From assembly GCA_900318495.1 (NCBI GenBank), contig ONLA01000007.1, forward strand, positions 1 through 56,524: a stretch of DNA of 56,524 bases, read 5' to 3'. Position numbers and translations under genes: made by a program. Every line of letters begins with the position of its first letter. Positions within the stretch are counted from its first letter, which is position 1. The stretch comes from an uncultured Eubacteriales bacterium. GTDB taxonomy: Bacteria > Bacillota > Clostridia > Oscillospirales > Acutalibacteraceae. This document shows, piece by piece, positions 1 through 56,524 of this stretch. The notes below the pieces were generated by a model. That model saw nothing but the letters and a program-made list of their open reading frames with translations, ran no database searches and had not been told where the DNA came from.

Positions 1-453
1 TTTTATCTGTCGGCGCTAATCGACAAAATCAAGGCGTTTTACACCGATAAGCTCAGCCTGCTGAAAATCGACTTCGCTGTAGACGCTTTTTCCGACCATA
101 TTCTCTCCGGCGATTTGGAGAGAAGCATTGAAGTGCTGCAAAACATTATCGAAAATGCCGTCAAGTACGGCGATGGCAGGAAAATAAGCATTGCGTTTTC
201 AAGGGAGGATGATTGTCAGCTGATCCATATCCGCAACAGCGGCTGCACACTCAGCAAAAACGAGCTGACCCACATCTTCGACAGCTTTTGGCGCGGCTCC
301 AATACGGGTAGTAACAGCGGCAGCGGCTTGGGACTGTACATCTGCCGCACCCTGATGCGCAAAATGAACAGACAGCTATATGATTGTCACAACCGTTTTT
401 TCAATAACTTAAGCTCCGGTCTGGCAGCATTTTCTGTTATATTTTTATATTAA
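1..453 (+). pseudogene. Sensor histidine kinase, C-terminal ATPase fragment, 3' end disrupted
   Basis: The frame is open from base 1, so the 5' part lies outside the window. The fragment carries the ATP-binding half of a membrane-type sensor kinase: an N box (NIIENAVKYGDG), an F box (IFDSFWRGSN) and a G2 box (GSGLGLYICR). In the family this domain phosphorylates the kinase's own His, which then passes phosphate to a response regulator. Homology stops abruptly after LMRKMN at about base 370. Kinases normally continue with a Gly-rich last strand, but here about 28 unrelated residues follow up to a chance stop. The break, together with the recombinase remnant that begins about 270 bases later, suggests that insertion or deletion by a mobile element destroyed the 3' end. 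Confidence 0.75.
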
Positions 454-642
454 AGTTATATTGCTAAATGTGTTTTACGAGGACTGGCATTGTTAATGTG
501 ACAGTACATAAATGGGTTGAGTTATACTAAATGACAGTCGAAAAAACATATGATCGCTGACAGAGCAAATCTACAGCTTTTTCGGCGGTTTTGTTTTTTT
601 TGAACGAAAGAAAATTACAACTTTGGCAGAAAATACCCTTGA

Positions 643-2235
643 CAAATCTCATCTCAAACAGAAATTTTACAACAATACGCTGCTGAAAACGGTTTCAAAA
701 ATACTCGCCTGTTCATAGACGACGGCTTCTCAGGCACGAACTTTGACCGACCTGCCTTCAATGAGATTATGAAGCTCGGTGAAGAAGGTAAAATCGGAAC
801 GCTGATCGTCAAAGACCATTCCCGTCTCGGACGTAACCGATTGGTAGTCGGTTCCTTGTTGGAAGAAGAATTTGACCGAATGGGTATCCGCTACATAGCC
901 GTTATGGATAACATCGACACCAAGAATGGTATCAGCGATATTGTACCTATGCAGGATTGGTTCAACGAGTGGCACGCCAAGAATACGAGCGACAAAGTAC
1001 GCAGGGTATTCAAGAGCAAAGGCGAATCGGGCAAACCGCTGACAACCAATCCACCGTATGGCTATATGAAGGATCCGAACGACAAATATAAATGGATAAT
1101 TGACGAGCCTGCCGCAAAAATCGTTAAACGGATATTCCAAATGTGCTTATCAGGAATGGGACCGTCGCAAATAGCCAAGAAGCTAACCGCCGAGAGAGTT
1201 CTTACTCCGACGGAGTATTGGAACAGCATTGGCAGAAAGAGTAGCAAACCACCATCTGTTCCGAATCACTGGTGTCCTGCAATGATAGCAAACATCTTGA
1301 AGCGTCAGGAATACTGCGGCGATATCGTAAACTTTCGCAGCACAAACAAATCGTTCAAGAATAAGAAGCGAGTTAACCGACCGGAAAGTGATTGGGTGAT
1401 CTTCGAGAACGTCCATCCTGCCATCATTGACCGTGATACATTCGCTCTTGTTCAGAAGATTCGGGAAAGCCGACACCGTCAAACACGAACAGGCAAGGTC
1501 AGTATCTTTTCGGGATTGGTATTCTGCGATGACTGCGGACAGAAGATGTACTATCAGTCAGGTAAGAAGGAACGGCGTGATCCACCGCACTTTATGTGTT
1601 CGAGCTATTCCAAGAATCCCGACACCTGTACCTCGCATTACATCGGGGAGAGAACATTGACGAACCTTGTCCTTGAAAGTATGCGGCGAGTGTTTCTAAA
1701 CATTCAGGCTTTTGAGAAAGAATTTGTCCGTAAGCAGCTTGAAAGCTACGACGCTGACAAGAAGAAAGAGCTGACCGCTAAACGCCGAGAGCTTGAAAAG
1801 GCGAAAAAGCGTATAGCCGAGATTGACAAATTGATACAGCATATCTACGAGGATAACGTTAAGGGCAAGCTGAGTGATGAACGCTTTGAAACCTTGAGCA
1901 ACACCTACGAAGCCGAGCAGAAGGAACTAAAAGAAAAGCTCCCCGAAATGGAGAGCTATCTTGAAGCCGAAACCGATAAGACGGTTAATCTGCAAAAATT
2001 TGTTCAAAAGGTTAAGCAAATCACTGAGCCGACCGAGCTGACAGGCGAGCTTGTCCACGAGTTCATCGATAAAATCGTCATATCAGCCGCTCACTACCTC
2101 GACGGCAAGCGTTATCAGATTATCGACATCTACTACAACGGCGTAGGCATCATCAAGCCGCTTTTGCCCAAAGATCTGGAAGCCGATTACCAACGTCATA
2201 TGGCAGAAAAGCAACAACAAAAGAAAACAGCATAA
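643..2235 (+). pseudogene. Large serine recombinase (TnpX/TndX-like), N-terminally truncated
   Basis: From EILQQYAAENGF onward this is a standard large serine recombinase. The remaining resolvase part shows DGFSGTNFDRPAF and KDHSRLGRN. The recombinase domain follows, then a zinc ribbon (CDDCGQKM and a later CSSY...C), a Lys/Glu-rich coiled coil and a DUF4368-like C-terminus. These enzymes integrate and excise conjugative or mobilisable elements through an active-site serine in an N-terminal YxRxS motif. That segment is missing: an in-frame stop lies at 640-642, and remnants of the N-terminus (KITTL in another frame near 615) are followed directly by what would be the NSISNQK region. The first ATG (769) lies inside the catalytic domain, so the protein should be inactive. 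No other element genes remain nearby. Confidence 0.85.
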
Positions 2236-2253
2236 AACCTGAATTTCCAAAAA

Positions 2254-2300
2254 CCGGTGGGACACCTTCTTTATGTAGTGTGTCCCCCCGGACTGTTTTT
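2254..2300 (+). terminator. Rho-independent terminator of the recombinase remnant
   Basis: A strong GC-rich hairpin (arms CCGG-GGGACAC and GTGTGTCCC-CCGG) is followed by a T run, 18 bases after the recombinase stop codon. Confidence 0.7.
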
Positions 2301-2379
2301 GCCTGCGGATGGCGCTGACGCTTCATCCTTGGCACACTCGCCTTCGAGACTCTTCCTCTGCGCTGCTGAGGTGAAATAG

Positions 2380-2410
2380 AAAAAGGATACCCGATTGGGT
2401 ATCCTTTTTC
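2380..2410 (-). terminator. Terminator of tRNA-Arg (symmetric hairpin)
   Basis: AAAAAGGATACCC pairs with GGGTATCCTTTTT around a GATT loop. The hairpin begins three bases beyond the CCA end of the tRNA on the minus strand. T runs on both sides make it usable from either strand. Confidence 0.85.
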
Positions 2411-2412
2411 TA

Positions 2413-2489
2413 TGGCGCGCCGGAAGAGACTCGAACTCCCGACCTTCTGATTCGTAGTCAGACACTCTATCCAGCTGAGCTACCGGCGC
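2413..2489 (-). tRNA. tRNA-Arg (anticodon ACG)
   Basis: On the minus strand the sequence folds as a full cloverleaf. The acceptor stem GCGCCGG/CCGGCGC is followed by discriminator G and an encoded CCA. The D arm contains GCTCAGCTGGATAGAGT, the anticodon loop reads CTACGAA (anticodon ACG, decoding CGN arginine codons after A-to-I editing), and the T arm carries GTTCGAGTC. A promoter lies upstream and a terminator immediately downstream, so it is a single-gene transcription unit. Confidence 0.95.
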
Positions 2490-2513
2490 AGATGCGTTTT
2501 AACCGCAATAAGT

Positions 2514-2542
2514 ATATTACCATAATCAAACTGAAATTGCAA
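2514..2542 (-). promoter_or_regulatory. Sigma-A promoter of tRNA-Arg
   Basis: On the minus strand TTGCAA (2537-2542) and TAATAT (2514-2519) are separated by exactly 17 bases, about 25 bases upstream of the mature tRNA 5' end. Confidence 0.6.
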
Positions 2543-3058
2543 GCTTTTTTTGAAAATTTATTATATTTTCATTGATTGCAATATTCTTTTGTTTGAATAT
2601 TAATCAATATTGTTGTTTAATCGCAATCAGCTGAAAATTTTTTCCTCGGATACAGAAAATGATATTACAGAATAAACTGATTTTGTCATAATTATTACGG
2701 AGCGAATTTTTGTTGAAAATAACAAATCACAGGAGGTAATTTTTCTGAAATCGAAAAAATTAAGCAAAACCCCTTTATTTTTTTATATCAATATGGTACA
2801 ATAGTTTTGTGAAAGCTCAAAAAAATCCGCATAAACACTGAGTTTTTAGACACATTTTTATAAAGGTTACAATATGTTGTGAATGTTGTAGCAAATTACA
2901 CAGCATAGTGTATTTATAATCGTGCTAATTACAATTTGATTTTTTTAAAAACTTGTGTTACAATAACATTGGTTACAAAAAAGTAATCAGCTTTAATCTT
3001 TAAAACAACTTTCTATTTGAAGATACAGAAGATACAATTTAAGGAAAGGGTGATACCC
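2543..3058. other. AT-rich intergenic region with a decayed gene start
   Basis: There is no substantial gene in about 500 AT-rich bases. A perfect AGGAGGT at 2731 is followed at 2745 by CTGAAATCGAAAAAA, which would read L-K-S-K-K and stops after 20 codons; it looks like a lost gene start. A TATAAT at 2915-2920 could be the -10 for the CHAP gene, but I see no convincing -35. The long leader of that gene must lie in this stretch. Confidence 0.45.
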
Positions 3059-4309
3059 ATGAAGCATTTAGCTTTAAGAAGAGTATCGGCAGCGGCAGTA
3101 ACGGTTGTTCTGTTAATTACAACTGTTTTCTCGCTTTCAATTTTTGCCAAAGCGGCAACTTTTACTCCGAGACTTACGGCGCCTGCTTACTCTAACAAGT
3201 ATTTCTACAATTCCGATTACAACGTTTTTCAAAAATACGGCTACGGCCTGCCAAACTGTACGGCTTACGCCTACGGCAGAGCTTACGAGATTTTAGGTAA
3301 GGAGCCTAAGCTTTCGTGGAACGGCGCGGGTCAGTGGTATGACTACAACAGAAACAACGGCTACTATAAATACGGCAGCACACCAAAGGTAGGCGCGATT
3401 GCCTGCTGGTGCTACAGCGGCGGCGGTCACGTTGCGGTTGTTGAGCAAATCGACAGCAACGGTAATATGACGCTTTCAAACTCAGAGTGGGGCGGAAGAA
3501 CATTTTACCTTACATACGCGCACAAGAATGATTACAACCCCGGCGGCAACAGTTGGTGGACATTCCAGGGTTATATTTACCTTATAGATTCCGCCGACAT
3601 TGTTGAGCCCACCAAGGCTGAATACAAAACCGGCGTTTACAATGTTACCGACGGTCCCGTGAATATGAGAAGCGGCGCCGGCACAGGCAACAGCTCGGTT
3701 GGTTTGGTTCCCAACGGCGCAAAGCTTTCCGTTACCAAGGTTCAGGCTTCGGGCGGCTACACATGGGGTTACACAACCTACAATAAAAAGAACGGTTGGG
3801 TTGCTCTTGACTTCTGTACATATGTTTCGGCGCTTCCTGCGGAAACAACAGCTCCCGCAACAGTTCAGCCCACAACGGCTAAACCCACAGAACAGTCCAC
3901 AACCGCCGCTCCCGAAACAACTCAGGAGCCGAGGATTACTCCCGAGCCCGAGGAACCCGTAACAAGGGCGACTCAGGCTACACAGCCGACAACAAAGGCA
4001 ACACAGCCCGCAACTGTTGCTCCCACAACCGTACCGGTTACACAGGCTCCCACGGTTGCTCCTAAAACAGAACCGGCAACTGAGGCTACACAACCCGTAA
4101 CCAAGCCGGCAAAGAAGGGTCTCGGCACAGGCGACATTAACTCCGACGGCGAAATCAATGTTGTTGACGCAACCATCATCCAGAAGGTTCTCACAGGTTC
4201 GCTTAACCTTAATAGCCAGCAGAAATCATGGTGCGACTTCAACTTTGACGGTTCGGTAACTATCGACGACGTAACAGGAATTCAGAAATACATTTCAAAA
4301 ACATATTGA
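3059..4309 (+). CDS. Secreted CHAP-domain amidase/peptidase with SH3b and dockerin
   Basis: This 416-residue exported protein begins with a signal peptide (residues 1-33, ending AKA). A CHAP domain follows, with catalytic Cys67 (LPNC) and His124 (GGHVAVV); CHAP enzymes cut peptidoglycan stem peptides or cross-bridges. A bacterial SH3 domain (about 190-255) is typical of cell-wall binding. A Thr/Pro-rich linker (about 262-355) leads to a C-terminal dockerin with two Ca-binding repeats (GDINSDGEINVVDA and DFNFDGSVTIDD), which should plug into a cohesin of a scaffoldin. ATG 3059 was chosen for its GAAAGGG site 8 bases upstream; a TTG at 3017 is in frame but lacks one. A wall hydrolase carrying a dockerin is less usual than a glycosidase; it may remodel the wall around the enzyme complex or act on other cells. 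Confidence 0.88.
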   Translation: MKHLALRRVSAAAVTVVLLITTVFSLSIFAKAATFTPRLTAPAYSNKYFYNSDYNVFQKYGYGLPNCTAYAYGRAYEILGKEPKLSWNGAGQWYDYNRNNGYYKYGSTPKVGAIACWCYSGGGHVAVVEQIDSNGNMTLSNSEWGGRTFYLTYAHKNDYNPGGNSWWTFQGYIYLIDSADIVEPTKAEYKTGVYNVTDGPVNMRSGAGTGNSSVGLVPNGAKLSVTKVQASGGYTWGYTTYNKKNGWVALDFCTYVSALPAETTAPATVQPTTAKPTEQSTTAAPETTQEPRITPEPEEPVTRATQATQPTTKATQPATVAPTTVPVTQAPTVAPKTEPATEATQPVTKPAKKGLGTGDINSDGEINVVDATIIQKVLTGSLNLNSQQKSWCDFNFDGSVTIDDVTGIQKYISKTY

Positions 4310-4321
4310 TTTATAAACTTT

Positions 4322-4350
4322 AAGGCAGAGCAAAAACGCTCTGCCTTTTT
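4322..4350 (+). terminator. Terminator after the CHAP-dockerin gene
   Basis: The arms AGGCAGAG and CTCTGCCT surround a short A-rich loop and are followed by a T run, 12 bases past the stop codon. Confidence 0.85.
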
Positions 4351-4411
4351 GCTTTGCTGTTTTATGTATTCTATTATCGGATAAAACGCTTTAATATCTG
4401 CTGTGTAAAAT

Positions 4412-4527
4412 TCGCATAACTGAGTTGTCGTCCTTGCAAGGCGTCAGCCTTACCTTGATTTATTTGCACAACCTGACGAAAAATCTTGCTGCGCAATCCG
4501 CACACCTGAATTATGCGGTATTGCCTT
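4412..4527. repeat. Dispersed palindromic repeat, copy 1 (long form)
   Basis: This shares long identical blocks with copies at 12009, 13492, 21527 and 46467. One block contains CCTTGCAAGGCGTCAGCCTT, another AAAATCTTGCTGCGCAATCC, and the end block is the TTATGCGGTATTGCC palindrome arm. It is noncoding and is inserted directly against the 5' side of a protein-gene remnant. Confidence 0.85.
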
Positions 4528-4653
4528 AATTATTCAGCTCTTGACTACGCAAGGAATATCGTATATAATAGCAATGTTATACCAGCTCACAAGGATTTCG
4601 CAAAGGCTCTTTACCGGTACAACCAGGCGGCTAACGTGTTCTTTGGTCAGTAA
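4528..4653 (+). pseudogene. C-terminal remnant of a secreted protein gene
   Basis: One frame (AAT at 4528 to TAA at 4651) reads as about 41 residues of sensible protein ending KALYRYNQAANVFFGQ. This resembles the C-terminal tail (Lys-Ala-hydrophobic-Tyr-Asn-x-Ala-Ala...Phe-Phe) I know from secreted repeat proteins of ruminococci. It has no start codon or ribosome binding site, and the repeat element occupies its 5' side. I infer the body of the gene was deleted. The call rests on pattern recognition only. Confidence 0.45.
4541..4569 (+). promoter_or_regulatory. Candidate sigma-A promoter for the small peptide gene
   Basis: TTGACT (4541-4546) and TATAAT (4564-4569) are spaced by exactly 17 bases. 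The site lies inside the coding remnant, so it may have arisen secondarily. It would give a leader of roughly 120 bases before the ATG at 4696. Confidence 0.55.
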
Positions 4654-4695
4654 CCCTTTTGAAATTAAGAATTAACGGAAAGGATAATCGTTAAA

Positions 4696-4860
4696 ATGAT
4701 AAAAGAAGCTTATGAGCGTCTTAGTATGGACGTAACACAATTTGACGTAGAGGATGTAATCACAACCTCGGGCGTAACACCCGGCGGCGGTGGCGGCGGC
4801 GATTCTCACAACTCAAACCCCGGAGATTACGAAGGCATTTTCATTCCCGTCGGAGGTTAA
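4696..4860 (+). CDS. Small Gly-rich peptide, 54 residues (unknown function)
   Basis: The predicted peptide starts MIKEAYERLSMDVTQFDVED, continues VITTSG, and has a tail with a run of six glycines ending IFIPVGG. Similar short proteins with an N-terminal aromatic/acidic segment followed by (E)DV(I/V)TTSG and a Gly/Pro-rich tail are familiar from ruminococcal and lachnospiral genomes, usually as hypothetical proteins. I recall no function. A purine-rich AAAGG lies 12 bases upstream, a sigma-A-like promoter about 130 bases upstream, and a structured region follows. The split into a conserved acidic head and a variable Gly-rich tail would suit a precursor peptide, but no maturation enzyme is adjacent. 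There is no signal peptide. Confidence 0.6.
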   Translation: MIKEAYERLSMDVTQFDVEDVITTSGVTPGGGGGGDSHNSNPGDYEGIFIPVGG

Positions 4861-5001
4861 TCAGGTCGCGTTTTTCACGACGCGTACTTTACGTTTGATT
4901 AAGCCTTACGTTAAGTGTTTCGCGAGAAAACTTAATCTATCGGAAGCTGTGGTTTAACGGGAACAACGTTCCGTTCGTTACAGCTTTCCAAGCAACGCAA
5001 T
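4861..5001 (+). other. Structured region downstream of the small peptide gene
   Basis: Several stems follow one another. TTAAGT (4911-4916) can pair with ACTTAA (4930-4935). Alternatively GATTAAG (4898-4904) can pair with CTTAATC (4931-4937), and the two pairings exclude each other. A two-tier stem runs from GGAAGCTGT (4942-4950) to ACAGCTTTCC (4980-4989), with an inner arm AACGGGAAC facing GTTCCGTT. A terminator follows at 5003. This could be a structured 3' UTR or a small RNA; I recognise no known RNA family. Confidence 0.45.
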
Positions 5002-5002
5002 T

Positions 5003-5030
5003 TAGGGAGGCGCGCCGCGTCTCCCTTTTG
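5003..5030 (+). terminator. Terminator ending the small peptide transcript
   Basis: AGGGAG and CTCCCT arms with an inner CGC/GCG extension are followed by TTTTG. It closes the structured downstream region. Confidence 0.7.
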
Positions 5031-5127
5031 CTATGCTCCAAATTTACGGAAAATGTCGGTCGCGACAATAGGCTTTGATACACAACGTTTGTTTTCTATG
5101 ATTATCGGTTATAATTGACGAAAGATA

Positions 5128-5162
5128 AAAGCCTTCTCCGCGCCGGAAGAAGGCTTTTTTTG
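5128..5162. terminator. Bidirectional terminator between convergent genes
   Basis: AAAGCCTTCT pairs with AGAAGGCTTTTTTT. It lies between the plus-strand small peptide transcript and the minus-strand papain-like gene, with a strong T run on the plus strand and a weaker one on the minus strand. Confidence 0.75.
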
Positions 5163-5252
5163 ATAATTGTTTTCATTCGGAAAACAAAAACATTCGGTTT
5201 TATTTGATAATGGTGCTAAGGTATTTTTCGGCTCAGGTGTTCGCCGCCGTAA

Positions 5253-6815
5253 TTATTTTGCTTTGTTGATAAACCGCTGTACCGAGGTTGCGTCGGTGAT
5301 GTCCACTTTGCCGTCGCGGTTATAATCAGCCGCTCTGAGCGCCTTGCCTGATAACTCGCGAATGTTGGCAATGTGTTTTTGGATTTCCGTTACATCGCTT
5401 ATATTAACAGTGCCGTCAAGATTTACGTCGCCCGGCGTAAAATCCTCCTTCAGCGATACGGCTTTAATTACGAAGGTGCCGCCGATGCTGTCGTCGTTGT
5501 TAGCCTTGTACCAGTCCATAACGTCCTGAAGGCTTCCTCCGTATGAAATGTAGCTTTGACCTTTCAGCGATTCGTTGATGAAAACATAATCGGAGGCGGA
5601 GGTTATAAGCCACTCGTCAACGCCGAGAGTTGCAGCTTTTCCGGTTTGCGAGGTGTTAAGCTCAACCGCGATTGAACCGCTTTGATACGGAACCGCAAAA
5701 TCGGTGATATCGTCGCAGATATATCCGGCGTAGTCAACCCTTCCCGATGAAAGCCGCGTCCATTTTGATTTGGCGTTCACGGGCTTGCCGTTTGAGTCGG
5801 GCACAAAGTACAGCGTGTAATCAGCGCCCTTTGCCTCGGTTTTGAAAATGATTTTGTCGAGAGTGAAAAACTCGTCGGTAAAATCGTAGTGATTCATAAA
5901 TGTAATATCGTCGCCGTCTACATAGTCAAATTCATAGGTCGCTCCGTAAATTTCGTTTTGCAGAAGCTTTTTGCCGCTGTTGATTTCCTCAAAGCTTTCA
6001 ATCGCGTAAGACGGCTTATAACGCGAGTGGAGCAGATATTTGTCCTCGTATGAAATCCAAAAGTAGCCGCCGAGCGAATTATTGTTGCCCCAGCTGTTTT
6101 TAACCAGCCACGCGCCGTTGCCGCCGGGAGCCTCGCCGGTTCTGCTTGTCGAAAACTTTTCGGCAGGGTAGTTGTCGTCCCAGCCGACAAGCTCAATCGC
6201 GTGTCCCTGATAGGAACCGTCATAATCCCCGGGCATATAGTACGAAAGAATGTCTGAGCTGAGGCAGTTTGCCGAGTGAGCGTATGAGGTGTAAATTCCG
6301 CCGTGGTTCATTATTTGGCGCTTGATTTCGGCGGGATCGTCCTTGTACAAAAACCGCGCCGAGGTTGCGCCGTAGCGCGCGAGATTTTGCGGAGCCTCGT
6401 CGCCGAAGGTCAGCTTGCTTAAATCAATGCCTTCAAGGTCGCTTTGAAGCACGCCTCCCTGCCACGACATCATATATCCGAGCGCGCAGGAGCCGTAGCC
6501 GGTCGCGGCGGTGGTGCGTATCCAGCCCTTACCGTTGGAGCGCGTTGTCGCCCACAGGTTGAGGTGGTCGGTTGACATATTGCCGGTTTGGATTCCGGCG
6601 CGGAGCAACGCCGATTCAAACGTTGCCATCGAGGCGTATGCCCAGCAGTCGTTGTTTTTCTGGGCTTTAACCTCGGTAACATATCCCTTTTCTACCGAGC
6701 TGTAGCTTTCGGGAAGCGCGTCGGTCTGCGCCGCGCCCGCGGTTACAGCTGCCGGGAAAGCAAGCGCACAGGAAAGTAACAGCGACGACATATATTTTAT
6801 TGCTTTTTTCTTCAT
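5253..6815 (-). CDS. Secreted papain-like (C1A) cysteine peptidase with dockerin
   Basis: This is a 520-residue exported protein. A signal peptide ends near residue 28 (AAVTAGA). The papain fold starts almost at once, with catalytic Cys57 (NNDCWAYAS), His205 (QGHAIELVGWDD) and Asn240 (VKNSWG), so a long inhibitory propeptide is lacking. A beta-rich middle region (about 260-450) resembles the lectin-like domain that follows bacterial C1A peptidases. The C-terminus is a dockerin (GDVNLDGTVNISD and DYNRDGKVDITD), predicting attachment to a cohesin scaffold. ATG 6815 (MKKKAIKY) was preferred over the in-frame start at 6857 because it gives a normal signal peptide behind AAAGG. The gene is transcribed away from gpr. 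Confidence 0.9.
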   Translation of the reverse strand: MKKKAIKYMSSLLLSCALAFPAAVTAGAAQTDALPESYSSVEKGYVTEVKAQKNNDCWAYASMATFESALLRAGIQTGNMSTDHLNLWATTRSNGKGWIRTTAATGYGSCALGYMMSWQGGVLQSDLEGIDLSKLTFGDEAPQNLARYGATSARFLYKDDPAEIKRQIMNHGGIYTSYAHSANCLSSDILSYYMPGDYDGSYQGHAIELVGWDDNYPAEKFSTSRTGEAPGGNGAWLVKNSWGNNNSLGGYFWISYEDKYLLHSRYKPSYAIESFEEINSGKKLLQNEIYGATYEFDYVDGDDITFMNHYDFTDEFFTLDKIIFKTEAKGADYTLYFVPDSNGKPVNAKSKWTRLSSGRVDYAGYICDDITDFAVPYQSGSIAVELNTSQTGKAATLGVDEWLITSASDYVFINESLKGQSYISYGGSLQDVMDWYKANNDDSIGGTFVIKAVSLKEDFTPGDVNLDGTVNISDVTEIQKHIANIRELSGKALRAADYNRDGKVDITDATSVQRFINKAK

Positions 6816-6961
6816 AAATTTATCATAACCTTTCATAACAAGGATTATTAAGCACATTATAACAAAAGAATTTTATAAAGTAAAGAATAAAGTTTTAACA
6901 TTTCCCAAATAATAAAAGTGCCGGATAAAACAACAGTTGTGAAAGAAAAGGTGTTGAGCGA

Positions 6962-7837
6962 ATGCAAATGAGAACCGATTTGGCGATTGAAGCGCGTGAA
7001 ATCGCCGGAGAAAGCATAGGCGGAGTTGATTTTGAGGAATACAGCCGAGGCGGAATGAAGCTGTCGCGCCTGACGGTGAAAAACGACCGCGCGAAACAGG
7101 CGCTGGGCAAGGATGTGGGAACGTACATTACTGTTGAGCTGCCGTCGCTAACCGACAATTTCAGCGATACCGACGAACGTATTCAAATAATCGGGACGGA
7201 AATCCGCAGGCTTTTGCCGGTCAACGGACTTTTGCTTGTCGCCGGCTTGGGTAATATGGACATAACGCCTGACTCGCTCGGACCGAAGGCAGGGCAAAGG
7301 GTGCTTGCCACACGGCACATTCAGGGAGAAATCGCGCGTGCCTCGGGACTTGACCGGCTCAGACCTGTCGCCGTGGTGCAAACAGGCGTAACGGGGCAGA
7401 CGGGAATAGAAACCGGAGAATATCTTCTGAGCATTGTCAAAGCCGTGAAGCCGGGAGCGGTAATCGCGATTGACGCGCTTGCTTCGCGCAGGCTCGAGCG
7501 GCTTGGGCGTACGCTGCAAATAAGCGACGCCGGGCTGTCGCCGGGCGCGGGCGTAGGCAACCACAGAACAAAAATCTGCCGCGAAACCATGGGCGTGCCG
7601 GTGATTTCAATCGGCGTGCCTACCGTTGTGGACGTGCAGACGCTTGCCGGAGATTTGCTCGGCAACCGGTATTATTTTCAGGACGCGTCGTCGCTTGAAC
7701 CGGACGGCAGACAGATGATTGTGATTCCGCGAGAAATTGATTTGCTGACCGAAAGAGCCTCGCGGCTTATCGCGTTTGCCCTTAACGCCGCGATTCAGGA
7801 CAGGTTTTCGCTCAGCGAGCTTGTCGCGCTGATGTAA
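6962..7837 (+). CDS. gpr: Germination protease GPR (spore protease)
   Basis: GPR degrades the small acid-soluble proteins that coat DNA in dormant spores and so frees amino acids at germination. It is made in the forespore as an inactive zymogen and trimmed at its N-terminus. The 291-residue product shows the family signature throughout: an N-terminal RTDLA processing region, VAGLGNMDITPDSLGP, VQTGVTGQTGIETGE, and the conserved GVGNHR and VISIGVPTVVD blocks. Length is slightly short of the Bacillus enzyme. ATG 6962 is preceded by AAAGGTG. spoIIP follows after 47 bases, the same pairing as in Bacillus, which marks the organism as a spore former. The promoter should be forespore-specific; I could not fix it by eye. 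Confidence 0.95.
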   Translation: MQMRTDLAIEAREIAGESIGGVDFEEYSRGGMKLSRLTVKNDRAKQALGKDVGTYITVELPSLTDNFSDTDERIQIIGTEIRRLLPVNGLLLVAGLGNMDITPDSLGPKAGQRVLATRHIQGEIARASGLDRLRPVAVVQTGVTGQTGIETGEYLLSIVKAVKPGAVIAIDALASRRLERLGRTLQISDAGLSPGAGVGNHRTKICRETMGVPVISIGVPTVVDVQTLAGDLLGNRYYFQDASSLEPDGRQMIVIPREIDLLTERASRLIAFALNAAIQDRFSLSELVALM

Positions 7838-7884
7838 TAAAATCATCCGTATGCTCATATAAATATCAGGAGCAGGTGATTTGT

Positions 7885-8973
7885 TTGAAAAACGCGGGAA
7901 AATTTTTAAAAAGGATAAAAACGGGCTTCGCGCTGATGCTTGCGGCATTGGCGGTATTTTGCCTGTTGACAAGACTGCCGCAGGCGTTTGCCAACGGCGA
8001 CGACGCCGCGCTGGCTGCCGCGGCGTTTACGCTCAACGACGGAAAATACCGTGTGGAGGCAGGAACAGACGCTCCGCAAAGCGTTTCGGCGGCTGATAAA
8101 GAAGAGGAGGTCAAGCCTGCCGCAAATATGATACAGACCGAAACGCCCGAACGCGACAAAAGCGAGTACTATGACTCATACGGCAATCACGGAGGCGAGG
8201 CGGTTTACAGCGTCGGCGAAAAAACAATAACGAACGACGGAACTTATGTCGGCAATTTTTTCATAAAAAACCGTACCGGGCTTGACCTTGACTTTGAAAG
8301 CATACTGAAAACGCCGCTTACCTTCAGCGTAAAAAAGAACGCAAAAACTCCTCAGGTTTTGATTTACCACACCCACACCAGCGAAGCGTACCTTGACGAA
8401 AGCGTTGATTTTTACTACGAAAGCTATTATTCGCGCACTCAGAACGAAGCATTCAACGTTGTGGCGGTGGGCAACAAAATAACTCAGGTTTTGCAAAACC
8501 GCGGAATAAACACTCTGCACGACAAAACCGTTCACGATTCAACCTACGACGGTTCTTACGACAGAAGCGCGCAAACCGTGAACTCCGATCGCGGAAGGTA
8601 CAGTGAAATCAGCGTTGTGCTCGACATTCACCGTGACGCGCTCGGCACCGACGACAATAAGGTAAAGACGGTTTTTGAACACGACGGAAAAAAGGCGGCT
8701 CAGATAATGATTCTTGCCGGCTGCGACCCCAACAACGAACGCGGCTTTCAAAATTGGCAGAACAACTTAAGCTTTGCTCTTAAGCTTCAAAACAAGGCAG
8801 AGGAGCTTTACCCGGGAATGACGCGCCCGGTAAGCTTTGATTACTTTGCGTATAACGAGTACATATGCGACGGTTCGCTGCTGATTGAGGTCGGAACGGA
8901 CGCCAACTCGATTGACGAGGTGGAAACCACCGGTGAGCTGCTCGGCGAGGTGCTTGCGCAGGTGTTGCTGTGA
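7885..8973 (+). CDS. spoIIP: Stage II sporulation protein P (SpoIIP)
   Basis: SpoIIP is the membrane-anchored peptidoglycan amidase/endopeptidase that, with SpoIID and SpoIIM, thins septal peptidoglycan and drives engulfment of the forespore. The N-terminus is a single membrane anchor (FALMLAALAVFCLLTRL). An acidic, low-complexity stretch follows, then the catalytic domain with VLIYHTHTSEAY, VVLDIHRDAL and LLIEVGTDANS, whose His and Glu residues bind zinc. TTG 7885 was chosen because the resulting MKNAGKFLKR looks natural, with AGGTG 7 bases upstream; a GTG at 7876 is equally open but very close to AGGAG. It lies directly after gpr, probably in one sporulation transcript. Confidence 0.93.
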   Translation: MKNAGKFLKRIKTGFALMLAALAVFCLLTRLPQAFANGDDAALAAAAFTLNDGKYRVEAGTDAPQSVSAADKEEEVKPAANMIQTETPERDKSEYYDSYGNHGGEAVYSVGEKTITNDGTYVGNFFIKNRTGLDLDFESILKTPLTFSVKKNAKTPQVLIYHTHTSEAYLDESVDFYYESYYSRTQNEAFNVVAVGNKITQVLQNRGINTLHDKTVHDSTYDGSYDRSAQTVNSDRGRYSEISVVLDIHRDALGTDDNKVKTVFEHDGKKAAQIMILAGCDPNNERGFQNWQNNLSFALKLQNKAEELYPGMTRPVSFDYFAYNEYICDGSLLIEVGTDANSIDEVETTGELLGEVLAQVLL

Positions 8974-8999
8974 CGCGTCAAAAAAATTGCCGAATACTA

Positions 9000-9028
9000 T
9001 TGAAATAATGAGCTTTATTTGTTATAAT
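9000..9028 (+). promoter_or_regulatory. Sigma-A promoter upstream of the stalk protein and dusB
   Basis: TTGAAA (9000-9005) and TATAAT (9023-9028) are separated by exactly 17 bases, 50 bases before the ATG at 9078. Transcription would cover the stalk protein gene and the overlapping dusB. Confidence 0.7.
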
Positions 9029-9077
9029 CAATATATATGTGCGTACGCAAAACCAACGCGTCATAAGGATGTTCATT

Positions 9078-9593
9078 ATGAAGATGAAAAAAATTGGCAG
9101 ACTTTTATTCGCCGCGCTTTCTGCAGCGGTAATAATTTCGCTTTCCGCCGTTACGGCTTTTGCCGAGTCCGGTGTGACGGAGCAGATTGAAATTGTTGAC
9201 ACTCAGCCGCAGCCCGGTGATGAGCCTCAGACGGAGCCCGAGCCTGTTGTGACCGAGCCGGTGTATACCGAGCCGGAACCCGAGCCCGAGCCCCAAACCG
9301 AACCTGAGCCTCAAACCGAGCCGGAGGTTCAAACCGAGGCGCCGACCGAATACGTTGCTCCCGAAACCGAGTACAACGGCGGCGGTATGGTTGAAAATTA
9401 CACCTATAATCAGCAGCCAACCGAGTTTTTTGAACCGCCCACGCTGCCCAAAACCATTAGTAAAAAGACTTATTCCACCAATTACACCGCCGGCATTGTG
9501 TCGTGGGTTTGTGTCGGAGTCGGCATTATCGTTGTGGCAGCCGTGCTGATAAGCACCAAAGTAAGCGGCAGGGGAAGAACAGGCAGGATATGA
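9078..9593 (+). CDS. Membrane-anchored Pro/Glu-rich secreted stalk protein
   Basis: This 171-residue protein has three parts. A signal peptide (residues 1-28, ending TAFAES) is followed by an extended middle of repeated Glu-Pro/Thr units (TEPEPEPEPQTEPEP type, about 40-100) and a C-terminal transmembrane helix (GIVSWVCVGVGIIVVAAVLI) with a short basic Arg/Lys-rich tail inside the cell. The layout is that of a rigid, acidic extracellular spacer held in the membrane with no catalytic domain. I recognise no family. ATG 9078 sits 6 bases from AAGGATG; upstream in-frame starts would lengthen the signal peptide oddly. The stop codon overlaps the start of dusB by 4 bases, so the two are cotranscribed although a functional link is not obvious. 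Confidence 0.7.
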   Translation: MKMKKIGRLLFAALSAAVIISLSAVTAFAESGVTEQIEIVDTQPQPGDEPQTEPEPVVTEPVYTEPEPEPEPQTEPEPQTEPEVQTEAPTEYVAPETEYNGGGMVENYTYNQQPTEFFEPPTLPKTISKKTYSTNYTAGIVSWVCVGVGIIVVAAVLISTKVSGRGRTGRI

Positions 9594-10552
9594 TACCTAA
9601 AATCGGAAACGTAAAGCTTGCGTCGCGCGCTTTGCTTGCGCCAATGGCAGGTCTGACCGACCGCGCCTACCGCGAATTGTGTATGGAAAACGGCGCGGCT
9701 TACTGCGTAAGCGAAATGGTCAGCTCAAAGGCTCTTTCGTTTAACAGCAAAAAAAGCGAGGAGCTTATGCAAATATCGGACGCCGAACGCCCGTGCGGAA
9801 TTCAAATCTTCGGCGACGAACCAAAGTGTATGGCGGAGGCTGCGCTTCGCGCGGCTGAAAACCGTCCCGACATTATCGACATCAATATGGGCTGTCCCGC
9901 GCCGAAAATCAGCGGCAACGGCAGCGGCTGCGCCTTGATGAAAAATCCGCGGCTGTGCGGTGAAATCGTGCGGGCTGTGGTTAAGGAAAGTCCGGTGCCC
10001 GTCACCGTGAAAATCCGCAAGGGCTGGGACGACACCTGCGTTAACGCCGTAGAGGTCGCGAAAATCTGCGAACAGGCAGGCGCGGCGGCAATCACCGTTC
10101 ACGGCAGAACAAGACAGCAGTATTACAAGCCGTCTGTTGATTATGAAAGCATAAAACAGGTTAACGACGCCGTTAAAATTCCGGTTATAGCCAACGGAGA
10201 TATTGACAGCGCCCAAAAAGCCCGGGAGGTTATGGAGCTTACGGGCTGCAGCCTTGTTATGGTAGGCAGGGCGAGCATGGGCAATCCGTGGATTTTCAGT
10301 CAGATTAACGCTTACCTTGAAAATCCGGAAGCTCCGCTCCGATATCCTTCTCTTGACCAAAGGCTTGACACAATGGTGGCTCAGGTTGAAAAAATGGTTT
10401 TTTACAAGGGCGAATACATAGCCATACGCCAGGCGCGCAAGCTTGTCGCAGGCTACCTTAAAGGAATAAAGGGAGCCGCCGCGCTTAGAAACGAGGCAGG
10501 CAAAATGGAAACCCTCGGCGATTTAAAACGCCTGAGGAATAATATTATCTAA
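9590..10552 (+). CDS. dusB: tRNA-dihydrouridine synthase (DusB-type)
   Basis: FMN-dependent reductase that converts specific uridines in the D loop of tRNA to dihydrouridine, using NADPH. The 320-residue protein is a TIM barrel with the family signature: LAPMAGLTDRAYRELC at the N-terminus, the INMGCPAPKI block with the catalytic Cys, KIRKGWDD, the ITVHGRTRQQYY substrate/FMN segment and IANGDI. A short helical C-terminal domain follows. ATG 9590 overlaps the stop of the upstream stalk gene (ATGA), arguing for translational coupling. In many Firmicutes this gene lies in other operons, so its position here carries little functional meaning. Confidence 0.93.
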   Translation: MIPKIGNVKLASRALLAPMAGLTDRAYRELCMENGAAYCVSEMVSSKALSFNSKKSEELMQISDAERPCGIQIFGDEPKCMAEAALRAAENRPDIIDINMGCPAPKISGNGSGCALMKNPRLCGEIVRAVVKESPVPVTVKIRKGWDDTCVNAVEVAKICEQAGAAAITVHGRTRQQYYKPSVDYESIKQVNDAVKIPVIANGDIDSAQKAREVMELTGCSLVMVGRASMGNPWIFSQINAYLENPEAPLRYPSLDQRLDTMVAQVEKMVFYKGEYIAIRQARKLVAGYLKGIKGAAALRNEAGKMETLGDLKRLRNNII

Positions 10553-10563
10553 TAAAATGCTGA

Positions 10564-10601
10564 CAATCTTTGCGGTCTTTTTCCGCAATACTGCGTTGTC
10601 G
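10564..10601. repeat. Dispersed repeat, partial copy
   Basis: The block TTTGCGGTCT...TTTTCCGCAATACTGCGTTGTCG matches the left half of the inverted-repeat element at 53222-53336 almost base for base, so it is a partial copy of the same family. A GGGCGG/CCGCCC hairpin lies near 10656, just before glyA. Confidence 0.7.
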
Positions 10602-10706
10602 AATAAAATAAGCTAACCGCGAAAACGGCAGGGCTGTTTTCATCAGATAAATTAAAGGGCGGACAAGCACACCGCCCGGGTAATTTTAAAAAAGGGGAAG
10701 TTAAAA

Positions 10707-11963
10707 ATGAGTGAATTGACAAATATCGCCGCGCTTAACTACTTAAAGGAGTACGATCCCGCAGTCGGTAACGCAATGGAGGACGAGCTTAAAAGACAGC
10801 GCCGCAACCTTGAGCTTATCGCAAGCGAAAACATTGTTACCCCCGCGGTAATGGCGGCAATGGGAAGCCACCTCACAAACAAATACGCCGAGGGTTATCC
10901 CGGAAAGCGTTACTACGGCGGATGCCAGTGTGTTGACGTTGTAGAGGAAATCGCGCGTCAGCGCGCCTGCGAGCTTTTCGGAGCCGAGCACGCCAACGTT
11001 CAGCCCCATTCGGGTGCGCAGGCTAACACAGCCGTTTACTTCGCGATGCTTAATCCCGGTGACACCGTTATGGGTATGAACCTCAACGAAGGCGGGCACC
11101 TTACTCACGGTTCACCCGTTAACATTTCGGGTAAATACTACAACTTTGTTCCTTACGGAGTTGACAGTGAAACTCACCGTATCGACTATGACAAGGTTCT
11201 TGAAACCGCAAGGGAATGTAAGCCCAAGCTGATTGTTGCCGGCGCTTCCGCTTATCCCAGAATCATCGACTTTGCCAAGCTGCGTGAAATTGCCGACGAG
11301 GTTGGCGCTTACCTTATGGTTGATATGGCTCACATCGCAGGACTTGTGGCGGCAGGCGTTCATCCCAACCCCGTGCCCTACTGCGAATTTGTTACAACCA
11401 CCACGCACAAAACACTTCGCGGTCCCAGAGGCGGTCTTATTTTGTGCCGCGAGGAGTTCGCAAAGCAGATTGACAAGGCTATTTTCCCGGGTACGCAGGG
11501 CGGTCCTCTTATGCACACAATCGCCGCAAAGGCTGTTTGCTTCGGCGAGGCTTTAAAGCCCGAGTTTAAGGAATACGGCAAGCAGATTGTGGCAAACTGC
11601 AAGGCTCTTGCCGACGGACTTATGAAGCGCGGAGTAAAGCTTGTTTCGGGCGGCACCGACAACCATGTTATGCTGATTGACCTGCGCGACGCCGACGTAA
11701 CCGGCAAGGAGCTTGAAGCGCGTCTTGACGACTGCTACATCACCGTAAACAAGAACACAATCCCGGGCGAACCGCGTTCACCGTTTGTAACAAGCGGCGT
11801 CCGTATCGGTACAGCCGCAGTTACAACCAGAGGTCTTAAGGAAGACGATATGGAGCTTATCGCGGAGTACATCACCCTTGTTCTTAACGATTACGAAAAC
11901 AGCAGGGAAAAGGTAAGAGCAGGCGTAGAGGCAATCTGCAAAAAATATCCTCTTTACGAATAA
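10707..11963 (+). CDS. glyA: Serine hydroxymethyltransferase
   Basis: PLP enzyme of one-carbon metabolism: serine + THF gives glycine + 5,10-methylene-THF, the cofactor later used by ThyX for dTMP. The 418-residue length is normal for the family. Visible landmarks are [12 protein letters not shown] near the N-terminus, the [14 protein letters not shown] substrate loop, the [13 protein letters not shown] segment with the PLP-stacking residues, and the [13 protein letters not shown] motif whose Lys forms the Schiff base with PLP. ATG 10707 has AAAGGGGAAG upstream. It appears monocistronic, with a terminator after it. I saw no riboswitch in the 154-base leader, which instead carries a partial dispersed repeat and a GGGCGG hairpin. 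Confidence 0.97.
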
Positions 11964-11972
11964 TCAATTATT

Positions 11973-12008
11973 GTAGGGGTCGGGCAAAACCGAACCCTAC
12001 ATTTTATT
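11973..12008 (+). terminator. Terminator after glyA
   Basis: GTAGGG-TCGG pairs with CCGA-CCCTAC around a GCAAAA loop, followed by ATTTTATT. Confidence 0.7.
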
Positions 12009-12145
12009 AAGGCAACACCGCACAATTCAATGCGCACGGCTTGCTTGAATATTATTCCGTCAGCTTGCCCAAAAAATCTCGGCAAGGCGTCAGCCTTACC
12101 TTGATCTGCGCAATCCGCACACCTGAATTATGCGGTATTGCCTTA
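12009..12145. repeat. Dispersed palindromic repeat, copy 2 (long form)
   Basis: It begins GGCAACACCGCACAATTCA and ends TTATGCGGTATTGCCTT, so its ends form an imperfect inverted repeat. The interior shares CTTGCCCAAAAAATCTCGGC with copy 6 (46467) and GGCGTCAGCCTTACCTTGAT with copies 1 and 6. Confidence 0.85.
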
Positions 12146-12178
12146 AACACAAAGCTTCGCTCATAAAAAGGTGATATT

Positions 12179-13453
12179 ATGAACAAACCGCTTGCCGACC
12201 GTTTCCGTCCGCAGTCGCTTGAGGATATCGTCGGTCAAAAGCACCTTATCGGCGAGGGAAAGCCGCTCAGAAAAATCATTGAGAGCGGAAACATACCAAA
12301 CCTGATATTTTACGGCCCTTCGGGAGTCGGAAAAACCACACTGGCAACCTATATCGCCAACAAAACAAACAAAATGCTGAAAAAGCTTAACGGTACAACA
12401 GCGTCAACCGCCGATATAAAGTCGGTTGTTTCGGAGCTCGGAACCTTTTCGGGCATAAACGGCATTTTGCTGTACCTTGACGAAATTCAGTATTTTAATA
12501 AAAAGCAGCAGCAAACTCTGCTTGAATACATCGAAAACGGCAGCATAACGCTCATAGCCTCAACCACCGAAAATCCGTATTTTTACGTCTATAACGCGAT
12601 TTTGAGCCGTTCAACCGTGTTTGAGTTCAAGACGGTTGAGCCTGAGGAGGTTGAAAAGGCGGTTTTGCGCGCGGCAAGGCTGCTCGGGGAGGAGCAGGGA
12701 CTTGAGATTGAAATTCCCCGGGAATGCGTAAGCAAAATAGCCTCAGGCTGCGGCGGCGACGTCAGAAAGGCGATGAACGCCGTTGAGCTTTCGGTGCTTG
12801 CGGCGGATTCCGACGGCAACAGGAGAATTGTCACGCCCGAAGCCGTTGAGCAGCTGGTGCAGAAAAGCTCTATGCGTTATGACAAGGACGGCGACGAGCA
12901 TTACGATATAGTATCCGCCTACCAAAAGAGTATGAGGGGCAGCGACCCGGACGCAGCCCTGCATTACCTTGCGAGGCTGCTCGAGGCGGGCGATTTGCCG
13001 AGCGCGTGCCGCAGACTTATGGTTTGTGCCTGCGAGGACGTGGGGCTTGCTTATCCGCAAATTATTCCGATTGTAAAAGCCTGCGTGGATATCGCCCAGG
13101 CGGTGGGCTTGCCCGAAGCGCGTATTCCGCTTGCCGACGCGGTTGTGCTGGTGTGCAGCGCGCCTAAATCAAACGCCGTTTACCTGGGAATTGACGCGGC
13201 GTTAAGCGACGTGAGAAAGGGCATAAGCGGACCTGTTCCCCGTCAGCTTCAAAACAAGCATTACGACGGCGAGGACAACCCGGACAAGGGACAGCATTAC
13301 CTTTATCCGCACGATTTTCCGAATCATTACACGCCTCAGCAGTATTTGCCCGACGCCATAAAGGACAGGGTGTATTACCGTCACGGCGACAACAAAACCG
13401 AACAGGCGTTTAAGGCGTACTGGGACAGAATAAAAAAAGGACGCGCGGATTGA
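12179..13453 (+). CDS. rarA: Replication-associated recombination protein A (RarA/MgsA AAA ATPase)
   Basis: AAA+ ATPase related to clamp-loader subunits that acts at stalled replication forks. The 424-residue protein opens with the typical PLADRFRPQSLEDIVGQKHL. Walker A (YGPSGVGKTT, about residues 46-55) and Walker B (LLYLDEIQYF) follow, then sensor residues (STTENPYF), and a C-terminal tetramerisation region with the conserved MRGSDPDAALHYLARLLEAG and the KHYDGEDNPD...YLYPHDFP signature that separates RarA from other AAA proteins. ATG 12179 is preceded by AAAAGGTG. It is flanked on both sides by dispersed repeats and is probably a single-gene unit. Confidence 0.95.
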   Translation: MNKPLADRFRPQSLEDIVGQKHLIGEGKPLRKIIESGNIPNLIFYGPSGVGKTTLATYIANKTNKMLKKLNGTTASTADIKSVVSELGTFSGINGILLYLDEIQYFNKKQQQTLLEYIENGSITLIASTTENPYFYVYNAILSRSTVFEFKTVEPEEVEKAVLRAARLLGEEQGLEIEIPRECVSKIASGCGGDVRKAMNAVELSVLAADSDGNRRIVTPEAVEQLVQKSSMRYDKDGDEHYDIVSAYQKSMRGSDPDAALHYLARLLEAGDLPSACRRLMVCACEDVGLAYPQIIPIVKACVDIAQAVGLPEARIPLADAVVLVCSAPKSNAVYLGIDAALSDVRKGISGPVPRQLQNKHYDGEDNPDKGQHYLYPHDFPNHYTPQQYLPDAIKDRVYYRHGDNKTEQAFKAYWDRIKKGRAD

Positions 13454-13467
13454 ACCGCGCGTTTTTT
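13441..13467 (+). terminator. Terminator overlapping the end of rarA
   Basis: ACGCGCGG pairs perfectly with CCGCGCGT around ATTGAA, followed by six T. The left arm is inside the last codons of rarA and the loop contains its TGA. Confidence 0.85.
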
Positions 13468-13491
13468 GCGTTTCGCGGAAAATGAACCGCT

Positions 13492-13597
13492 AAGGCGATA
13501 CCGCATAATTCAGGTGTGCGGATTGCGCAGCAAGATTTTTCGTCAGGTTGTACAAATAAATCAAGGTAAGGCTGACGCCTTGCCGAGATTTTTTGGT
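13492..13597. repeat. Dispersed palindromic repeat, copy 3 (inverted orientation)
   Basis: This is the reverse orientation of copies 1 and 4: GCATAATTCAGGTGTGCGGA, then GCAGCAAGATTTTTCGTCAG, then AAATAAATCAAGGTAAGGC. The opposite orientation shows that the element inserts both ways. Confidence 0.85.
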
Positions 13598-13688
13598 AAG
13601 TAAAAAGGTGTATTCCGTTGTTGAAAATTAACAAAAACGCACCTTGAATTTTGGCAGACGAAAAAATCTTTTATTCTAAAAAAGAAAA

Positions 13689-13717
13689 TTGATTTATTTA
13701 AACTATAGTATTATTAA
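13689..13717 (+). promoter_or_regulatory. Candidate promoter of the starch operon
   Basis: TTGATT (13689-13694) and TATTAA (13712-13717) are separated by 17 bases, about 66 bases before the ATG at 13784. No CcpA-like site is obvious. Confidence 0.4.
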
Positions 13718-13783
13718 AGGGTAAATACGGAGTAGTATTGTTTACTATCCGAATACATTTTTTAAGTTTGGAGGAACACTATT

Positions 13784-15313
13784 ATGGTAAAACATCAGCA
13801 CAAGGTTTTGTCCCTGATTCTGTGCGCGGCTTTGCTGTTTACCGCGCTGATGTGCGGCACAGTAAGCGCTTTTGCCGCGGCAGGCGATACTGTTTACGTT
13901 AGGCTGAACAACTCATGGTCAAATGTTTACTGTTATATGTGGACTGACGGCGACCAAAACGCCGCGTGGCCCGGTATTCAGATGACCAAGGTTTCGGACG
14001 GAGTTTACTCTTACACTCTGCCCAAGTCTTACGCCAACATTATTTTCAACAACGGAAGCGGCGGCAACGGCAATCAGACAAACGACATGGGTTATCCCGG
14101 CGCAGGACAGATTTATGACCTCAGCTCCGGTTCATGGTCAACCTATTCGGGCGGCAGCGTTACACCCACACAGGGAACAACCCCCGTTGTAAGTCCAACA
14201 ACTCCCGCTTCGGGCGGCGTAACGGTTTATCTTAAAAACACTGCCGGCTGGAGCAACCCCAATTGCTATATGTGGAACAGCGACAGCGACAAAAACGCAT
14301 CCTGGCCGGGCGTTACAATGACAAAGGTTGAGGACAACATTTATTCCTACACGGCTTCAAAGGAATATTCAGGCTGTATCTTCAACGGCAGCGGCGGCAG
14401 TCCCCAGACCTCTGACCTTACCACAATGAACGGTCAGATTTATGACAACTCAACCAACACATGGTCTGTTTACGACACAAGCCCCATTCAGGTTAAGTCG
14501 TATTCCGCGGATCCCGACAGCTCTGTTTATGTAGGCACAACAGTTGATTTGACCGCGAACGCAGTAAGCTCAAGCGGCACTGTTGTTTACAAGTTCAGCG
14601 TAACAAACGCTTCGGGCGCTACTTCGCAAATCGCCCAGAATTACACAGGCGCTGCTTCGTGGACTCCCACAGCTACAGGCAACTACACAATCACATTTGA
14701 CTTTTCAGACACAGCCGGCAACACCAATTCGCGTACAATGAAGATTAATGTTGAAAGCGACGCTTCGCTTGTTAAGCCTATAATCAAGAGCGTAGTTCCC
14801 GGCAATCTCAATATGGTTAAACGCAATGTTTCCGCGACCGTTTCGGTTAACGCGGGCGGCGGAAAAACCGGCACCAACCTTTTGTTCTACAAGTATATCG
14901 TTAAGGATCCCAACGGTGTTTCAAACACACCTTATTACACCCTTAGCAGCACATACAGCTTTACCCCCACAATGCTCGGTAAGTACACTGTAGAGGTATT
15001 TGTTCAGGCTTCGGACAACACAACCGTTAACAAGACCTACACTTATACAGCTACCGACAGCGACGTTACGGCACCCACAAATGTTACAACACCTGAAGTG
15101 GTTCCCACTTCGCCCACATCCGCAACAGGTTATCAGGTAGGCGACGTTAATATGGACGGCGCGGTTAACGTTAAGGACGCAACCTACATTCAGAAGTACA
15201 TCGCTAAATATGTGGGATACCTTGACATCAACGTTGAACTCGGCGACGTTACAGGCGACGGCGTTGTAACCATTAAGGACTCAACCGCGATACAGAGAAT
15301 GATTAATATGTAA
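13784..15313 (+). CDS. Secreted dockerin protein with two starch-binding-like (CBM26-type) modules
   Basis: A 509-residue exported protein. After the signal peptide (to about residue 31, AFAAA) come two homologous modules (about 34-125 and 146-230). Each has VYV/LKN, a Cys-Tyr-Met-Trp core, WPG(I/V)xMTKV and a GQIYD...WS-Y ending, the pattern of starch-binding family 26 modules that grip alpha-glucan through stacked aromatics. Two Ig/triple-Tyr-like modules (about 236-425) serve as spacers, then a dockerin (GDVNMDGAVNVKDA and GDVTGDGVVTIKDS). It has no catalytic domain, so its likely role is to hold starch to a cohesin-bearing scaffold, similar in concept to the Sas proteins of R. bromii. GGAGGAAC precedes ATG 13784. 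The amylase gene starts 13 bases after the stop, so the two are an operon. Confidence 0.88.
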   Translation: MVKHQHKVLSLILCAALLFTALMCGTVSAFAAAGDTVYVRLNNSWSNVYCYMWTDGDQNAAWPGIQMTKVSDGVYSYTLPKSYANIIFNNGSGGNGNQTNDMGYPGAGQIYDLSSGSWSTYSGGSVTPTQGTTPVVSPTTPASGGVTVYLKNTAGWSNPNCYMWNSDSDKNASWPGVTMTKVEDNIYSYTASKEYSGCIFNGSGGSPQTSDLTTMNGQIYDNSTNTWSVYDTSPIQVKSYSADPDSSVYVGTTVDLTANAVSSSGTVVYKFSVTNASGATSQIAQNYTGAASWTPTATGNYTITFDFSDTAGNTNSRTMKINVESDASLVKPIIKSVVPGNLNMVKRNVSATVSVNAGGGKTGTNLLFYKYIVKDPNGVSNTPYYTLSSTYSFTPTMLGKYTVEVFVQASDNTTVNKTYTYTATDSDVTAPTNVTTPEVVPTSPTSATGYQVGDVNMDGAVNVKDATYIQKYIAKYVGYLDINVELGDVTGDGVVTIKDSTAIQRMINM

Positions 15314-15326
15314 TTTAGGTGAAACT

Positions 15327-17723
15327 ATGACTAGAGTAAAAAAGTTTATTTCTGTTTTCCTTGTCTTTGCTGTCATCATTACCGGCGGAATTATCACGGC
15401 AGCGGCTGCAGGCGCTAACGAGCCCCAGTCCGCTGACGCTGCGGGTAAAATTATCATCCACGCCAGACAGGACGGCGTTAACCAGCCGTATGTTTATCTG
15501 TGGAACTCGCTGCCAACCAACGACGCAATGTCAAAAGCCTATCCGGGCGAAAAAATGACAAAATCGGGGGATTGGTATAATTTCACCGTAAGCAATGTAA
15601 CAAAGGTGAACGCTCTTATTACTGACGCGGAAGGAAAACAGTATTCCAAGGAGCAGAAGCTTACGACAGATGAAGGTGAAACCAGGGAATGGTGGTTCTC
15701 AGACGGTAAGTGGTCAAAGTATAACCCCGACGAAGCCGACCCCGTTGACAGTGTTGACCTTCGCGAAGAAAGTATTTATTTTGTAATGACAACCCGTTTT
15801 TATGACGGAGATACCGGCAACAATGTTCACTGCTGGGATGATTCCAAAGCGAACAACCCCGATTCCGACCCCGCGTGGCGCGGCGACTTTAAGGGACTTG
15901 CCGACAAGCTCGACTACATTAAGGCGCTCGGATTTTCGGCAATCTGGGTAACTCCGGTTGTAACAAACGCTTCCGGCTATGATTACCACGGCTATCACGC
16001 TATGGACTTTTCAACCGTTGACAAGCGTTACGAAAGCGACGACTTTGACTTTGACGACCTTATCCGCGCGGTTCACGAAAAGGGTATGAAGATTATTCAG
16101 GACGTTGTGTTCCAGCACACCGGAAACTTCGGCGAATCGCACTTTTGTCCTTTGTTCGAAAAGGATTATTCGAAGGACCTTTCCGATTTGGAAGCTTCAA
16201 TGACTCCAACCGAGTACCTGCTCAGCAGCTACGGACTTAAATCGGCTGAGGAATACTGGAATCAAAAGCCCGAGGTTCAGTATCAGCAAAGACTGAACCT
16301 TATGAAGAACACCACTTTCTCGGGCTCGAACGGAAACTCCACCGGCAATATGCCGTCCTCAACCGACTACGGAATGAACAAGGTGTCAACCGACGCCAAG
16401 TACAACTCCAACAACTATTATCACACAGGTTATTTCCAGAGCCTTAACTGGGACGACTGGACCTGCAAGTTCTGTCAGATTGCCGGCGACTGTGTTGACC
16501 TCAACACCGAAAACCCGGCGGTTGCCGAGTATATTACCGATACATACGGCAATTACATTGAAAGAGGCGTGGACAGCTTCCGTGTTGACACCGTGCGCCA
16601 CATCCCCAGACTTGTACTTAACCTGATGTTTAACAACCAGATTTATGACGCGGCAAAGGCGGCAGGAAAGCCAAACTTTATGATGTTCGGCGAAATCTGC
16701 ACACGCTACACTCAAATTTGGTACCGCGACCACGCCGAGGAAAGTACTCCGTACTACACCTGGAAGGAAAGCAACAGCAAGTGGGCTGACAAATGGTCAT
16801 GGGAATCCACTCCCGAGGCTGTTAACAGCAATATGAACGTTGTGTTTGACCACTATCTTGCCGAGGACAACACCTCCAACCAGCCTACCTCGACCAACGC
16901 GCTCTTAAACGGCGTAAGCTACCACACTCCCGACCGTTCAAAGGCTTCGGGAATGGAAGCAATCGACTTCCAGATGCACCGTATGTTCGGCAACGCCGGC
17001 AACGCGTTCGGCTTTGCCACAGGCACCGACAAGTATTACAACGATGCTACCTACAACGTTATGTATGTAGATTCGCACGACTACGCCCCTGAACAGCCCG
17101 ACGAGAAAACACGCTTTACAGGCGGCACTCAGACATGGGCTGAAAACCTTGACCTTATGTTCACATTCCGCGGAATTCCGTGTGTTTACTACGGCTCTGA
17201 GGTTGAATTCAAGAAGGGCGCGAAAATTGACGAAGGTCCGAACATCTCGCTTGAAAGCTCGGGCAGAGCTTACTTCGGTAATTATCTTGAGGGCGATGTA
17301 AACGCTTCCGATTTCAGCGAATATACCGCAAGCGGTACGGTTAAGCAGACTCTTGAAAGTCCGCTCGCAAAGCACCTTTCAAAGCTTAACGCAATCAGAC
17401 GCGCGATTCCCGCTCTTCAGAAGGGACAGTATACAACTAACTCCGCAAATGTTAGCGGAGGAAATATGGCGTTCATCCGCCGTTATACGGATGACACCAC
17501 CGACAGTCTCGCGCTTGTCGCAATTTCGGGCGGAGCTACCTTTAAGGGCGTTCCGAACGGAAAGTATATTGACGCTGTAACAGGCGACGTCCAGAACGTT
17601 TCGGGCGGAACGCTCACGGTTCCCTCAATCGGAAAGGCAAATATGAGAGTTTACGTTTGCTGCGGTTCAGGCTTTACAGGCATAGACGGCGCAATCGGCG
17701 GCTCAAGCTCTTACATTAAATAA
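15327..17723 (+). CDS. Secreted alpha-amylase (GH13) with N-terminal starch-binding-like module
   Basis: A 798-residue exported glycosidase cutting alpha-1,4 links in starch. The signal peptide covers about residues 1-28. A beta module (about 35-135, with YVYLWNS and YPGEKMTK) resembles the CBM26-type modules of the upstream protein. The GH13 barrel follows with all three acidic catalytic residues in their motifs: nucleophile Asp421 (DSFRVDTVRH), acid/base Glu456 (MFGEICTR) and Asp585 (VDSHDYAPE), plus KIIQDVVFQHTG for region I. A C-terminal beta domain ends the protein. No dockerin is present, so it cannot join a cohesin scaffold by that route. AGGTGAAACT precedes ATG 15327. It is cotranscribed with the upstream dockerin protein. 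Confidence 0.92.
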   Translation: MTRVKKFISVFLVFAVIITGGIITAAAAGANEPQSADAAGKIIIHARQDGVNQPYVYLWNSLPTNDAMSKAYPGEKMTKSGDWYNFTVSNVTKVNALITDAEGKQYSKEQKLTTDEGETREWWFSDGKWSKYNPDEADPVDSVDLREESIYFVMTTRFYDGDTGNNVHCWDDSKANNPDSDPAWRGDFKGLADKLDYIKALGFSAIWVTPVVTNASGYDYHGYHAMDFSTVDKRYESDDFDFDDLIRAVHEKGMKIIQDVVFQHTGNFGESHFCPLFEKDYSKDLSDLEASMTPTEYLLSSYGLKSAEEYWNQKPEVQYQQRLNLMKNTTFSGSNGNSTGNMPSSTDYGMNKVSTDAKYNSNNYYHTGYFQSLNWDDWTCKFCQIAGDCVDLNTENPAVAEYITDTYGNYIERGVDSFRVDTVRHIPRLVLNLMFNNQIYDAAKAAGKPNFMMFGEICTRYTQIWYRDHAEESTPYYTWKESNSKWADKWSWESTPEAVNSNMNVVFDHYLAEDNTSNQPTSTNALLNGVSYHTPDRSKASGMEAIDFQMHRMFGNAGNAFGFATGTDKYYNDATYNVMYVDSHDYAPEQPDEKTRFTGGTQTWAENLDLMFTFRGIPCVYYGSEVEFKKGAKIDEGPNISLESSGRAYFGNYLEGDVNASDFSEYTASGTVKQTLESPLAKHLSKLNAIRRAIPALQKGQYTTNSANVSGGNMAFIRRYTDDTTDSLALVAISGGATFKGVPNGKYIDAVTGDVQNVSGGTLTVPSIGKANMRVYVCCGSGFTGIDGAIGGSSSYIK

Positions 17724-17741
17724 TAACCGAAATTCACTGAC

Positions 17742-17766
17742 AGCCCGGTTTATCCGGGCTGTTTTT
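17742..17766 (+). terminator. Terminator after the amylase (left copy of a 25-bp direct repeat)
   Basis: AGCCCGG/CCGGGCT arms around TTTAT are followed by GTTTTT. The same 25 bases recur exactly at 18890-18914, so the two copies frame the AT-rich gene between them. Confidence 0.9.
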
Positions 17767-17777
17767 CCGATTTTTCG

Positions 17778-17800
17778 TTTTGCTAAAATAAATAGCAAAA
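17778..17800 (+). promoter_or_regulatory. Perfect inverted repeat upstream of the AT-rich gene, possible operator
   Basis: TTTTGCTA (17778-17785) and TAGCAAAA (17793-17800) form a perfect inverted repeat ending 4 bases before the -35 box. The half-site recurs between -35 and -10 (TTTTGCTA near 17823-17830), at 18946-18953, and as TTTGCTA at 19037-19043 in the next promoter. It may bind the product of the AT-rich gene or another regulator. Confidence 0.45.
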
Positions 17801-17804
17801 AATA

Positions 17805-17833
17805 TTGACAACTATACCTGATTTTGCTATAAT
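17805..17833 (+). promoter_or_regulatory. Consensus sigma-A promoter of the AT-rich gene
   Basis: TTGACA (17805-17810) and TATAAT (17828-17833) are perfect consensus boxes at the ideal 17-base spacing, 44 bases before the ATG at 17878. It is among the strongest promoters in the window. Confidence 0.85.
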
Positions 17834-17877
17834 ATGTAATGTAGAGTAATATATATCGTGTTATTGAGGTGTAAATT

Positions 17878-18870
17878 ATGGGTAAAATTCCAACTAATGA
17901 ACTACTTGATAATTTCTTTGCAAGCCCAGATGGAGCAAAATATGTAAAGCACAGAAAAATAATAAAAGAAACACAGCTTTACGCTTATGAGTTGAAGATA
18001 GGTAAGGCGTTGGTGGATATGGATGCCGATGATTTGATTGGGTTCTTTACCGAGGTGGACACCCGCCGGAATGGGGCTGATTCCAATATCATTTCCAGCA
18101 ATTCGACACTTGACCAGATTGTTGTTATTTACCGTAAGATTTTTGATTATTATATTGACGAATACGAACTTATTAGGACTCCGTTTCGTGATAAGAAATT
18201 AAAAGGAATAGAATTTATAAAAAACATATCTAAAGGTAGAGAGCGATTAACTTGGGAGATGGTTGAAGATATTATCCGGAGACTTCATACCGATAGCGCT
18301 AATCACATTCGTGCAGATTATCTTGAATTGATTATTTTGCTTTACTACAATGGATTTGAAAATGCCACTGAAATTGTAGAAATGCAAGAGCGCGATATCA
18401 GCCACAAAACTAAAACCGTTCTTTTGCCTGGTAGAACTATTCATTTGTCTGATAGATGTTATACATTGCTTACAAAGTTTAATGCTATGACAGATGGGTG
18501 GAGAAATTATGTATTGGCAAGTTGGCACGGGAGTTATTTTAAATTTATTGTGAGAGCCAGCAATAAATACGATATTGATGATAGACCACTCAAAGCAATG
18601 CGTGAAAATATCAATGTATATTTGTGTAAGTATGTCAACAACGAGTATAATACACATATCAATTATAGCAATCTATATTTGCTTGGTTTTTACGATTTCC
18701 TGAAAACTAAGTTTGGTGAAGATAAGGTCAACGGAATGTTGTTATCGAACTACAATAGCGAAAGTGTTCAGCAACTTCAACAATCTGCACGCGAGTATGG
18801 ATTTAGATTTGAAAATATATCTCATTTAAAGAGAAGATTAAGAATGTTCGTAAAAACAGATGATGAATAA
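17878..18870 (+). CDS. AT-rich orphan protein, tyrosine-recombinase-like but lacking catalytic residues
   Basis: A 330-residue soluble protein, clearly more AT-rich and with different codon preferences from its neighbours. The N-terminal half has the look of an integrase SAM-like helical domain. Residues of about 150-205 (YLELIILLYYNGFENATEIV ... VLLPGRTIHLSDRCYTLL) follow the pattern of the tyrosine recombinase catalytic domain, where LLYxTGLRxSE and ...PLSDR would stand. The box I Arg is absent, however, and I find no HxxR or nucleophile Tyr motif at the C-terminus. It may be a DNA-binding relative of integrases or a degenerate one. It has its own perfect promoter, AGGTG before ATG 17878, and identical terminators on both sides, which argues for a transferred single-gene cassette. 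Function unknown. Confidence 0.5.
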   Translation: MGKIPTNELLDNFFASPDGAKYVKHRKIIKETQLYAYELKIGKALVDMDADDLIGFFTEVDTRRNGADSNIISSNSTLDQIVVIYRKIFDYYIDEYELIRTPFRDKKLKGIEFIKNISKGRERLTWEMVEDIIRRLHTDSANHIRADYLELIILLYYNGFENATEIVEMQERDISHKTKTVLLPGRTIHLSDRCYTLLTKFNAMTDGWRNYVLASWHGSYFKFIVRASNKYDIDDRPLKAMRENINVYLCKYVNNEYNTHINYSNLYLLGFYDFLKTKFGEDKVNGMLLSNYNSESVQQLQQSAREYGFRFENISHLKRRLRMFVKTDDE

Positions 18871-18889
18871 TAAGTAAACACAGTTTTTT

Positions 18890-18914
18890 AGCCCGGTTTA
18901 TCCGGGCTGTTTTT
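18890..18914 (+). terminator. Terminator after the AT-rich gene (right copy of the direct repeat)
   Basis: These 25 bases are identical to 17742-17766: same arms, same loop and same T tract. It ends the AT-rich insert. Confidence 0.9.
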
Positions 18915-19031
18915 GTGTTTTAAAAGAGCATTGATGAAACGTACATTTTGCTAAAACCTGTTAAGTAAGCATAAATTATAACTAAAGTTTTGTACAAATC
19001 TTCAAAATTTATTGTTTTATCAAAATAACAC

Positions 19032-19060
19032 TTTACTTTGCTAAATTGTTATTGTATAAT
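19032..19060 (+). promoter_or_regulatory. Promoter of the amino-acid ABC transporter operon
   Basis: TTTACT (19032-19037) and TATAAT (19055-19060) are spaced by 17 bases, 63 bases before ATG 19123. A TTTGCTA half-site overlaps the -35 end. Confidence 0.55.
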
Positions 19061-19122
19061 ATACAAGGTTACGCGCCGATATAATCCGGCGCTCCATGAA
19101 AATAAATTACGGAGGAAAAATT

Positions 19123-20001
19123 ATGAAAAAAATCATTGCTCTTTTAATGGCAGGTCTTATGACAGCGACAGCGTTCGCAGGCTGCGGCGCTAAGAAGGAG
19201 GAATCCGGTTCAAAGGCATCCGGTTCCGCATCAAGTTCAACAGCCGATTCAACATCGGATTCCGCTGTTTCTTCGGCAGACTGGGATGAAATCGCGAAGA
19301 AGGGTGAAATGACAATCGGTATCACCTACTTCCAGCCGATGAACTATAAGGATGACAACGGCGAACTGACAGGCTTTGAAACAGAGTTTGCTCAGGCGGT
19401 TTGCGCGGAGCTCGGCGTTAAGGCTAAGTTCCAGGAAATTGACTGGGATTCAAAGGAGATGGAGCTCAGCTCGAAGTCAATCGACTGCATCTGGAACGGT
19501 CTTACAATCACCGACGAAAGAAAGCAGAATATGGATATAACAACTCCCTACATGGAGAACAAGCAGGTTATGGTTGTTAAGGCTGAGAATGCCGAAAAGT
19601 TCACAAGCGCGGATGCTCTTAAGGGCGCTTCGGTTGTTGCGGAGCAGGGCTCGGCAGGCGAGGAAGTAGCAAAGGGCGACGAATTCTTTAAGAGCGCCGA
19701 ATATGTTGCGGTTCAGTCACAGGCTTCGGCTCTTCTTGAAGTAAAGTCAGGCAACGCGGACGTTGCAATCATCGACTATGTAATGTCAATCGGTACACTC
19801 ACCGGTGAGTCCGATTACGCTGACCTTAAAATGGTAGAGTCAAAGAGCTTTTCTCCCGAGCAGTACGGTATCGCGCTCAGAAAGAACAGCGGACTCACAC
19901 TTGAAAAGGTTAACGCGGCTATGGACAGCGTCGCAAAATCCGGCAAGCTTGCTGAAATCGCAAAGAAATACAATCTTTCCGATCTTCTCCTTTTAAAATA
20001 A
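19123..20001 (+). CDS. Amino-acid ABC transporter, substrate-binding lipoprotein
   Basis: A 292-residue family 3 solute-binding protein, tethered to the outer face of the membrane. The signal peptide ends in a lipobox (AFAGC), so the Cys at about residue 20 is lipidated. A Ser/Ala-rich linker follows, then the binding fold with GEMTIGITYFQPMNYKD and LTGFETEFAQAVCAELG, the usual opening of polar amino-acid and cystine binders, and IDCIWNGLTITDERKQ. The specific ligand cannot be told from sequence by eye. ATG 19123 has a perfect GGAGG 9 bases upstream. The permease and ATPase genes follow at 14- and 11-base gaps, giving a complete three-gene importer. Confidence 0.93.
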   Translation: MKKIIALLMAGLMTATAFAGCGAKKEESGSKASGSASSSTADSTSDSAVSSADWDEIAKKGEMTIGITYFQPMNYKDDNGELTGFETEFAQAVCAELGVKAKFQEIDWDSKEMELSSKSIDCIWNGLTITDERKQNMDITTPYMENKQVMVVKAENAEKFTSADALKGASVVAEQGSAGEEVAKGDEFFKSAEYVAVQSQASALLEVKSGNADVAIIDYVMSIGTLTGESDYADLKMVESKSFSPEQYGIALRKNSGLTLEKVNAAMDSVAKSGKLAEIAKKYNLSDLLLLK

Positions 20002-20015
20002 TTAACTAAACGGCA

Positions 20016-20663
20016 ATGGATCAATTTTCAACAGTAACAGGACAACTTCTTGAGGGCTTTTCGCAAAACTGTATAATTTTTGCGGTAACCCTCGTCGCGG
20101 CAATTCCGCTGGGTCTTATAATCTCGTTAGGCTCAATGTCGAAATTCGCTCCGCTAAAGGCTTTGACACGCACCTTTGTGTGGATTATCCGCGGCACACC
20201 GCTTATGCTTCAAATTTTTGTAGTATTCTATGTTCCGCCGCTTCTTTTCGGCGTTAGAATGAGAGAAAGAATTGCTGCGGCGATAATTGCGTTTATCATT
20301 AATTACGCGGCGTATTTTTCCGAAATCTTTCGCGGCGGAATTGAAGGAATTCCAAAGGGACAATACGAAGCAGGTCAGGTTTTAGGTATGAAGAAAAGTC
20401 AAATTTTCTTCAAGGTCGTGCTTATGCAGGTGTTTAAGCGCATCGTAGCGCCGATGAGCAACGAAATAATTACACTTGTTAAGGATACCTCGCTTGCGCG
20501 TGTTATCGCGATTCCCGAAATTCTAAAGGAAGCCGAAAACTTTTCTAAACAGGGTTTAATTTGGCCGCTGTTTTACACCGGCGCGTTCTTCCTGCTGTTC
20601 TGCGGTGTGCTTACGCTGCTTTTCCGCTTTATCGAGAAAAAGCTTGATTATTACAAGGGTTAG
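20016..20663 (+). CDS. Amino-acid ABC transporter, permease
   Basis: A 215-residue HisM/GlnP-type inner-membrane subunit with about five transmembrane helices. The N-terminal helix ([20 protein letters not shown]) is followed by the family segment [16 protein letters not shown] and the cytoplasmic EAA loop that docks on the ATPase ([20 protein letters not shown]). It ends with the usual short basic tail. It works as a dimer with the ATPase encoded next. The start codon is weakly served by a ribosome binding site, so coupling to the binding-protein gene is plausible. Confidence 0.93.
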
Positions 20664-20674
20664 GGGGAAGCGCT

Positions 20675-21484
20675 GTGGCATTACTTGAAGTTAAAAACAT
20701 TAAAAAGAGCTTCGGAAGAACCGAGGTTCTAAAGGACATAAGCTTCTCTCTTGAAAAAGGCGAGGTGCTTGCCATAATCGGTTCGTCCGGTTCGGGCAAA
20801 ACCACTCTTTTGCGCTGCATCAATTTTTTGGAGACTCCGCAGGAGGGTGTTATATCGGTTAACGGCGAGGTTTTGTTTGACGGTGCCGATCCTTCAAAAA
20901 AGAGGGAAAGCGAAATCCGAAAAAACCGCCTGCACTTCGGAATGGTTTTTCAGCAGTTCAACCTTTTTCCGCAGTATACGGTTTTTGAGAACCTGATTTT
21001 GGCTCCCCAGCTTATGGCAAAGGAGCAAATTAAAGTAAAGGGCGAATATATGGGCGCCAAAACCTATAAGCAGGCGCAGGACGAAATTAAAAGCGAAGCC
21101 GAAAAGCTGCTGAAAAAGGTCGGTCTTACCGAAAAAAGCAAAAGCTATCCCTGCGACCTCAGCGGCGGTCAGCAGCAGCGTGTTGCAATCGCTCGCGCGC
21201 TCGCGCTGAATCCCGACGTGCTTTGCTTTGACGAACCCACGTCCGCGCTCGACCCCGAGCTTACAGGCGAGGTTCTGAACGTAATCAAGGGACTGAAGAG
21301 CACCGACAGCACAATGATAGTCGTTACCCACGAAATCGGTTTTGCGCGCGATGTCGCCGACAAAATCATTTTTATGGACAACGGCGTTATCGAGGAGGAG
21401 GGAACTCCGGCGCAGGTTATAGAAAATCCGAAAAGTCCGCGCACAAAGGAATTCCTTTCCAGATTCAACCAGTTCGGAGATTAA
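20675..21484 (+). CDS. Amino-acid ABC transporter, ATP-binding protein
   Basis: A 269-residue GlnQ/HisP-type ATPase driving uptake. Walker A ([10 protein letters not shown]), the Q loop ([14 protein letters not shown]), the ABC signature (LSGGQQQR), Walker B ([14 protein letters not shown]) and the switch His ([12 protein letters not shown]) are all intact. An insertion of roughly 15 residues after the Q loop ([14 protein letters not shown]) is longer than in most GlnQ proteins. Translation starts at GTG 20675 behind AGGGGGAAG. A terminator and a dispersed repeat follow, ending the operon. Confidence 0.95.
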
Positions 21485-21493
21485 TACATTTAT

Positions 21494-21522
21494 AAAGGCA
21501 GTCTGTTCAAGGCTGCCTTTTT
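21494..21522 (+). terminator. Terminator of the ABC transporter operon
   Basis: AAAGGCAG and GGCTGCCTTTTT arms flank a short loop, 10 bases past the ATPase stop codon. Confidence 0.8.
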
Positions 21523-21526
21523 GTGT

Positions 21527-21593
21527 TTATTTGTACAACCTGACGAAAAATCTTGCTGCGCAATCCGCACACCTGAATTATGCGGTATTGCCT
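21527..21593. repeat. Dispersed palindromic repeat, copy 4
   Basis: It is nearly identical to the right half of copy 1 (ACAACCTGACGAAAAATCTT, GCTGCGCAATCCGCACACC, TTATGCGGTATTGCCT). It lies directly after a terminator T run, a common landing place for this family. Confidence 0.85.
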
Positions 21594-21613
21594 AAAAAAA
21601 TGGGCGCGCGGTA

Positions 21614-21642
21614 TTGAAAAAACGTCAGTAAAATGTTATAAT
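21614..21642 (+). promoter_or_regulatory. Sigma-A promoter of the thyX operon
   Basis: TTGAAA (21614-21619) and TATAAT (21637-21642) are spaced by 17 bases, 61 bases before ATG 21703. It probably drives the packed thyX-to-U32-peptidase gene run. Confidence 0.7.
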
Positions 21643-21702
21643 AACTTTAATTATGTAAAATATTATGGGTAACTGCAATTTTTGGCAGAAAAGAGGATGA
21701 TT

Positions 21703-22518
21703 ATGGCTATAAAGGTAACCTTGCTCGCGCACACGCCGAATCCGGAGCAAACTGTAGCAATGGCGGCAAAGCTTTGCTATTCTCCGTCCGGCATCGAGGA
21801 CATCCGAGAGGGGCTTACAGAGGAAAAAACAGCTTCGTTTATAAATATGCTTGCGGATTTAGGTCACGCGAGCCCCACCGAACACGCTTCCTTCACCTTT
21901 GGAATCGAGGGGATTTCACGTGCCTGCTCGCACCAGCTTGTGCGCCACAGAATCGCTTCCTACAGCCAGCAGTCGCAGAGGTATGTTGACGGCACAAGAT
22001 TTGATTTTGTGACTCCGCCCGAAATCTCAAAAAATAAAAAGGCGCTTGACGCGTACAACAACGCGCTAAGGGTTCAGGCTCAGGCGTACAGGGAAATCCG
22101 CGACGCGCTTGTTGCCGGGTATATCAGCGATTATAAACAGCAGGAGCTGCAGGGCACCGACGAGGAAATAATGCAGGCGTTTAAAGAGGAAAACAAAAAG
22201 CAGTACTCGGCTTTTGTAAAAAAGGCGAACGAGGACGCGCGTTTTATTCTTCCGAACGCTTCGACCACAAAAATTGTGTGTACCTTTAACGCGCGCAGCC
22301 TGCAAAACTTTTTCGCGCACCGCTGCTGCAACCGCGCCCAGTGGGAAATCCGCGAGGTCGCGGAGCAAATGCTGCTGCAGTGTCTTGAGGTTGCCCCGAA
22401 CTTATTTAAAAACTGCGGACCTTCGTGTATTTTCGGACCGTGTCCCGAGGGCAATATGTGCTGCGGAAAGCAAAAGGAAATGCGTGAAAAATACAAAAGA
22501 CAGCCGGTGGAAAAGTGA
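21703..22518 (+). CDS. thyX: Flavin-dependent thymidylate synthase
   Basis: Makes dTMP from dUMP with 5,10-methylene-THF and reduced FAD, leaving THF rather than DHF. The 271-residue product contains the ThyX signature RHRxxSxxxxS as RHRIASYSQQS (residues 81-91), followed by QRY. The C-terminal tail carries Cys-rich text (CGPSCIFGPCPEGNMCCG). ATG 21703 was chosen because GAGG lies 6 bases upstream; in-frame ATG 21697 is too close to it. The stop overlaps the GTG of tmk by 4 bases, so successive enzymes of dTTP synthesis are translationally coupled. Having ThyX rather than ThyA fits many anaerobic Clostridia. Confidence 0.96.
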   Translation: MAIKVTLLAHTPNPEQTVAMAAKLCYSPSGIEDIREGLTEEKTASFINMLADLGHASPTEHASFTFGIEGISRACSHQLVRHRIASYSQQSQRYVDGTRFDFVTPPEISKNKKALDAYNNALRVQAQAYREIRDALVAGYISDYKQQELQGTDEEIMQAFKEENKKQYSAFVKKANEDARFILPNASTTKIVCTFNARSLQNFFAHRCCNRAQWEIREVAEQMLLQCLEVAPNLFKNCGPSCIFGPCPEGNMCCGKQKEMREKYKRQPVEK

Positions 22519-23183
22519 AAAGTAAAATTATCGTAATCGAGGGACTTGACGGCAGCGGAAAAGCCACCCAAACCAAAATTCTTGCCGAAAAGCTAAGCTC
22601 GCGCGGCTTAAAGGTGAGAAGGCTTGAATTTCCCGACTACTCAAATCCGAGCTCGTCGCTTGTTAAAATGTACCTCGGCGGCGAATTCGGAAGCAATCCC
22701 GGCGACGTCAACGCCTACGCCGCTTCGGCGTTTTACGCGGTTGACCGGGTGGCAAGCTTTTTGCAGTTTTGGAAGGAGGACTACCGCGACGGCACGGTGA
22801 TTCTCAGCGACCGCTACGCGACCTCCAACATTATTTACCAAATGGCAAAGGTCGGGGACAGCGAGCGCGACAGCTTCATTGAATGGGAGTCGGATTTTGA
22901 GTACAAAAAGCTCGGACTGCCGGAGGCCGACGCCGTAATTTATCTTGACGTTGACCCGGAAGTGTCGCAAAAGCTTATGGAAAAACGCTATATGGGCGAT
23001 AACTCAAAAAAAGATTTGCACGAAAGCAATTTAAGCTTCCTGCTAAGCTGCCGCCGCAGCGCGCTTTACGCGGCTGAAAAATGCGGATGGCAGGTAATAA
23101 ATTGCTGTAATAACGGCGAAATCCGCTCAATCGGGGAAATCGCCGCAGATATTGAAAAGGCAGTAGATGCTATTTTATGCTAA
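22515..23183 (+). CDS. tmk: Thymidylate kinase
   Basis: Phosphorylates dTMP to dTDP, the step after ThyX. The 222-residue protein starts with the P-loop (IEGLDGSGKATQTK, residues about 6-19), has the DRYATSN segment with the conserved Asp-Arg (DR) of the dTMP site, and a LID region (KRYMGDNSKKDLHESN). GTG 22515 overlaps the thyX stop by 4 bases. The next gene begins 7 bases inside its end. The chain is a little longer than the roughly 210 residues usual for bacterial enzymes. Confidence 0.94.
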   Translation: MKSKIIVIEGLDGSGKATQTKILAEKLSSRGLKVRRLEFPDYSNPSSSLVKMYLGGEFGSNPGDVNAYAASAFYAVDRVASFLQFWKEDYRDGTVILSDRYATSNIIYQMAKVGDSERDSFIEWESDFEYKKLGLPEADAVIYLDVDPEVSQKLMEKRYMGDNSKKDLHESNLSFLLSCRRSALYAAEKCGWQVINCCNNGEIRSIGEIAADIEKAVDAILC

Positions 23184-24064
23184 ATTTCAGACGCTTGGAA
23201 AAATCCGATATTAAACTGTTGGATGAAGTATATAAAACACCCGGAGCGCTCGGCTGTGAGTGCAATGCCGTATCGGCGTACCTTTGGAACAGGGTATACG
23301 ATTTAAGAATAGCCTGTTATGACGAGACCGTAATAAAGGCTTATTACAAAAGCGACGGCACCGTGTGGGGTTATTGCCTTCCGCACGGCAAAAACGTCAG
23401 GGGAGCTGTTGAGGAGGTAATCCGTTCGGAACGACAAAACGGCGGCACGGCGGCTTTTGAATATCTTTCCGCCGATGAACGCGGCGAGCTTGGCAGACTG
23501 TTTCCCGGCGGCTTTGAATTTGAGGAGCAGTTTGACACCTGCGATTATATCTACCTTACCGAAAACCTCGCTGAGCTTTCGGGAAAAAAATATCACGCCA
23601 AGCGCAACCATATCTCTAAATTTTTCCGAACCTACGGAAACACGGAGGTAAAATGCCTTGACAGCTCAACCGCTGCCGACGCGCTGAAGGTTGTGCGCGA
23701 GTGGTACAGGGAAAAGGAAATTGACTTTGAAAACTACGGCGAATACGGAGTAATCCAGGACGCGGTTATTAACCTTGAAGAATTTTCAATGAAGGGCGCG
23801 GTGCTGTATGTTGATTCTATCCCCGTTGCCATGACGCTCGGTTGTGAAATTTCGCCCGTGTGCTTTGACGTTATGTTTGAAAAGGCGCTGACCGGTTACG
23901 AGGGCAGTTACGCCGTAATCAACAATGAATTCGCTAAAATGCTCCGCGGTTACCGTTACCTAAACCGCGAGGAGGATATGGGAATTGAGGGCTTGCGAAA
24001 GGCAAAGCTTTCATACCATCCCGAAATTGTCTATCAAAGATTCAGGGCGGTGCCTAAAATATGA
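23177..24064 (+). CDS. DUF2156 / phosphatidylglycerol lysyltransferase-like GNAT protein
   Basis: A 295-residue soluble protein of the DUF2156 family, related to the catalytic domain of MprF-type aminoacyltransferases and FemX-like enzymes. Visible conserved pieces are GKKYHAKRNHISKFF (the basic loop typical of the family) and the C-terminal YRYLNREEDMGIEGLRKAKLSYHPE. No membrane helices are present, so it is not an MprF flippase. The substrate is not determinable from sequence; an aminoacyl-tRNA donor is possible by analogy. It overlaps tmk by 7 bases, and the following GNAT gene overlaps its end by 4 bases. Confidence 0.82.
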   Translation: MLNFRRLEKSDIKLLDEVYKTPGALGCECNAVSAYLWNRVYDLRIACYDETVIKAYYKSDGTVWGYCLPHGKNVRGAVEEVIRSERQNGGTAAFEYLSADERGELGRLFPGGFEFEEQFDTCDYIYLTENLAELSGKKYHAKRNHISKFFRTYGNTEVKCLDSSTAADALKVVREWYREKEIDFENYGEYGVIQDAVINLEEFSMKGAVLYVDSIPVAMTLGCEISPVCFDVMFEKALTGYEGSYAVINNEFAKMLRGYRYLNREEDMGIEGLRKAKLSYHPEIVYQRFRAVPKI

Positions 24065-24888
24065 GTACAGTTTGCCGCAAGGCGCGAAATGCCGACTTGC
24101 CAAGCCTGAAAACGCTGTGGTCTGATGTTTTTGGCGAATCGGCTGAGGCGGTGGATTTATTCTTTAAAAGAAACTTATCTTGCCTTCATTCATATATTGC
24201 CGGGTATAACGGTCAGCCTGTTGCCGCCGTGCATCTGATTGACGGCACGGTGAACGGCAAAAAGGCGCATTACCTGTGCGGAGCGGCTACCAAGCCGGAA
24301 TGGCGGCGGCGCGGCATAATGTCGCGGCTGATTGAATACGCGCTTGACGACGCGAAAAGCAGGGGCGATGTTTATTCGCTGCTTTACCCCGCGAACGAGG
24401 AGCTGTACGGCTTTTATTCCAAGCTCGGTTACGAACCGCGCTGTAAGGCTGCGGCGAGGTGTTTTTCAAGAAAAGAGCTTGAAGCCTGTGATTTTTCCGG
24501 CGTAATCAGTGAGGAAAAGCCTGATTTTGAAGCGCTTCAAGGTCAGTGCTATAAAAATAATTTTCTTTTGCAGAATAATGACTTTACGGCTTTCGCAATC
24601 GAATACTATAAGCTCTATGGCACAGGGGTTGTTTTTTCGCGGAACTGCCTTGCGTTTTATGAGGAGAGCCTTGGAACCGCTCAGGTGTTCTATTGCGTTT
24701 ATAATGATATTAAAGAATTAAAAGCATTACTTCTAAAGGAATCCGGCGCGGAAGAATTTGTCTTTCACAGCAAACCCGGCGCACCCGGATTTAACGGCGG
24801 AATAAGCGAAAACGCCGGTATGGCAAGGCTGCTCAGTGACGGCGAAGCCCTGCCGGGCAATATATATATTGGAATAACTCTTAGTTAA
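24061..24888 (+). CDS. GNAT family N-acetyltransferase
   Basis: A 275-residue acetyl-CoA-dependent acyltransferase of the Eis-like size class. The acetyl-CoA loop is clear at YLCGAATKPEWRRRGIMSRL (R/Q-x-x-G-x-G/A pattern), followed by SLLYPANEELYGFYSKLGYE, the usual beta-5/alpha-4 region. The C-terminal third shows no recognisable domain. ATG 24061 overlaps the previous stop (ATGA). The acceptor is unknown. Two adjacent GNAT-fold genes of different subfamilies may act on related targets, but this is only inference from position. Confidence 0.85.
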   Translation: MSTVCRKARNADLPSLKTLWSDVFGESAEAVDLFFKRNLSCLHSYIAGYNGQPVAAVHLIDGTVNGKKAHYLCGAATKPEWRRRGIMSRLIEYALDDAKSRGDVYSLLYPANEELYGFYSKLGYEPRCKAAARCFSRKELEACDFSGVISEEKPDFEALQGQCYKNNFLLQNNDFTAFAIEYYKLYGTGVVFSRNCLAFYEESLGTAQVFYCVYNDIKELKALLLKESGAEEFVFHSKPGAPGFNGGISENAGMARLLSDGEALPGNIYIGITLS

Positions 24889-24898
24889 GGAGGACGTT

Positions 24899-25438
24899 AT
24901 GTTTTACCTGTTTTTAGCAGACGGATTTGAAGAAACCGAGGCGCTTGCCGCTCTGGATGTTATGCGCCGCGCGAAAATGGACGTGCTGACCGTAGGCGTT
25001 ACCGGGGAATATGTTACCGGCTCGCACAAGGTTACGGTTAAAGCCGACACGACAATTGACAAAATTACAGCGGAGAACGCCGGGGGCGTTGTGCTTCCGG
25101 GAGGAATGCCCGGAACGCTCAACCTTGAAAAGTCGCCCGTGGTGCTCGAATGTGTAAAATACTGCAACGACAACAAAAAGCCCGTGTGCGCAATCTGTGC
25201 CGCGCCTTCAATTTTAGGTCATATGGGAATCCTTGACGGCAAAAACGCCACCTGCTTCCCCGGCTTTGAATCAGAGCTGAAGGGCGCCGATTGCACCGGA
25301 GCTCACGTTGAAACCGACGGCAACGTTGTTACCGCCAAGGGCGCGGGCTGCGCGGTTGAGTTCGGTCACGCGATTGTCAGTCTTGCCGTTTCAAAAGCTG
25401 ACGCCGACAAGGTAATCAGTGATATGCAATGTCTTTGA
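24899..25438 (+). CDS. DJ-1/PfpI family protein
   Basis: A 179-residue member of the DJ-1/ThiJ/PfpI superfamily, which contains glyoxalases/deglycases, chaperones and proteases. The N-terminus YLFLADGFEETEALAALDVM has the conserved Glu of the family, and the nucleophile Cys sits in VCAICAAPSILG. Length and pattern match the YajL/DJ-1 branch rather than the PfpI proteases. A perfect AAGGAGG precedes ATG 24899. The end overlaps the next gene by 10 bases. The exact activity is unclear; protection of proteins or metabolites from carbonyl damage is the common suggestion for the branch. Confidence 0.9.
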   Translation: MFYLFLADGFEETEALAALDVMRRAKMDVLTVGVTGEYVTGSHKVTVKADTTIDKITAENAGGVVLPGGMPGTLNLEKSPVVLECVKYCNDNKKPVCAICAAPSILGHMGILDGKNATCFPGFESELKGADCTGAHVETDGNVVTAKGAGCAVEFGHAIVSLAVSKADADKVISDMQCL

Positions 25439-26016
25439 TTAACGTCAGGGAGAAAAAGCAGGCGCTGCGCGCGCGTTACAAAAAGCTGAGGCAAGCCTGT
25501 CCGCCCGAGGTTAAGCGGCGGCTTGACGAAAAGCTTACGGAAAGCTTCCTGTCGCTTGACGAATACAAAAGCTGCGAAGCGCTGTTCACCTTTGTTTCGT
25601 CGCCGATTGAATGCGACACACGGCAAATAATAGAGCGCGCTCTTGCCGGCGGAAAGAAAGTGGCTGTTCCGAAATGCGTAAGCCGTTCCGGAGATATGAG
25701 GTTTTATTACATAACCTCGCCCGGCGAGCTTTCCGCGGGAATGTACGGAATTCCCGAGCCGGACGAGAAGCGCTGTAAACCGGCGGACAGTTACGAAAAC
25801 GCGCTTTGCATAGTTCCCGGGCTGTGCTTTGATTACCGCCATTACCGCGTAGGCTTCGGAAAGGGCTACTATGACAGGTTTCTGGAACAGTTCAGCGGTA
25901 TAAGCGCCGGAATTTGCTACTCCAGGTACATTGAAAGCGAAATCCCGAGGGGAGCTTTTGACAGGAATACCGATATTCTCGTTACGGAGAAATTCATTGA
26001 CCGCTTAGAGCGGTAA
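25429..26016 (+). CDS. 5-formyltetrahydrofolate cyclo-ligase
   Basis: Converts 5-formyl-THF to 5,10-methenyl-THF with ATP, returning stored folate to the active pool used by GlyA and ThyX. The 195-residue protein opens with VREKKQALRARYKKLR and has the family C-terminal ATP/folate block VPGLCFDYRHYRVGFGKGYYDRF, with its Gly-rich GFGKGYYDR. ATG 25429 lies inside the end of the DJ-1 gene (10-base overlap). The symbol varies between organisms (fthC, fau, ygfA), so none is given. Confidence 0.93.
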   Translation: MSLINVREKKQALRARYKKLRQACPPEVKRRLDEKLTESFLSLDEYKSCEALFTFVSSPIECDTRQIIERALAGGKKVAVPKCVSRSGDMRFYYITSPGELSAGMYGIPEPDEKRCKPADSYENALCIVPGLCFDYRHYRVGFGKGYYDRFLEQFSGISAGICYSRYIESEIPRGAFDRNTDILVTEKFIDRLER

Positions 26017-26027
26017 GGATGGTGTAT

Positions 26028-27353
26028 ATGAGCAACGATATTAACAGCTCAAACCTTGATGAGCAGAGACGCCGAAAGGCGGAAAACTTTAAGCTTAACA
26101 TCCGTGAGGATGACAATGCGGATTATTCGCAGGCTGAACAGGCTGAGGAAATCAATTCCTACAGCGGTCAGGATGTTAAGGAGCAGATTGCCAAGGAAAG
26201 CAAGCGCTCGTTAAAAAAGAAGAAAAGGGCAGAAAAAAAGGAGCTTAAAAAACGCAACAGGCACAACAGAAGACTTTTTCGCTGGATGTGGATAATTTCG
26301 GTTCTTGTTGTCGGTTCCGCGGTGGGCGTTTTTGTGGTTACCGGTCTTAACGACCTGCTTGCCATTAACCGTACCGATTCGGCTGTTGTCAGCGTAAAAA
26401 TTCCAAAAAATCCGTCGCTCGATACCGTGACAAGCGCACTTGCGAAGAGCGGCGTAATCAAGGAGCCTTCGTACTTCAAGATGTACGCGTCGCTAACAAA
26501 ATCCGGCGACGACTTTTCGCAGGGAACCTATGAGCTTCGCAAAAATATGGATTATCAGGCGATAATAACCAACCTTGAGGGTAACTCCAACCGTACCGAC
26601 AGCGTTGAGGTTACAATCATCGAAGGTCAAAGCGTGGTCGAAATTGCCGACACCCTTGAAAAGAAGGGTGCGCTCGGCGACAAGGACAAGTTCCTTGAGC
26701 TTTGCAACTCCGACAAGTTTGACGAGGACTTCGACTTTATCAAGGAGCAAAAGAACAAAACTAAGCGTTATTACAGGCTCGAGGGTTACCTTTACCCTGA
26801 CAAATACGAGTTTTATGTTAACGACGACCCGACAAATATCATCTATAAATTCCTGAATAACTACGAAACCCGTCTGCACTCAAAGCAAGCGTATGACGGT
26901 TATGACAAGCTTTACACCATCAAGAAAATGATGGCGGAAACAAAAACAAGTCTCAGCCTTGATGAAATTATGACCATTGCTTCGATTGTTCAGGCGGAGG
27001 CGGCTAACGTTGAGGATATGTACTATGTTTCCTCAATCCTGCACAACCGTCTTGAAGCCGGCTCGAGCATGGGCGTTGAGCACCTGGGACTTGACTCGAC
27101 CAAGTATTATCCGTACAGAAGCGCGGACAAGGTTCCGGCAAGCGCGGGCAAAAACTATAAGAGCCGTTACGACACTTACACAATTGAAGGTCTGCCTTAC
27201 GGACCTATATGCAACCCGGGTATGGACGCAATCAAGGCGGCGCTTTGTCCGAACGACACAAGCTACTACTACTTCTGCCACGACAAGAGCGGAAACCCGT
27301 ATTATGCTTCTACAATTTATGAGCACGAATCAAATTTGGAGAGAATCTCATGA
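26028..27353 (+). CDS. mltG: Endolytic transglycosylase MltG
   Basis: Membrane-bound lytic transglycosylase that cuts nascent glycan strands and so sets their length. The 441-residue protein has a long charged cytoplasmic N-terminus (about 1-85, Lys/Arg/Glu-rich, coiled-coil-like) and one transmembrane helix (WMWIISVLVVGSAVGVFVVT). The extracellular YceG fold has a LysM-like subdomain (TDSVEVTIIEGQSVVEIADT) and catalytic Glu324 in ASIVQAEAANVEDM. The conserved end GLPYGPICNPGMDAIKAAL is complete. ATG 26028 has AAGGATGG 9 bases upstream; ATG 26019 is part of that site. The stop overlaps the U32 peptidase start by 4 bases. Confidence 0.95.
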   Translation: MSNDINSSNLDEQRRRKAENFKLNIREDDNADYSQAEQAEEINSYSGQDVKEQIAKESKRSLKKKKRAEKKELKKRNRHNRRLFRWMWIISVLVVGSAVGVFVVTGLNDLLAINRTDSAVVSVKIPKNPSLDTVTSALAKSGVIKEPSYFKMYASLTKSGDDFSQGTYELRKNMDYQAIITNLEGNSNRTDSVEVTIIEGQSVVEIADTLEKKGALGDKDKFLELCNSDKFDEDFDFIKEQKNKTKRYYRLEGYLYPDKYEFYVNDDPTNIIYKFLNNYETRLHSKQAYDGYDKLYTIKKMMAETKTSLSLDEIMTIASIVQAEAANVEDMYYVSSILHNRLEAGSSMGVEHLGLDSTKYYPYRSADKVPASAGKNYKSRYDTYTIEGLPYGPICNPGMDAIKAALCPNDTSYYYFCHDKSGNPYYASTIYEHESNLERIS

Positions 27354-28567
27354 TAAAACCCGAAATACTTTCGCCTGCCGGCGATATGGAATGTCTTGAA
27401 TCCGCGCTGAAATTCGGCGCGGACGCGGTTTACCTTGCCGGCAAGCTTTTCGGTATGCGTTCATCACCGAAAAATTTTGATAAAACCGATTTAAAAAAAG
27501 CGTGTGAGCTTGCACATTCAACGGGCAGGAAAATCCATATGACCTGCAACATTCTTCCTCACAACAGTGAGCTCGCGGCGCTGCCGGATTTTCTGAGCTA
27601 CGCCCAGGAATGCGGAGTTGACGCGCTGATTATCGCCGACCTCGGAATATTTGAAGCGGCAAAAAAATACGCCCCGAAGGTCGCGCGGCACATATCGACC
27701 CAGGCGGGCGTAACAAATTACGCCGCCGCCAACGTGCTTTACAATATGGGCGCGTCAAGGGTTGTGCTCGCGCGTGAAATCCCGCTGAGCGAAATTGCCG
27801 AAATGCGCGCGAAAATCCCAAAGGAGCTTGAAATCGAGTGCTTTGTGCACGGCGCGATGTGCGTATCTTTTTCGGGCAGGTGTCTTATTTCAAGCTATAT
27901 GACCGGACGCGACGCCAACCACGGCGACTGCGCCCAGCCCTGCCGCTGGAAGTACCATCTTTTTGAGGAAAACCGCCCGGGGCAGTATTTTCCGGTTGAG
28001 GAGGAAAACGGCGGCACTTACCTTTATAATTCGCGCGATTTGTGTATGATTGAGCACATTCCGGAAATGGTAAAGGCGGGAATATCGAGCTTTAAAATCG
28101 AGGGCAGGGCAAAGTCGGCTTATTACACCGCCGTAACAACCAACGCATACCGCCACGCGGTTGACGATTACGCCGCGGAGGGCGAAAGCTTTGTTTTGAA
28201 GCCGTGGATTAAAGAGGAGCTTGATAAAATAAGCCACCGTGAATACAACACCGGCTTTTACTTTGGAACCGAGCCGGGGCAGAACACGTCGGACGGCGGA
28301 TATATCCGTCATTACGACGCCGTAGCGGTGTGCGTAAAAAGTGTTGACGAACACACCTCGGTTATTTCACAGCGCAACAAGTTTTTGGTTGGCGACACAC
28401 TCGACGTGCTTCCGCCGAGCGGTATACCGTTCAACACAGTGTGCCAAAGGCTGGTGAACGCCGACGGCGAGGACGTTGACAGCGCGCCGCACCCGACCGA
28501 AATTTTGACAATGACCACCGATTTGCCGGTGCCCGAAGCCTCGGTAATCCGCAAACGGAAAATATAA
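27350..28567 (+). CDS. Peptidase U32 family protein (TrhP-like tRNA hydroxylation factor)
   Basis: A 405-residue U32 protein. The TIM-barrel half opens EILSPAGDMECLESALKFGADAVYL. The signature region includes ECFVHGAMCVSFSGRCLISSY and DANHGDCAQPCRWKY, whose cysteines match those that bind an Fe-S cluster in this family. The related TrhP proteins use prephenate to hydroxylate U34 of certain tRNAs; older annotation calls them collagenase-like peptidases. The partial length (one barrel plus the short C-terminal domain) is typical for Firmicutes. Position directly after mltG is a common Firmicute arrangement. Confidence 0.9.
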   Translation: MIKPEILSPAGDMECLESALKFGADAVYLAGKLFGMRSSPKNFDKTDLKKACELAHSTGRKIHMTCNILPHNSELAALPDFLSYAQECGVDALIIADLGIFEAAKKYAPKVARHISTQAGVTNYAAANVLYNMGASRVVLAREIPLSEIAEMRAKIPKELEIECFVHGAMCVSFSGRCLISSYMTGRDANHGDCAQPCRWKYHLFEENRPGQYFPVEEENGGTYLYNSRDLCMIEHIPEMVKAGISSFKIEGRAKSAYYTAVTTNAYRHAVDDYAAEGESFVLKPWIKEELDKISHREYNTGFYFGTEPGQNTSDGGYIRHYDAVAVCVKSVDEHTSVISQRNKFLVGDTLDVLPPSGIPFNTVCQRLVNADGEDVDSAPHPTEILTMTTDLPVPEASVIRKRKI

Positions 28568-28611
28568 AACACATCACATTATAAAACACATCACATAAAG
28601 GAGTAATCACA

Positions 28612-31251
28612 ATGCAATGGACCGGTCTGAATGAGCTTAGGGAAAAATTCCTTTCTTTCTTTGAATCAAAGGGATGTCTCAGGCTTCCGAGCTTTTCTCT
28701 TGTTCCCAAGGACGACAACAGCCTTCTGCTGATTAACAGCGGTATGGCTCCTATGAAAAAATACTTTACCGGCGAGGTAACACCTCCGCGCAAGCGCGTT
28801 ACCACCTGTCAAAAATGTATCCGCACGCCGGACATCGAGCGCGTCGGAATTACCGCGCGTCACGGCACGTTTTTTGAAATGCTCGGCAACTTTTCGTTCG
28901 GCGACTATTTCAAGCGCGAGGCAACAGCGTGGGCGTGGGAGTTTTTTACAAAAGTGCTCGAAATGCCCGAGGACAAGCTGTATGTTTCCATTTATCAGGA
29001 CGACGACGAGGCTTTTGAAATCTGGACAAAGGAAGTCGGCGTTGACCCGTCGCATATGGTTCGTCTGGGCAAGGAGGACAACTTCTGGGAACACGGTTCA
29101 GGCCCCTGCGGTCCGTGCTCTGAAATTTACTTTGACCGCGGTCCCGAAAAAGGCTGCGGCAAGCCCGATTGCCACGTGGGCTGTGAATGTGACCGCTTTG
29201 TTGAGGTATGGAACCTTGTGTTTACACAGTTTGAAAACGACGGCAAGGGCAATTACACTCCGCTTGACCACCCCAACATTGACACCGGAATGGGACTCGA
29301 GCGCCTTGCGTGTGTAATTCAGGGCGTTGACAACCTGTTTTTGGTTGACACCGTTCAAAACATAATGAAGCATATTTCGGAAATCACCGGCGTAGAATAC
29401 GGTAAGGACGAAAAAAGCGACGTTTCGCTGCGCGTTATCACCGACCACATCCGCAGCACCACCTTTATGATAGGCGACGGCGTAATGCCGTCTAACGAAG
29501 GCAAGGGCTATGTGCTTCGCAGGCTCCTCAGACGCGCGGCGCGCCACGGCAGACTGCTCGGCTACAACGAGCCGTTCCTTTACAAGGTGTGCGACACGGT
29601 AATCAGGGAAAACCTCACGGCTTATCCCGAGCTTAAAGAAAAACAGGAGTTTATCACCAAGGTGATCCGCGTTGAGGAGGAAAGCTTCGCGAAAACAATC
29701 GACCAGGGCTTTAAGATGCTCGAAAGCTTAATTGACCAAAAGTCAATGAAAATGATTTCCGGCGAGGACGCGTTTAAGCTTAACGATACCTACGGCTTCC
29801 CGATTGACCTCACACGTGAAATTCTCGGCGAAAGGGGAATCGGGGTTGACGTTGACCGCTTTCACGAGCTGATGAAGGAGCAGAAAAAGCGTTCGCGCAG
29901 CGCGAGAAAGAACGCCGGAGCCGACGCGTGGATAAGCGAAAGCACCGACCTTTCCGGCGTTGCCGCAACTGAATTTAAGGGCTACAACGAATACGAAACC
30001 GATTCAAGGGTTCTTGCGATAATCAGGGACGGCGAAACCGTTGAAACCGCCGGCGAGGGCGAAAGCGTAATCCTTGTGCTCGACCAAACTCCGTTTTATG
30101 CCGAAAGCGGCGGACAGGCAGGCGACGCCGGAGTTATCACCGCCGACGCTTTTAAGGCGGAGGTTGACAACACAACAAAGGATCCGTCCGGCAAGATTTT
30201 CCTGCACGCGGTTACTGTTGCCGAAGGCGGAATTACGGTTGGTTCGCAGGTTCACGCCGCAATTGACGTTGAACGCAGATACAGCACAATGCGCAACCAC
30301 ACCTCCGCCCACCTTTTGCAGAGCGCGCTCCGCGAGGTTCTCGGAAACCACGTTCAGCAGGCTGGCCAGCTTGTTAACGAGGATTATGTGCGTTTTGACT
30401 TTACCCACTTTGAGGCGCTGACAGCCGACGAGCTTACAAAAGTTGAAAATTTGGTCAATGAAAAAATCTTTGAGGCAATCGAGGTTCAAACCCGTGAAAT
30501 GCCCATTGATGAAGCCAAAAAGCTGGGCGCGATGGCGCTGTTCGGTGAAAAATACGGCGACATTGTCCGCGTTGTAAGCGCCGGAGACTTCTCGATTGAA
30601 TTCTGCGGCGGCACACACGTTGACAACACCTCAAAAATAGGATTGTTCAAAATCCGCCAGGAGGGTTCGGTTGCCGCGGGCGTAAGAAGAATAGAGGCAA
30701 TCACCGGCAAAAACGTGCTTAATTACATCAACAGAGCGCAAACAATAATTATGCAGACCGCGCAGGCGCTTAAAATTACAAACCCGAAGGCTGTAATCGA
30801 GGCGGCTGTTAAGGCTGAAATGATGATTAAGGCACAGCAAAAGGAAATTGCCGAGCTGAATTCAAAGCTTGCCGGCTCAAAGCTTGACGAGTTTATTCAG
30901 AACGCGGTTGACGTTAATGGACTTAAGGTTGTTACCGGCAGCGTAAAAGGAGCCGGAGCCGATGTGCTTCGCGATATTTGCGAAAAGGCAAAGTCAAAGG
31001 TTCCCAACGCGGTAGTGGTTATGGCTGCCGCCAACGACGGCAAGGTGACCTTTGCGGCGGCTTGCGGCAAGGACGCGCTCGCGCTGAAGGCTAACGCCGG
31101 CAGGATTGTAAAGGCTGTTGCTCAGGCGGCAGGCGGCAACGGCGGCGGCAAGCCCGACATGGCGATGGCAGGCGCAAAGGACGAAAGCAAAATTGACTTT
31201 GCTCTTTCACAGGCGGCTCAGGTTGTTGAAGAAATGACAAAAGCGCAATAA
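28612..31251 (+). CDS. alaS: Alanyl-tRNA synthetase
   Basis: Class II synthetase charging tRNA-Ala. The 879-residue length is standard. Motif 1/2 regions are visible (FFESKGCLRLPSFSLVP, GTFFEMLGNFSFGDYF), as is motif 3 (DTGMGLERLACV). The editing domain carries its zinc-binding residues (HTSAHLLQSAL ... CGGTHVDNT), and the C-terminal oligomerisation (C-Ala) domain ends GGGKPDMAMAGAKD. AAAGGAG precedes ATG 28612. The 44-base gap to the upstream gene holds a duplicated ATAAAACACATCACAT and leaves no room for a T-box, so expression is probably by read-through from the thyX operon. Confidence 0.98.
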   Translation: MQWTGLNELREKFLSFFESKGCLRLPSFSLVPKDDNSLLLINSGMAPMKKYFTGEVTPPRKRVTTCQKCIRTPDIERVGITARHGTFFEMLGNFSFGDYFKREATAWAWEFFTKVLEMPEDKLYVSIYQDDDEAFEIWTKEVGVDPSHMVRLGKEDNFWEHGSGPCGPCSEIYFDRGPEKGCGKPDCHVGCECDRFVEVWNLVFTQFENDGKGNYTPLDHPNIDTGMGLERLACVIQGVDNLFLVDTVQNIMKHISEITGVEYGKDEKSDVSLRVITDHIRSTTFMIGDGVMPSNEGKGYVLRRLLRRAARHGRLLGYNEPFLYKVCDTVIRENLTAYPELKEKQEFITKVIRVEEESFAKTIDQGFKMLESLIDQKSMKMISGEDAFKLNDTYGFPIDLTREILGERGIGVDVDRFHELMKEQKKRSRSARKNAGADAWISESTDLSGVAATEFKGYNEYETDSRVLAIIRDGETVETAGEGESVILVLDQTPFYAESGGQAGDAGVITADAFKAEVDNTTKDPSGKIFLHAVTVAEGGITVGSQVHAAIDVERRYSTMRNHTSAHLLQSALREVLGNHVQQAGQLVNEDYVRFDFTHFEALTADELTKVENLVNEKIFEAIEVQTREMPIDEAKKLGAMALFGEKYGDIVRVVSAGDFSIEFCGGTHVDNTSKIGLFKIRQEGSVAAGVRRIEAITGKNVLNYINRAQTIIMQTAQALKITNPKAVIEAAVKAEMMIKAQQKEIAELNSKLAGSKLDEFIQNAVDVNGLKVVTGSVKGAGADVLRDICEKAKSKVPNAVVVMAAANDGKVTFAAACGKDALALKANAGRIVKAVAQAAGGNGGGKPDMAMAGAKDESKIDFALSQAAQVVEEMTKAQ

Positions 31252-31329
31252 AAAACATAATTGTAAAAATCAAACAAACTTGAATCTTTATAATTGTGTA
31301 AATCTACAGACAAAATTTTTTGAAAACTA

Positions 31330-31358
31330 TTGAAGTTTTTAAGCGTTTATTGTATAAT
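31330..31358 (+). promoter_or_regulatory. Sigma-A promoter of the Ser/Gly-rich surface protein gene
   Basis: TTGAAG (31330-31335) and TATAAT (31353-31358) are spaced by 17 bases, 68 bases before ATG 31426. A GAGATAGT direct repeat follows at about 31370. Confidence 0.7.
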
Positions 31359-31425
31359 AATTTTACTGAGATAGTGAGATAGTAGCTAAATCTCGGAAAA
31401 GATAATTTTTTTAGGAGGCATAAAA

Positions 31426-32562
31426 ATGTTCAAAAAATTTGCAAGCATTGCACTTGCGGCTTTGATGATTACCGGCACAGCCGCTGTTTCTGCAAGCGCT
31501 GCCGAAAACGAAGAGGCTGTTGCTGCTGCTGAGGACAGCAGTGCGGTTGCCGCAGCTGACGAAAGCGCTGTAGGCGCTGATGCCGAGTCGGACACAGGCG
31601 CTGACTCAAAGGTTTATTTTGAAGCGCCCAGCTTCTGGCAAAACTACAAGGACATCAGAATTTATCTTTACAATGCTGATACAGGCGATGTATCAATCCC
31701 CTGGAACTCAAAGAAGGGCTTAATGAAAGATGAAGGAAACGGAAAATGGTCATTTGATATTGCTGCCAAGGGTTATACCGTAAGCGGCGCGACATATGCT
31801 TGTATTTTCCTTACCAACACCGAAACACAGACCTGCGACGTATTTATCGGTGATGACTGTATCGGCGATACCGCTTACTGCACAGGTGAAAATAACAAGA
31901 TTGAAAACACAGTAGACTCCACCAAAAAGAGCTATGAGGTTAAGTGGAGAAACGCTGACCCCAACAAGTACGGCGTTCCGCTTGCTATTACATCAATCGG
32001 TAACATTGTTGGTTCAGCTCTCAGACCCGGTCAGACAAAGTATGATTTGTTTGCCGCTTTCTTAGACAAGAACGCAGGCGCACAGGGTATTGATAACGCT
32101 AAGCAGTACAAAAAGGATAAAACCGACCAGCAGATTATTGATGAAACCGCAGAGGCTCTCGGTCTTGGCATAGAAGACGTTAAGAAGGCTATCAAAGAAA
32201 AAGGCAGATCTGACCTTAAGTGGGACGAAAGCAAGTCTTCACTTTCCGGAGGCTCATCAGGCGGCGGTTCAGGTTCAGATTCTGATTCCGGCTCAGGCTC
32301 AAGCTCAAACGGCGGTTCAAGCTCATCAAGCAAAAGCTCAAGCACAACAGGCGGCTCAAGCACAACAGGCGGCTCAAGCTCATCAGGCGGTTCAAGCTCA
32401 TCGGGCGGCTCAAGCTCATCGGGCGGTTCAGGCTCAAGCGGTTCAGGTTCAACCGGTTCCGTAACCTCCGGTCAGGAAACAACAATCTTCTTTGTATTCG
32501 GCGGTGTAATGCTCGCGGCTGCAGGCGTAATTTTCCTTGCAAGAAAGAGAAGAGAATTCTAA
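31426..32562 (+). CDS. Secreted Ser/Gly-rich surface protein with C-terminal membrane anchor
   Basis: A 378-residue exported protein. It has a signal peptide (to about residue 25, ASAAE) and an acidic Ala/Glu linker. A beta domain (about 62-165; VYFEAPSFWQNYKDIRIYLY, then GNGKWSFDI) resembles starch-binding or Ig-like modules. A short helical stretch follows, and a long Ser/Gly/Thr linker (about 270-345) leads to a terminal helix FFVFGGVMLAAAGVIFLA with a Lys/Arg tail. The end looks like a sortase sorting signal, but no LPxTG is visible (GSVTSGQET instead), so it may simply be membrane-held. AGGAGG precedes ATG 31426. It may present an alpha-glucan-binding domain on the cell surface, but that is inferred only from fold resemblance and the starch genes nearby. 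Confidence 0.7.
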   Translation: MFKKFASIALAALMITGTAAVSASAAENEEAVAAAEDSSAVAAADESAVGADAESDTGADSKVYFEAPSFWQNYKDIRIYLYNADTGDVSIPWNSKKGLMKDEGNGKWSFDIAAKGYTVSGATYACIFLTNTETQTCDVFIGDDCIGDTAYCTGENNKIENTVDSTKKSYEVKWRNADPNKYGVPLAITSIGNIVGSALRPGQTKYDLFAAFLDKNAGAQGIDNAKQYKKDKTDQQIIDETAEALGLGIEDVKKAIKEKGRSDLKWDESKSSLSGGSSGGGSGSDSDSGSGSSSNGGSSSSSKSSSTTGGSSTTGGSSSSGGSSSSGGSSSSGGSGSSGSGSTGSVTSGQETTIFFVFGGVMLAAAGVIFLARKRREF

Positions 32563-32578
32563 TTAAACACATTAATTC

Positions 32579-32607
32579 AGGGAGCGGTTTTCTGCTCCCT
32601 TTTTTTG
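32579..32607 (+). terminator. Terminator after the surface protein gene
   Basis: AGGGAGC pairs with GCTCCCT and is followed by seven T. Confidence 0.9.
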
Positions 32608-32635
32608 TTGGATTTTTTGGACTCTCTGGCAAAAA

Positions 32636-32660
32636 AAAACCGGTGTAACAGCCGGTTTTT
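32636..32660 (+). terminator. Second terminator in series
   Basis: AAACCGG-type arms (AACCGG / CCGGTTTTT) lie about 30 bases after the first terminator. The pair insulates the phage-like cassette from upstream transcription. Confidence 0.7.
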
Positions 32661-32740
32661 ATTTTGCAAACAGCCTATATTATCTTGCTTACAAAATATA
32701 TCAGATTGTTTAAAAACAGAATATTTTTAAAAATTCGGAG

Positions 32741-32771
32741 AAAAATTGCATATTCGTATGCAATTTTTTTC
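32741..32771 (+). terminator. Perfect 12-bp hairpin with TTCG loop upstream of the phage-like cassette
   Basis: AAAAATTGCATA pairs with TATGCAATTTTT around TTCG and is followed by T. It is either a third terminator or a leader hairpin. An imperfect long-range inverted repeat (32790-32800 with 32847-32857) lies between it and the small terminase ribosome binding site. Confidence 0.6.
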
Positions 32772-32876
32772 ATTTTTACGGGTATAAGTGAAGGGGTTTT
32801 TAAAAATTTCAAAGCTTAATTACAAAACTTAATTATAAAACAGTATAAAACCCTTTCAGTTGGAGGTGGATTTAAT

Positions 32877-33353
32877 ATCAGTAAATTAACAGGCAAACAA
32901 ATTGAGTTTTGCCGCAGCTTTGTTTGCACCGGCGACCCTGCAGCGGCGGCAAGAGCGGCAGGCTACACCAAAAATCCCGGCAGGGCAGGCGAAAAGCTGA
33001 TGTCTTGCCCCGAGGTGACCGCGGAAATTACGCGAATGTGCGAACAGCGTGAAAAAATTTTCGCGCGGCTTGCGTCACTCGGGTATCAGCGGCTTGCGTT
33101 CGGCAACATTTCGGACGCGGTGTCGCTGCTGTTTTCGGAGCGCCCGACAGCCGAACAGCTCAGGGATATGGACTTGTTTATGGTGTCCGAAATCAAAAAG
33201 CCTAAGGACGGAATGCTGGAAATCAAGTTTTTCGACAGGCTAAAGGCGCTTGAAAAGCTCGGAACCGAAAAAGAATCCGCGACAGGCGTCAGCGATTTGT
33301 TCGACGCAATCGGCCGCGGCGCAAAGGCTGTGAGCGAAAATGAACAGCCTTAA
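32877..33353 (+). CDS. Phage-type terminase small subunit (apparent ATC start)
   Basis: Small terminases bind phage DNA and hand it to the large subunit for packaging. The 158-residue reading begins (M)SKLTGKQIEFCRSFVC, then TGDPAAAARAAGYTKNPGRAG, the N-terminal helix-turn-helix of the Terminase_2 family, and continues through an acidic middle to a short tail. The first in-frame ATG is only at 33000, inside the family homology and without a ribosome binding site. A perfect GGAGGTG (32862-32868) lies 8 bases before ATC 32877, exactly where homologues start. This implies initiation at ATC, a one-base change from ATG, or a sequencing error. The gene ends 14 bases inside the large-subunit gene. 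Confidence 0.8.
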   Translation: MSKLTGKQIEFCRSFVCTGDPAAAARAAGYTKNPGRAGEKLMSCPEVTAEITRMCEQREKIFARLASLGYQRLAFGNISDAVSLLFSERPTAEQLRDMDLFMVSEIKKPKDGMLEIKFFDRLKALEKLGTEKESATGVSDLFDAIGRGAKAVSENEQP

Positions 33354-34590
33354 GGCGTTTTCGCCGAAGCAGCTCAGAGTTATGAGCTGGTGGCACCAAA
33401 ATTCGCCTGACTTTGAGAAGGACGCGATAATATGCGACGGCGCGGTAAGAAGCGGCAAAACGTTTTGTATGTCGCTGAGCTTCATAATTTGGAGCTTTTA
33501 CGCCTTTAAGGACACTGACCTCGCGCTGTGCGGCAAAACAATCAGCTCTTTAAGGCGCAACATGGTTACCCCCGTTTTGCCTTTGCTTTCGTCGCTCGGG
33601 TTTCACTGTGAGGAAAAGCTCAGCAGAAATATTCTTGCTGTCAGCCTGGACGGTGTTACAAATAGGTTTTATCTGTTCGGCGGCAAGGACGAAGGCTCGG
33701 CTTCGCTTATTCAGGGTATGACTCTGGCAGGCGTGCTGTTCGACGAGGTTGCGCTTATGCCGAGGTCGTTTGTTGAGCAGGCAATGGCGCGGTGTTCGGT
33801 TCAGGGCTCGCGGTTTTGGTTTAACTGCAATCCCGAGCATCCCGAGCACTGGTTTTATAACGAGTGGATTAAAAACGCCGCCGCGAAAAACGCGCTTCAC
33901 CTGCATTTTATGATGGACGACAATCCGTCGCTCAGCGAAAAGGTCAGGCGCAGATACGAACGGCTTTATTCGGGTGTGTTTTATGAAAGGTTTGTTTTGG
34001 GAAAATGGGTTGCGGTTTACGGCGCGGTTTATCCGTTTATGGCTCAGGAAAAAATGTACTGCAAAATTCCGCCGGGCGGCTTTGACCGCTATGTGATTTC
34101 GTGCGACTACGGAACTGTAAATCCCACCTCGGCAGGGCTTTGGGGCAGACAAAACGGCATTTGGTACAGAATTGACGAATATTACTTTGACTCGAGAAGC
34201 ATGGGCTTTCAGCGTACAGACGAGGAGCACTACGAAGCCTTGTGCCGCCTTGCCGGAGACCGCAGGGTGGACGTTGTGGTAGCGGACCCTTCGGCGGCAA
34301 GCTTTATCGAGGTAATCAGGCGTCACAGGCGTTTTGCCGTAAAGCCCGCTGACAACAACGTTGTCAACGGAATACGCAGGGTGTCGCAGGCGCTGAAGGA
34401 CGGCAGTGTGAAAATTTGCGAAAACTGCCGTGACGCGCGGCGTGAGTTTTCGCTGTACAAGTGGGACAGCGCACGGCGCGAGGACGCTCCGGTTAAGGAG
34501 CACGACCACGCTATGGACGACATAAGGTATTTTGTTACAACGGCAATGGACGGCGGCAGAACAACGGTTGCGATTGCCGCCGGCAGATAG
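33340..34590 (+). CDS. Phage-type terminase large subunit
   Basis: DNA-packaging motor ATPase and nuclease, 416 residues, PBSX/Terminase_3-like. Walker A is CDGAVRSGKT (residues 32-41), Walker B is GVLFDEVALMP, and the C-terminal RNase H-like nuclease is marked by VISCDYGTVNPTS with its acidic residues and later VVVADPSAASF and HDHAMDDIRY-like text. All key residues look intact, so this is not a decayed copy. ATG 33340 overlaps the small subunit; the portal gene starts 10 bases after its stop. Codon use matches the host genes around it. Confidence 0.93.
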   Translation: MNSLKAFSPKQLRVMSWWHQNSPDFEKDAIICDGAVRSGKTFCMSLSFIIWSFYAFKDTDLALCGKTISSLRRNMVTPVLPLLSSLGFHCEEKLSRNILAVSLDGVTNRFYLFGGKDEGSASLIQGMTLAGVLFDEVALMPRSFVEQAMARCSVQGSRFWFNCNPEHPEHWFYNEWIKNAAAKNALHLHFMMDDNPSLSEKVRRRYERLYSGVFYERFVLGKWVAVYGAVYPFMAQEKMYCKIPPGGFDRYVISCDYGTVNPTSAGLWGRQNGIWYRIDEYYFDSRSMGFQRTDEEHYEALCRLAGDRRVDVVVADPSAASFIEVIRRHRRFAVKPADNNVVNGIRRVSQALKDGSVKICENCRDARREFSLYKWDSARREDAPVKEHDHAMDDIRYFVTTAMDGGRTTVAIAAGR

Positions 34591-34600
34591 GAGGAAGTTT

Positions 34601-35752
34601 ATGTTTGGCAGAAAAAGACGCGGGGACGCCAAGAATAAAACGCTTGCGCAAACGGTGCCGAAAGGCAGGAACAAGACGGATTTTTTCAGCGTGACCGCCG
34701 TTGAGTACCAAAGCAGAACCGAGCGCGCGCTTTATGATTCAATGCGCGAGGCGGTGCCGATTATCGACGCGGCAATTGAAAAAATCATCCGTCTTATAGG
34801 CGGCTTTTCAATTGAAACCAACAGCCGCGAAAGCCGCGAAGCCGCCGGCAGCTTTGTAAAAAACGTGCAGTCAAACGGCACAGGATTAGGGCTGGGGGGC
34901 TTTGTGTTCGGTTATCTTAACAGTCTGCTGACCTACGGCGAGGCTGTGGGCGAAATGATTTTAAGCCGTAACCGGGACGGCGTGGCGGCGGTTTACAACG
35001 CAAGCCTTGACGACGTGGAAATCCGCCCGGGGACTTCTCCGCTTGACCCTGTGGTTTACCTTAACGGCGGCGACGGTTTAAAGCCCGTGAAAAACCAAAA
35101 TCTGGTTATTTGCTCACTGCTGAACCAAAAACCCGGCACAGTCAGGGGAAAATCGCTTATAAGCGGACTTCCGTTTATGAGCGAAATACTGCTGAAAATC
35201 TTCGGTTCGGTAAAAAACAACTGGGAGCGCGTGGGCGACGTGCGATTTGCGGTTACCTACACACCCGAACAGGGCGACACATTCAGCGAGGAAAGCGCGC
35301 GTCAAATTGCGGACGAGTGGAAAAAGGCGATACGCAGCGACAGCGTTTGCGACTTTGTTTCGGTTGGAAACGTCAGCATCAGGGCAATCGGCGCGGAAGC
35401 GGAAATTCCCGACTGCGAGGTTCCGCTCAGGGCTGTGCTGGAGCAGATTTTAAGCAAGCTCGGAATACCGCCGTTCCTGCTTGGCATTTCGTGGTCAAGC
35501 ACCGAGCGGATGAGCGAACAGCAGGCGGATATTTTGACCAGCGAGCTTGAATATTACCGCGCGGCGGTTGAGCCTGTAATACGCAAAATTGTTGAAACAC
35601 ACCTGCGCTTAAACGGCTTTTCCGGCGACGTCCGCGTTGTGTGGGACGACATCAACCTGCAGGACACCGTAGAGCTTTCACAGGCGCGTCTTAACAACGC
35701 TCACGCAATGCAAATTGAAAAGGAAATCGGTTTGGAGGAAGATAATGGCTGA
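34601..35752 (+). CDS. Phage-type portal protein
   Basis: A 383-residue portal, the dodecameric ring at one capsid vertex through which DNA enters. The pattern is clear: an N-terminal segment on repeated initiation motifs (REAVPIIDAAIEKIIRLIGG), a central domain with LTYGEAVGEMIL, a clip/stem region (GKSLISGLPFMSEILLKI), and the C-terminal KLGIPPFLLGISWSSTERMSEQQ typical of portals. AGGAGGAAG precedes ATG 34601. The end overlaps the protease gene by 8 bases. Confidence 0.88.
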   Translation: MFGRKRRGDAKNKTLAQTVPKGRNKTDFFSVTAVEYQSRTERALYDSMREAVPIIDAAIEKIIRLIGGFSIETNSRESREAAGSFVKNVQSNGTGLGLGGFVFGYLNSLLTYGEAVGEMILSRNRDGVAAVYNASLDDVEIRPGTSPLDPVVYLNGGDGLKPVKNQNLVICSLLNQKPGTVRGKSLISGLPFMSEILLKIFGSVKNNWERVGDVRFAVTYTPEQGDTFSEESARQIADEWKKAIRSDSVCDFVSVGNVSIRAIGAEAEIPDCEVPLRAVLEQILSKLGIPPFLLGISWSSTERMSEQQADILTSELEYYRAAVEPVIRKIVETHLRLNGFSGDVRVVWDDINLQDTVELSQARLNNAHAMQIEKEIGLEEDNG

Positions 35753-36722
35753 CAATCAAATTATAAAAAACGCTTCCGTCGCTTCGGATCGTATTAACAC
35801 GGAAAGCGCCGCCGGGGACGAGCTTGTGCTTATCAACGCATACACGCGCAAGCCGCTCGCGGCGGATGAGGTTTATGTGTTCACCGTGACGCTGTGCGAC
35901 AACGACGTTGACCGTGACGGAGAACGCTTCACCGTTGAATCGCTGTTTGCCCTTGAAAAGCTATTTGTGGGCAAAACCGGGATTTTTGACCACAACCCTA
36001 CCGCCAAAAATCAGACCGCGCGCATTTTTTGGTGCGGAGTAGAGGCGGTTGAGGGCAGAAAAACAGCCACGGGCGACGATTATTTCAGGCTGAAGGCGAG
36101 GGCTTATATGCCCCGTTGTCCCGAGACCGAAAAGCTGATTCGCGGTATTGACTGCGGAATTTTGCGCGAGGTTAGCGTAGGCTGCGCGGTAAAATCGGTA
36201 AAATGCAGCATTTGCGGCGAGGAAATCGCTTTTTGTAATCACAACAAGGGCACCGAATATTCAGGCAAGCTTTGCTGCGGCGAGCTTACCTCGCCTTACG
36301 ACGCGTACGAGTTCAGCTTTGTGGCTGTTCCGGCTCAAAGGGAAGCAGGCGTTGTAAAATCGGTTTACGGAAAGGAAGTTAATATGGAAGGTATTATGAA
36401 AAAGCTCGGCGGCGGCAGCGCAAGCTTAAGCCCTGCCGAGTGCGAAAGGCTAAAGGCTTATATTGAGGCGCTGAAGCAGAGCGCAAAGGACGGAGTTTAT
36501 TACCGCGACAGCCTTACAAGCGAGGTGCTAAGGCTGTCGGCGGCGGTTCAGCCCGGTATTTCGCGCGATACTATGGAAGCTTTGGCAAAAACAATGAGCG
36601 TGGCGCAGCTTAACGAGTTCAAAAACGCTTTTGAGAAAAAGCTTGACGAAAGCTTTACGCCCGTTCCGCAGCTTTACGGAAAAAGAAAAGACGCCGTTTC
36701 AAACGGTCAGTTTACAATTTAA
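35745..36722 (+). CDS. Phage-type prohead protease / scaffold-like protein with Cys cluster
   Basis: A 325-residue protein in the position of the prohead protease. FTVTLCDNDVDRDGERF, GIFDHNPT (candidate catalytic His) and ILREVSVGCAV (candidate Ser) follow the S78/HK97-type protease pattern. An unusual insert CSICGEEIAFCNHN ... CC could bind zinc. The C-terminal 120 residues are helical with a LKAYIEALKQ-type coiled coil, which suits a fused scaffolding domain released after assembly. ATG 35745 overlaps the portal stop and has TTGGAGGAAG upstream. It is followed by the decoration-like and capsid genes. Confidence 0.75.
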   Translation: MADNQIIKNASVASDRINTESAAGDELVLINAYTRKPLAADEVYVFTVTLCDNDVDRDGERFTVESLFALEKLFVGKTGIFDHNPTAKNQTARIFWCGVEAVEGRKTATGDDYFRLKARAYMPRCPETEKLIRGIDCGILREVSVGCAVKSVKCSICGEEIAFCNHNKGTEYSGKLCCGELTSPYDAYEFSFVAVPAQREAGVVKSVYGKEVNMEGIMKKLGGGSASLSPAECERLKAYIEALKQSAKDGVYYRDSLTSEVLRLSAAVQPGISRDTMEALAKTMSVAQLNEFKNAFEKKLDESFTPVPQLYGKRKDAVSNGQFTI

Positions 36723-36735
36723 CGGAGGTATAAAT

Positions 36736-37071
36736 ATGAATGTAAATTTTAACGGAGCAGGAGAAAATGTTTTAACCTTTATTGCCGATTCCTCACTTAC
36801 CGAAACAGGCGTTCCCGTGAAAATCAGCGGTGACGGCACAGTGGCAGGCTGCGGTGAGGGCGACGCTTTTTGCGGCATTTGCGTAGGAATCCGCGACGGT
36901 TACGCGGCTGTTCAGATTTCGGGCTACGCTGTGTTTAAGGCGGCTTCAAAAATTACCGCGGGCTACAAAAAGCTTGCGGCGGCGGATGACGGCAATATTG
37001 CCGTAGACGAAAACGGCAGAGAGCTTCTTGTGGTAAATTCAACCGCGAACGAAGCCGGAGTAATTCTTTAA
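36736..37071 (+). CDS. Small head protein, decoration-like
   Basis: A 111-residue, beta-rich protein immediately before the capsid gene, where head decoration or stabilisation proteins usually lie. MNVNFNGAGENVLTFIADSS and repeated Gly/Val-rich stretches resemble trimeric capsid-cementing proteins (DUF2190-like), with GYAVFKAASKITAGYKKLAA in the middle. The call is mostly from position and character. A perfect GGAGG 8 bases before ATG 36736 and the same before the next gene suggest high, stoichiometric expression. Confidence 0.6.
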   Translation: MNVNFNGAGENVLTFIADSSLTETGVPVKISGDGTVAGCGEGDAFCGICVGIRDGYAAVQISGYAVFKAASKITAGYKKLAAADDGNIAVDENGRELLVVNSTANEAGVIL

Positions 37072-37088
37072 TTAACGGAGGTAATAAA

Positions 37089-38093
37089 ATGGCTGATTTT
37101 GAGAATATTACTATTGAAAAAGGTATGTATCAGGTAAAGGGAGGACTCACGCAGGCGCTTGAAGCCCTTGACCCTTCCGAAAACTACGCCGGAACCTCGC
37201 TTGAAGGTCTTGACGCGTTTTCAAGACAGCTCAAGCGCTTTGACATCAGGGTTAGCGGCAGAGGCAGCGACTGCGTGGAGAAATTTTTCCAGACCTCAAA
37301 TTCCGCCGCGCTGTTCCCCGAATATGTAAGCAGAGCGGTTTACCAGGGAATGGAACGCGCCGATATCCTGCCCAACCTTGTAGCGACGGTTACCGACATC
37401 GAGGGTATGGACTACAGAAGCATTGTGTCCGACGCTTCCGGGGACGACAAGAGCCTTAAGGTGGTGGCTGAGGGAGCTTATATTCCTCAGACCGCTGTAA
37501 AAACAAGAGAAAACCTTGTTAAGCTTCACAAGCGCGGCAGAATGTTGGTGGCTTCCTATGAGGCTCTGCGCTTTCAGCGTCTTGACCTCTTCACGGTTAC
37601 GCTTAACCAGATTGGCGCGTACATCGCAAGAGCGCAGCTAAAGGACGCAATCGGCGTTCTTACCGACGGCGACGGCAACAACAACGCCGCCGAAAATGTG
37701 GACGCTGCGACATCGGGCGCTGTTACTTATGACGACCTTGTTAAGCTTTGGGCAAATATGAGTCCGTATGAGCTTAATACAATCCTTGCGCCCACGGCTG
37801 AAATGCAGAAAATCCTCGCGCTCCCTCAGATGCAGGACGCGAACGCCGGACTTGATTTTCAGGGCACCGGCAAGATGATTACTCCGCTCGGCGCGGCGTT
37901 GCTTCACGCTCCCGAAATGGAGCCCGGAAGAATTATCGGTCTTGACAAAAACTGCGCCCTTGAAATGGTTCAGTCAGGCGGAGTAGTGACCGATTACGAC
38001 AAGCTTATTGACCGTCAGCTTGAACGCGCGGCAATTACCTGCACCGCAGGCTTTGCGAAAATCTTCACCGAAGCCGCAAAAACACTTTCCTGA
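37089..38093 (+). CDS. Phage-type major capsid protein (HK97 fold)
   Basis: A 334-residue capsid subunit. FFQTSNSAALFPEYVSRAVY, VVAEGAYIPQTAVKTRE and the helix-rich RLDLFTVTLNQIGAYIARAQL, followed by LAPTAEMQKILALPQMQDANAG, match HK97-type capsids of the PBSX/XkdG branch. It is full length, with no frameshift. A GGAGG site precedes ATG 37089, and the gene is preceded by a decoration-like gene and followed by connectors. An intact capsid next to an intact terminase and portal means DNA-filled particles remain conceivable. Confidence 0.88.
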   Translation: MADFENITIEKGMYQVKGGLTQALEALDPSENYAGTSLEGLDAFSRQLKRFDIRVSGRGSDCVEKFFQTSNSAALFPEYVSRAVYQGMERADILPNLVATVTDIEGMDYRSIVSDASGDDKSLKVVAEGAYIPQTAVKTRENLVKLHKRGRMLVASYEALRFQRLDLFTVTLNQIGAYIARAQLKDAIGVLTDGDGNNNAAENVDAATSGAVTYDDLVKLWANMSPYELNTILAPTAEMQKILALPQMQDANAGLDFQGTGKMITPLGAALLHAPEMEPGRIIGLDKNCALEMVQSGGVVTDYDKLIDRQLERAAITCTAGFAKIFTEAAKTLS

Positions 38094-38109
38094 TAACGGA
38101 GGCGGTTGT

Positions 38110-38466
38110 TTGAACATTGCAAATGTTATGGAGCGCTTTTCGCTGCTGTGCGGAATCGACATTAGCGAAGCGTCAAAATGGCGTTCCGTCATCGAGGATT
38201 CCGAGGCATACATAAACAGCCGTTTGATTGTGAAAAATCCCGGCGAGGAGCAGCTAAAGCGTATTGATATGCTTATCGCGGCATACGCTTACAAAACCTA
38301 CTGCCTGTGCAATGAAAACAACGTTACCGCCTTTACCGCGGGCGAGGTGCACCTTACCTCGTCCGCGCGCCGCGGCGACGGAGCACAAAAGCTGTGGCAA
38401 AGGCTGGTTTCGCAGTCGGGTGATTTAATCAGCGGCGGCGAATTCTTGTTTGGCAGGGTGATATAA
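38110..38466 (+). CDS. Head-tail connector protein (first adaptor)
   Basis: A 118-residue mostly helical protein, starting at TTG 38110 with GGAGG 7 bases upstream; the ATG at 38128 has no such site. MNIANVMERFSLLCGIDISE and IDMLIAAYAYKTYCLCN fit small head-tail adaptors (gp6/XkdH-region type) that sit under the portal. The function is assigned by position and size. It overlaps the next gene by one base (TAATG). Confidence 0.65.
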   Translation: MNIANVMERFSLLCGIDISEASKWRSVIEDSEAYINSRLIVKNPGEEQLKRIDMLIAAYAYKTYCLCNENNVTAFTAGEVHLTSSARRGDGAQKLWQRLVSQSGDLISGGEFLFGRVI

Positions 38467-38822
38467 TGAGTATTTTTAATACGGTAGGCGAAACAATTAA
38501 ACAGTATGGTTCAAGGGTTACAATACGCCAAAACGGCGACACGGTTGACACAAACGCTTTTGTTGAGCCGCTGCGCTACCGCAACAGAATTTATATCGGC
38601 GGACAGTATCACGCGCTCGGTCACAACAGACGGCAAAAGTACCTGTATATCGGATGTGCCGACCACAGGCTGATTGAAAACAAGTCGGTTATTGAGGCGC
38701 AGGGCAGTAAATATATCGTGAAAAGAAGCGAAACCTATTACATTAAGGACTATCCGCTTTATGAATGGGCAATTTTAACACCGTTCGGCGACAAAACGGA
38801 GGATGATTATGGATTTGATTAA
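38466..38822 (+). CDS. Head completion / head-tail stopper-like protein
   Basis: A 118-residue beta-rich protein (YGSRVTIRQNGDTVDTNAF ... YIGGQYHALGHNRRQKY) in the slot of the head-closure or stopper protein of siphophage and PBSX clusters. I see no diagnostic motif, so the call rests on order: portal, protease, capsid, adaptor, this gene, tail-terminator-like gene. Start and stop overlap the genes on both sides. Confidence 0.55.
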   Translation: MSIFNTVGETIKQYGSRVTIRQNGDTVDTNAFVEPLRYRNRIYIGGQYHALGHNRRQKYLYIGCADHRLIENKSVIEAQGSKYIVKRSETYYIKDYPLYEWAILTPFGDKTEDDYGFD

Positions 38823-39252
38823 AGACGTAATCGACAGAATAATTACGCGAATCAGGCAAAACGAAGCGCTTGCAAACGTGCGGTTTGTAAGGGAGTATAA
38901 TTCGACTCCGGTTGAGAGCCCAATCGGCGGTTACCTTGCCGCCGTGTGCGTAACCGGCGTTAACCTGAGCAGGCGGTTTGTGGGCGGTTATATGTCGTCA
39001 TCCGTCAGGGGCGAGGTTTACTGCGCGGAAGCTGACATCAGGCTGTACGCTCCGCCGGGTGAAAACGGCAGCGGATTGTCCGCGCTTGCCGGCGAAATAA
39101 TAAGATCGCTTAAAGGTATTGAAGCCGTGGAAAACATCGGTGAAATCAGTGCTTCGGCAATCGGCTTTGACCCCGACGCGGACTCAATTTACCGCACAAT
39201 CAGCTTTAAAACCGAGGTGTGCGCGGAAAGCGGTGGGAATAATGAAGGTTGA
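38809..39252 (+). CDS. Tail-terminator / minor tail-like protein
   Basis: A 147-residue alpha/beta protein with VIDRIITRIRQNEALANVRF at the start and an Ala/Gly/Val-rich rest, in the XkdJ-like position where the tail-terminator or neck protein lies. ATG 38809 is supported by GGAGG 6 bases upstream; in-frame ATG 38803 overlaps that site. It overlaps the genes on both sides. In complete PBSX-like clusters a tail sheath gene would come next; here it does not. Confidence 0.5.
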   Translation: MDLIKDVIDRIITRIRQNEALANVRFVREYNSTPVESPIGGYLAAVCVTGVNLSRRFVGGYMSSSVRGEVYCAEADIRLYAPPGENGSGLSALAGEIIRSLKGIEAVENIGEISASAIGFDPDADSIYRTISFKTEVCAESGGNNEG

Positions 39253-39604
39253 TTATATCAGAGGCAGCGATGTGACAATCCTGCTTGACGGCGAGGTGCT
39301 CGGAGGTGTGAGCTCGGCGGAAATTTCGGACGCGGGCAAGGTGATTAACATCGGGGAATACCTAAGCGGTATTCCTGTGGAGCAGCTCAAAACACCGGTG
39401 TATAAAATCAGGCTGAAGCTTGAAAGCTCCGCCGCGCCTCTTTTGGGCGTTGACGCCTGCACGCTGAGCTTTTTGTGCAGAGGAAAAACCGAGATTTTCA
39501 CCGGGTGCCGCGTTACGGAACACACAGCGGAAATACCTTCAAACGGTAGGGTAACGCACACCGTAACAATTGAATCAAGCCAAAGGAGTGTTGAAGATGA
39601 ATGA
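39242..39604 (+). CDS. Short tail-tube-like protein
   Basis: A 120-residue beta-rich protein. VTILLDGEVLGGVSSAEISD at its start resembles the LFLDGExx opening of PBSX XkdM-type tail tube proteins, and the strand pattern to VTHTVTIESSQ would suit one small tube ring. It is short for the family. If correct, it is the only tail-shaft component left in the cassette. It overlaps its neighbours on both sides (11 and 8 bases). Confidence 0.4.
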   Translation: MKVDYIRGSDVTILLDGEVLGGVSSAEISDAGKVINIGEYLSGIPVEQLKTPVYKIRLKLESSAAPLLGVDACTLSFLCRGKTEIFTGCRVTEHTAEIPSNGRVTHTVTIESSQRSVEDE

Positions 39605-39722
39605 AATAAATCAGGACGCCGAAAGCTTCGGCTTTTTGGATTTTGAGGTTCTCAGCGAGGAGCTTGAGCAGGAGAGTATGCGCTACAGCCGCAGGCTTGC
39701 AGAAGAAGAGGAGGCGGTTTAG
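39597..39722 (+). CDS. Tiny acidic protein (41 residues) in the place of the tape-measure region
   Basis: MNEINQDAESFGFLDFEVLS begins a 41-residue, strongly charged, helix-prone peptide ending AEEEEAV. The ATG overlaps the preceding stop, AAAGGAG lies upstream, and its TAG abuts the TTG of the LysM gene, so its placement looks selected. In PBSX-like clusters the tape-measure chaperones and a large tape-measure gene would stand here. It may be what is left of the chaperone, or a small assembly factor. I recognise no family. Confidence 0.5.
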   Translation: MNEINQDAESFGFLDFEVLSEELEQESMRYSRRLAEEEEAV

Positions 39723-40238
39723 TTGAAGCTCGCTTCGATGAGGTTTAAGGGCGTAAGCTGGCTTCACAATCCGCGCGAGCTCAGCTTTAGCTGCGAAAAA
39801 TACATAAACGAAAAGGGCTCGCCTCACGGCAAGTCCTATGTTTACGGCAACGGCAGAAAAAACCTGCGCATAAAAGGCAGGGGAGAGCTTTTCGGCGCGG
39901 ACTGTCACGAACAGTTTGCCAAATTGTTCGACCTGTTCCGCGGCGGCGGAAGCGGAGTTTTGAGCATAGCCAGGCTGAGCCCGGTGTTTGCCGAGTTTGA
40001 AAGCCTTAAAATTACCGCCGAGCCCAAGCCCGACATACTCGAATACGAGTTTGTTTTCCGCGAGGTTATGGACAAAAAACACGGGGACAAGACCGTGACC
40101 TGCGTTTTGGAGGACGGCGAGTGCCTGTGGGACGTATCGTATAAATACGGCGTGGCAATTGAAGCTTTGCTTGAACTTAACCCGGAATTCAAGCGTCCCG
40201 ACGAGACGATTACGGGAAAGACGGTGGTTTTATGCTGA
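39723..40238 (+). CDS. XkdP-like LysM baseplate/tail protein
   Basis: A 171-residue protein with an N-terminal beta domain and a C-terminal LysM (about 125-170: EDGECLWDVSYKYGVAIEAL ... LNPEFKRPDETITGKTVVL). XkdP of PBSX has this form and links the tape measure end to the hub. TTG 39723 follows GGAGG at 8 bases and abuts the previous stop; ATG 39738 is too far away. It overlaps the hub gene by 7 bases. Confidence 0.75.
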   Translation: MKLASMRFKGVSWLHNPRELSFSCEKYINEKGSPHGKSYVYGNGRKNLRIKGRGELFGADCHEQFAKLFDLFRGGGSGVLSIARLSPVFAEFESLKITAEPKPDILEYEFVFREVMDKKHGDKTVTCVLEDGECLWDVSYKYGVAIEALLELNPEFKRPDETITGKTVVLC

Positions 40239-41167
40239 GGTATTACGCCGAAGACCGAAGCGGCAAGCGCTTTGAGCTTAAGGAAATATACTCTGCCGTG
40301 ATTGACTGCGACGTGTCTGTTCCGGCGGACAGCCTTAAAATTTTTATGGCGTACAACCGCCGCGCGGCTGAAAGCGCGTGCGAAATAGTAGCGGAGGACG
40401 ACGGCAGGGTTGTTTTCAGAGGAAAAACCGACAGCATTGTAAGTGAAAAAAGCGCCGTGGCGCAAACAATGAAAATCAACGCCCGAAGCCTTGCGGCGCT
40501 GCTGCTTGACAACGAAGCCGAACCGCTTGACTACAACACGCCTTCCGTTCAGCTTATTTTCCGCCGCCACCTGACGCCGTTCGGAATCACGCTTGCCGAC
40601 GGAGGAAGGTCGGCGATGAACGGCAGACTGCGTATAGCGAAGGGAATGTCGCACTGGCAGGTTGTTGAAAGCTTTTGCAGGTCAAAATACGGCAAATATC
40701 CGAAAATCACGGCTGACGGAAAAGCGTTTCTTCAGGGACTTCCCAAAAACGGAGTTACGCTTTTTGGCGACGGAGGAATCGCTTATTTTTCTATAAAGGA
40801 AAAGCGCAATCCTCACGCTCTTATCACCGGAGTGCGTTTTAAGAGCAGTAAAAACGGCAGGTACAATTCGGTTGTTACCAACACAAATCCCGAATGTGCT
40901 TCGCTTATCAGGCAAAGGTATGTTGACGTTACAGCCGAAAACCGCACAATGGATACCGTGTTTAAAATGGTAGAAAACAGTAACCGCAAAAGCTATTACC
41001 TGCAGCTTGGCTGTTTTGGGTGCCGTCTCGGGCTTTTGGGCAGAGGCGCGGCAGTCGCTGACAGCGCCGGGGATACACTTGATGGACTCATTGTAAGGGG
41101 CGTTAAGTTCAGCGAGGACAAAAACGGCGCGGTTTCGGTTATTACTCTCGAAAAGGAGTGGTCATAA
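40232..41167 (+). CDS. Baseplate hub protein (late control D / XkdQ-like)
   Basis: A 311-residue protein of the gpD/XkdQ hub type. VIDCDVSVPADSLKIFMAYN, EDDGRVVFRGKTDSIVSEK and the RIAKGMSHWQVVESFCRSKY region match the family, whose trimers form the central hub through which tube and spike are joined in contractile tails. The TAA overlaps the next ATG by one base (TAATG). Confidence 0.75.
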   Translation: MLRYYAEDRSGKRFELKEIYSAVIDCDVSVPADSLKIFMAYNRRAAESACEIVAEDDGRVVFRGKTDSIVSEKSAVAQTMKINARSLAALLLDNEAEPLDYNTPSVQLIFRRHLTPFGITLADGGRSAMNGRLRIAKGMSHWQVVESFCRSKYGKYPKITADGKAFLQGLPKNGVTLFGDGGIAYFSIKEKRNPHALITGVRFKSSKNGRYNSVVTNTNPECASLIRQRYVDVTAENRTMDTVFKMVENSNRKSYYLQLGCFGCRLGLLGRGAAVADSAGDTLDGLIVRGVKFSEDKNGAVSVITLEKEWS

Positions 41168-41505
41168 TGTGGCTTATGAGCTACATAACAAAAAATTCAA
41201 TCGAAAAGCCTCTTGCGGTCAGGGGCAGCGTAAGCAACGGCGTTGAGGGCACGGCGGTTAATTCCTCGGGCGAACACAAGAAGCTGCTGCTGTGCCAGCC
41301 GTTCGGAGTTGTAAGTGTTCCGCCCGACCGTCACAGCACGGTTGTGCTTCCGCTTGAGGACGGCGAGGTTGTGCTCGGCGTTACCGATAACTCCGTCAAG
41401 GTAAACGCCGGCGAGGTCGCGCTGTTTTCGCAGGGCGGCGCTTCAATCGTTTTAAAAAACAACGGCGATGTTGTAATTAACGGGAAGGTGTTCGAACGTG
41501 AATGA
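41167..41505 (+). CDS. Baseplate spike-like protein (gpV / XkdR-type, short)
   Basis: A 112-residue beta protein. The end, FSQGGASIVLKNNGDVVING, has the alternating repeat of trimeric beta-helix spikes (gpV / gp45), and the middle reads VVLPLEDGEVVLGV, the usual OB-like stretch. ATG 41167 lies 8 bases after AAGGAG; an in-frame GTG at 41158 is inside the upstream gene. It is shorter than P2 gpV, closer to the PBSX form. Confidence 0.65.
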   Translation: MWLMSYITKNSIEKPLAVRGSVSNGVEGTAVNSSGEHKKLLLCQPFGVVSVPPDRHSTVVLPLEDGEVVLGVTDNSVKVNAGEVALFSQGGASIVLKNNGDVVINGKVFERE

Positions 41506-41824
41506 CGTGATGCTTGAAAACGGCGACGTTAAGCTTGATTCTGCCGGCGCGGCGGTTATTTTGGACGGCGTGGAAGCTAAAATCCAGCGCCTGCTGATAT
41601 GCGCGGCGGCAAAAAAGGGCAGGTTTATTTACGACAGAACGCTCGGTTCGGAATATAACTTTGAAACAGATTTAAAAACTGCAGAGATGTTAATTAACGA
41701 GGCTGCCGCAAGCTATGACACAGGGTACATACGCGTGCTTGAATGCGGCGAAAGGCTTGTTTTGGGCATTGAAACAGACAACGGCATAACAGAAAGGGAG
41801 GTGCGTTTTTACGGAGAGCTATGA
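41498..41824 (+). CDS. Baseplate wedge protein (gp25-like / XkdS, DUF2634)
   Basis: A 108-residue protein starting at GTG 41498. MLENGDVKLDSAGAAVILDG followed by VEAKIQRLLICAAAKKGRF and DRTLGSEYNFET is the typical DUF2634/gp25 pattern, a wedge protein at the edge of the contractile baseplate that has lysozyme-like ancestry in T4. Its last codons contain the ribosome binding site of the baseplate J gene. Confidence 0.8.
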   Translation: MNDVMLENGDVKLDSAGAAVILDGVEAKIQRLLICAAAKKGRFIYDRTLGSEYNFETDLKTAEMLINEAAASYDTGYIRVLECGERLVLGIETDNGITEREVRFYGEL

Positions 41825-42869
41825 TGAAATTTACAACAGAATGAAGGATAATTATATTCAGCGCAGCGGAATAGAGTTTGATGAGGCTTCCGACATCGCG
41901 GTAAGGTTAAAGGTGCTGGCAGGCGAGGTGTTTAACGTTTACTCAAGCTTTGAATGGCTGAAAAGGCAGATGTTCGCCTCAACCGCAAGCGGAGAATATC
42001 TTGATTACATAGCGGCGGAAAGGGGCATTACACGGCGTGAGGCAACAAAGGCTTCCGGAAGCCTTACGTTTTATGTTGAAGAATTCAGCTCGACGCCGAT
42101 TTTGATTCCGCAGGGAACGGTTGTGGCAACCACAGGCAAAAATCCGGTAAGAATTTATACTGCAGAGGACGCTGTAATTCCCGATAACACCGGTTCGGTT
42201 ACTGTGCGCGCCGAGGTTGAAACCGCGGGCTTCAGCGGAAACATACTTGTGCGGTCGGAGCTTTTGCCAATTAATGTTCCGCAGGAGATTTCAAGAATAG
42301 CAAATCTGAGCAGATTTACCGGCGGCGCCGACGCCGAAAGCGATGCTTCCCTGCGCGAACGGATTAAAGAATCCTACGTTTGTGTTCCCAACTGCGTAAA
42401 CAAGGCTTATTATCAGAAGCTTGCGGAAAGCGTTGAAGGGGTTGACAAGGCAGGAGTTGTAACTTACGCGAGAGGCGCCGGAACAATAAATATTTATGTC
42501 AGCGCCTTTGACGGTGACGTTGACCCGGAAACGCTTGACGAGGTGGCGGAGGCTGTCAGCCGTGAACGTGAAATTAACCTTGACGTCCGCGTTGTTGACG
42601 CGGTAAGCCTGAGCTACGATATGACGGTGTCCGTTAAGGGAAAGGCAGGTTACACCGACGAGGAGATAACTGAGCTTTGCACCGAAGCGTTTGAAGGTTA
42701 CATCAGTACGATTCCAATCGGCGGCAAGCTGTATCTCAGTATTCTCGGAAAACATCTTCTCAATACCGGTTGTATTGAAAACTACGAGTTTGATGTTTCA
42801 ATGACTAACGCGGAGCTGCCTGGCTCACAGTATTTTGTGCAGGGCGACGTAATTGTTGAGGTGGTCTGA
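41811..42869 (+). CDS. Baseplate J-like protein (apparent ACG start)
   Basis: A 352-residue wedge protein of the gpJ/XkdT family: YDEIYNRMKDNYIQRSGIEF at the start, GEYLDYIAAERGITRREATK, a central FTGGADAESDASLRERIKES (the signature of the family) and a C-terminal domain. The family N-terminus (YDEIYNRM) is encoded before the first ATG (41841), which has no ribosome binding site. AAGGGAGGTG (41794-41803) lies 7 bases before ACG 41811, exactly where the protein should begin, so ACG is the likely start; otherwise it is ATG 41841 with 342 residues. Confidence 0.8.
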   Translation, partial: TESYDEIYNRMKDNYIQRSGIEFDEASDIAVRLKVLAGEVFNVYSSFEWLKRQMFASTASGEYLDYIAAERGITRREATKASGSLTFYVEEFSSTPILIPQGTVVATTGKNPVRIYTAEDAVIPDNTGSVTVRAEVETAGFSGNILVRSELLPINVPQEISRIANLSRFTGGADAESDASLRERIKESYVCVPNCVNKAYYQKLAESVEGVDKAGVVTYARGAGTINIYVSAFDGDVDPETLDEVAEAVSREREINLDVRVVDAVSLSYDMTVSVKGKAGYTDEEITELCTEAFEGYISTIPIGGKLYLSILGKHLLNTGCIENYEFDVSMTNAELPGSQYFVQGDVIVEVV

Positions 42870-43342
42870 TGACAAGCTTAGAATCAATGGTTACAAAGCT
42901 TGCTCCCTTAAGGCTTTATGACTTCAGCGAGGGCAGCGAAATTAACATCGAGCTTTCGGTGTTTGCCGCCGAGCTTGACACGGCGTTTGCCCGTCTTGAT
43001 GAAATGACGCGCGAATGTTTTATTGAAACCGCGCAAAGCTGGGGAATAAGCGAGCGTGAAAAATTTACCGGCAAGGAAAAGGTCTCGCTAAGCCTTGAAA
43101 AAAGGCGCGAGCTGCTTAAAACCGCTCAGTATGTTACGGGAGCGGATTTCAGAACGCCGGGCTTTGAGGAATTTGTAAGAAGCTGCGGCGCGCAGGATTT
43201 TACATATATTGAAGCGCCTTCGGTTTCAAAAATAAACCTTACAATTAACGATGACCTCGACAGCGGCGCCAAAAAGCTGCTTGAAGAACGGCTGGACGCC
43301 TACTGTCCCGCTCACTGCAAAATGATAATCAGATACTCGTAA
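42869..43342 (+). CDS. Baseplate / tail protein I-like (XkdU, DUF2313)
   Basis: A 157-residue protein following gpJ as XkdU does. The N-terminus LESMVTKLAPLRLYDFSEGS and the C-terminal LLEERLDAYCPAHCKMIIRY are typical of DUF2313, which sits at the wedge outer edge and normally anchors tail fibres. It overlaps gpJ by one base. It is the last cassette gene: no fibre, holin, endolysin, integrase or repressor follows. Confidence 0.7.
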   Translation: MTSLESMVTKLAPLRLYDFSEGSEINIELSVFAAELDTAFARLDEMTRECFIETAQSWGISEREKFTGKEKVSLSLEKRRELLKTAQYVTGADFRTPGFEEFVRSCGAQDFTYIEAPSVSKINLTINDDLDSGAKKLLEERLDAYCPAHCKMIIRYS

Positions 43343-43385
43343 TACTGCTTTTTTAAAAAGCAGACAACTTTCTATCATAGAAAAA

Positions 43386-43420
43386 GTGCAGCCCAAAGAA
43401 AAAGGGCTGCACAATTTTTT
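43386..43420. terminator. Bidirectional terminator between the phage-like cassette and fba
   Basis: GTGCAGCCC pairs perfectly with GGGCTGCAC. T runs follow on both strands (AATTTTTT on plus, TTTTTC on minus), so it ends both the cassette and fba. Confidence 0.9.
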
Positions 43421-43433
43421 GTAATATTGCTTT

Positions 43434-43471
43434 AGGCAACACCGCACACCTGAATTATGCGGTATTGCCTT
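43434..43471. repeat. Dispersed palindromic repeat, copy 5 (short form)
   Basis: AGGCAACACCGCA ... TGCGGTATTGCCTT forms a near-complete stem with a loop from CACCTGAATTA. The long-form interior is missing, so it is a hairpin-only version. Confidence 0.85.
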
Positions 43472-43480
43472 TAAAAAAGA

Positions 43481-44347
43481 TTAAGCCTTGCCTACTGAGC
43501 CGAACAGCTCCATCTTTTCCTTAACAGTGTCCTTGATTGCCTGAGCGCCGGGAGCGAGGAGCTTTCTGGGGTCAAAGCCTTTGCCCTGAAGATCCTTGCC
43601 TGCCTCGATGTACTTTCTTGTGGCGGCGGCAAAAGCAAGCTGGCACTCTGTGTTAACGTTAATCTTTGAAACGCCGAGCTCGATAGCCTTCTTAATCATA
43701 TCGGCAGGAATACCTGTGCCGCCGTGAAGTACGAGGGGCATATCGCCTGTAAGCTGCTGGATAGCGTCAAGAGTCTCAAAGCTGAGGCCTGCCCAGTTTT
43801 CGGGATACTTGCCGTGGATGTTTCCGATACCTGCAGCGAGCATTGTTACGCCGAGATCCGCAACCATCTTGCATTCCTGTGGATCGGCACATTCGCCGGC
43901 GCCGATAACGCCGTCTTCCTCGCCGCCGATTGAACCAACCTCAGCCTCAATTGAAAGACCGAGTTCGTTGCAGGTTGCCACGAGTTCCTTTGTTTTGGCA
44001 ACGTTTTCGTCGATGGGATAATGTGAACCGTCGAACATAATTGAGCTGAAGCCTGCCTCGATGCAAGCCTTAGCGCCTTCATAAGTGCCGTGGTCAAGGT
44101 GAAGAGCTACGGGAACTGTGATGTTAAGCTCCTCAAGCATAGCGGTAACCATACCAACTACTGTTTTGTAGCCGCACATATATTTTCCCGCACCTTCGGA
44201 AACACCGAGAATTACAGGGGAGTTAAGCTCCTGAGCTGTGAGAAGAATGGACTTTGTCCACTCAAGATTGTTGATGTTGAACTGGCCTACAGCGTAGTGG
44301 CCTGCCTTTGCCTTTGTAAGCATTTCTTTTGCGTTTACTAACGGCAT
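43481..44347 (-). CDS. fba: Fructose-bisphosphate aldolase, class II
   Basis: Zinc-dependent glycolytic aldolase that splits fructose-1,6-bisphosphate into dihydroxyacetone phosphate and glyceraldehyde-3-phosphate. The 288-residue protein has the class II landmarks: HLDHGTYEGAKACIEAGFSS (catalytic Asp and zinc His), IEAEVGSIGGEED, AAGIGNIHGKYPEN (zinc His), LVLHGGTGIP (zinc His) and ISKINVNTE. ATG 44347 has AAGGAAG 6 bases upstream; the ORF's earlier ATG lies inside that site. It stands alone on the minus strand, sharing its terminator with the phage-like cassette. Confidence 0.97.
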   Translation of the reverse strand: MPLVNAKEMLTKAKAGHYAVGQFNINNLEWTKSILLTAQELNSPVILGVSEGAGKYMCGYKTVVGMVTAMLEELNITVPVALHLDHGTYEGAKACIEAGFSSIMFDGSHYPIDENVAKTKELVATCNELGLSIEAEVGSIGGEEDGVIGAGECADPQECKMVADLGVTMLAAGIGNIHGKYPENWAGLSFETLDAIQQLTGDMPLVLHGGTGIPADMIKKAIELGVSKINVNTECQLAFAAATRKYIEAGKDLQGKGFDPRKLLAPGAQAIKDTVKEKMELFGSVGKA

Positions 44348-44519
44348 AATCATCTTCCTTTTTATTAAATTTCAGCAAAGGAACGTCTCCCTTTACCGAG
44401 TTATATTTATTGTAGCATAAAAAACATAATTTATAAAGTACTTTGCGGAAAAAAACGGTGTTTTTATATTTTTTTATTAAATTTTCAGATAACTTTCACA
44501 TAGTTTACTCATTAGTCAG

Positions 44520-44548
44520 TTGCTTTTGTCCGCTTTTTGGTGTATACT
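44520..44548 (+). promoter_or_regulatory. Candidate promoter of the HtrA-like protease gene
   Basis: TTGCTT (44520-44525) and TATACT (44543-44548) are spaced by 17 bases. A GGCGCT/AGCGCC hairpin follows in the leader. Confidence 0.5.
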
Positions 44549-44621
44549 ATATCAGTAAAATAATGCGCGCGCGTAACGGCGCTTTGTACGCGTCAGCGCC
44601 GCTTGAAATCAGGAGTATATC

Positions 44622-46403
44622 ATGGACAATAATTTTGAAAACGATTTTAACACCGCTCTGCCGCAGCGTCCTTTTACCGAAAAAGCCGAGCCTGCGGACG
44701 TCCCCGCACAAAATCCGCCGTTTGATTTTCAGCCTGAAAAACCTTTTATGCAAAACAGCGCGCCTGTCGGTCAGCAGCCTGCGCCTGAACCCGAATTTCA
44801 GCAGCCTGTGCCCGAACCGCAGCAGCCCTTTAACGCAATGCCGCCGCAGAACGAACAGAGCTTTAACTATGCTCCGCCCGTTAACGGCGCTAATACGCAG
44901 GCACCCGGACAGCAGGCGTTTAACCCGATAGAGCACACGGCTACATATGCCGGCAACCGTTTTGTAAACAGGCAGTATCCGCCTCAGCAAGCCACCCCGG
45001 CGCAAACGCCCGATATGCCCGGTTACGGTTATCCTCAGACCGGCGCTCAGGCTTACCCGGACACACGCGGCTTTGACGGCGCGCCCGGCAGACAGCCCGG
45101 GTACGGCAATTATCCCGGTTACAATATTGATTCCAATCCCTACCGGCAGAATATCCGTACAAATCCCGAACCGCCTAAAAAAAGCAAGGCTAACAAGGGA
45201 CTTGTTATTGTTATTATAGTGCTCAGCATCCTGCTGGCGGCAAGTATGGTCGGAATAGCCGTGTTTGCGTTTAAAAACGGCGGAAAACAAAGCTCTTCCG
45301 ATATCTCAAACGGTATTCCCGGAATAGACTATACACTTCCGTCCCCCGATGAATACGGAATACCGCAGCCCGATTCCAAACAAACTCCCGAGGAAAAGCA
45401 CAGCGAGTCCGATTACAGCGACAAAACAAACGCTGATTTTAAGGGCATTTCGCTGGGTGAGCTTCCGTCAAACAAGGACGATTCAAAATACGGCTCGGAA
45501 TACGTCTATTCAAATGTTTCCGACGCTGTTGTAGGCATTGAATGTTATCTTGACGACGAAAGCAGCGTGGATGCTCAGGGCACCGGCACGGTGATTACCT
45601 CCGACGGTTATGTGCTGACAAACGCACATGTTATCGGCAACAGCAAAAAGCTGTATTCAATCAAGGTTATTGACTCAAACAACAAGAAGTACAACGCGGG
45701 CGTTGTGGGCTTTGATACGCGCACAGACCTCGCGGTGCTCAAGCTTGACGGCGCAAAAGATCTTAAAACGGTTGAGTTCGGAAATTCCGACACTCTTAAG
45801 CTCGGCGAGGATATTTTCATCGTCGGCAACCCCGGCGGAATCGAGTTTAAAAACTCGCTCACCAAGGGTATTGTTTCGGCGCTTAACCGCGACGCTTCAA
45901 GCAAAAGCATAGTTAAGTATATCCAGACCGACGCGGCGATCAACCCGGGCAACTCCGGCGGCCCCGCGGTAAACAAATACGGTCAGGTTGTGGGAATTGC
46001 TTCCTCAAAAATCGTTGACGAAAAATACGAGGGTATGGCGTTTTGTATTCCTTCAACAACAGTAAAAACCATTGTTGACAGCCTTGTTAAGAACGGATAT
46101 GTTCAGGGCAGGGTGAAAATAGGAATCAGCGGATACGCCGTAACGTCCGACACCGCGTCACAGTATGATGTTCCGACAGGAATTTGCGCCGAAACGGTAG
46201 CGAGCGACGGTCCCTGCGGCAAGGCAGGCGTTAAAGCAGGCGAAATCATCACCGAATTTGACGGAACAAAAATTTCCTCCTTTGCCGAAATTTACAACAA
46301 GCTTGAGGAACACAAAAGCGGCGACAAGGTGAAAATTAAAGTTTACAACACCGATACCAAACAGGAACGCGAGGTAGAAATTACCTTGCAGGAGGACAAA
46401 TAA
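44622..46403 (+). CDS. HtrA/DegP-like membrane serine protease with PDZ domain
   Basis: A 593-residue surface protease for misfolded exported proteins. The cytoplasmic N-terminus (about 1-185) is long and rich in Pro, Gln and Tyr. A transmembrane helix (VIVIIVLSILLAASMVGIAV) follows, then the trypsin-like domain with His336 (TNAHVIG), Asp369 (RTDLAVLKL) and Ser445 (NPGNSGGPA), and a C-terminal PDZ domain (GPCGKAGVKAGEIITEFDG). The catalytic triad is complete. AGGAG precedes ATG 44622. The leader contains a GGCGCT/AGCGCC hairpin. It is followed by its own terminator. Confidence 0.93.
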   Translation: MDNNFENDFNTALPQRPFTEKAEPADVPAQNPPFDFQPEKPFMQNSAPVGQQPAPEPEFQQPVPEPQQPFNAMPPQNEQSFNYAPPVNGANTQAPGQQAFNPIEHTATYAGNRFVNRQYPPQQATPAQTPDMPGYGYPQTGAQAYPDTRGFDGAPGRQPGYGNYPGYNIDSNPYRQNIRTNPEPPKKSKANKGLVIVIIVLSILLAASMVGIAVFAFKNGGKQSSSDISNGIPGIDYTLPSPDEYGIPQPDSKQTPEEKHSESDYSDKTNADFKGISLGELPSNKDDSKYGSEYVYSNVSDAVVGIECYLDDESSVDAQGTGTVITSDGYVLTNAHVIGNSKKLYSIKVIDSNNKKYNAGVVGFDTRTDLAVLKLDGAKDLKTVEFGNSDTLKLGEDIFIVGNPGGIEFKNSLTKGIVSALNRDASSKSIVKYIQTDAAINPGNSGGPAVNKYGQVVGIASSKIVDEKYEGMAFCIPSTTVKTIVDSLVKNGYVQGRVKIGISGYAVTSDTASQYDVPTGICAETVASDGPCGKAGVKAGEIITEFDGTKISSFAEIYNKLEEHKSGDKVKIKVYNTDTKQEREVEITLQEDK

Positions 46404-46425
46404 TTTATTTTCAAAATCCAATAAT

Positions 46426-46460
46426 AAGGCAGACGGATTACGCTCCGTTTGCCTTTGTTT
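46426..46460 (+). terminator. Terminator after the HtrA-like gene
   Basis: AAGGCA-ACGGA pairs with TCCGT-TGCCTT, followed by TGTTTG, 23 bases past the stop codon. Confidence 0.75.
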
Positions 46461-46466
46461 GTGTTG

Positions 46467-46570
46467 AGGCAACACCGCACAATTCAAGGCGCACGGCTTG
46501 CTTGAATATTATTCCGTCAGCTTGCCCAAAAAATCTCGGCAAGGCGTCAGCCTTACCTTGATTTACCTTA
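46467..46570. repeat. Dispersed palindromic repeat, copy 6 (long form)
   Basis: It begins GGCAACACCGCACAATTCA and shares GCGCACGGCTTGCTTGAATA and AATCTCGGCAAGGCGTCAGC with copy 2. It lacks the usual palindromic right end. Confidence 0.85.
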
Positions 46571-46975
46571 AAAAACCGGCTTTTCGCGTGTTTATTAAGA
46601 TTTTGTTAATTATCGAATGCTTTTCGAACAGAAAAACAGGTGCTTTTTTATTTCTTTTAGGAAAAAATAACAAAGGGTTAAACACATTGTTAATATTAAA
46701 AATAAATGTAACAGTTATTTAACAATTTGAGTACAACATTGCCAAAATTCGGTTACAATTTTAATATTGCGTTGACTTTACTACAACTTTGTAGTATCAT
46801 TTTCTATAGGAGAATTGTAGTGTTACACTAACGTAACCACAATCTGTAGTGTCTTTTAATAAAAATGTAATATATTTTGTGGTTTGGCCTGTTTTTTGGC
46901 TAATTTCATTAGGTATTACGTTGACTATATTATGTATGCGGAGAAATTATCAATACGTATTGGAGTGTATACAAA
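46571..46975. promoter_or_regulatory. Long AT-rich regulatory region upstream of murA
   Basis: These 405 AT-rich bases contain no gene I can support. They hold a promoter-like pair with a palindrome inside its spacer (separate entry), a second palindrome TAGTG-TTA-CACTA (46818-46830), a GTTAC/GTAAC pair (46823-46838), and a further TTGACT at 46921 without a clear -10. The recurring TGTAGT at 46790, 46816 and 46845 suggests several binding sites for one dimeric repressor. Confidence 0.45.
46772..46800 (+). promoter_or_regulatory. Promoter with embedded palindromic operator upstream of murA
   Basis: TTGACT (46772-46777) and TATCAT (46795-46800) are spaced by 17 bases. The palindrome ACTACAACTTTGTAGT (46780-46795) fills the spacer, an ideal place for a repressor. 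Half-sites with TACA/TGTA are typical of BlaI/MecI-like regulators, but the internal spacing differs, so the regulator is unknown. Confidence 0.5.
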
Positions 46976-48268
46976 TTGGAAAAATTTGTAGTTACGGGCG
47001 GTAAGCCCCTCTTTGGAGAGATAAATATCAGCGGCGCGAAAAACGCGGCGGTGGCGATAATCCCTGCCGTTATTCTTTGCGACGAACCCTGTCAGATTGA
47101 AAATATACCCAACATCAGCGACGTTACACTTATCAGCAAAATCCTTGAGCAGATGGGCGCGAAGGTTAGAAAAATCAACAAAAGCTCGCTTTACATCGAC
47201 CCCACGCAAATCAGAACCTTATCGGCTGTTACCGAGCTTGTTCGCGGAATGCGTGCGTCTTATTATCTTTTGGGCGCTCTTTTGGGAAAATACGGCAAGG
47301 CAAAGGTTGCCCTTCCCGGCGGCTGCAACTTCGGAGTTCGTCCGATTGACCAGCACTTAAAGGGCTTTGAGGCTTTGGGCGCTGACACAAGGCTTGTTGA
47401 CGGCGCTATTATTGAAGCGGGCTGCGACGAGGGCTTGTGCGGAAGCCACATTTATCTTGACGTGGTTTCGGTCGGCGCGACAATGAACATTATGCTTGCC
47501 GCGTGCAGGGCAAAGGGACTTACAATAATCGAAAACGCCGCCAAGGAACCGCACATTGTTGATTTGGCAAACTTCCTTAACTCGATGGGCGCGGACATCA
47601 GAGGCGCCGGCACCGACGTAATCAAAATCAGAGGCGTGTCCTATATGCACGGCATCACATATTCAATTATCCCCGACCAGATTGAAGCCGGAACCTATAT
47701 GTGCGCCGCGGCCGCGACACGCGGATGTATCACCATTAAAAATATCACTCCAAAGCATCTGGAATCTATTTCGGCTAAGTTCCGCGAAATGGGCGTAAAA
47801 ATTACCGAATACGATGAAGCGCTTACGGTTGACGCGACCGTTAAGCCGCTTAAACGCTGCAATATTAAAACTATGCCGCACCCGGGCTTTCCGACGGACT
47901 GTCAGCCGCAGTTTACGGCTCTTTTAATGAGCGTTCCGGGCACAAGCATTGTTAACGAAAATGTATGGGACAACCGTTACCAGTACATCAGCGAGCTTAT
48001 AAGAATGGGCGCGCACATTTCGGTTGAAGGCAGGCTCGCGATAATCGAGGGCGGCACACCGCTCACAGCGGCTCCCGTAAAGGCTACCGACCTGAGAGCA
48101 GGCGCGGCAATGATTATAGCCGCTCTTGAAGTTAAGGGTACAACCGAAATTTCAAACATCCAGTTTATCGAAAGAGGATACGAGGATGTTGTTGAAAAGT
48201 TCAAGTCTCTCGGCGCCGACATTAAAAAGGTGTATTACACCGGCGACATCGAGGAGCTCAGAGCATAA
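46976..48268 (+). CDS. murA: UDP-N-acetylglucosamine 1-carboxyvinyltransferase
   Basis: First committed step of peptidoglycan synthesis: transfer of enolpyruvate from PEP to UDP-GlcNAc in the cytoplasm; target of fosfomycin. The 430-residue protein has the N-terminal KFVVTGGKPLFGEINISGAKNA and the catalytic loop LPGGCNFGVRPIDQHLKGFE, in which Cys117 corresponds to the reactive Cys that fosfomycin alkylates (Cys115 in E. coli). DLRAGAAMIIAAL and the C-terminal block are normal. Start TTG 46976 gives the family N-terminus; GGAG lies 10 bases upstream. Firmicutes often have two MurA paralogues, and which this is cannot be said from one locus. Confidence 0.96.
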   Translation: MEKFVVTGGKPLFGEINISGAKNAAVAIIPAVILCDEPCQIENIPNISDVTLISKILEQMGAKVRKINKSSLYIDPTQIRTLSAVTELVRGMRASYYLLGALLGKYGKAKVALPGGCNFGVRPIDQHLKGFEALGADTRLVDGAIIEAGCDEGLCGSHIYLDVVSVGATMNIMLAACRAKGLTIIENAAKEPHIVDLANFLNSMGADIRGAGTDVIKIRGVSYMHGITYSIIPDQIEAGTYMCAAAATRGCITIKNITPKHLESISAKFREMGVKITEYDEALTVDATVKPLKRCNIKTMPHPGFPTDCQPQFTALLMSVPGTSIVNENVWDNRYQYISELIRMGAHISVEGRLAIIEGGTPLTAAPVKATDLRAGAAMIIAALEVKGTTEISNIQFIERGYEDVVEKFKSLGADIKKVYYTGDIEELRA

Positions 48269-48281
48269 GCACGAATACACG

Positions 48282-48307
48282 GGGCAGTCGAAAGACTGCT
48301 CTTTTTC
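48282..48307 (+). terminator. Terminator after murA
   Basis: GGGCAGTC and GACTGCTC pair around GAAA, followed by TTTTTCT. Confidence 0.85.
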
Positions 48308-48369
48308 TATTGTAAAACACGGCATTTTATGTTATTATATTCAGAGAAAATTACCGGGAGTCATACTAC

Positions 48370-48431
48370 CGGCAACACCGCACACCTGAATTATGCGGTA
48401 TTGCCTACTCTTTCTGTTAGGTATTAGTATC
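48370..48431. repeat. Dispersed palindromic repeat, copy 7, with inverted-repeat end
   Basis: The hairpin form CGGCAACACCGCA ... TGCGGTATTGCC is followed by TACTCTTTCTGTTAGGTATT-AGTAT (48407-48431). The latter matches the right terminal inverted repeat of the element at 53222-53336. It shows how the two repeat modules are combined. Confidence 0.75.
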
Positions 48432-48471
48432 AGTCCTGCGAAGCTTTTCGATAATAATTTGGGGTGATTGC

Positions 48472-49260
48472 GTGGCAAAGGCAGTACCGCTGTTCAGCGG
48501 AAGCAAGGGTAACAGCTATTACATAGGCAGCTCGGGCGAGGGCGTGCTGATTGACGCAGGCAGAAACTGCAAGCAAATTGAGCTTGCCATGGAGGCAAAC
48601 AATTTGAGTATGAGCAGCGTGGGCGCGGTTTTTGTGACTCACGAACACATCGACCACTGCGCCGCGGTAAAGGTGCTTGTTAAAAAATACAGAATACCTG
48701 TTTACGCCAGCAGCGGCACAATGAACGCGCTGATTAACGGCGGCAAGCTTCCTCCGGACGCTGAGCTTCACATAATCGAGGACGAAGCGGAAATCGGCAG
48801 CCTGCTTGTAAAGCGCATTGACACTCCGCATGACGCCGCCGAAAGCTGTTGTTATCACGTAACGGCACCCGACGGAAAGCGCGCGCTTATAGCAACCGAT
48901 ATGGGTTATATGACAAGGCAGGTGCGCGAAGCCGCAATGAACAGCGACTTTGCCGTAATCGAGTCCAATCACGATATAGAAATGCTTAAAACGGGACCGT
49001 ACCCTTATGTGCTAAAAAGAAGAATACTGTCCGACAAAGGCCACCTGTCAAACGAAGCGTGCGCCGCCGAGCTTAGCGAGCTTGTGCGCAGCGGAACGCT
49101 CAGGCTGATGCTCGGGCATTTAAGCGAGCAAAACAATACTCCCCAAATCGCGCTGAGAACCTCAGCGGCGGAGCTTGCAAGGGCAGGTATGAAGCTTAAT
49201 TCGGACTTTACCCTTGACGTGGCGCCCGGTCAGCCCTCGGTAAAGAGTGTGATTTTTTAA
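48472..49260 (+). CDS. walJ: MBL-fold hydrolase (WalJ/YycJ-like)
   Basis: A 262-residue metallo-beta-lactamase-fold protein of the YycJ/WalJ branch. It has the N-terminal FSGSKGNSYYIGSSGEGVLI, the metal motif VTHEHIDHCAAV (HxHxDH) and later YHVTAPDGKRALIATDMGY with a metal Asp, plus GHLSNEACAAEL near the end. WalJ is linked to cell-wall metabolism and to DNA repair through coordinating replication with division; its substrate is not settled. GTG 48472 follows GGGGTG. It overlaps rlmH by one base (TAATG), a pairing kept in many Firmicutes. Confidence 0.9.
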   Translation: MAKAVPLFSGSKGNSYYIGSSGEGVLIDAGRNCKQIELAMEANNLSMSSVGAVFVTHEHIDHCAAVKVLVKKYRIPVYASSGTMNALINGGKLPPDAELHIIEDEAEIGSLLVKRIDTPHDAAESCCYHVTAPDGKRALIATDMGYMTRQVREAAMNSDFAVIESNHDIEMLKTGPYPYVLKRRILSDKGHLSNEACAAELSELVRSGTLRLMLGHLSEQNNTPQIALRTSAAELARAGMKLNSDFTLDVAPGQPSVKSVIF

Positions 49261-49745
49261 TGCTTAAAATTAATATAATTTGTATAGGAAAAATTAAAGA
49301 GAAATATTTTGCGGAGGCAATTGCCGAGTACAGCAAACGGCTTAAAGCGTTTTGCAAGCTTAGTGTTATCGAGCTTGCCGAGGAGAAAATCCGCGATAAC
49401 AACCCGAACGGGGCGCAGATTGACGAGGTGCTCAGGGCAGAGGGCAGGCGGATTTTGTCAAAAATCCAAAACTCCGACTATGTTGCCGCAATGTGCATCG
49501 AAGGCAAACAGCTTTCAAGCGTTCAGCTTTCCGAAAAGCTCGACAGTATCGCGCTGTCAGGCAAAAGCACCGTGGATTTTGTTATCGGCGGAAGCTACGG
49601 ACTGAGCGGCGAGGTTAAAGGCCGCGCCGATTTTAAGCTGAGTATGAGCAAAATGACGTTTCCGCATACAATGGCAAGAATGATTCTTTGCGAACAGATT
49701 TACAGGGCGTTTGAAATTTCATCAAACGGAAAATATCATAAGTAG
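49260..49745 (+). CDS. rlmH: 23S rRNA pseudouridine-1915 N3-methyltransferase
   Basis: SPOUT methyltransferase that methylates pseudouridine 1915 of 23S rRNA in assembled 70S ribosomes. The 161-residue protein is of standard length. The N-terminus INIICIGKIKEKYFAEAIAE, the knot region DFVIGGSYGLSGEVKGRAD and the strongly conserved C-terminus LSMSKMTFPHTMARMILCEQ-IYRAFEI ... YHK identify it. ATG 49260 overlaps walJ by one base. Confidence 0.97.
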   Translation: MLKINIICIGKIKEKYFAEAIAEYSKRLKAFCKLSVIELAEEKIRDNNPNGAQIDEVLRAEGRRILSKIQNSDYVAAMCIEGKQLSSVQLSEKLDSIALSGKSTVDFVIGGSYGLSGEVKGRADFKLSMSKMTFPHTMARMILCEQIYRAFEISSNGKYHK

Positions 49746-49806
49746 TGATTAGCGGCTGTTTTTTGCGGCGGCGCACGTTGTATTACGCCGTTCAATGCGG
49801 CTGAAG

Positions 49807-50180
49807 CGTTTAGCGGAAAGTCAAATAAATGAAGCGCGTTATAGCATTTGGTATTCCTAAAATGTTTAGTGGTAAAACAAACCAAACACCGCTCATTTTG
49901 CCCTCACGGCTTTTGACATCTCTGTTTGCTGCGTATGAAACGTTTAGCGGAAAGTCAAATAAATGAAGCGCGTTATAGCATTTGGTATTCCTAAAATGTT
50001 TAGTGGTAAAACAAACCAAACGCCGCTCATTTTGCCCTCACGGTTTTTGACATCTCTGTTTGCTGCGGATGAAACGTTTAGCGAAAAGTCAAATAAATGA
50101 AGCGCGTTATAGCATTTGGTATTCCTAAAATGTTTAGTGGTAAAACAAACCAAACGCCGCTCATTTTGCCCTCACGGTTT
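49807..50180. repeat. Tandem repeat, 134-bp period, about 2.8 copies
   Basis: Copies start with CGTTTAGCG at 49807, 49941 and 50075, exactly 134 bases apart. The first two are nearly identical, and the third stops near 50180. Each unit contains AAATGAAGCGCGTTATAGCA and AAAACAAACCAAAC(A/G)CCGCTC. There is no spacer variation as in CRISPR and no cas gene. Minus-strand ORFs of 69 residues arise from it but lack ribosome binding sites. Function unknown. Confidence 0.95.
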
Positions 50181-50255
50181 TTTCTTTTTCTATTCTGTCT
50201 CGCGAAACACGAACATTAAAAATATAATAAGGACTAAGAACGCGAAGTAAAAAAT

Positions 50256-51983
50256 ATGGACGGTATCTTTTTAAGGCATATAGCCAGGGAAATTGAACAG
50301 GAGGCTCTCGGGGCAAGGGTAAACCAAATTTACCAGCCGAACCGCGACGAGCTTGTAATTGTATTCAGAACCTTTGGGGGCAGCAAAAAGCTTTTGCTTT
50401 CTTCAAGGGCTAATTCGGCGCGCGTGAATTTTTGCGCTAAAACTCCCGAAAACCCTGCCAAACCTCCTATGTTTTGTATGCTGCTCAGAAAAAGGCTGGG
50501 CGGCGGCAAGCTGACCGGAATAAGGCAGCAGGGCTGCGACAGAATTTTGTCGCTCGATTTTGAGTGTGTGAACGAGCTCGGCGACACGGTAAGGCTGTCC
50601 GTGGTTTGCGAAATTATGGGAATGTACAGCAATATCATAATCGTTAACAGGGACACTCAAATAATTGTTGACGCCCTTAAACGCGTGGACTTAACAAGCA
50701 GCAGCCAAAGATTTGTGCTGCCAAATATAAAATACGAGGTTCCCCCGGCTCAGGAAAAGCTCAACATACTCGAAGCAAATCCCGTGGAAATCGCTGAAAA
50801 AATAACCTCGCTTCCAGGCGAAATGCCGCTGAGCAAGGCTGTGCTTAACACGGTTCAGGGCGTGTCGCCGCTTATTTGCCGCGAGATTGAGTACAGAGTC
50901 GGCGAAGGCACGACAAACCGTTTGCCGGGGCTTGCCCGGGATAAGCTTGTGTCGGAGCTTGACAGGCTTAAAACGTTAACCGAAAATTGCTCAGGCACGC
51001 CGTACACGGTTTATAAGCCCGACGGCAGACCGATGGACACAGCGTTTTTCAATATTGAGCAGTACGGCGGTTTTACAAGGGTGGAGAAAAACGAAAGCTT
51101 TAATCAGGCGCTTGACGCCTTTTATGAGGAACGCGACAGCAAGGAAAGAATGAGGGTAAAAGCTCATTCGCTAAATAAGCTTCTTGCTACCCTGTGCGAC
51201 CGCACCGCCAGAAAGCTCAGAAAACAGCACGCCGAGCTAAGCCGGTGCGCAGACAGGGAACAGCTTAGAATCCGCGGCGATTTGCTGCAGGCAAATCTTT
51301 ACCGTATTGAACGCGGCTCGGCTGAGGCGGAGGTCGAAAATTATTATGATCCCGAAGGAAAAACAATTGTAATCAAGCTTAATCCGGCAATTTCTCCGGC
51401 GGCGAACGCCCAGAAGTATTACAAGGATTACCAAAAGGCGAAAAACGCCGAAACCGCGCTTGCTGAGCAAATCGAAAAGGGCAGGCAGGAGCTTGAATAC
51501 CTTGAATCGGTACTCGATACCGTGGGCAGGGCAGAATCCGAAAAGGAGCTTGCGCAAATCCGCGAGGAGCTTTGCGAACAGGGTTATTTGCGAAAGCCGC
51601 GCGGAAAACAGCAAAAGCAGCAAAAGCTTCCGCCGATGGAGTACACATCAAGCGACGGCTTCAAGATATACGTGGGCAGGAACAACAGTCAAAACGATAA
51701 GCTCACGCTGAAAACCGCCGCGAAAACCGACGTTTGGCTCCATACAAAGGATATTCACGGCTCGCACGTAATTATTTCCGCCGAAGGGCAAAAGGTCAGC
51801 GAAACCGCGATAATCGAAGCCGCAAGGCTGGCGGCTTACCACAGCAAGGCGAGGGAAAGCACCAATGTTCCCGTAGATTACACGCTTGTTAAGTACGTCA
51901 GCAAGCCAAACGGCGCAAAGCCCGGTATGGTAATTTACGTCAATAACAAAACGGTTTTCGCGGACCCGAAAAACAGTGTATAG
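50256..51983 (+). CDS. rqcH: RqcH / NFACT family ribosome quality control protein
   Basis: A 575-residue NFACT protein, often named fibronectin-binding protein A. RqcH binds 50S subunits with stalled peptidyl-tRNA and directs addition of alanine tails that mark the peptide for degradation. The N-terminal NFACT-N domain starts MDGIFLRHIAREIEQEALGA, followed by the helix-hairpin region (PLSKAVLNTVQGVSPLICRE), long coiled coils and the C-terminal NFACT-R domain (YVGRNNSQNDKLTLK ... DVWLHTKDIHGSHVII). It follows the tandem repeat. The start was kept at ATG 50256; its ribosome binding site is weak. Confidence 0.93.
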   Translation: MDGIFLRHIAREIEQEALGARVNQIYQPNRDELVIVFRTFGGSKKLLLSSRANSARVNFCAKTPENPAKPPMFCMLLRKRLGGGKLTGIRQQGCDRILSLDFECVNELGDTVRLSVVCEIMGMYSNIIIVNRDTQIIVDALKRVDLTSSSQRFVLPNIKYEVPPAQEKLNILEANPVEIAEKITSLPGEMPLSKAVLNTVQGVSPLICREIEYRVGEGTTNRLPGLARDKLVSELDRLKTLTENCSGTPYTVYKPDGRPMDTAFFNIEQYGGFTRVEKNESFNQALDAFYEERDSKERMRVKAHSLNKLLATLCDRTARKLRKQHAELSRCADREQLRIRGDLLQANLYRIERGSAEAEVENYYDPEGKTIVIKLNPAISPAANAQKYYKDYQKAKNAETALAEQIEKGRQELEYLESVLDTVGRAESEKELAQIREELCEQGYLRKPRGKQQKQQKLPPMEYTSSDGFKIYVGRNNSQNDKLTLKTAAKTDVWLHTKDIHGSHVIISAEGQKVSETAIIEAARLAAYHSKARESTNVPVDYTLVKYVSKPNGAKPGMVIYVNNKTVFADPKNSV

Positions 51984-52031
51984 GCAATTAAAAATACAGC
52001 CTGCGGCTAAACAGGACTTAAAGCTATTACT

Positions 52032-53036
52032 ATGATGAAACACACAACCTCCGGGCTTTCTGACGTGCGCGGCGAGCTGTTCGGCTTTTCCATAATCACA
52101 ATTATCCTATTTCACTTTTGCGAGGATGCGGAAAAAGCAAGCTTCGGCGGCGCCGCAGAGGCAATGATTAAAATCTATAACTTCGTGCTGGGCAGCAGCG
52201 GTGTGGAAATTTTCCTGTTTCTTTCGGGAATGGGACTGTTCTATTCAATGTCGGGCAATCCGGGTCTAAGCGGTTTTTACCGAAAGCGCGTGAAGCGGGT
52301 ATTGCCTGCCTATATGGTGATTGGCGGCGCGGGCTGGCTTGTTCTCGATATCCTGCTGCAAAAAACGGGCTTGACGCAGTTTTTGCTCGATTTCTCGACA
52401 ATTTCCTTTTGGACTCAGGGCAAGCGGCTGGTATGGTATATCTCGCTTATTCTTATTCTCTACCTGCTTTTTCCGCTTCTATACCGCGTTGTTTCCATTC
52501 CTGACGGCAGGCTTGCCGGCGCGCTTACGGCAGTTCTGATTGCGGCGGCAGCGGCCGGCTGTCTTACGCTGCGTTTTTTATCTCCGGGCGTGTACGACAA
52601 CATCGAAATCGCGCTGTGGCGCGTGATTCCGTTTATACTCGGAGCATGGTACGGCAGAAAGGCGCACAGCGGTCAGGGCTTCACCGCGGAAGCCGTAATC
52701 CTGTGTGCCGCGGGTGCGGCAGGCACGCTGTCGGCGGCGGTGACAAAAGTGTATCCGGGATTCTTGCAGGGCATATTTTCGCTGAGAACCGGCACGCTGT
52801 TTTATCCCTTTGTTGTGATGTTCATAGCGGCTGCCGTGCTGTTAAAATGCGGAGGAAGCCGTTTTCTGCGCTTTGCCGGCTCAATTTCGCTGGAGCTTTA
52901 TCTAAGCCACGTTATTATCCGCGCCATAATGAATGAAACAGGGCTTAAAACCTGCTTCCCGCAGAATTACCTGCTCTGCATAGCCTTATCCGCCGCACTG
53001 TCCGTCGCGGTAAACAGGCTGTTTGCGCGGCGGTGA
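52032..53036 (+). CDS. Acyltransferase family 3 membrane protein
   Basis: A 334-residue polytopic protein with about ten hydrophobic segments. The N-terminal RGELFGFSIITIILFHF carries the conserved Arg and His of acyltransferase family 3 (OafA/OatA type), and GVEIFLFLSGMGLFYSM, FYRKRVKRVLPAY and WYISLILILYLLFPLLY are typical. Such proteins move acetyl or other acyl groups across the membrane onto cell-wall or surface glycans. No attached SGNH domain is present, so a separate partner might finish the transfer. ATG 52032 is immediately followed by a second ATG; the ribosome binding site is poor. Confidence 0.85.
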   Translation: MMKHTTSGLSDVRGELFGFSIITIILFHFCEDAEKASFGGAAEAMIKIYNFVLGSSGVEIFLFLSGMGLFYSMSGNPGLSGFYRKRVKRVLPAYMVIGGAGWLVLDILLQKTGLTQFLLDFSTISFWTQGKRLVWYISLILILYLLFPLLYRVVSIPDGRLAGALTAVLIAAAAAGCLTLRFLSPGVYDNIEIALWRVIPFILGAWYGRKAHSGQGFTAEAVILCAAGAAGTLSAAVTKVYPGFLQGIFSLRTGTLFYPFVVMFIAAAVLLKCGGSRFLRFAGSISLELYLSHVIIRAIMNETGLKTCFPQNYLLCIALSAALSVAVNRLFARR

Positions 53037-53064
53037 TATACTGATAAGTCTGATACTATTATCT

Positions 53065-53104
53065 AAGGCAATACCGCATAATTCAGGTGTGCGGTATTGC
53101 CTTA
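53065..53104. repeat. Dispersed palindromic repeat, copy 8 (short form, reversed)
   Basis: AAGGCAATACCGCA ... TGCGGTATTGCCTTA, a near-perfect hairpin 28 bases past the acyltransferase stop codon; it is the reverse complement of copy 5 in most positions. Confidence 0.85.
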
Positions 53105-53107
53105 AAA

Positions 53108-53146
53108 AAACCGCCAAGCCGGATCAGGCAAGGCGGTTTGAATTTT
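53108..53146 (+). terminator. Terminator-like hairpin after the acyltransferase gene
   Basis: AACCGCC and GGCGGTT pair across a 16-base loop that can add an inner GCC/GGC pair, followed by TGAATTTTATTT. Confidence 0.6.
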
Positions 53147-53221
53147 ATTTAGCCGGGGCTTGCGCGGTTTTTACCGTGTATGTCCGGCGTTACAGGCAAA
53201 GCCTGTCGGCTTGCGGACTAA

Positions 53222-53336
53222 TACTAATACCTAATAAAAAGTAGCCAATCTTTGCGGTCTATTTTCCGCAATACTGCGTTGTCGTCCTTGCAAGGCGCCA
53301 GCCTTGCCGCGTCCTACTTTCTATCAGGAATTAGTA
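53222..53336. mobile_element. MITE-like element with 23-bp terminal inverted repeats
   Basis: The left end TACTAATACCTAATAAAAAG-TAG and the right end (read in reverse) TACTAATTCCTGATAGAAAG-TAG match at 20 of 23 positions. The 115-base element encodes no protein and shares its interior with the other dispersed repeats (TTTCCGCAATACTGCGTTGT, CCTTGCAAGGCGCCAGCCTT). Its right end supplies the stop codon and last residues of the VanZ-like gene on the minus strand. Confidence 0.75.
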
Positions 53337-53878
53337 TAACGTTTTGCTTTTTTCAGCTTTTTTACAAGCGCGTAAATTCCGTATCCTATAATTACGCCGA
53401 GGGTGTTTAAGATTAAATCGTCAACATCCGAGGTTCTGGACGCGAACGGCAGCTGAAGAAGCTCGATACAAAGCGATATTGACGCGCCTGCCGCGACAAC
53501 CTTGCCAAAGCTGTTCAGCTTTTTGTAAACAACAGGCAAAATAATTCCGGTGGGAATAAACATCGCCGTGTTTCCTGCCACGTTCCAAATAATATCGTTA
53601 ACACTTTTGAAGTTGAACAAATTAACGAACGGAATAAGATTTACACGGAAAGGAAACGCCGATTCTGCTTCAAAAAACAAGGACCGGATATGTCCGTTAA
53701 CCAAGCCCCTCGGGAAAAATACAAAGCGTATTATCACCGCAAGGTTAATAAACTTCAACAGCAGCAAGGCTTCGCGCTTCCAAAAAATTTTCTTTTGCCG
53801 GATCCACACAAATACTCTTACCGCCAGCCAAATAAGACTGAAAGCCGCTTCAGTCGCTAAAAAAGGTATTTCAATCAT
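53324..53878 (-). CDS. VanZ-like family membrane protein
   Basis: A 184-residue protein with about four transmembrane helices. The conserved VanZ pattern is visible at VNLIPFVNLFNFKSVND, IIWNVAGNTAMFIPTGIILP, and SLCIELLQLPFASRTSDVDDLILNT. VanZ proteins give low-level teicoplanin resistance in enterococci; most chromosomal homologues have no known role. ATG 53878 (MIEIPFLA) was chosen from GAG-TGATAAAA upstream; the longer reading to 54055 adds a non-membrane tail without homology. The last codons and stop (RYTNS*) lie inside the right inverted repeat of the MITE-like element, so the C-terminus was reshaped by insertion. Confidence 0.82.
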   Translation of the reverse strand: MIEIPFLATEAAFSLIWLAVRVFVWIRQKKIFWKREALLLLKFINLAVIIRFVFFPRGLVNGHIRSLFFEAESAFPFRVNLIPFVNLFNFKSVNDIIWNVAGNTAMFIPTGIILPVVYKKLNSFGKVVAAGASISLCIELLQLPFASRTSDVDDLILNTLGVIIGYGIYALVKKLKKAKRYTNS

Positions 53879-53989
53879 TTTTATCACTCGCTTTTCCTTA
53901 TTGCTTTGTATATGATAACAGAAAAAACCGGTCATGTCCATAAATTTGCGCTGAAACAAACGGCAGATTTTCAAATTATTAAACCGGTA

Positions 53990-54018
53990 TTGTGTATTAA
54001 GCAAAAACGTGTTATGAT
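53990..54018 (+). promoter_or_regulatory. Candidate promoter of budA
   Basis: TTGTGT (53990-53995) and TATGAT (54013-54018) are spaced by 17 bases, 39 bases before ATG 54057. GGGAGG lies just before the start codon. Confidence 0.5.
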
Positions 54019-54056
54019 TAAATTGCTTAATAATAAAAACCGGGAGGTAACACACA

Positions 54057-54785
54057 ATGAAATCAAATAAAATATACCAGGTTTCTACCCTGCAGGCGTT
54101 GGCGCTCGGCTATACAAGACCGGTTGTTACAGTCACTGAACTGATGCGGCACGGCGACACCGGGCTCGGAACTTTTGAAAACGTGGACGGCGAAATGATA
54201 GTGCTGGACGGAGTATGCTATCAGGCTAAGCCCGACGGCAGCATAGTAGAATCAAGCGGCTCGTCAGGCGTGCCGTTTGCGGTCGCGGGCTTTGTCAATG
54301 ACGGAAGAAGATTTGCGATTGGAGAAATGACGGATATCGCGGCTGTAAAACAGGAGCTGACGCTGAAAATTGAAGAGGATTTTGGCTTGAACAGCATCCA
54401 TATCGCGCGGATAGACGGCACGTTTAAGACGATACACGCACGCGCCGGAGCGCCTTACCGTTCACAGCATATTTCTTTGAAGGATATTTTGTCAAAAACG
54501 CAGAAGGATTTTTGCTTTGAACAGCTGCGCGGCACGCTGGTGTGCGTGTATTATCCCGATTATATGGACGGAATTAACGCTTCGGGTTGGCATATGCACT
54601 TTTTGTCAGAGGACAGAAAGCTCGGCGGCCATGTTTTTGAGGTGTCCGTCAGCTCGGGAGAATGTCACCTGCAAAAAATGGACAGAATTGAAATACAGCT
54701 TCCCAGAGAAGCGGCTTTCGATACCTACTCTCTTAAAGAAGCGTCGCAGGACGAAATTGAGGAAGTGGAGCAGGGCAAAGGCTGA
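54057..54785 (+). CDS. budA: Alpha-acetolactate decarboxylase
   Basis: Converts 2-acetolactate to acetoin and CO2, a fermentation branch that spares pyruvate from acid production and also drains branched-chain amino-acid precursors. The 242-residue protein has the family layout: GLGTFENVDGEMIVLDGVCY with its Gly-rich strand, the DGTFKTIHARA block, and the zinc site GWHMHFLSEDRKLGGHV with three His ligands. A conserved Glu-rich tail ends it. The gene is also called alsD. GGGAGG precedes ATG 54057. No acetolactate synthase gene is adjacent, so substrate must come from elsewhere in the genome. Confidence 0.95.
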   Translation: MKSNKIYQVSTLQALALGYTRPVVTVTELMRHGDTGLGTFENVDGEMIVLDGVCYQAKPDGSIVESSGSSGVPFAVAGFVNDGRRFAIGEMTDIAAVKQELTLKIEEDFGLNSIHIARIDGTFKTIHARAGAPYRSQHISLKDILSKTQKDFCFEQLRGTLVCVYYPDYMDGINASGWHMHFLSEDRKLGGHVFEVSVSSGECHLQKMDRIEIQLPREAAFDTYSLKEASQDEIEEVEQGKG

Positions 54786-54811
54786 TTTCAGACGGCAGGA
54801 ATCCCTGTGAG

Positions 54812-54844
54812 AGCTTCTGCGGCTTCTCATTCCGCAGAGAAGCT
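54812..54844 (+). terminator. Hairpin after budA
   Basis: AGCTTCTGCGG pairs with CCGCAG-AAGCT around a short loop. No T run follows, so it is either a weak terminator or a leader element of the macrodomain gene. Confidence 0.4.
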
Positions 54845-54912
54845 GAACGGTAATTTCGGTTGCACCGCCTGCGCGTGTGACAGAATTATACCACAAAGAC
54901 GGAGGTGTTTTT

Positions 54913-55872
54913 ATGCCTGTTCAAATTGTGAGAAATGATATTACTAAGATAAAATGCGACGCGATTGTCAACGCCGCCAACAATTCTCTGCTTGGCGGCG
55001 GAGGCGTTGACGGCGCTGTTCACCGCGCGGCAGGGCGCGGCTTGCTTGAGGAATGCCGCAGGCTCGGAGGCTGCAAAACCGGTGAAGCGAAGATTACCGG
55101 CGCGTATCATCTGCCCTGCAAATATGTAATTCACACGGTAGGCCCTGTTTGGCACGGCGGCGGTTACGGCGAGGAGCAGCTTTTGATTTCATGTTACCGC
55201 AACTCTCTGAAACTCGCGAAGGAATACAAATGCGAAACCGTAGCGTTTCCGCTGATTTCCGCAGGAGTGTACGGCTATCCAAAGGACGAGGCGCTGAGAG
55301 TTGCCGTTAATGAAATCAGCCGTTTTCTCCTTGAAAATGAGATGACAGTCACGATTGTTGTCTACGACAAGCAGAGCTTTCAAATCAGCAAAAAGCTGAT
55401 TTCCGACATCCGTGAATATATTGACGAGCGATATATCGACGAGCATTTTGTCGCGCGCAGCAATATTCTTTATTCCGACGGGAGCTTACCGAAACAATCA
55501 TCCGCTAATCTGCGCGATATTGTCGGCAGTGTTGACGAGAGCTTTTCGGAAATGCTCCTGCGCAAAATCGACGAAAAGGGAATGACCGACGCGCAGTGCT
55601 ACAAAAAAGCCAACATCGACCGCAAGCTATTCTCCAAAATCCGCAACAATCCCGGCTATAAGCCGAGCAAAGCAACTGCGATAGCCTTTGCCGTCGCGCT
55701 CGAATTGCCGTTGGAGGAAGCGGCAGACTTGCTGCTAAAGGCAGGCTACGCGCTTTCGCCAAGCAGTAAGTTTGATGTGATTGTCGAGTACTTCATACGT
55801 CATCATCGCTATGATATTTTTGAAATCAACGAAGCGCTGTTTGAATTTGACCAGCCGTTGCTGGGTATGTAA
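54913..55872 (+). CDS. Macrodomain protein with C-terminal helical (HTH-like) domain
   Basis: A 319-residue fusion. Residues 1-175 are an ADP-ribose-binding macrodomain: [20 protein letters not shown], the [14 protein letters not shown] loop and the [18 protein letters not shown] segment are all conserved, as in O-acetyl-ADP-ribose deacetylases. Residues of about 200-315 form a separate domain with [40 protein letters not shown] and [20 protein letters not shown], reminiscent of a Cro-like helix-turn-helix fused to a helical bundle. I have seen this tail on several clostridial proteins but do not know its function. GGAGG precedes ATG 54913. It is probably monocistronic, closed by a strong terminator. 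Confidence 0.85.
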
Positions 55873-55904
55873 ATAAAACAGGAGAATTTTTTGTACAGAA
55901 AAGA

Positions 55905-55942
55905 TCAGCTTCCGGTAAAAAATGCCGGAAGCTGTTTTGTAT
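55905..55942 (+). terminator. Terminator after the macrodomain gene
   Basis: AGCTTCCGG and CCGGAAGCT pair around TAAAAAATG, followed by GTTTTGT. Confidence 0.9.
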
Positions 55943-56162
55943 ATTAGGCTTGTCAATCGAAAACTGTAATTAAATATTGCGAATATCAGTGGAGATTATA
56001 ATGCTAAATTGCATTGTCCTTTAAATGATACAGCGCTTTTGAGATAATAATATATCGAAAGCGTAAATTGACGCTAAATTGATAAATTGAATCACATTTT
56101 TCAACAAACCTGTCAGCCCGGTTCTAAAGCGAGCAAACGATAATAATAATGGAGGTCTTATT
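55943..56162. other. Intergenic region, nothing clear
   Basis: This is AT-rich and without a gene or strong promoter that I can support. Weak repeats of GCTAAATTG occur near 56003 and 56074, and TGGAGGTC precedes the next gene. Confidence 0.5.
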
Positions 56163-56524
56163 ATGCCGGATATCAATAAATTAACCGAACAATTAGAGAT
56201 TGAGTGTTATAATTATCCGCCCGACCTTGAAAAGATGAAAAAGCTGGTGGAAATGGGCGCGGATGTTAATGCGGTTTATAACGATTATCAAACGCTGCTC
56301 GGTCATATTTTGAATGAGTATTTGGAACGGGTTATGAGTTTGAATTATAGCGAATATATTCAAATGGGGACGGCGCATATTTGTGATACGCTCTGCCGCG
56401 GAGAATTGATTAACGGCCGCGACGGAAGATATTTGGATTCAATCGTGCGTTTCTTTTTTGAAAACGGCTTTAATATGAGAATGAAATTTATGTGCGAAGG
56501 CAAAGAAAGACTTTACGCAAATGA
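56163..56524 (+). CDS. Ankyrin-repeat-like protein, 3' end outside window
   Basis: The reading frame opens at ATG 56163 (GGAGG 9 bases upstream) and stays open for 120 codons to the end of the window. MPDINKLTEQLEIECYNYPP is followed by DLEKMKKLVEMGADVNAVYN, the core of an ankyrin repeat (x-x-LVexGADvNa), and by a second helical repeat ending FFFENGFNM. Ankyrin repeats bind other proteins. The gene is too incomplete for a functional call; similar short chains occur as immunity-like or orphan proteins in gut Firmicutes. Confidence 0.65.
   Translation, partial: MPDINKLTEQLEIECYNYPPDLEKMKKLVEMGADVNAVYNDYQTLLGHILNEYLERVMSLNYSEYIQMGTAHICDTLCRGELINGRDGRYLDSIVRFFFENGFNMRMKFMCEGKERLYAN

Follow-up and report, generated by a model that had tools for sequence, protein, structure and literature searches.

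The 56,524-nt stretch of DNA analysed here (the window) carries a compact cassette of phage-type genes. It is probably the operon for the structural parts of an element resembling a gene transfer agent (GTA), which the Ruminococcus bromii group has domesticated and passes on vertically. As in a GTA, phage-derived head, terminase and tail genes reside in the host genome, they are inherited vertically under purifying selection, and the structural operon is not accompanied by genes for self-propagation, initiator-like genes being dispersed elsewhere. The cassette appears to share its switch with scattered phage-type genes, which suggests a built-in export of the bacterium's own DNA. R. bromii is a keystone starch degrader, and the cassette is a concrete candidate for host DNA packaging in its group.

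Gene content of the cassette

The cassette consists of 17 intact genes on the + strand at positions 32877-43342, and all the frames are open. Besides terS, matches to Pfam and PHROGs support terL, portal, capsid, hub, gp25-like, J and Gp48/DUF2313-like genes; c1-c3 and the 41-aa gene had no convincing family match in these databases. The genes, with the evidence for each, are:

32877..33353, +, small terminase (terS), AUC read as start codon at 32877 (start codon survey); Pfam Terminase_2 1.6e-13
33340..34590, +, large terminase (terL); phrog_2 9e-48, Terminase_6N 3e-15
34601..35752, +, portal; phrog_30703 3e-101
35745..36722, +, putative head maturation protease or scaffold, labelled from gene position; phrog_16951 2e-97
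36736..37071, +, decoration-like head protein; phrog_4588 2e-16, virion structural protein
37089..38093, +, major capsid protein (MCP); Phage_capsid_4 1e-16, phrog_3922 3e-100
38128..38466, +, c1, head-tail connector-like; position and conserved order, no family match above chance
38466..38822, +, c2, connector-like; position and conserved order
38803..39252, +, c3, connector- or tail-terminator-like; position and conserved order
39242..39604, +, tail-tube homologue; tube profile finds the gene that follows the sheath in loci L084, L123, L125 and L127
39597..39722, +, 41-aa gene; position, and by eye like the C-terminus of a 183-aa gene of L084
39723..40238, +, LysM baseplate protein with TTG start; LysM 0.004 (below cut-off), phrog_1274 6e-5
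40232..41167, +, baseplate hub of Mu gp44 type; phrog_177 2e-8, profile against PDB 3d37 8e-7 and 3cdd 6e-6
41158..41505, +, spike-like (Mu gp45-like); phrog_25991 1e-8 (unknown function), Phage_Mu_Gp45 0.016
41498..41824, +, gp25-like wedge/sheath initiator; PF10934 (Sheath_initiator) 1e-4, below its curated cut-off, phrog_120 2e-6
41841..42869, +, baseplate J; PF04865 8e-47
42869..43342, +, baseplate Gp48/DUF2313-like; PF10076 5e-11

The LysM protein is XkdP-like, and the 41-aa gene may be what is left of a short tape-measure gene. An upstream TTG might be the true start of c1.

A preliminary description of the stretch had reported a cassette of head, packaging and baseplate genes, and the open frames and family matches bear this out. 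It had overlooked the tail-tube homologue, and its protease label rests on the gene position and on a family, phrog_16951, of unknown function. The sheath, tape measure, fibre, lysis and integration genes that it had listed as missing were likewise not found: Pfam and PHROGs gave no match to sheath, tape measure, fibre, holin, endolysin, integrase or a replication gene within 32877-43342. The composition is host-like, as described before, with GC of 0.49-0.54 in the cassette and 0.38-0.53 in about 5 kb on each side, and the neighbours are alaS, a CBM26/LPXTG-like surface protein and fba. An inducible prophage would hold integrase, control, replication and lysis genes in one block; this interval contains none of them.

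Tail genes among the relatives

The product of 39242-39604 has a homologue in sister clusters (HMM E 1e-11 to 2e-7), encoded immediately behind the sheath gene, so a tube protein is predicted in the cassette; the assignment draws on profile similarity and synteny. Searched against PDB sequences, the tube profile had no match above chance level. Sheath-bearing sister clusters within the order comprise L084, L123-L125, L127, L128, seven f13 loci and 24 IMG/VR contigs. They share with the window homologous head genes and, where complete, also tube, LysM, hub, J and gp48, and differ from it by the added sheath; in L084 and L123, in addition, the chaperone position is taken by a small protein and the tape-measure position by a short gene. 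The sheath profile was built from L084 and L123, whose match is thus by construction, and none of the 80 same-genus loci matched it. In 73 loci the capsid and LysM genes are 2535-2714 bp apart, too close for a sheath and a tape measure to fit between them. Since the order-level relatives include versions with a sheath, the form in the window is regarded as reduced. The sheath-bearing versions are likewise compact cassettes, situated in host chromosomes or on short contigs. Sheath-bearing and head-only versions are the ends of a natural series, useful for asking what a GTA needs.

Directly after gp48, the lower-identity group (L052-L080) has a fibre-like gene in 18/23 loci and the higher-identity group (L003-L050) in 0/32 rows; the HMM count was again 18/80. 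In a fibre profile search 0/13 higher-identity genomes and 4/6 other genomes were positive. No fibre was found in the window, nor in its own genome by the profile search and by another search with a distant query and without a positive control; its lack in the own genome is a point against the GTA-like reading.

Distribution and inheritance

The MCP gene was detected in 139 of the 150 genomes of the genus, the window's own included, and in 73/75 of the good-quality ones. The corresponding values of the alaS control were 143/150 and 72/75; the capsid gene is therefore about as widespread in the genus as alaS. In the order as a whole, relatives are present in 83/396 genomes. Three of the 11 MCP-negative genomes still hold J; both good-quality MCP-negatives (G057 and G078) are without J as well, which counts against a GTA-like element. 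The gene is single-copy, with the exception of a weak second match in G119, and one in-frame stop (G128) occurred among the 139 best MCP matches. All 81 loci have the same gene order as far as their genes were detected, and the 57 complete spans were each 10,396-10,979 bp. One locus set comprised the best 80 of 369 and another the best 80 of 337. By capsid identity the loci were split into a bromii side (L002-L051, the window and L083) and a deeper side (L052-L081 and L085). FMBCY1 (L058, with L085 from the same species) belongs to the deeper side by identity and is placed among R. bromii-side genomes by both the MCP and the AlaS tree.

MCP and AlaS identities were correlated (Spearman 0.81, 116 genomes), as determined with AlaS matches that began at residue 1 and were almost full-length, and without three partial MCP matches. 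For 21 genomes, the capsid and alaS tree distances gave a Mantel r of 0.76, reached in 0 of 9999 permutations, and 8 of the 18 capsid tree splits were also present in the alaS tree compared with 0.2 expected by chance. The other 10/18 splits are absent from the alaS tree and speak against the GTA-like reading. The capsid tree broadly follows alaS, and the inheritance is mainly vertical.

Capsids of named phages are only 24-28% identical to the cassette MCP, and the five 'phage' records that come closer contain host chromosome. Cassette-bearing chromosomal contigs occur among faecal phage records. The phage-like IMG/VR contig L232, which carries a stand-alone capsid gene of the cassette family, would be accounted for if the cassette were a satellite that depends on a helper, or a defective prophage that other phages mobilise. 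Only one such contig was found, the cassette has no integrase or replication gene, and it is inherited mainly vertically in almost every genome, which makes this reading highly unlikely.

Selection on the cassette genes

The determined dN/dS values ranged from 0.048 (MCP) to 0.277 (tube homologue, the fastest evolving gene), with 7-13 close pairs per gene; the values of terL and portal were 0.064 and 0.077, respectively, and that of alaS was 0.076 (one pair). All the cassette genes are under purifying selection.

These values bear on several alternatives. The loss of sheath, tape measure and fibre would suit a decaying prophage caught early, but the cassette content is the same in loci whose synonymous divergence is largely saturated, the frames are intact and dN/dS is well below 1. 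Together with the near-ubiquity, this led us to reject decay, the probability of which is close to nil. A nanocompartment without DNA, or a secretion device, made from capsid and baseplate would agree with the lack of a long tail and of a fibre gene in the window's subclade. Such a device is very improbable considering the dN/dS of the large terminase and the retention of the small subunit.

A killing particle of the PBSX type, packing host DNA or little DNA and kept for killing competitors by its baseplate without injection, deserves more weight and is still rather unlikely. The baseplate genes are Mu-like by sequence in a PBSX-like order, and evolution has been faster in tube, hub and gp25 than in terL, portal and capsid. 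On the other hand, no contractile puncture is expected from the sheathless form in the window, and the large terminase and portal, needless for a pure killer, are selected nearly as strongly as the capsid.

Control region and start of terS

The region upstream of the GTA-like operon contains the following elements:

32743..32766, +, palindrome AAATTGCATA-N4-TATGCAATTT, then a T-run, upstream half of the shared control module; scoring rule and covariation
32783..32788, +, TATAAG, presumed -10 element of the cassette promoter; near-fixed spacing after the palindrome
32789..32800, +, possible leader stem, 5' arm; inverted repeat with 32847-32858, by eye in relatives
32847..32858, +, possible leader stem, 3' arm; inverted repeat with 32789-32800, by eye in relatives
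32862..32869, +, Shine-Dalgarno GGAGGTGG; sequence, conserved

By the scoring rule, the palindrome and a -10-like sequence are present in 69 of the 76 genus loci, 4 of the 69 being doubtful. The palindrome arms covary: changes on both sides numbered 24, compared with 4.9 in shuffles (0/500); four of the 69 rows (L036, L053, L055 and L063) were excluded from the test. Rfam gave no match for the palindrome or the region. The distance between palindrome and TATAAG, about 20 nt, is near-fixed at the cassette and at other sites, and the arms, often also the loop, are common to the sites within one genome. For these reasons an operator seems to fit better than a mere terminator, despite the hairpin-like covariation of the arms.

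Nine family members without the capsid gene gave two palindrome matches in all, both asymmetric and with two mismatches, and nine capsid-positive members of other genera gave one; the reversed palindrome gave none in 29 genomes. The few matches outside the genus indicate that the module is genus-specific and that the other genera must be controlled otherwise. Two capsid-bearing genomes, G117 and FMBCY1 (G149), had no palindrome match at two mismatches, a point against the GTA-like reading.

No ATG, GTG or TTG stands at the expected place of terS, and the start is read as the AUC at 32877 behind the GGAGG at 32862. The start codon was AUC, AUA or AUU in 45/48 loci of the window's subclade; with FMBCY1 moved to the bromii side the start-codon counts become 45/50 and 22/23. 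The survey resolved the start in all but 4/52 and 6/31 loci. A conserved non-AUG start in a packaging gene is unusual; this start and the presence of the palindrome-plus-promoter module at dispersed phage genes appear to be new. The literature searched at abstract level makes no mention of dispersed replication initiators behind a shared palindrome.

Dispersed phage genes behind the module

Further copies of the module precede phage genes for lysis, fibre-like proteins and replication initiators that lie dispersed between core genes, and the module is a handle for finding more of the system in the genomes of the genus. The window's own genome has two initiator-like loci behind it. An ORF within 330 nt was found at 26 of 41 non-cassette module sites, and half of the 26 have direct family support, which weakens the case for a GTA-like system. 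Module-linked lysis genes were identified by family matches in 3/17 genomes (G033, G062 and G125) and by resemblance in two more (G098 and G105); in G002 and G075 lysis-type genes lie behind palindromes failing the module rule. In the window's own genome (G000) the module is missing from a GH25 gene, at G000:C32, that shares 63% identity with a co-regulated endolysin, again an unfavourable finding, and an amidase query matched only an SH3-type region. The palindrome-linked putative fibre/receptor proteins vary between genomes, as would also suit a killing particle. Alternatively, the module could be a type of promoter retained from phages, with no regulator common to its sites.

Proposed function

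The preliminary description had proposed a vertically kept particle, either a GTA or a capsid-baseplate device, and had set against it absence of the cassette from all close relatives, relaxed selection (dN/dS near 1) and a complete prophage with these genes at the same site. The MCP distribution and the low dN/dS stand opposite to the first two, and no such prophage was seen, the flanks having been looked at for integrases unsystematically; the proposal is thereby supported. Between its two forms the sequence favours a GTA because the terminase pair and portal are strongly selected and sister genomes hold co-regulated lysis- and replication-type genes.

The GTA-like particle would have a small capsid filled by its own terminase and a stubby sheathless tail of tube, LysM, hub, spike and wedge proteins rather than a long contractile one. 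Expression would be off by default, and the palindrome-controlled promoter common to the cassette and the dispersed lysis, fibre and initiator genes would switch them on jointly, the non-AUG start keeping the synthesis of the small terminase low. A GTA fills its particles with random host DNA, in amounts too small for its own gene cluster, and passes it on to recipients. Here, in producing cells host DNA would be packaged, and the particles would be released by lysis and deliver it.

More tentatively, as a possible rather than a probable extension, the system may be an exploded phage whose capsid/stub-tail operon, receptor proteins, lysis cassettes and replication initiators are spread chromosome-wide and fired together by one palindrome-controlled promoter type coevolving with its regulator. 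The terS gene would be gated by AUU/AUC/AUA, and the initiators would start run-off replication at several points, resulting in preferential packaging and transfer of the amplified host regions.

Comparison with known systems

PBSX of Bacillus subtilis has the order terS-terL-portal-head-connectors-tube-LysM-hub-gp25-J-DUF2313, as in the window. In PBSX a sheath, a long tape measure, lysis genes and regulators belong to one block, all of which the window lacks, including the tail sheath and tape measure typical of such particles. RcGTA and BaGTA of alphaproteobacteria resemble the window in being domesticated, vertical and encoded at several loci; their tail type is unrelated to that of the window. 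The production of BaGTA is coupled to run-off replication.

The sections consulted of a 2026 report (PMC12946183) describe host DNA packaging in Ruminococcaceae, among them random packaging of 4.6 kb DNA in R. callidus, not assigned to a gene cluster, and name no cluster for Ruminococcus. The same sections present FpGTA of Faecalibacterium, with particles, operon I of which was in 12/12 Faecalibacterium genomes examined by its authors (PMC12946183). Short head-plus-hub operons in some f24 genomes might be FpGTA. Compared by description, FpGTA is podovirus-like with 10 ORFs and its baseplate in operon II, whereas the window operon has 17 ORFs, a tube homologue and a Mu-type baseplate (PMC12946183). 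The window TerS keeps the N-terminal domain like an ordinary phage TerS, while that of FpGTA is described as having no obvious DNA-binding domain (PMC12946183), a difference that counts against the GTA-like reading. Both systems belong to gut bacteria of the same broad group, and FpGTA, as there described, likewise has a compact operon (10.5 kb) with TerS, TerL, portal and capsid, its second operon elsewhere holding structural and lysis genes (PMC12946183).

Gene content of the cassette and its relatives

Window 31426-32562: surface protein directly upstream of the cassette, with a weak match to starch-binding module 26 and an LPXTG-like anchor, both just under the curated cut-offs
Window 32877-43342, forward strand: cassette of 17 phage-type genes
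Window 39242: 120-aa protein of the cassette (tube)

The tightly packed cassette of the preliminary description was found as 17 frames at 32877 to 43342, and its head and baseplate set was backed by family searches (terminase pair, portal, capsid, decoration-like, LysM, Mu-type hub, spike-like, gp25-like, J and Gp48-like proteins). The same searches of the cassette interval found no sheath, tape measure, fibre, lysis or integrase gene. The profile of the relatives of the 120-aa protein matched the gene directly after the sheath in sister clusters, with E-values of 1e-11 (L084), 5e-11 (L123), 2e-8 (L125) and 2e-7 (L127); the sheath itself was a Pfam match in L084 (1e-13) and a PHROGs match in L123 (6e-28). 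Since this gene is a homologue of the 39242 protein, the tube was kept in the cassette while the sheath and tape measure were lost.

Head genes were followed by a sheath in 7 of 9 loci of family f13, 5 of 14 of f24, the single f6 locus and 24 of 80 IMG/VR contigs; none was found in 13 loci from the own family's other genera or in 80 loci of the same genus. The order in L084 and L123 was sheath, tube, chaperone-position gene, short tape-measure-position gene, LysM and hub, to which L123 adds J and gp48. Eighteen same-genus loci, as well as several from other genera, have a fibre-like gene (mostly 153-184 aa) as the last of the operon; loci on the R. bromii side, as delimited by capsid identity, lack it. 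Some other f24 genomes had head genes and hub only; L082 and L142 had head genes only. The head-only operons of L197, L205 and L206 end in a gene for a 277-282 aa protein that bears the fibre domain. In L197 (5855-6691) the N-terminal part of this protein resembles c3, and the gene looks like a connector-fibre fusion; if it is one, a receptor-type domain would sit directly on a head without a tail. In the f24 operons L122 and L120, the capsid and protease-like genes appear in swapped order relative to the window.

Distribution among genomes

The scan of 84,980 species genomes resulted in 369 stretches coding for capsid relatives. The best 80 of the 369 were nearly all labelled Ruminococcus or uncultured Clostridia, Clostridiales, Ruminococcaceae or Oscillospiraceae (exceptions: one Lachnoclostridium, one Anaeromassilibacillus, a few 'bacterium' only) and take in R. 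bromii YE282, R. bromii 5AMG and Ruminococcus sp. FMBCY1. Most close relatives carry the cassette: of 150 genomes drawn evenly from the window's genus, its own included, 139 had the capsid gene (73 of 75 good-quality ones), near full-length matches in the other genomes being 64-97% identical to the window. One copy per genome was detected, the only extra being a weak second match in G119. The essential, single-copy control AlaS was detected in 143 of 150 (72 of 75 good-quality ones), which puts the cassette, within error, level with alaS in its universality. J was still held by 3 of the 11 capsid-negative genomes and was not found in the two good-quality ones among them (G057, G078). Order-wide, 83 of 396 genomes, own genome counted, matched the capsid at E 1e-20: the own family contributed 43 of its 52 genomes (membership judged from listing order), f13 22, f24 16 and two others one each. 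One capsid copy (G128, contig C27, 14017-15018) has a single in-frame TAG, and the IMG/VR contig L168 has broken frames in the vicinity of its capsid gene.

Selection and inheritance

The gene order was unchanged in 81/81 loci wherever genes were found, and the complete cassettes (n = 57) span 10,396-10,979 bp. The neighbour fba is common to eight loci (L003, L004, L008, L010, L019, L035, L036, L038) and alaS to L002 and L003; in the others the cassette adjoins different genes. With 7-13 close pairs pooled for each gene, dN/dS was 0.048 for capsid, 0.064 for terL and 0.077 for portal, the highest value being 0.277 for the tube. The values for alaS were 0.076 (window-L002) and 0.092 (window-L003). 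No relaxed selection was detected; larger medians in a separate comparison came from pairs near synonymous saturation.

Capsid and AlaS identities to the window were correlated (Spearman 0.81, n = 116 genomes), as were their tree distances (21 genomes; Mantel r 0.76, 0/9999 permutations). In the same 21 genomes the trees had 8 of 18 splits in common against 0.2 expected, including 4 of 6 well-supported capsid splits. The cassette is therefore mainly vertically inherited, with some exchange possible. Together with near-universality and low dN/dS, this supports the vertically kept particle proposed in the preliminary description.

Phage and virome records

The capsids of named phages, in a set of 50,697 phage records, were only 24-28% identical to the cassette capsid. 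The five closer matches (61-83%), all unannotated contigs, came from Mexican faecal samples. Two lie at dS 0.04 and 0.05 (terL-capsid-portal) from FMBCY1 and R. bromii 5AMG, a third also bears secY and an MCRA-family (oleate-hydratase-type) gene, and a fourth a nucleoside phosphorylase gene; on these grounds four of the five look like host chromosome, and the cassette does not look like a phage. The presence of such contigs among faecal phage records fits both packaging and contamination. A virome study of Mexican children, a possible source of the five contigs, used 0.22 µm filters, chloroform and DNase (PMC8361208).

In a phage-like IMG/VR contig (L232, IMGVR_UViG_3300032038_000365; regions 10001-10981 and 13509-18330), the size and order of the genes point to a terminase, portal and capsid set of its own; the contig also bears a stand-alone cassette-family capsid gene among other genes and a cassette-family protease-like gene. 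A search of IMG/VR with this capsid gave no second contig of the type.

Start codon of terS

On the bromii side, terS starts with AUC (29), AUA (10) or AUU (6) in 45 of 48 resolved loci, which share ancestry and are not independent events; the remaining ones have ATG (two) and TTG (one). On the deeper side of this capsid-identity division, 24 of 25 resolved loci have a canonical start and none AUH; with the two FMBCY1 records (ATG) counted on the bromii side, as in both trees, the ratios are 45/50 and 22/23. The AUH codons lie 8-9 nt behind GGAGG in 42 of 45 loci, and at 10 a longer TerS is excluded by an in-frame stop that lies within or beside the Shine-Dalgarno site. Other genes of the same loci, judged from matches beginning at residue 1, have canonical starts (capsid ATG 50/50, J 44/44), apart from one ATT and one CTG among 23 gp25 and one CTG among 26 hub genes. 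IF3 discriminates against AUH-type start codons. The interchange of the three AUH codons and the rarity of AUG suggest selection for weak terS initiation.

Palindrome-promoter module

Upstream of terS, a palindrome, AAATTGCATA-N4-TATGCAATTT, with a T-run lies about 20 nt ahead of TATAAG. By a scoring rule, the palindrome and a -10-like element were present in 69 of 76 genus loci examined (4 of the 69 doubtful). In 65 aligned loci (46 distinct) the TTG/CAA core was invariant and 6 of 7 non-core pairs had changes on both sides; 95% of cells were paired, and the double-sided changes numbered 24, compared with 4.9 in shuffled data (0/500). With at most 2 mismatches, 96 site-orientations, a perfect palindrome counting twice, were found in 15 of 17 genomes (none in G117 and G149), and 3 in all with the reversed pattern. 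In the own genome the fuller module was exact at three places (the cassette and the genes of L288 and L289; reversed control 0). Two matches in 9 capsid-less family members, both asymmetric and chance-like, and one in 9 capsid-positive members of other genera indicate that the module is specific to this genus. Sites of one genome resemble each other in the arms and often in the loop, while those of different genomes differ; coevolution of an operator with its regulator would give this pattern.

The flanks examined comprised all non-cassette sites of the 17-genome search, the two fuller-module sites and one cassette (G068). A -10-like element was present at 42 of 80 site-orientations, followed within 330 nt by an ORF at 27, including the G068 cassette; many of the other 15 are at contig ends in G105. 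At 13 of the 26 non-cassette sites the first or second gene had a family match, 12 more resemble these genes by eye only, and one (L324) falls in neither group.

Table. Genes linked to the module outside the cassette
G033; SPP1 holin and GH25; family match
G062; XhlA and amidase; family match
G125; endolysin; family match
G061; tail fibre; family match
G033, G062, G075; tail-fibre, tail-protein or BppU_N; weaker matches, BppU_N just under cut-off
G132; DnaD-like loader; family match
G075 and two own-genome genes; DUF6291; family match
G033; HTH_36; family match, relative L277 matching replication initiators at 1e-9
G075; NrS-1/D5 primase; family match
G098, G105; lysis cassettes; by eye
G132, G002, G098, G144, G105; putative receptor proteins with a common N-terminus; by eye
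G033; second HTH_36-like gene; by eye
G093, two sites; DUF6291-like genes; by eye
G105; two integrase-like genes; by eye

DUF6291 matched the L289 gene, cut off by the contig end, at 8.7e-19 and the L288 gene, which lacks part of the domain, at 2e-4 (partial, under cut-off); PHROGs relates the G075 homologue to replication initiators (8e-16). The receptor label is tentative because L326 of this group had no PHROG match and the L284 matches may stem from repetitive composition. Judged by eye, the module-linked genes appear to have core genes as neighbours: the G033 lysis pair adjoins htpG, rpsO and pnp, the G062 pair uvrA, and one own-genome initiator-like gene tpiA and gpmI.

Distant lysis genes with family matches are module-linked in G033, G062 and G125; in the own genome, a GH25 lysozyme gene (L356, contig C32, 3461-4384), 63% identical to the co-regulated G033 endolysin, has no palindrome or holin beside it. 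A GH25 gene of G093 (L362, 404-2466) lies at a contig end after three small phage-like genes, with no palindrome in the 300 bases upstream. G105 has several similar copies of the palindrome-promoter (L302-L307, L329, L331-L333), most near contig ends and two ahead of an integrase-like gene. These copies may belong to a mobile element that employs this promoter type.

Comparison with known systems

Of the readings compared, a gene transfer agent suits the cassette better than a killing device or a compartment does, because capsid, portal and terminase are under alaS-like constraint, the genes for independent spread are all lost, inheritance is near-universal and mainly vertical, and control is shared with lysis, receptor-like and replication-type genes. 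Neither cassette nor palindrome is described in the titles and abstract beginnings of the papers listed on gene transfer agents and domesticated prophages, a scope outside which lie subscription journals and most preprints. In the sections consulted of one report, R. callidus packages random 4.6 kb fragments, no gene cluster being named there, and the gene transfer agent of Faecalibacterium, FpGTA, has 40 nm capsids with about 9 kb of DNA (PMC12946183).
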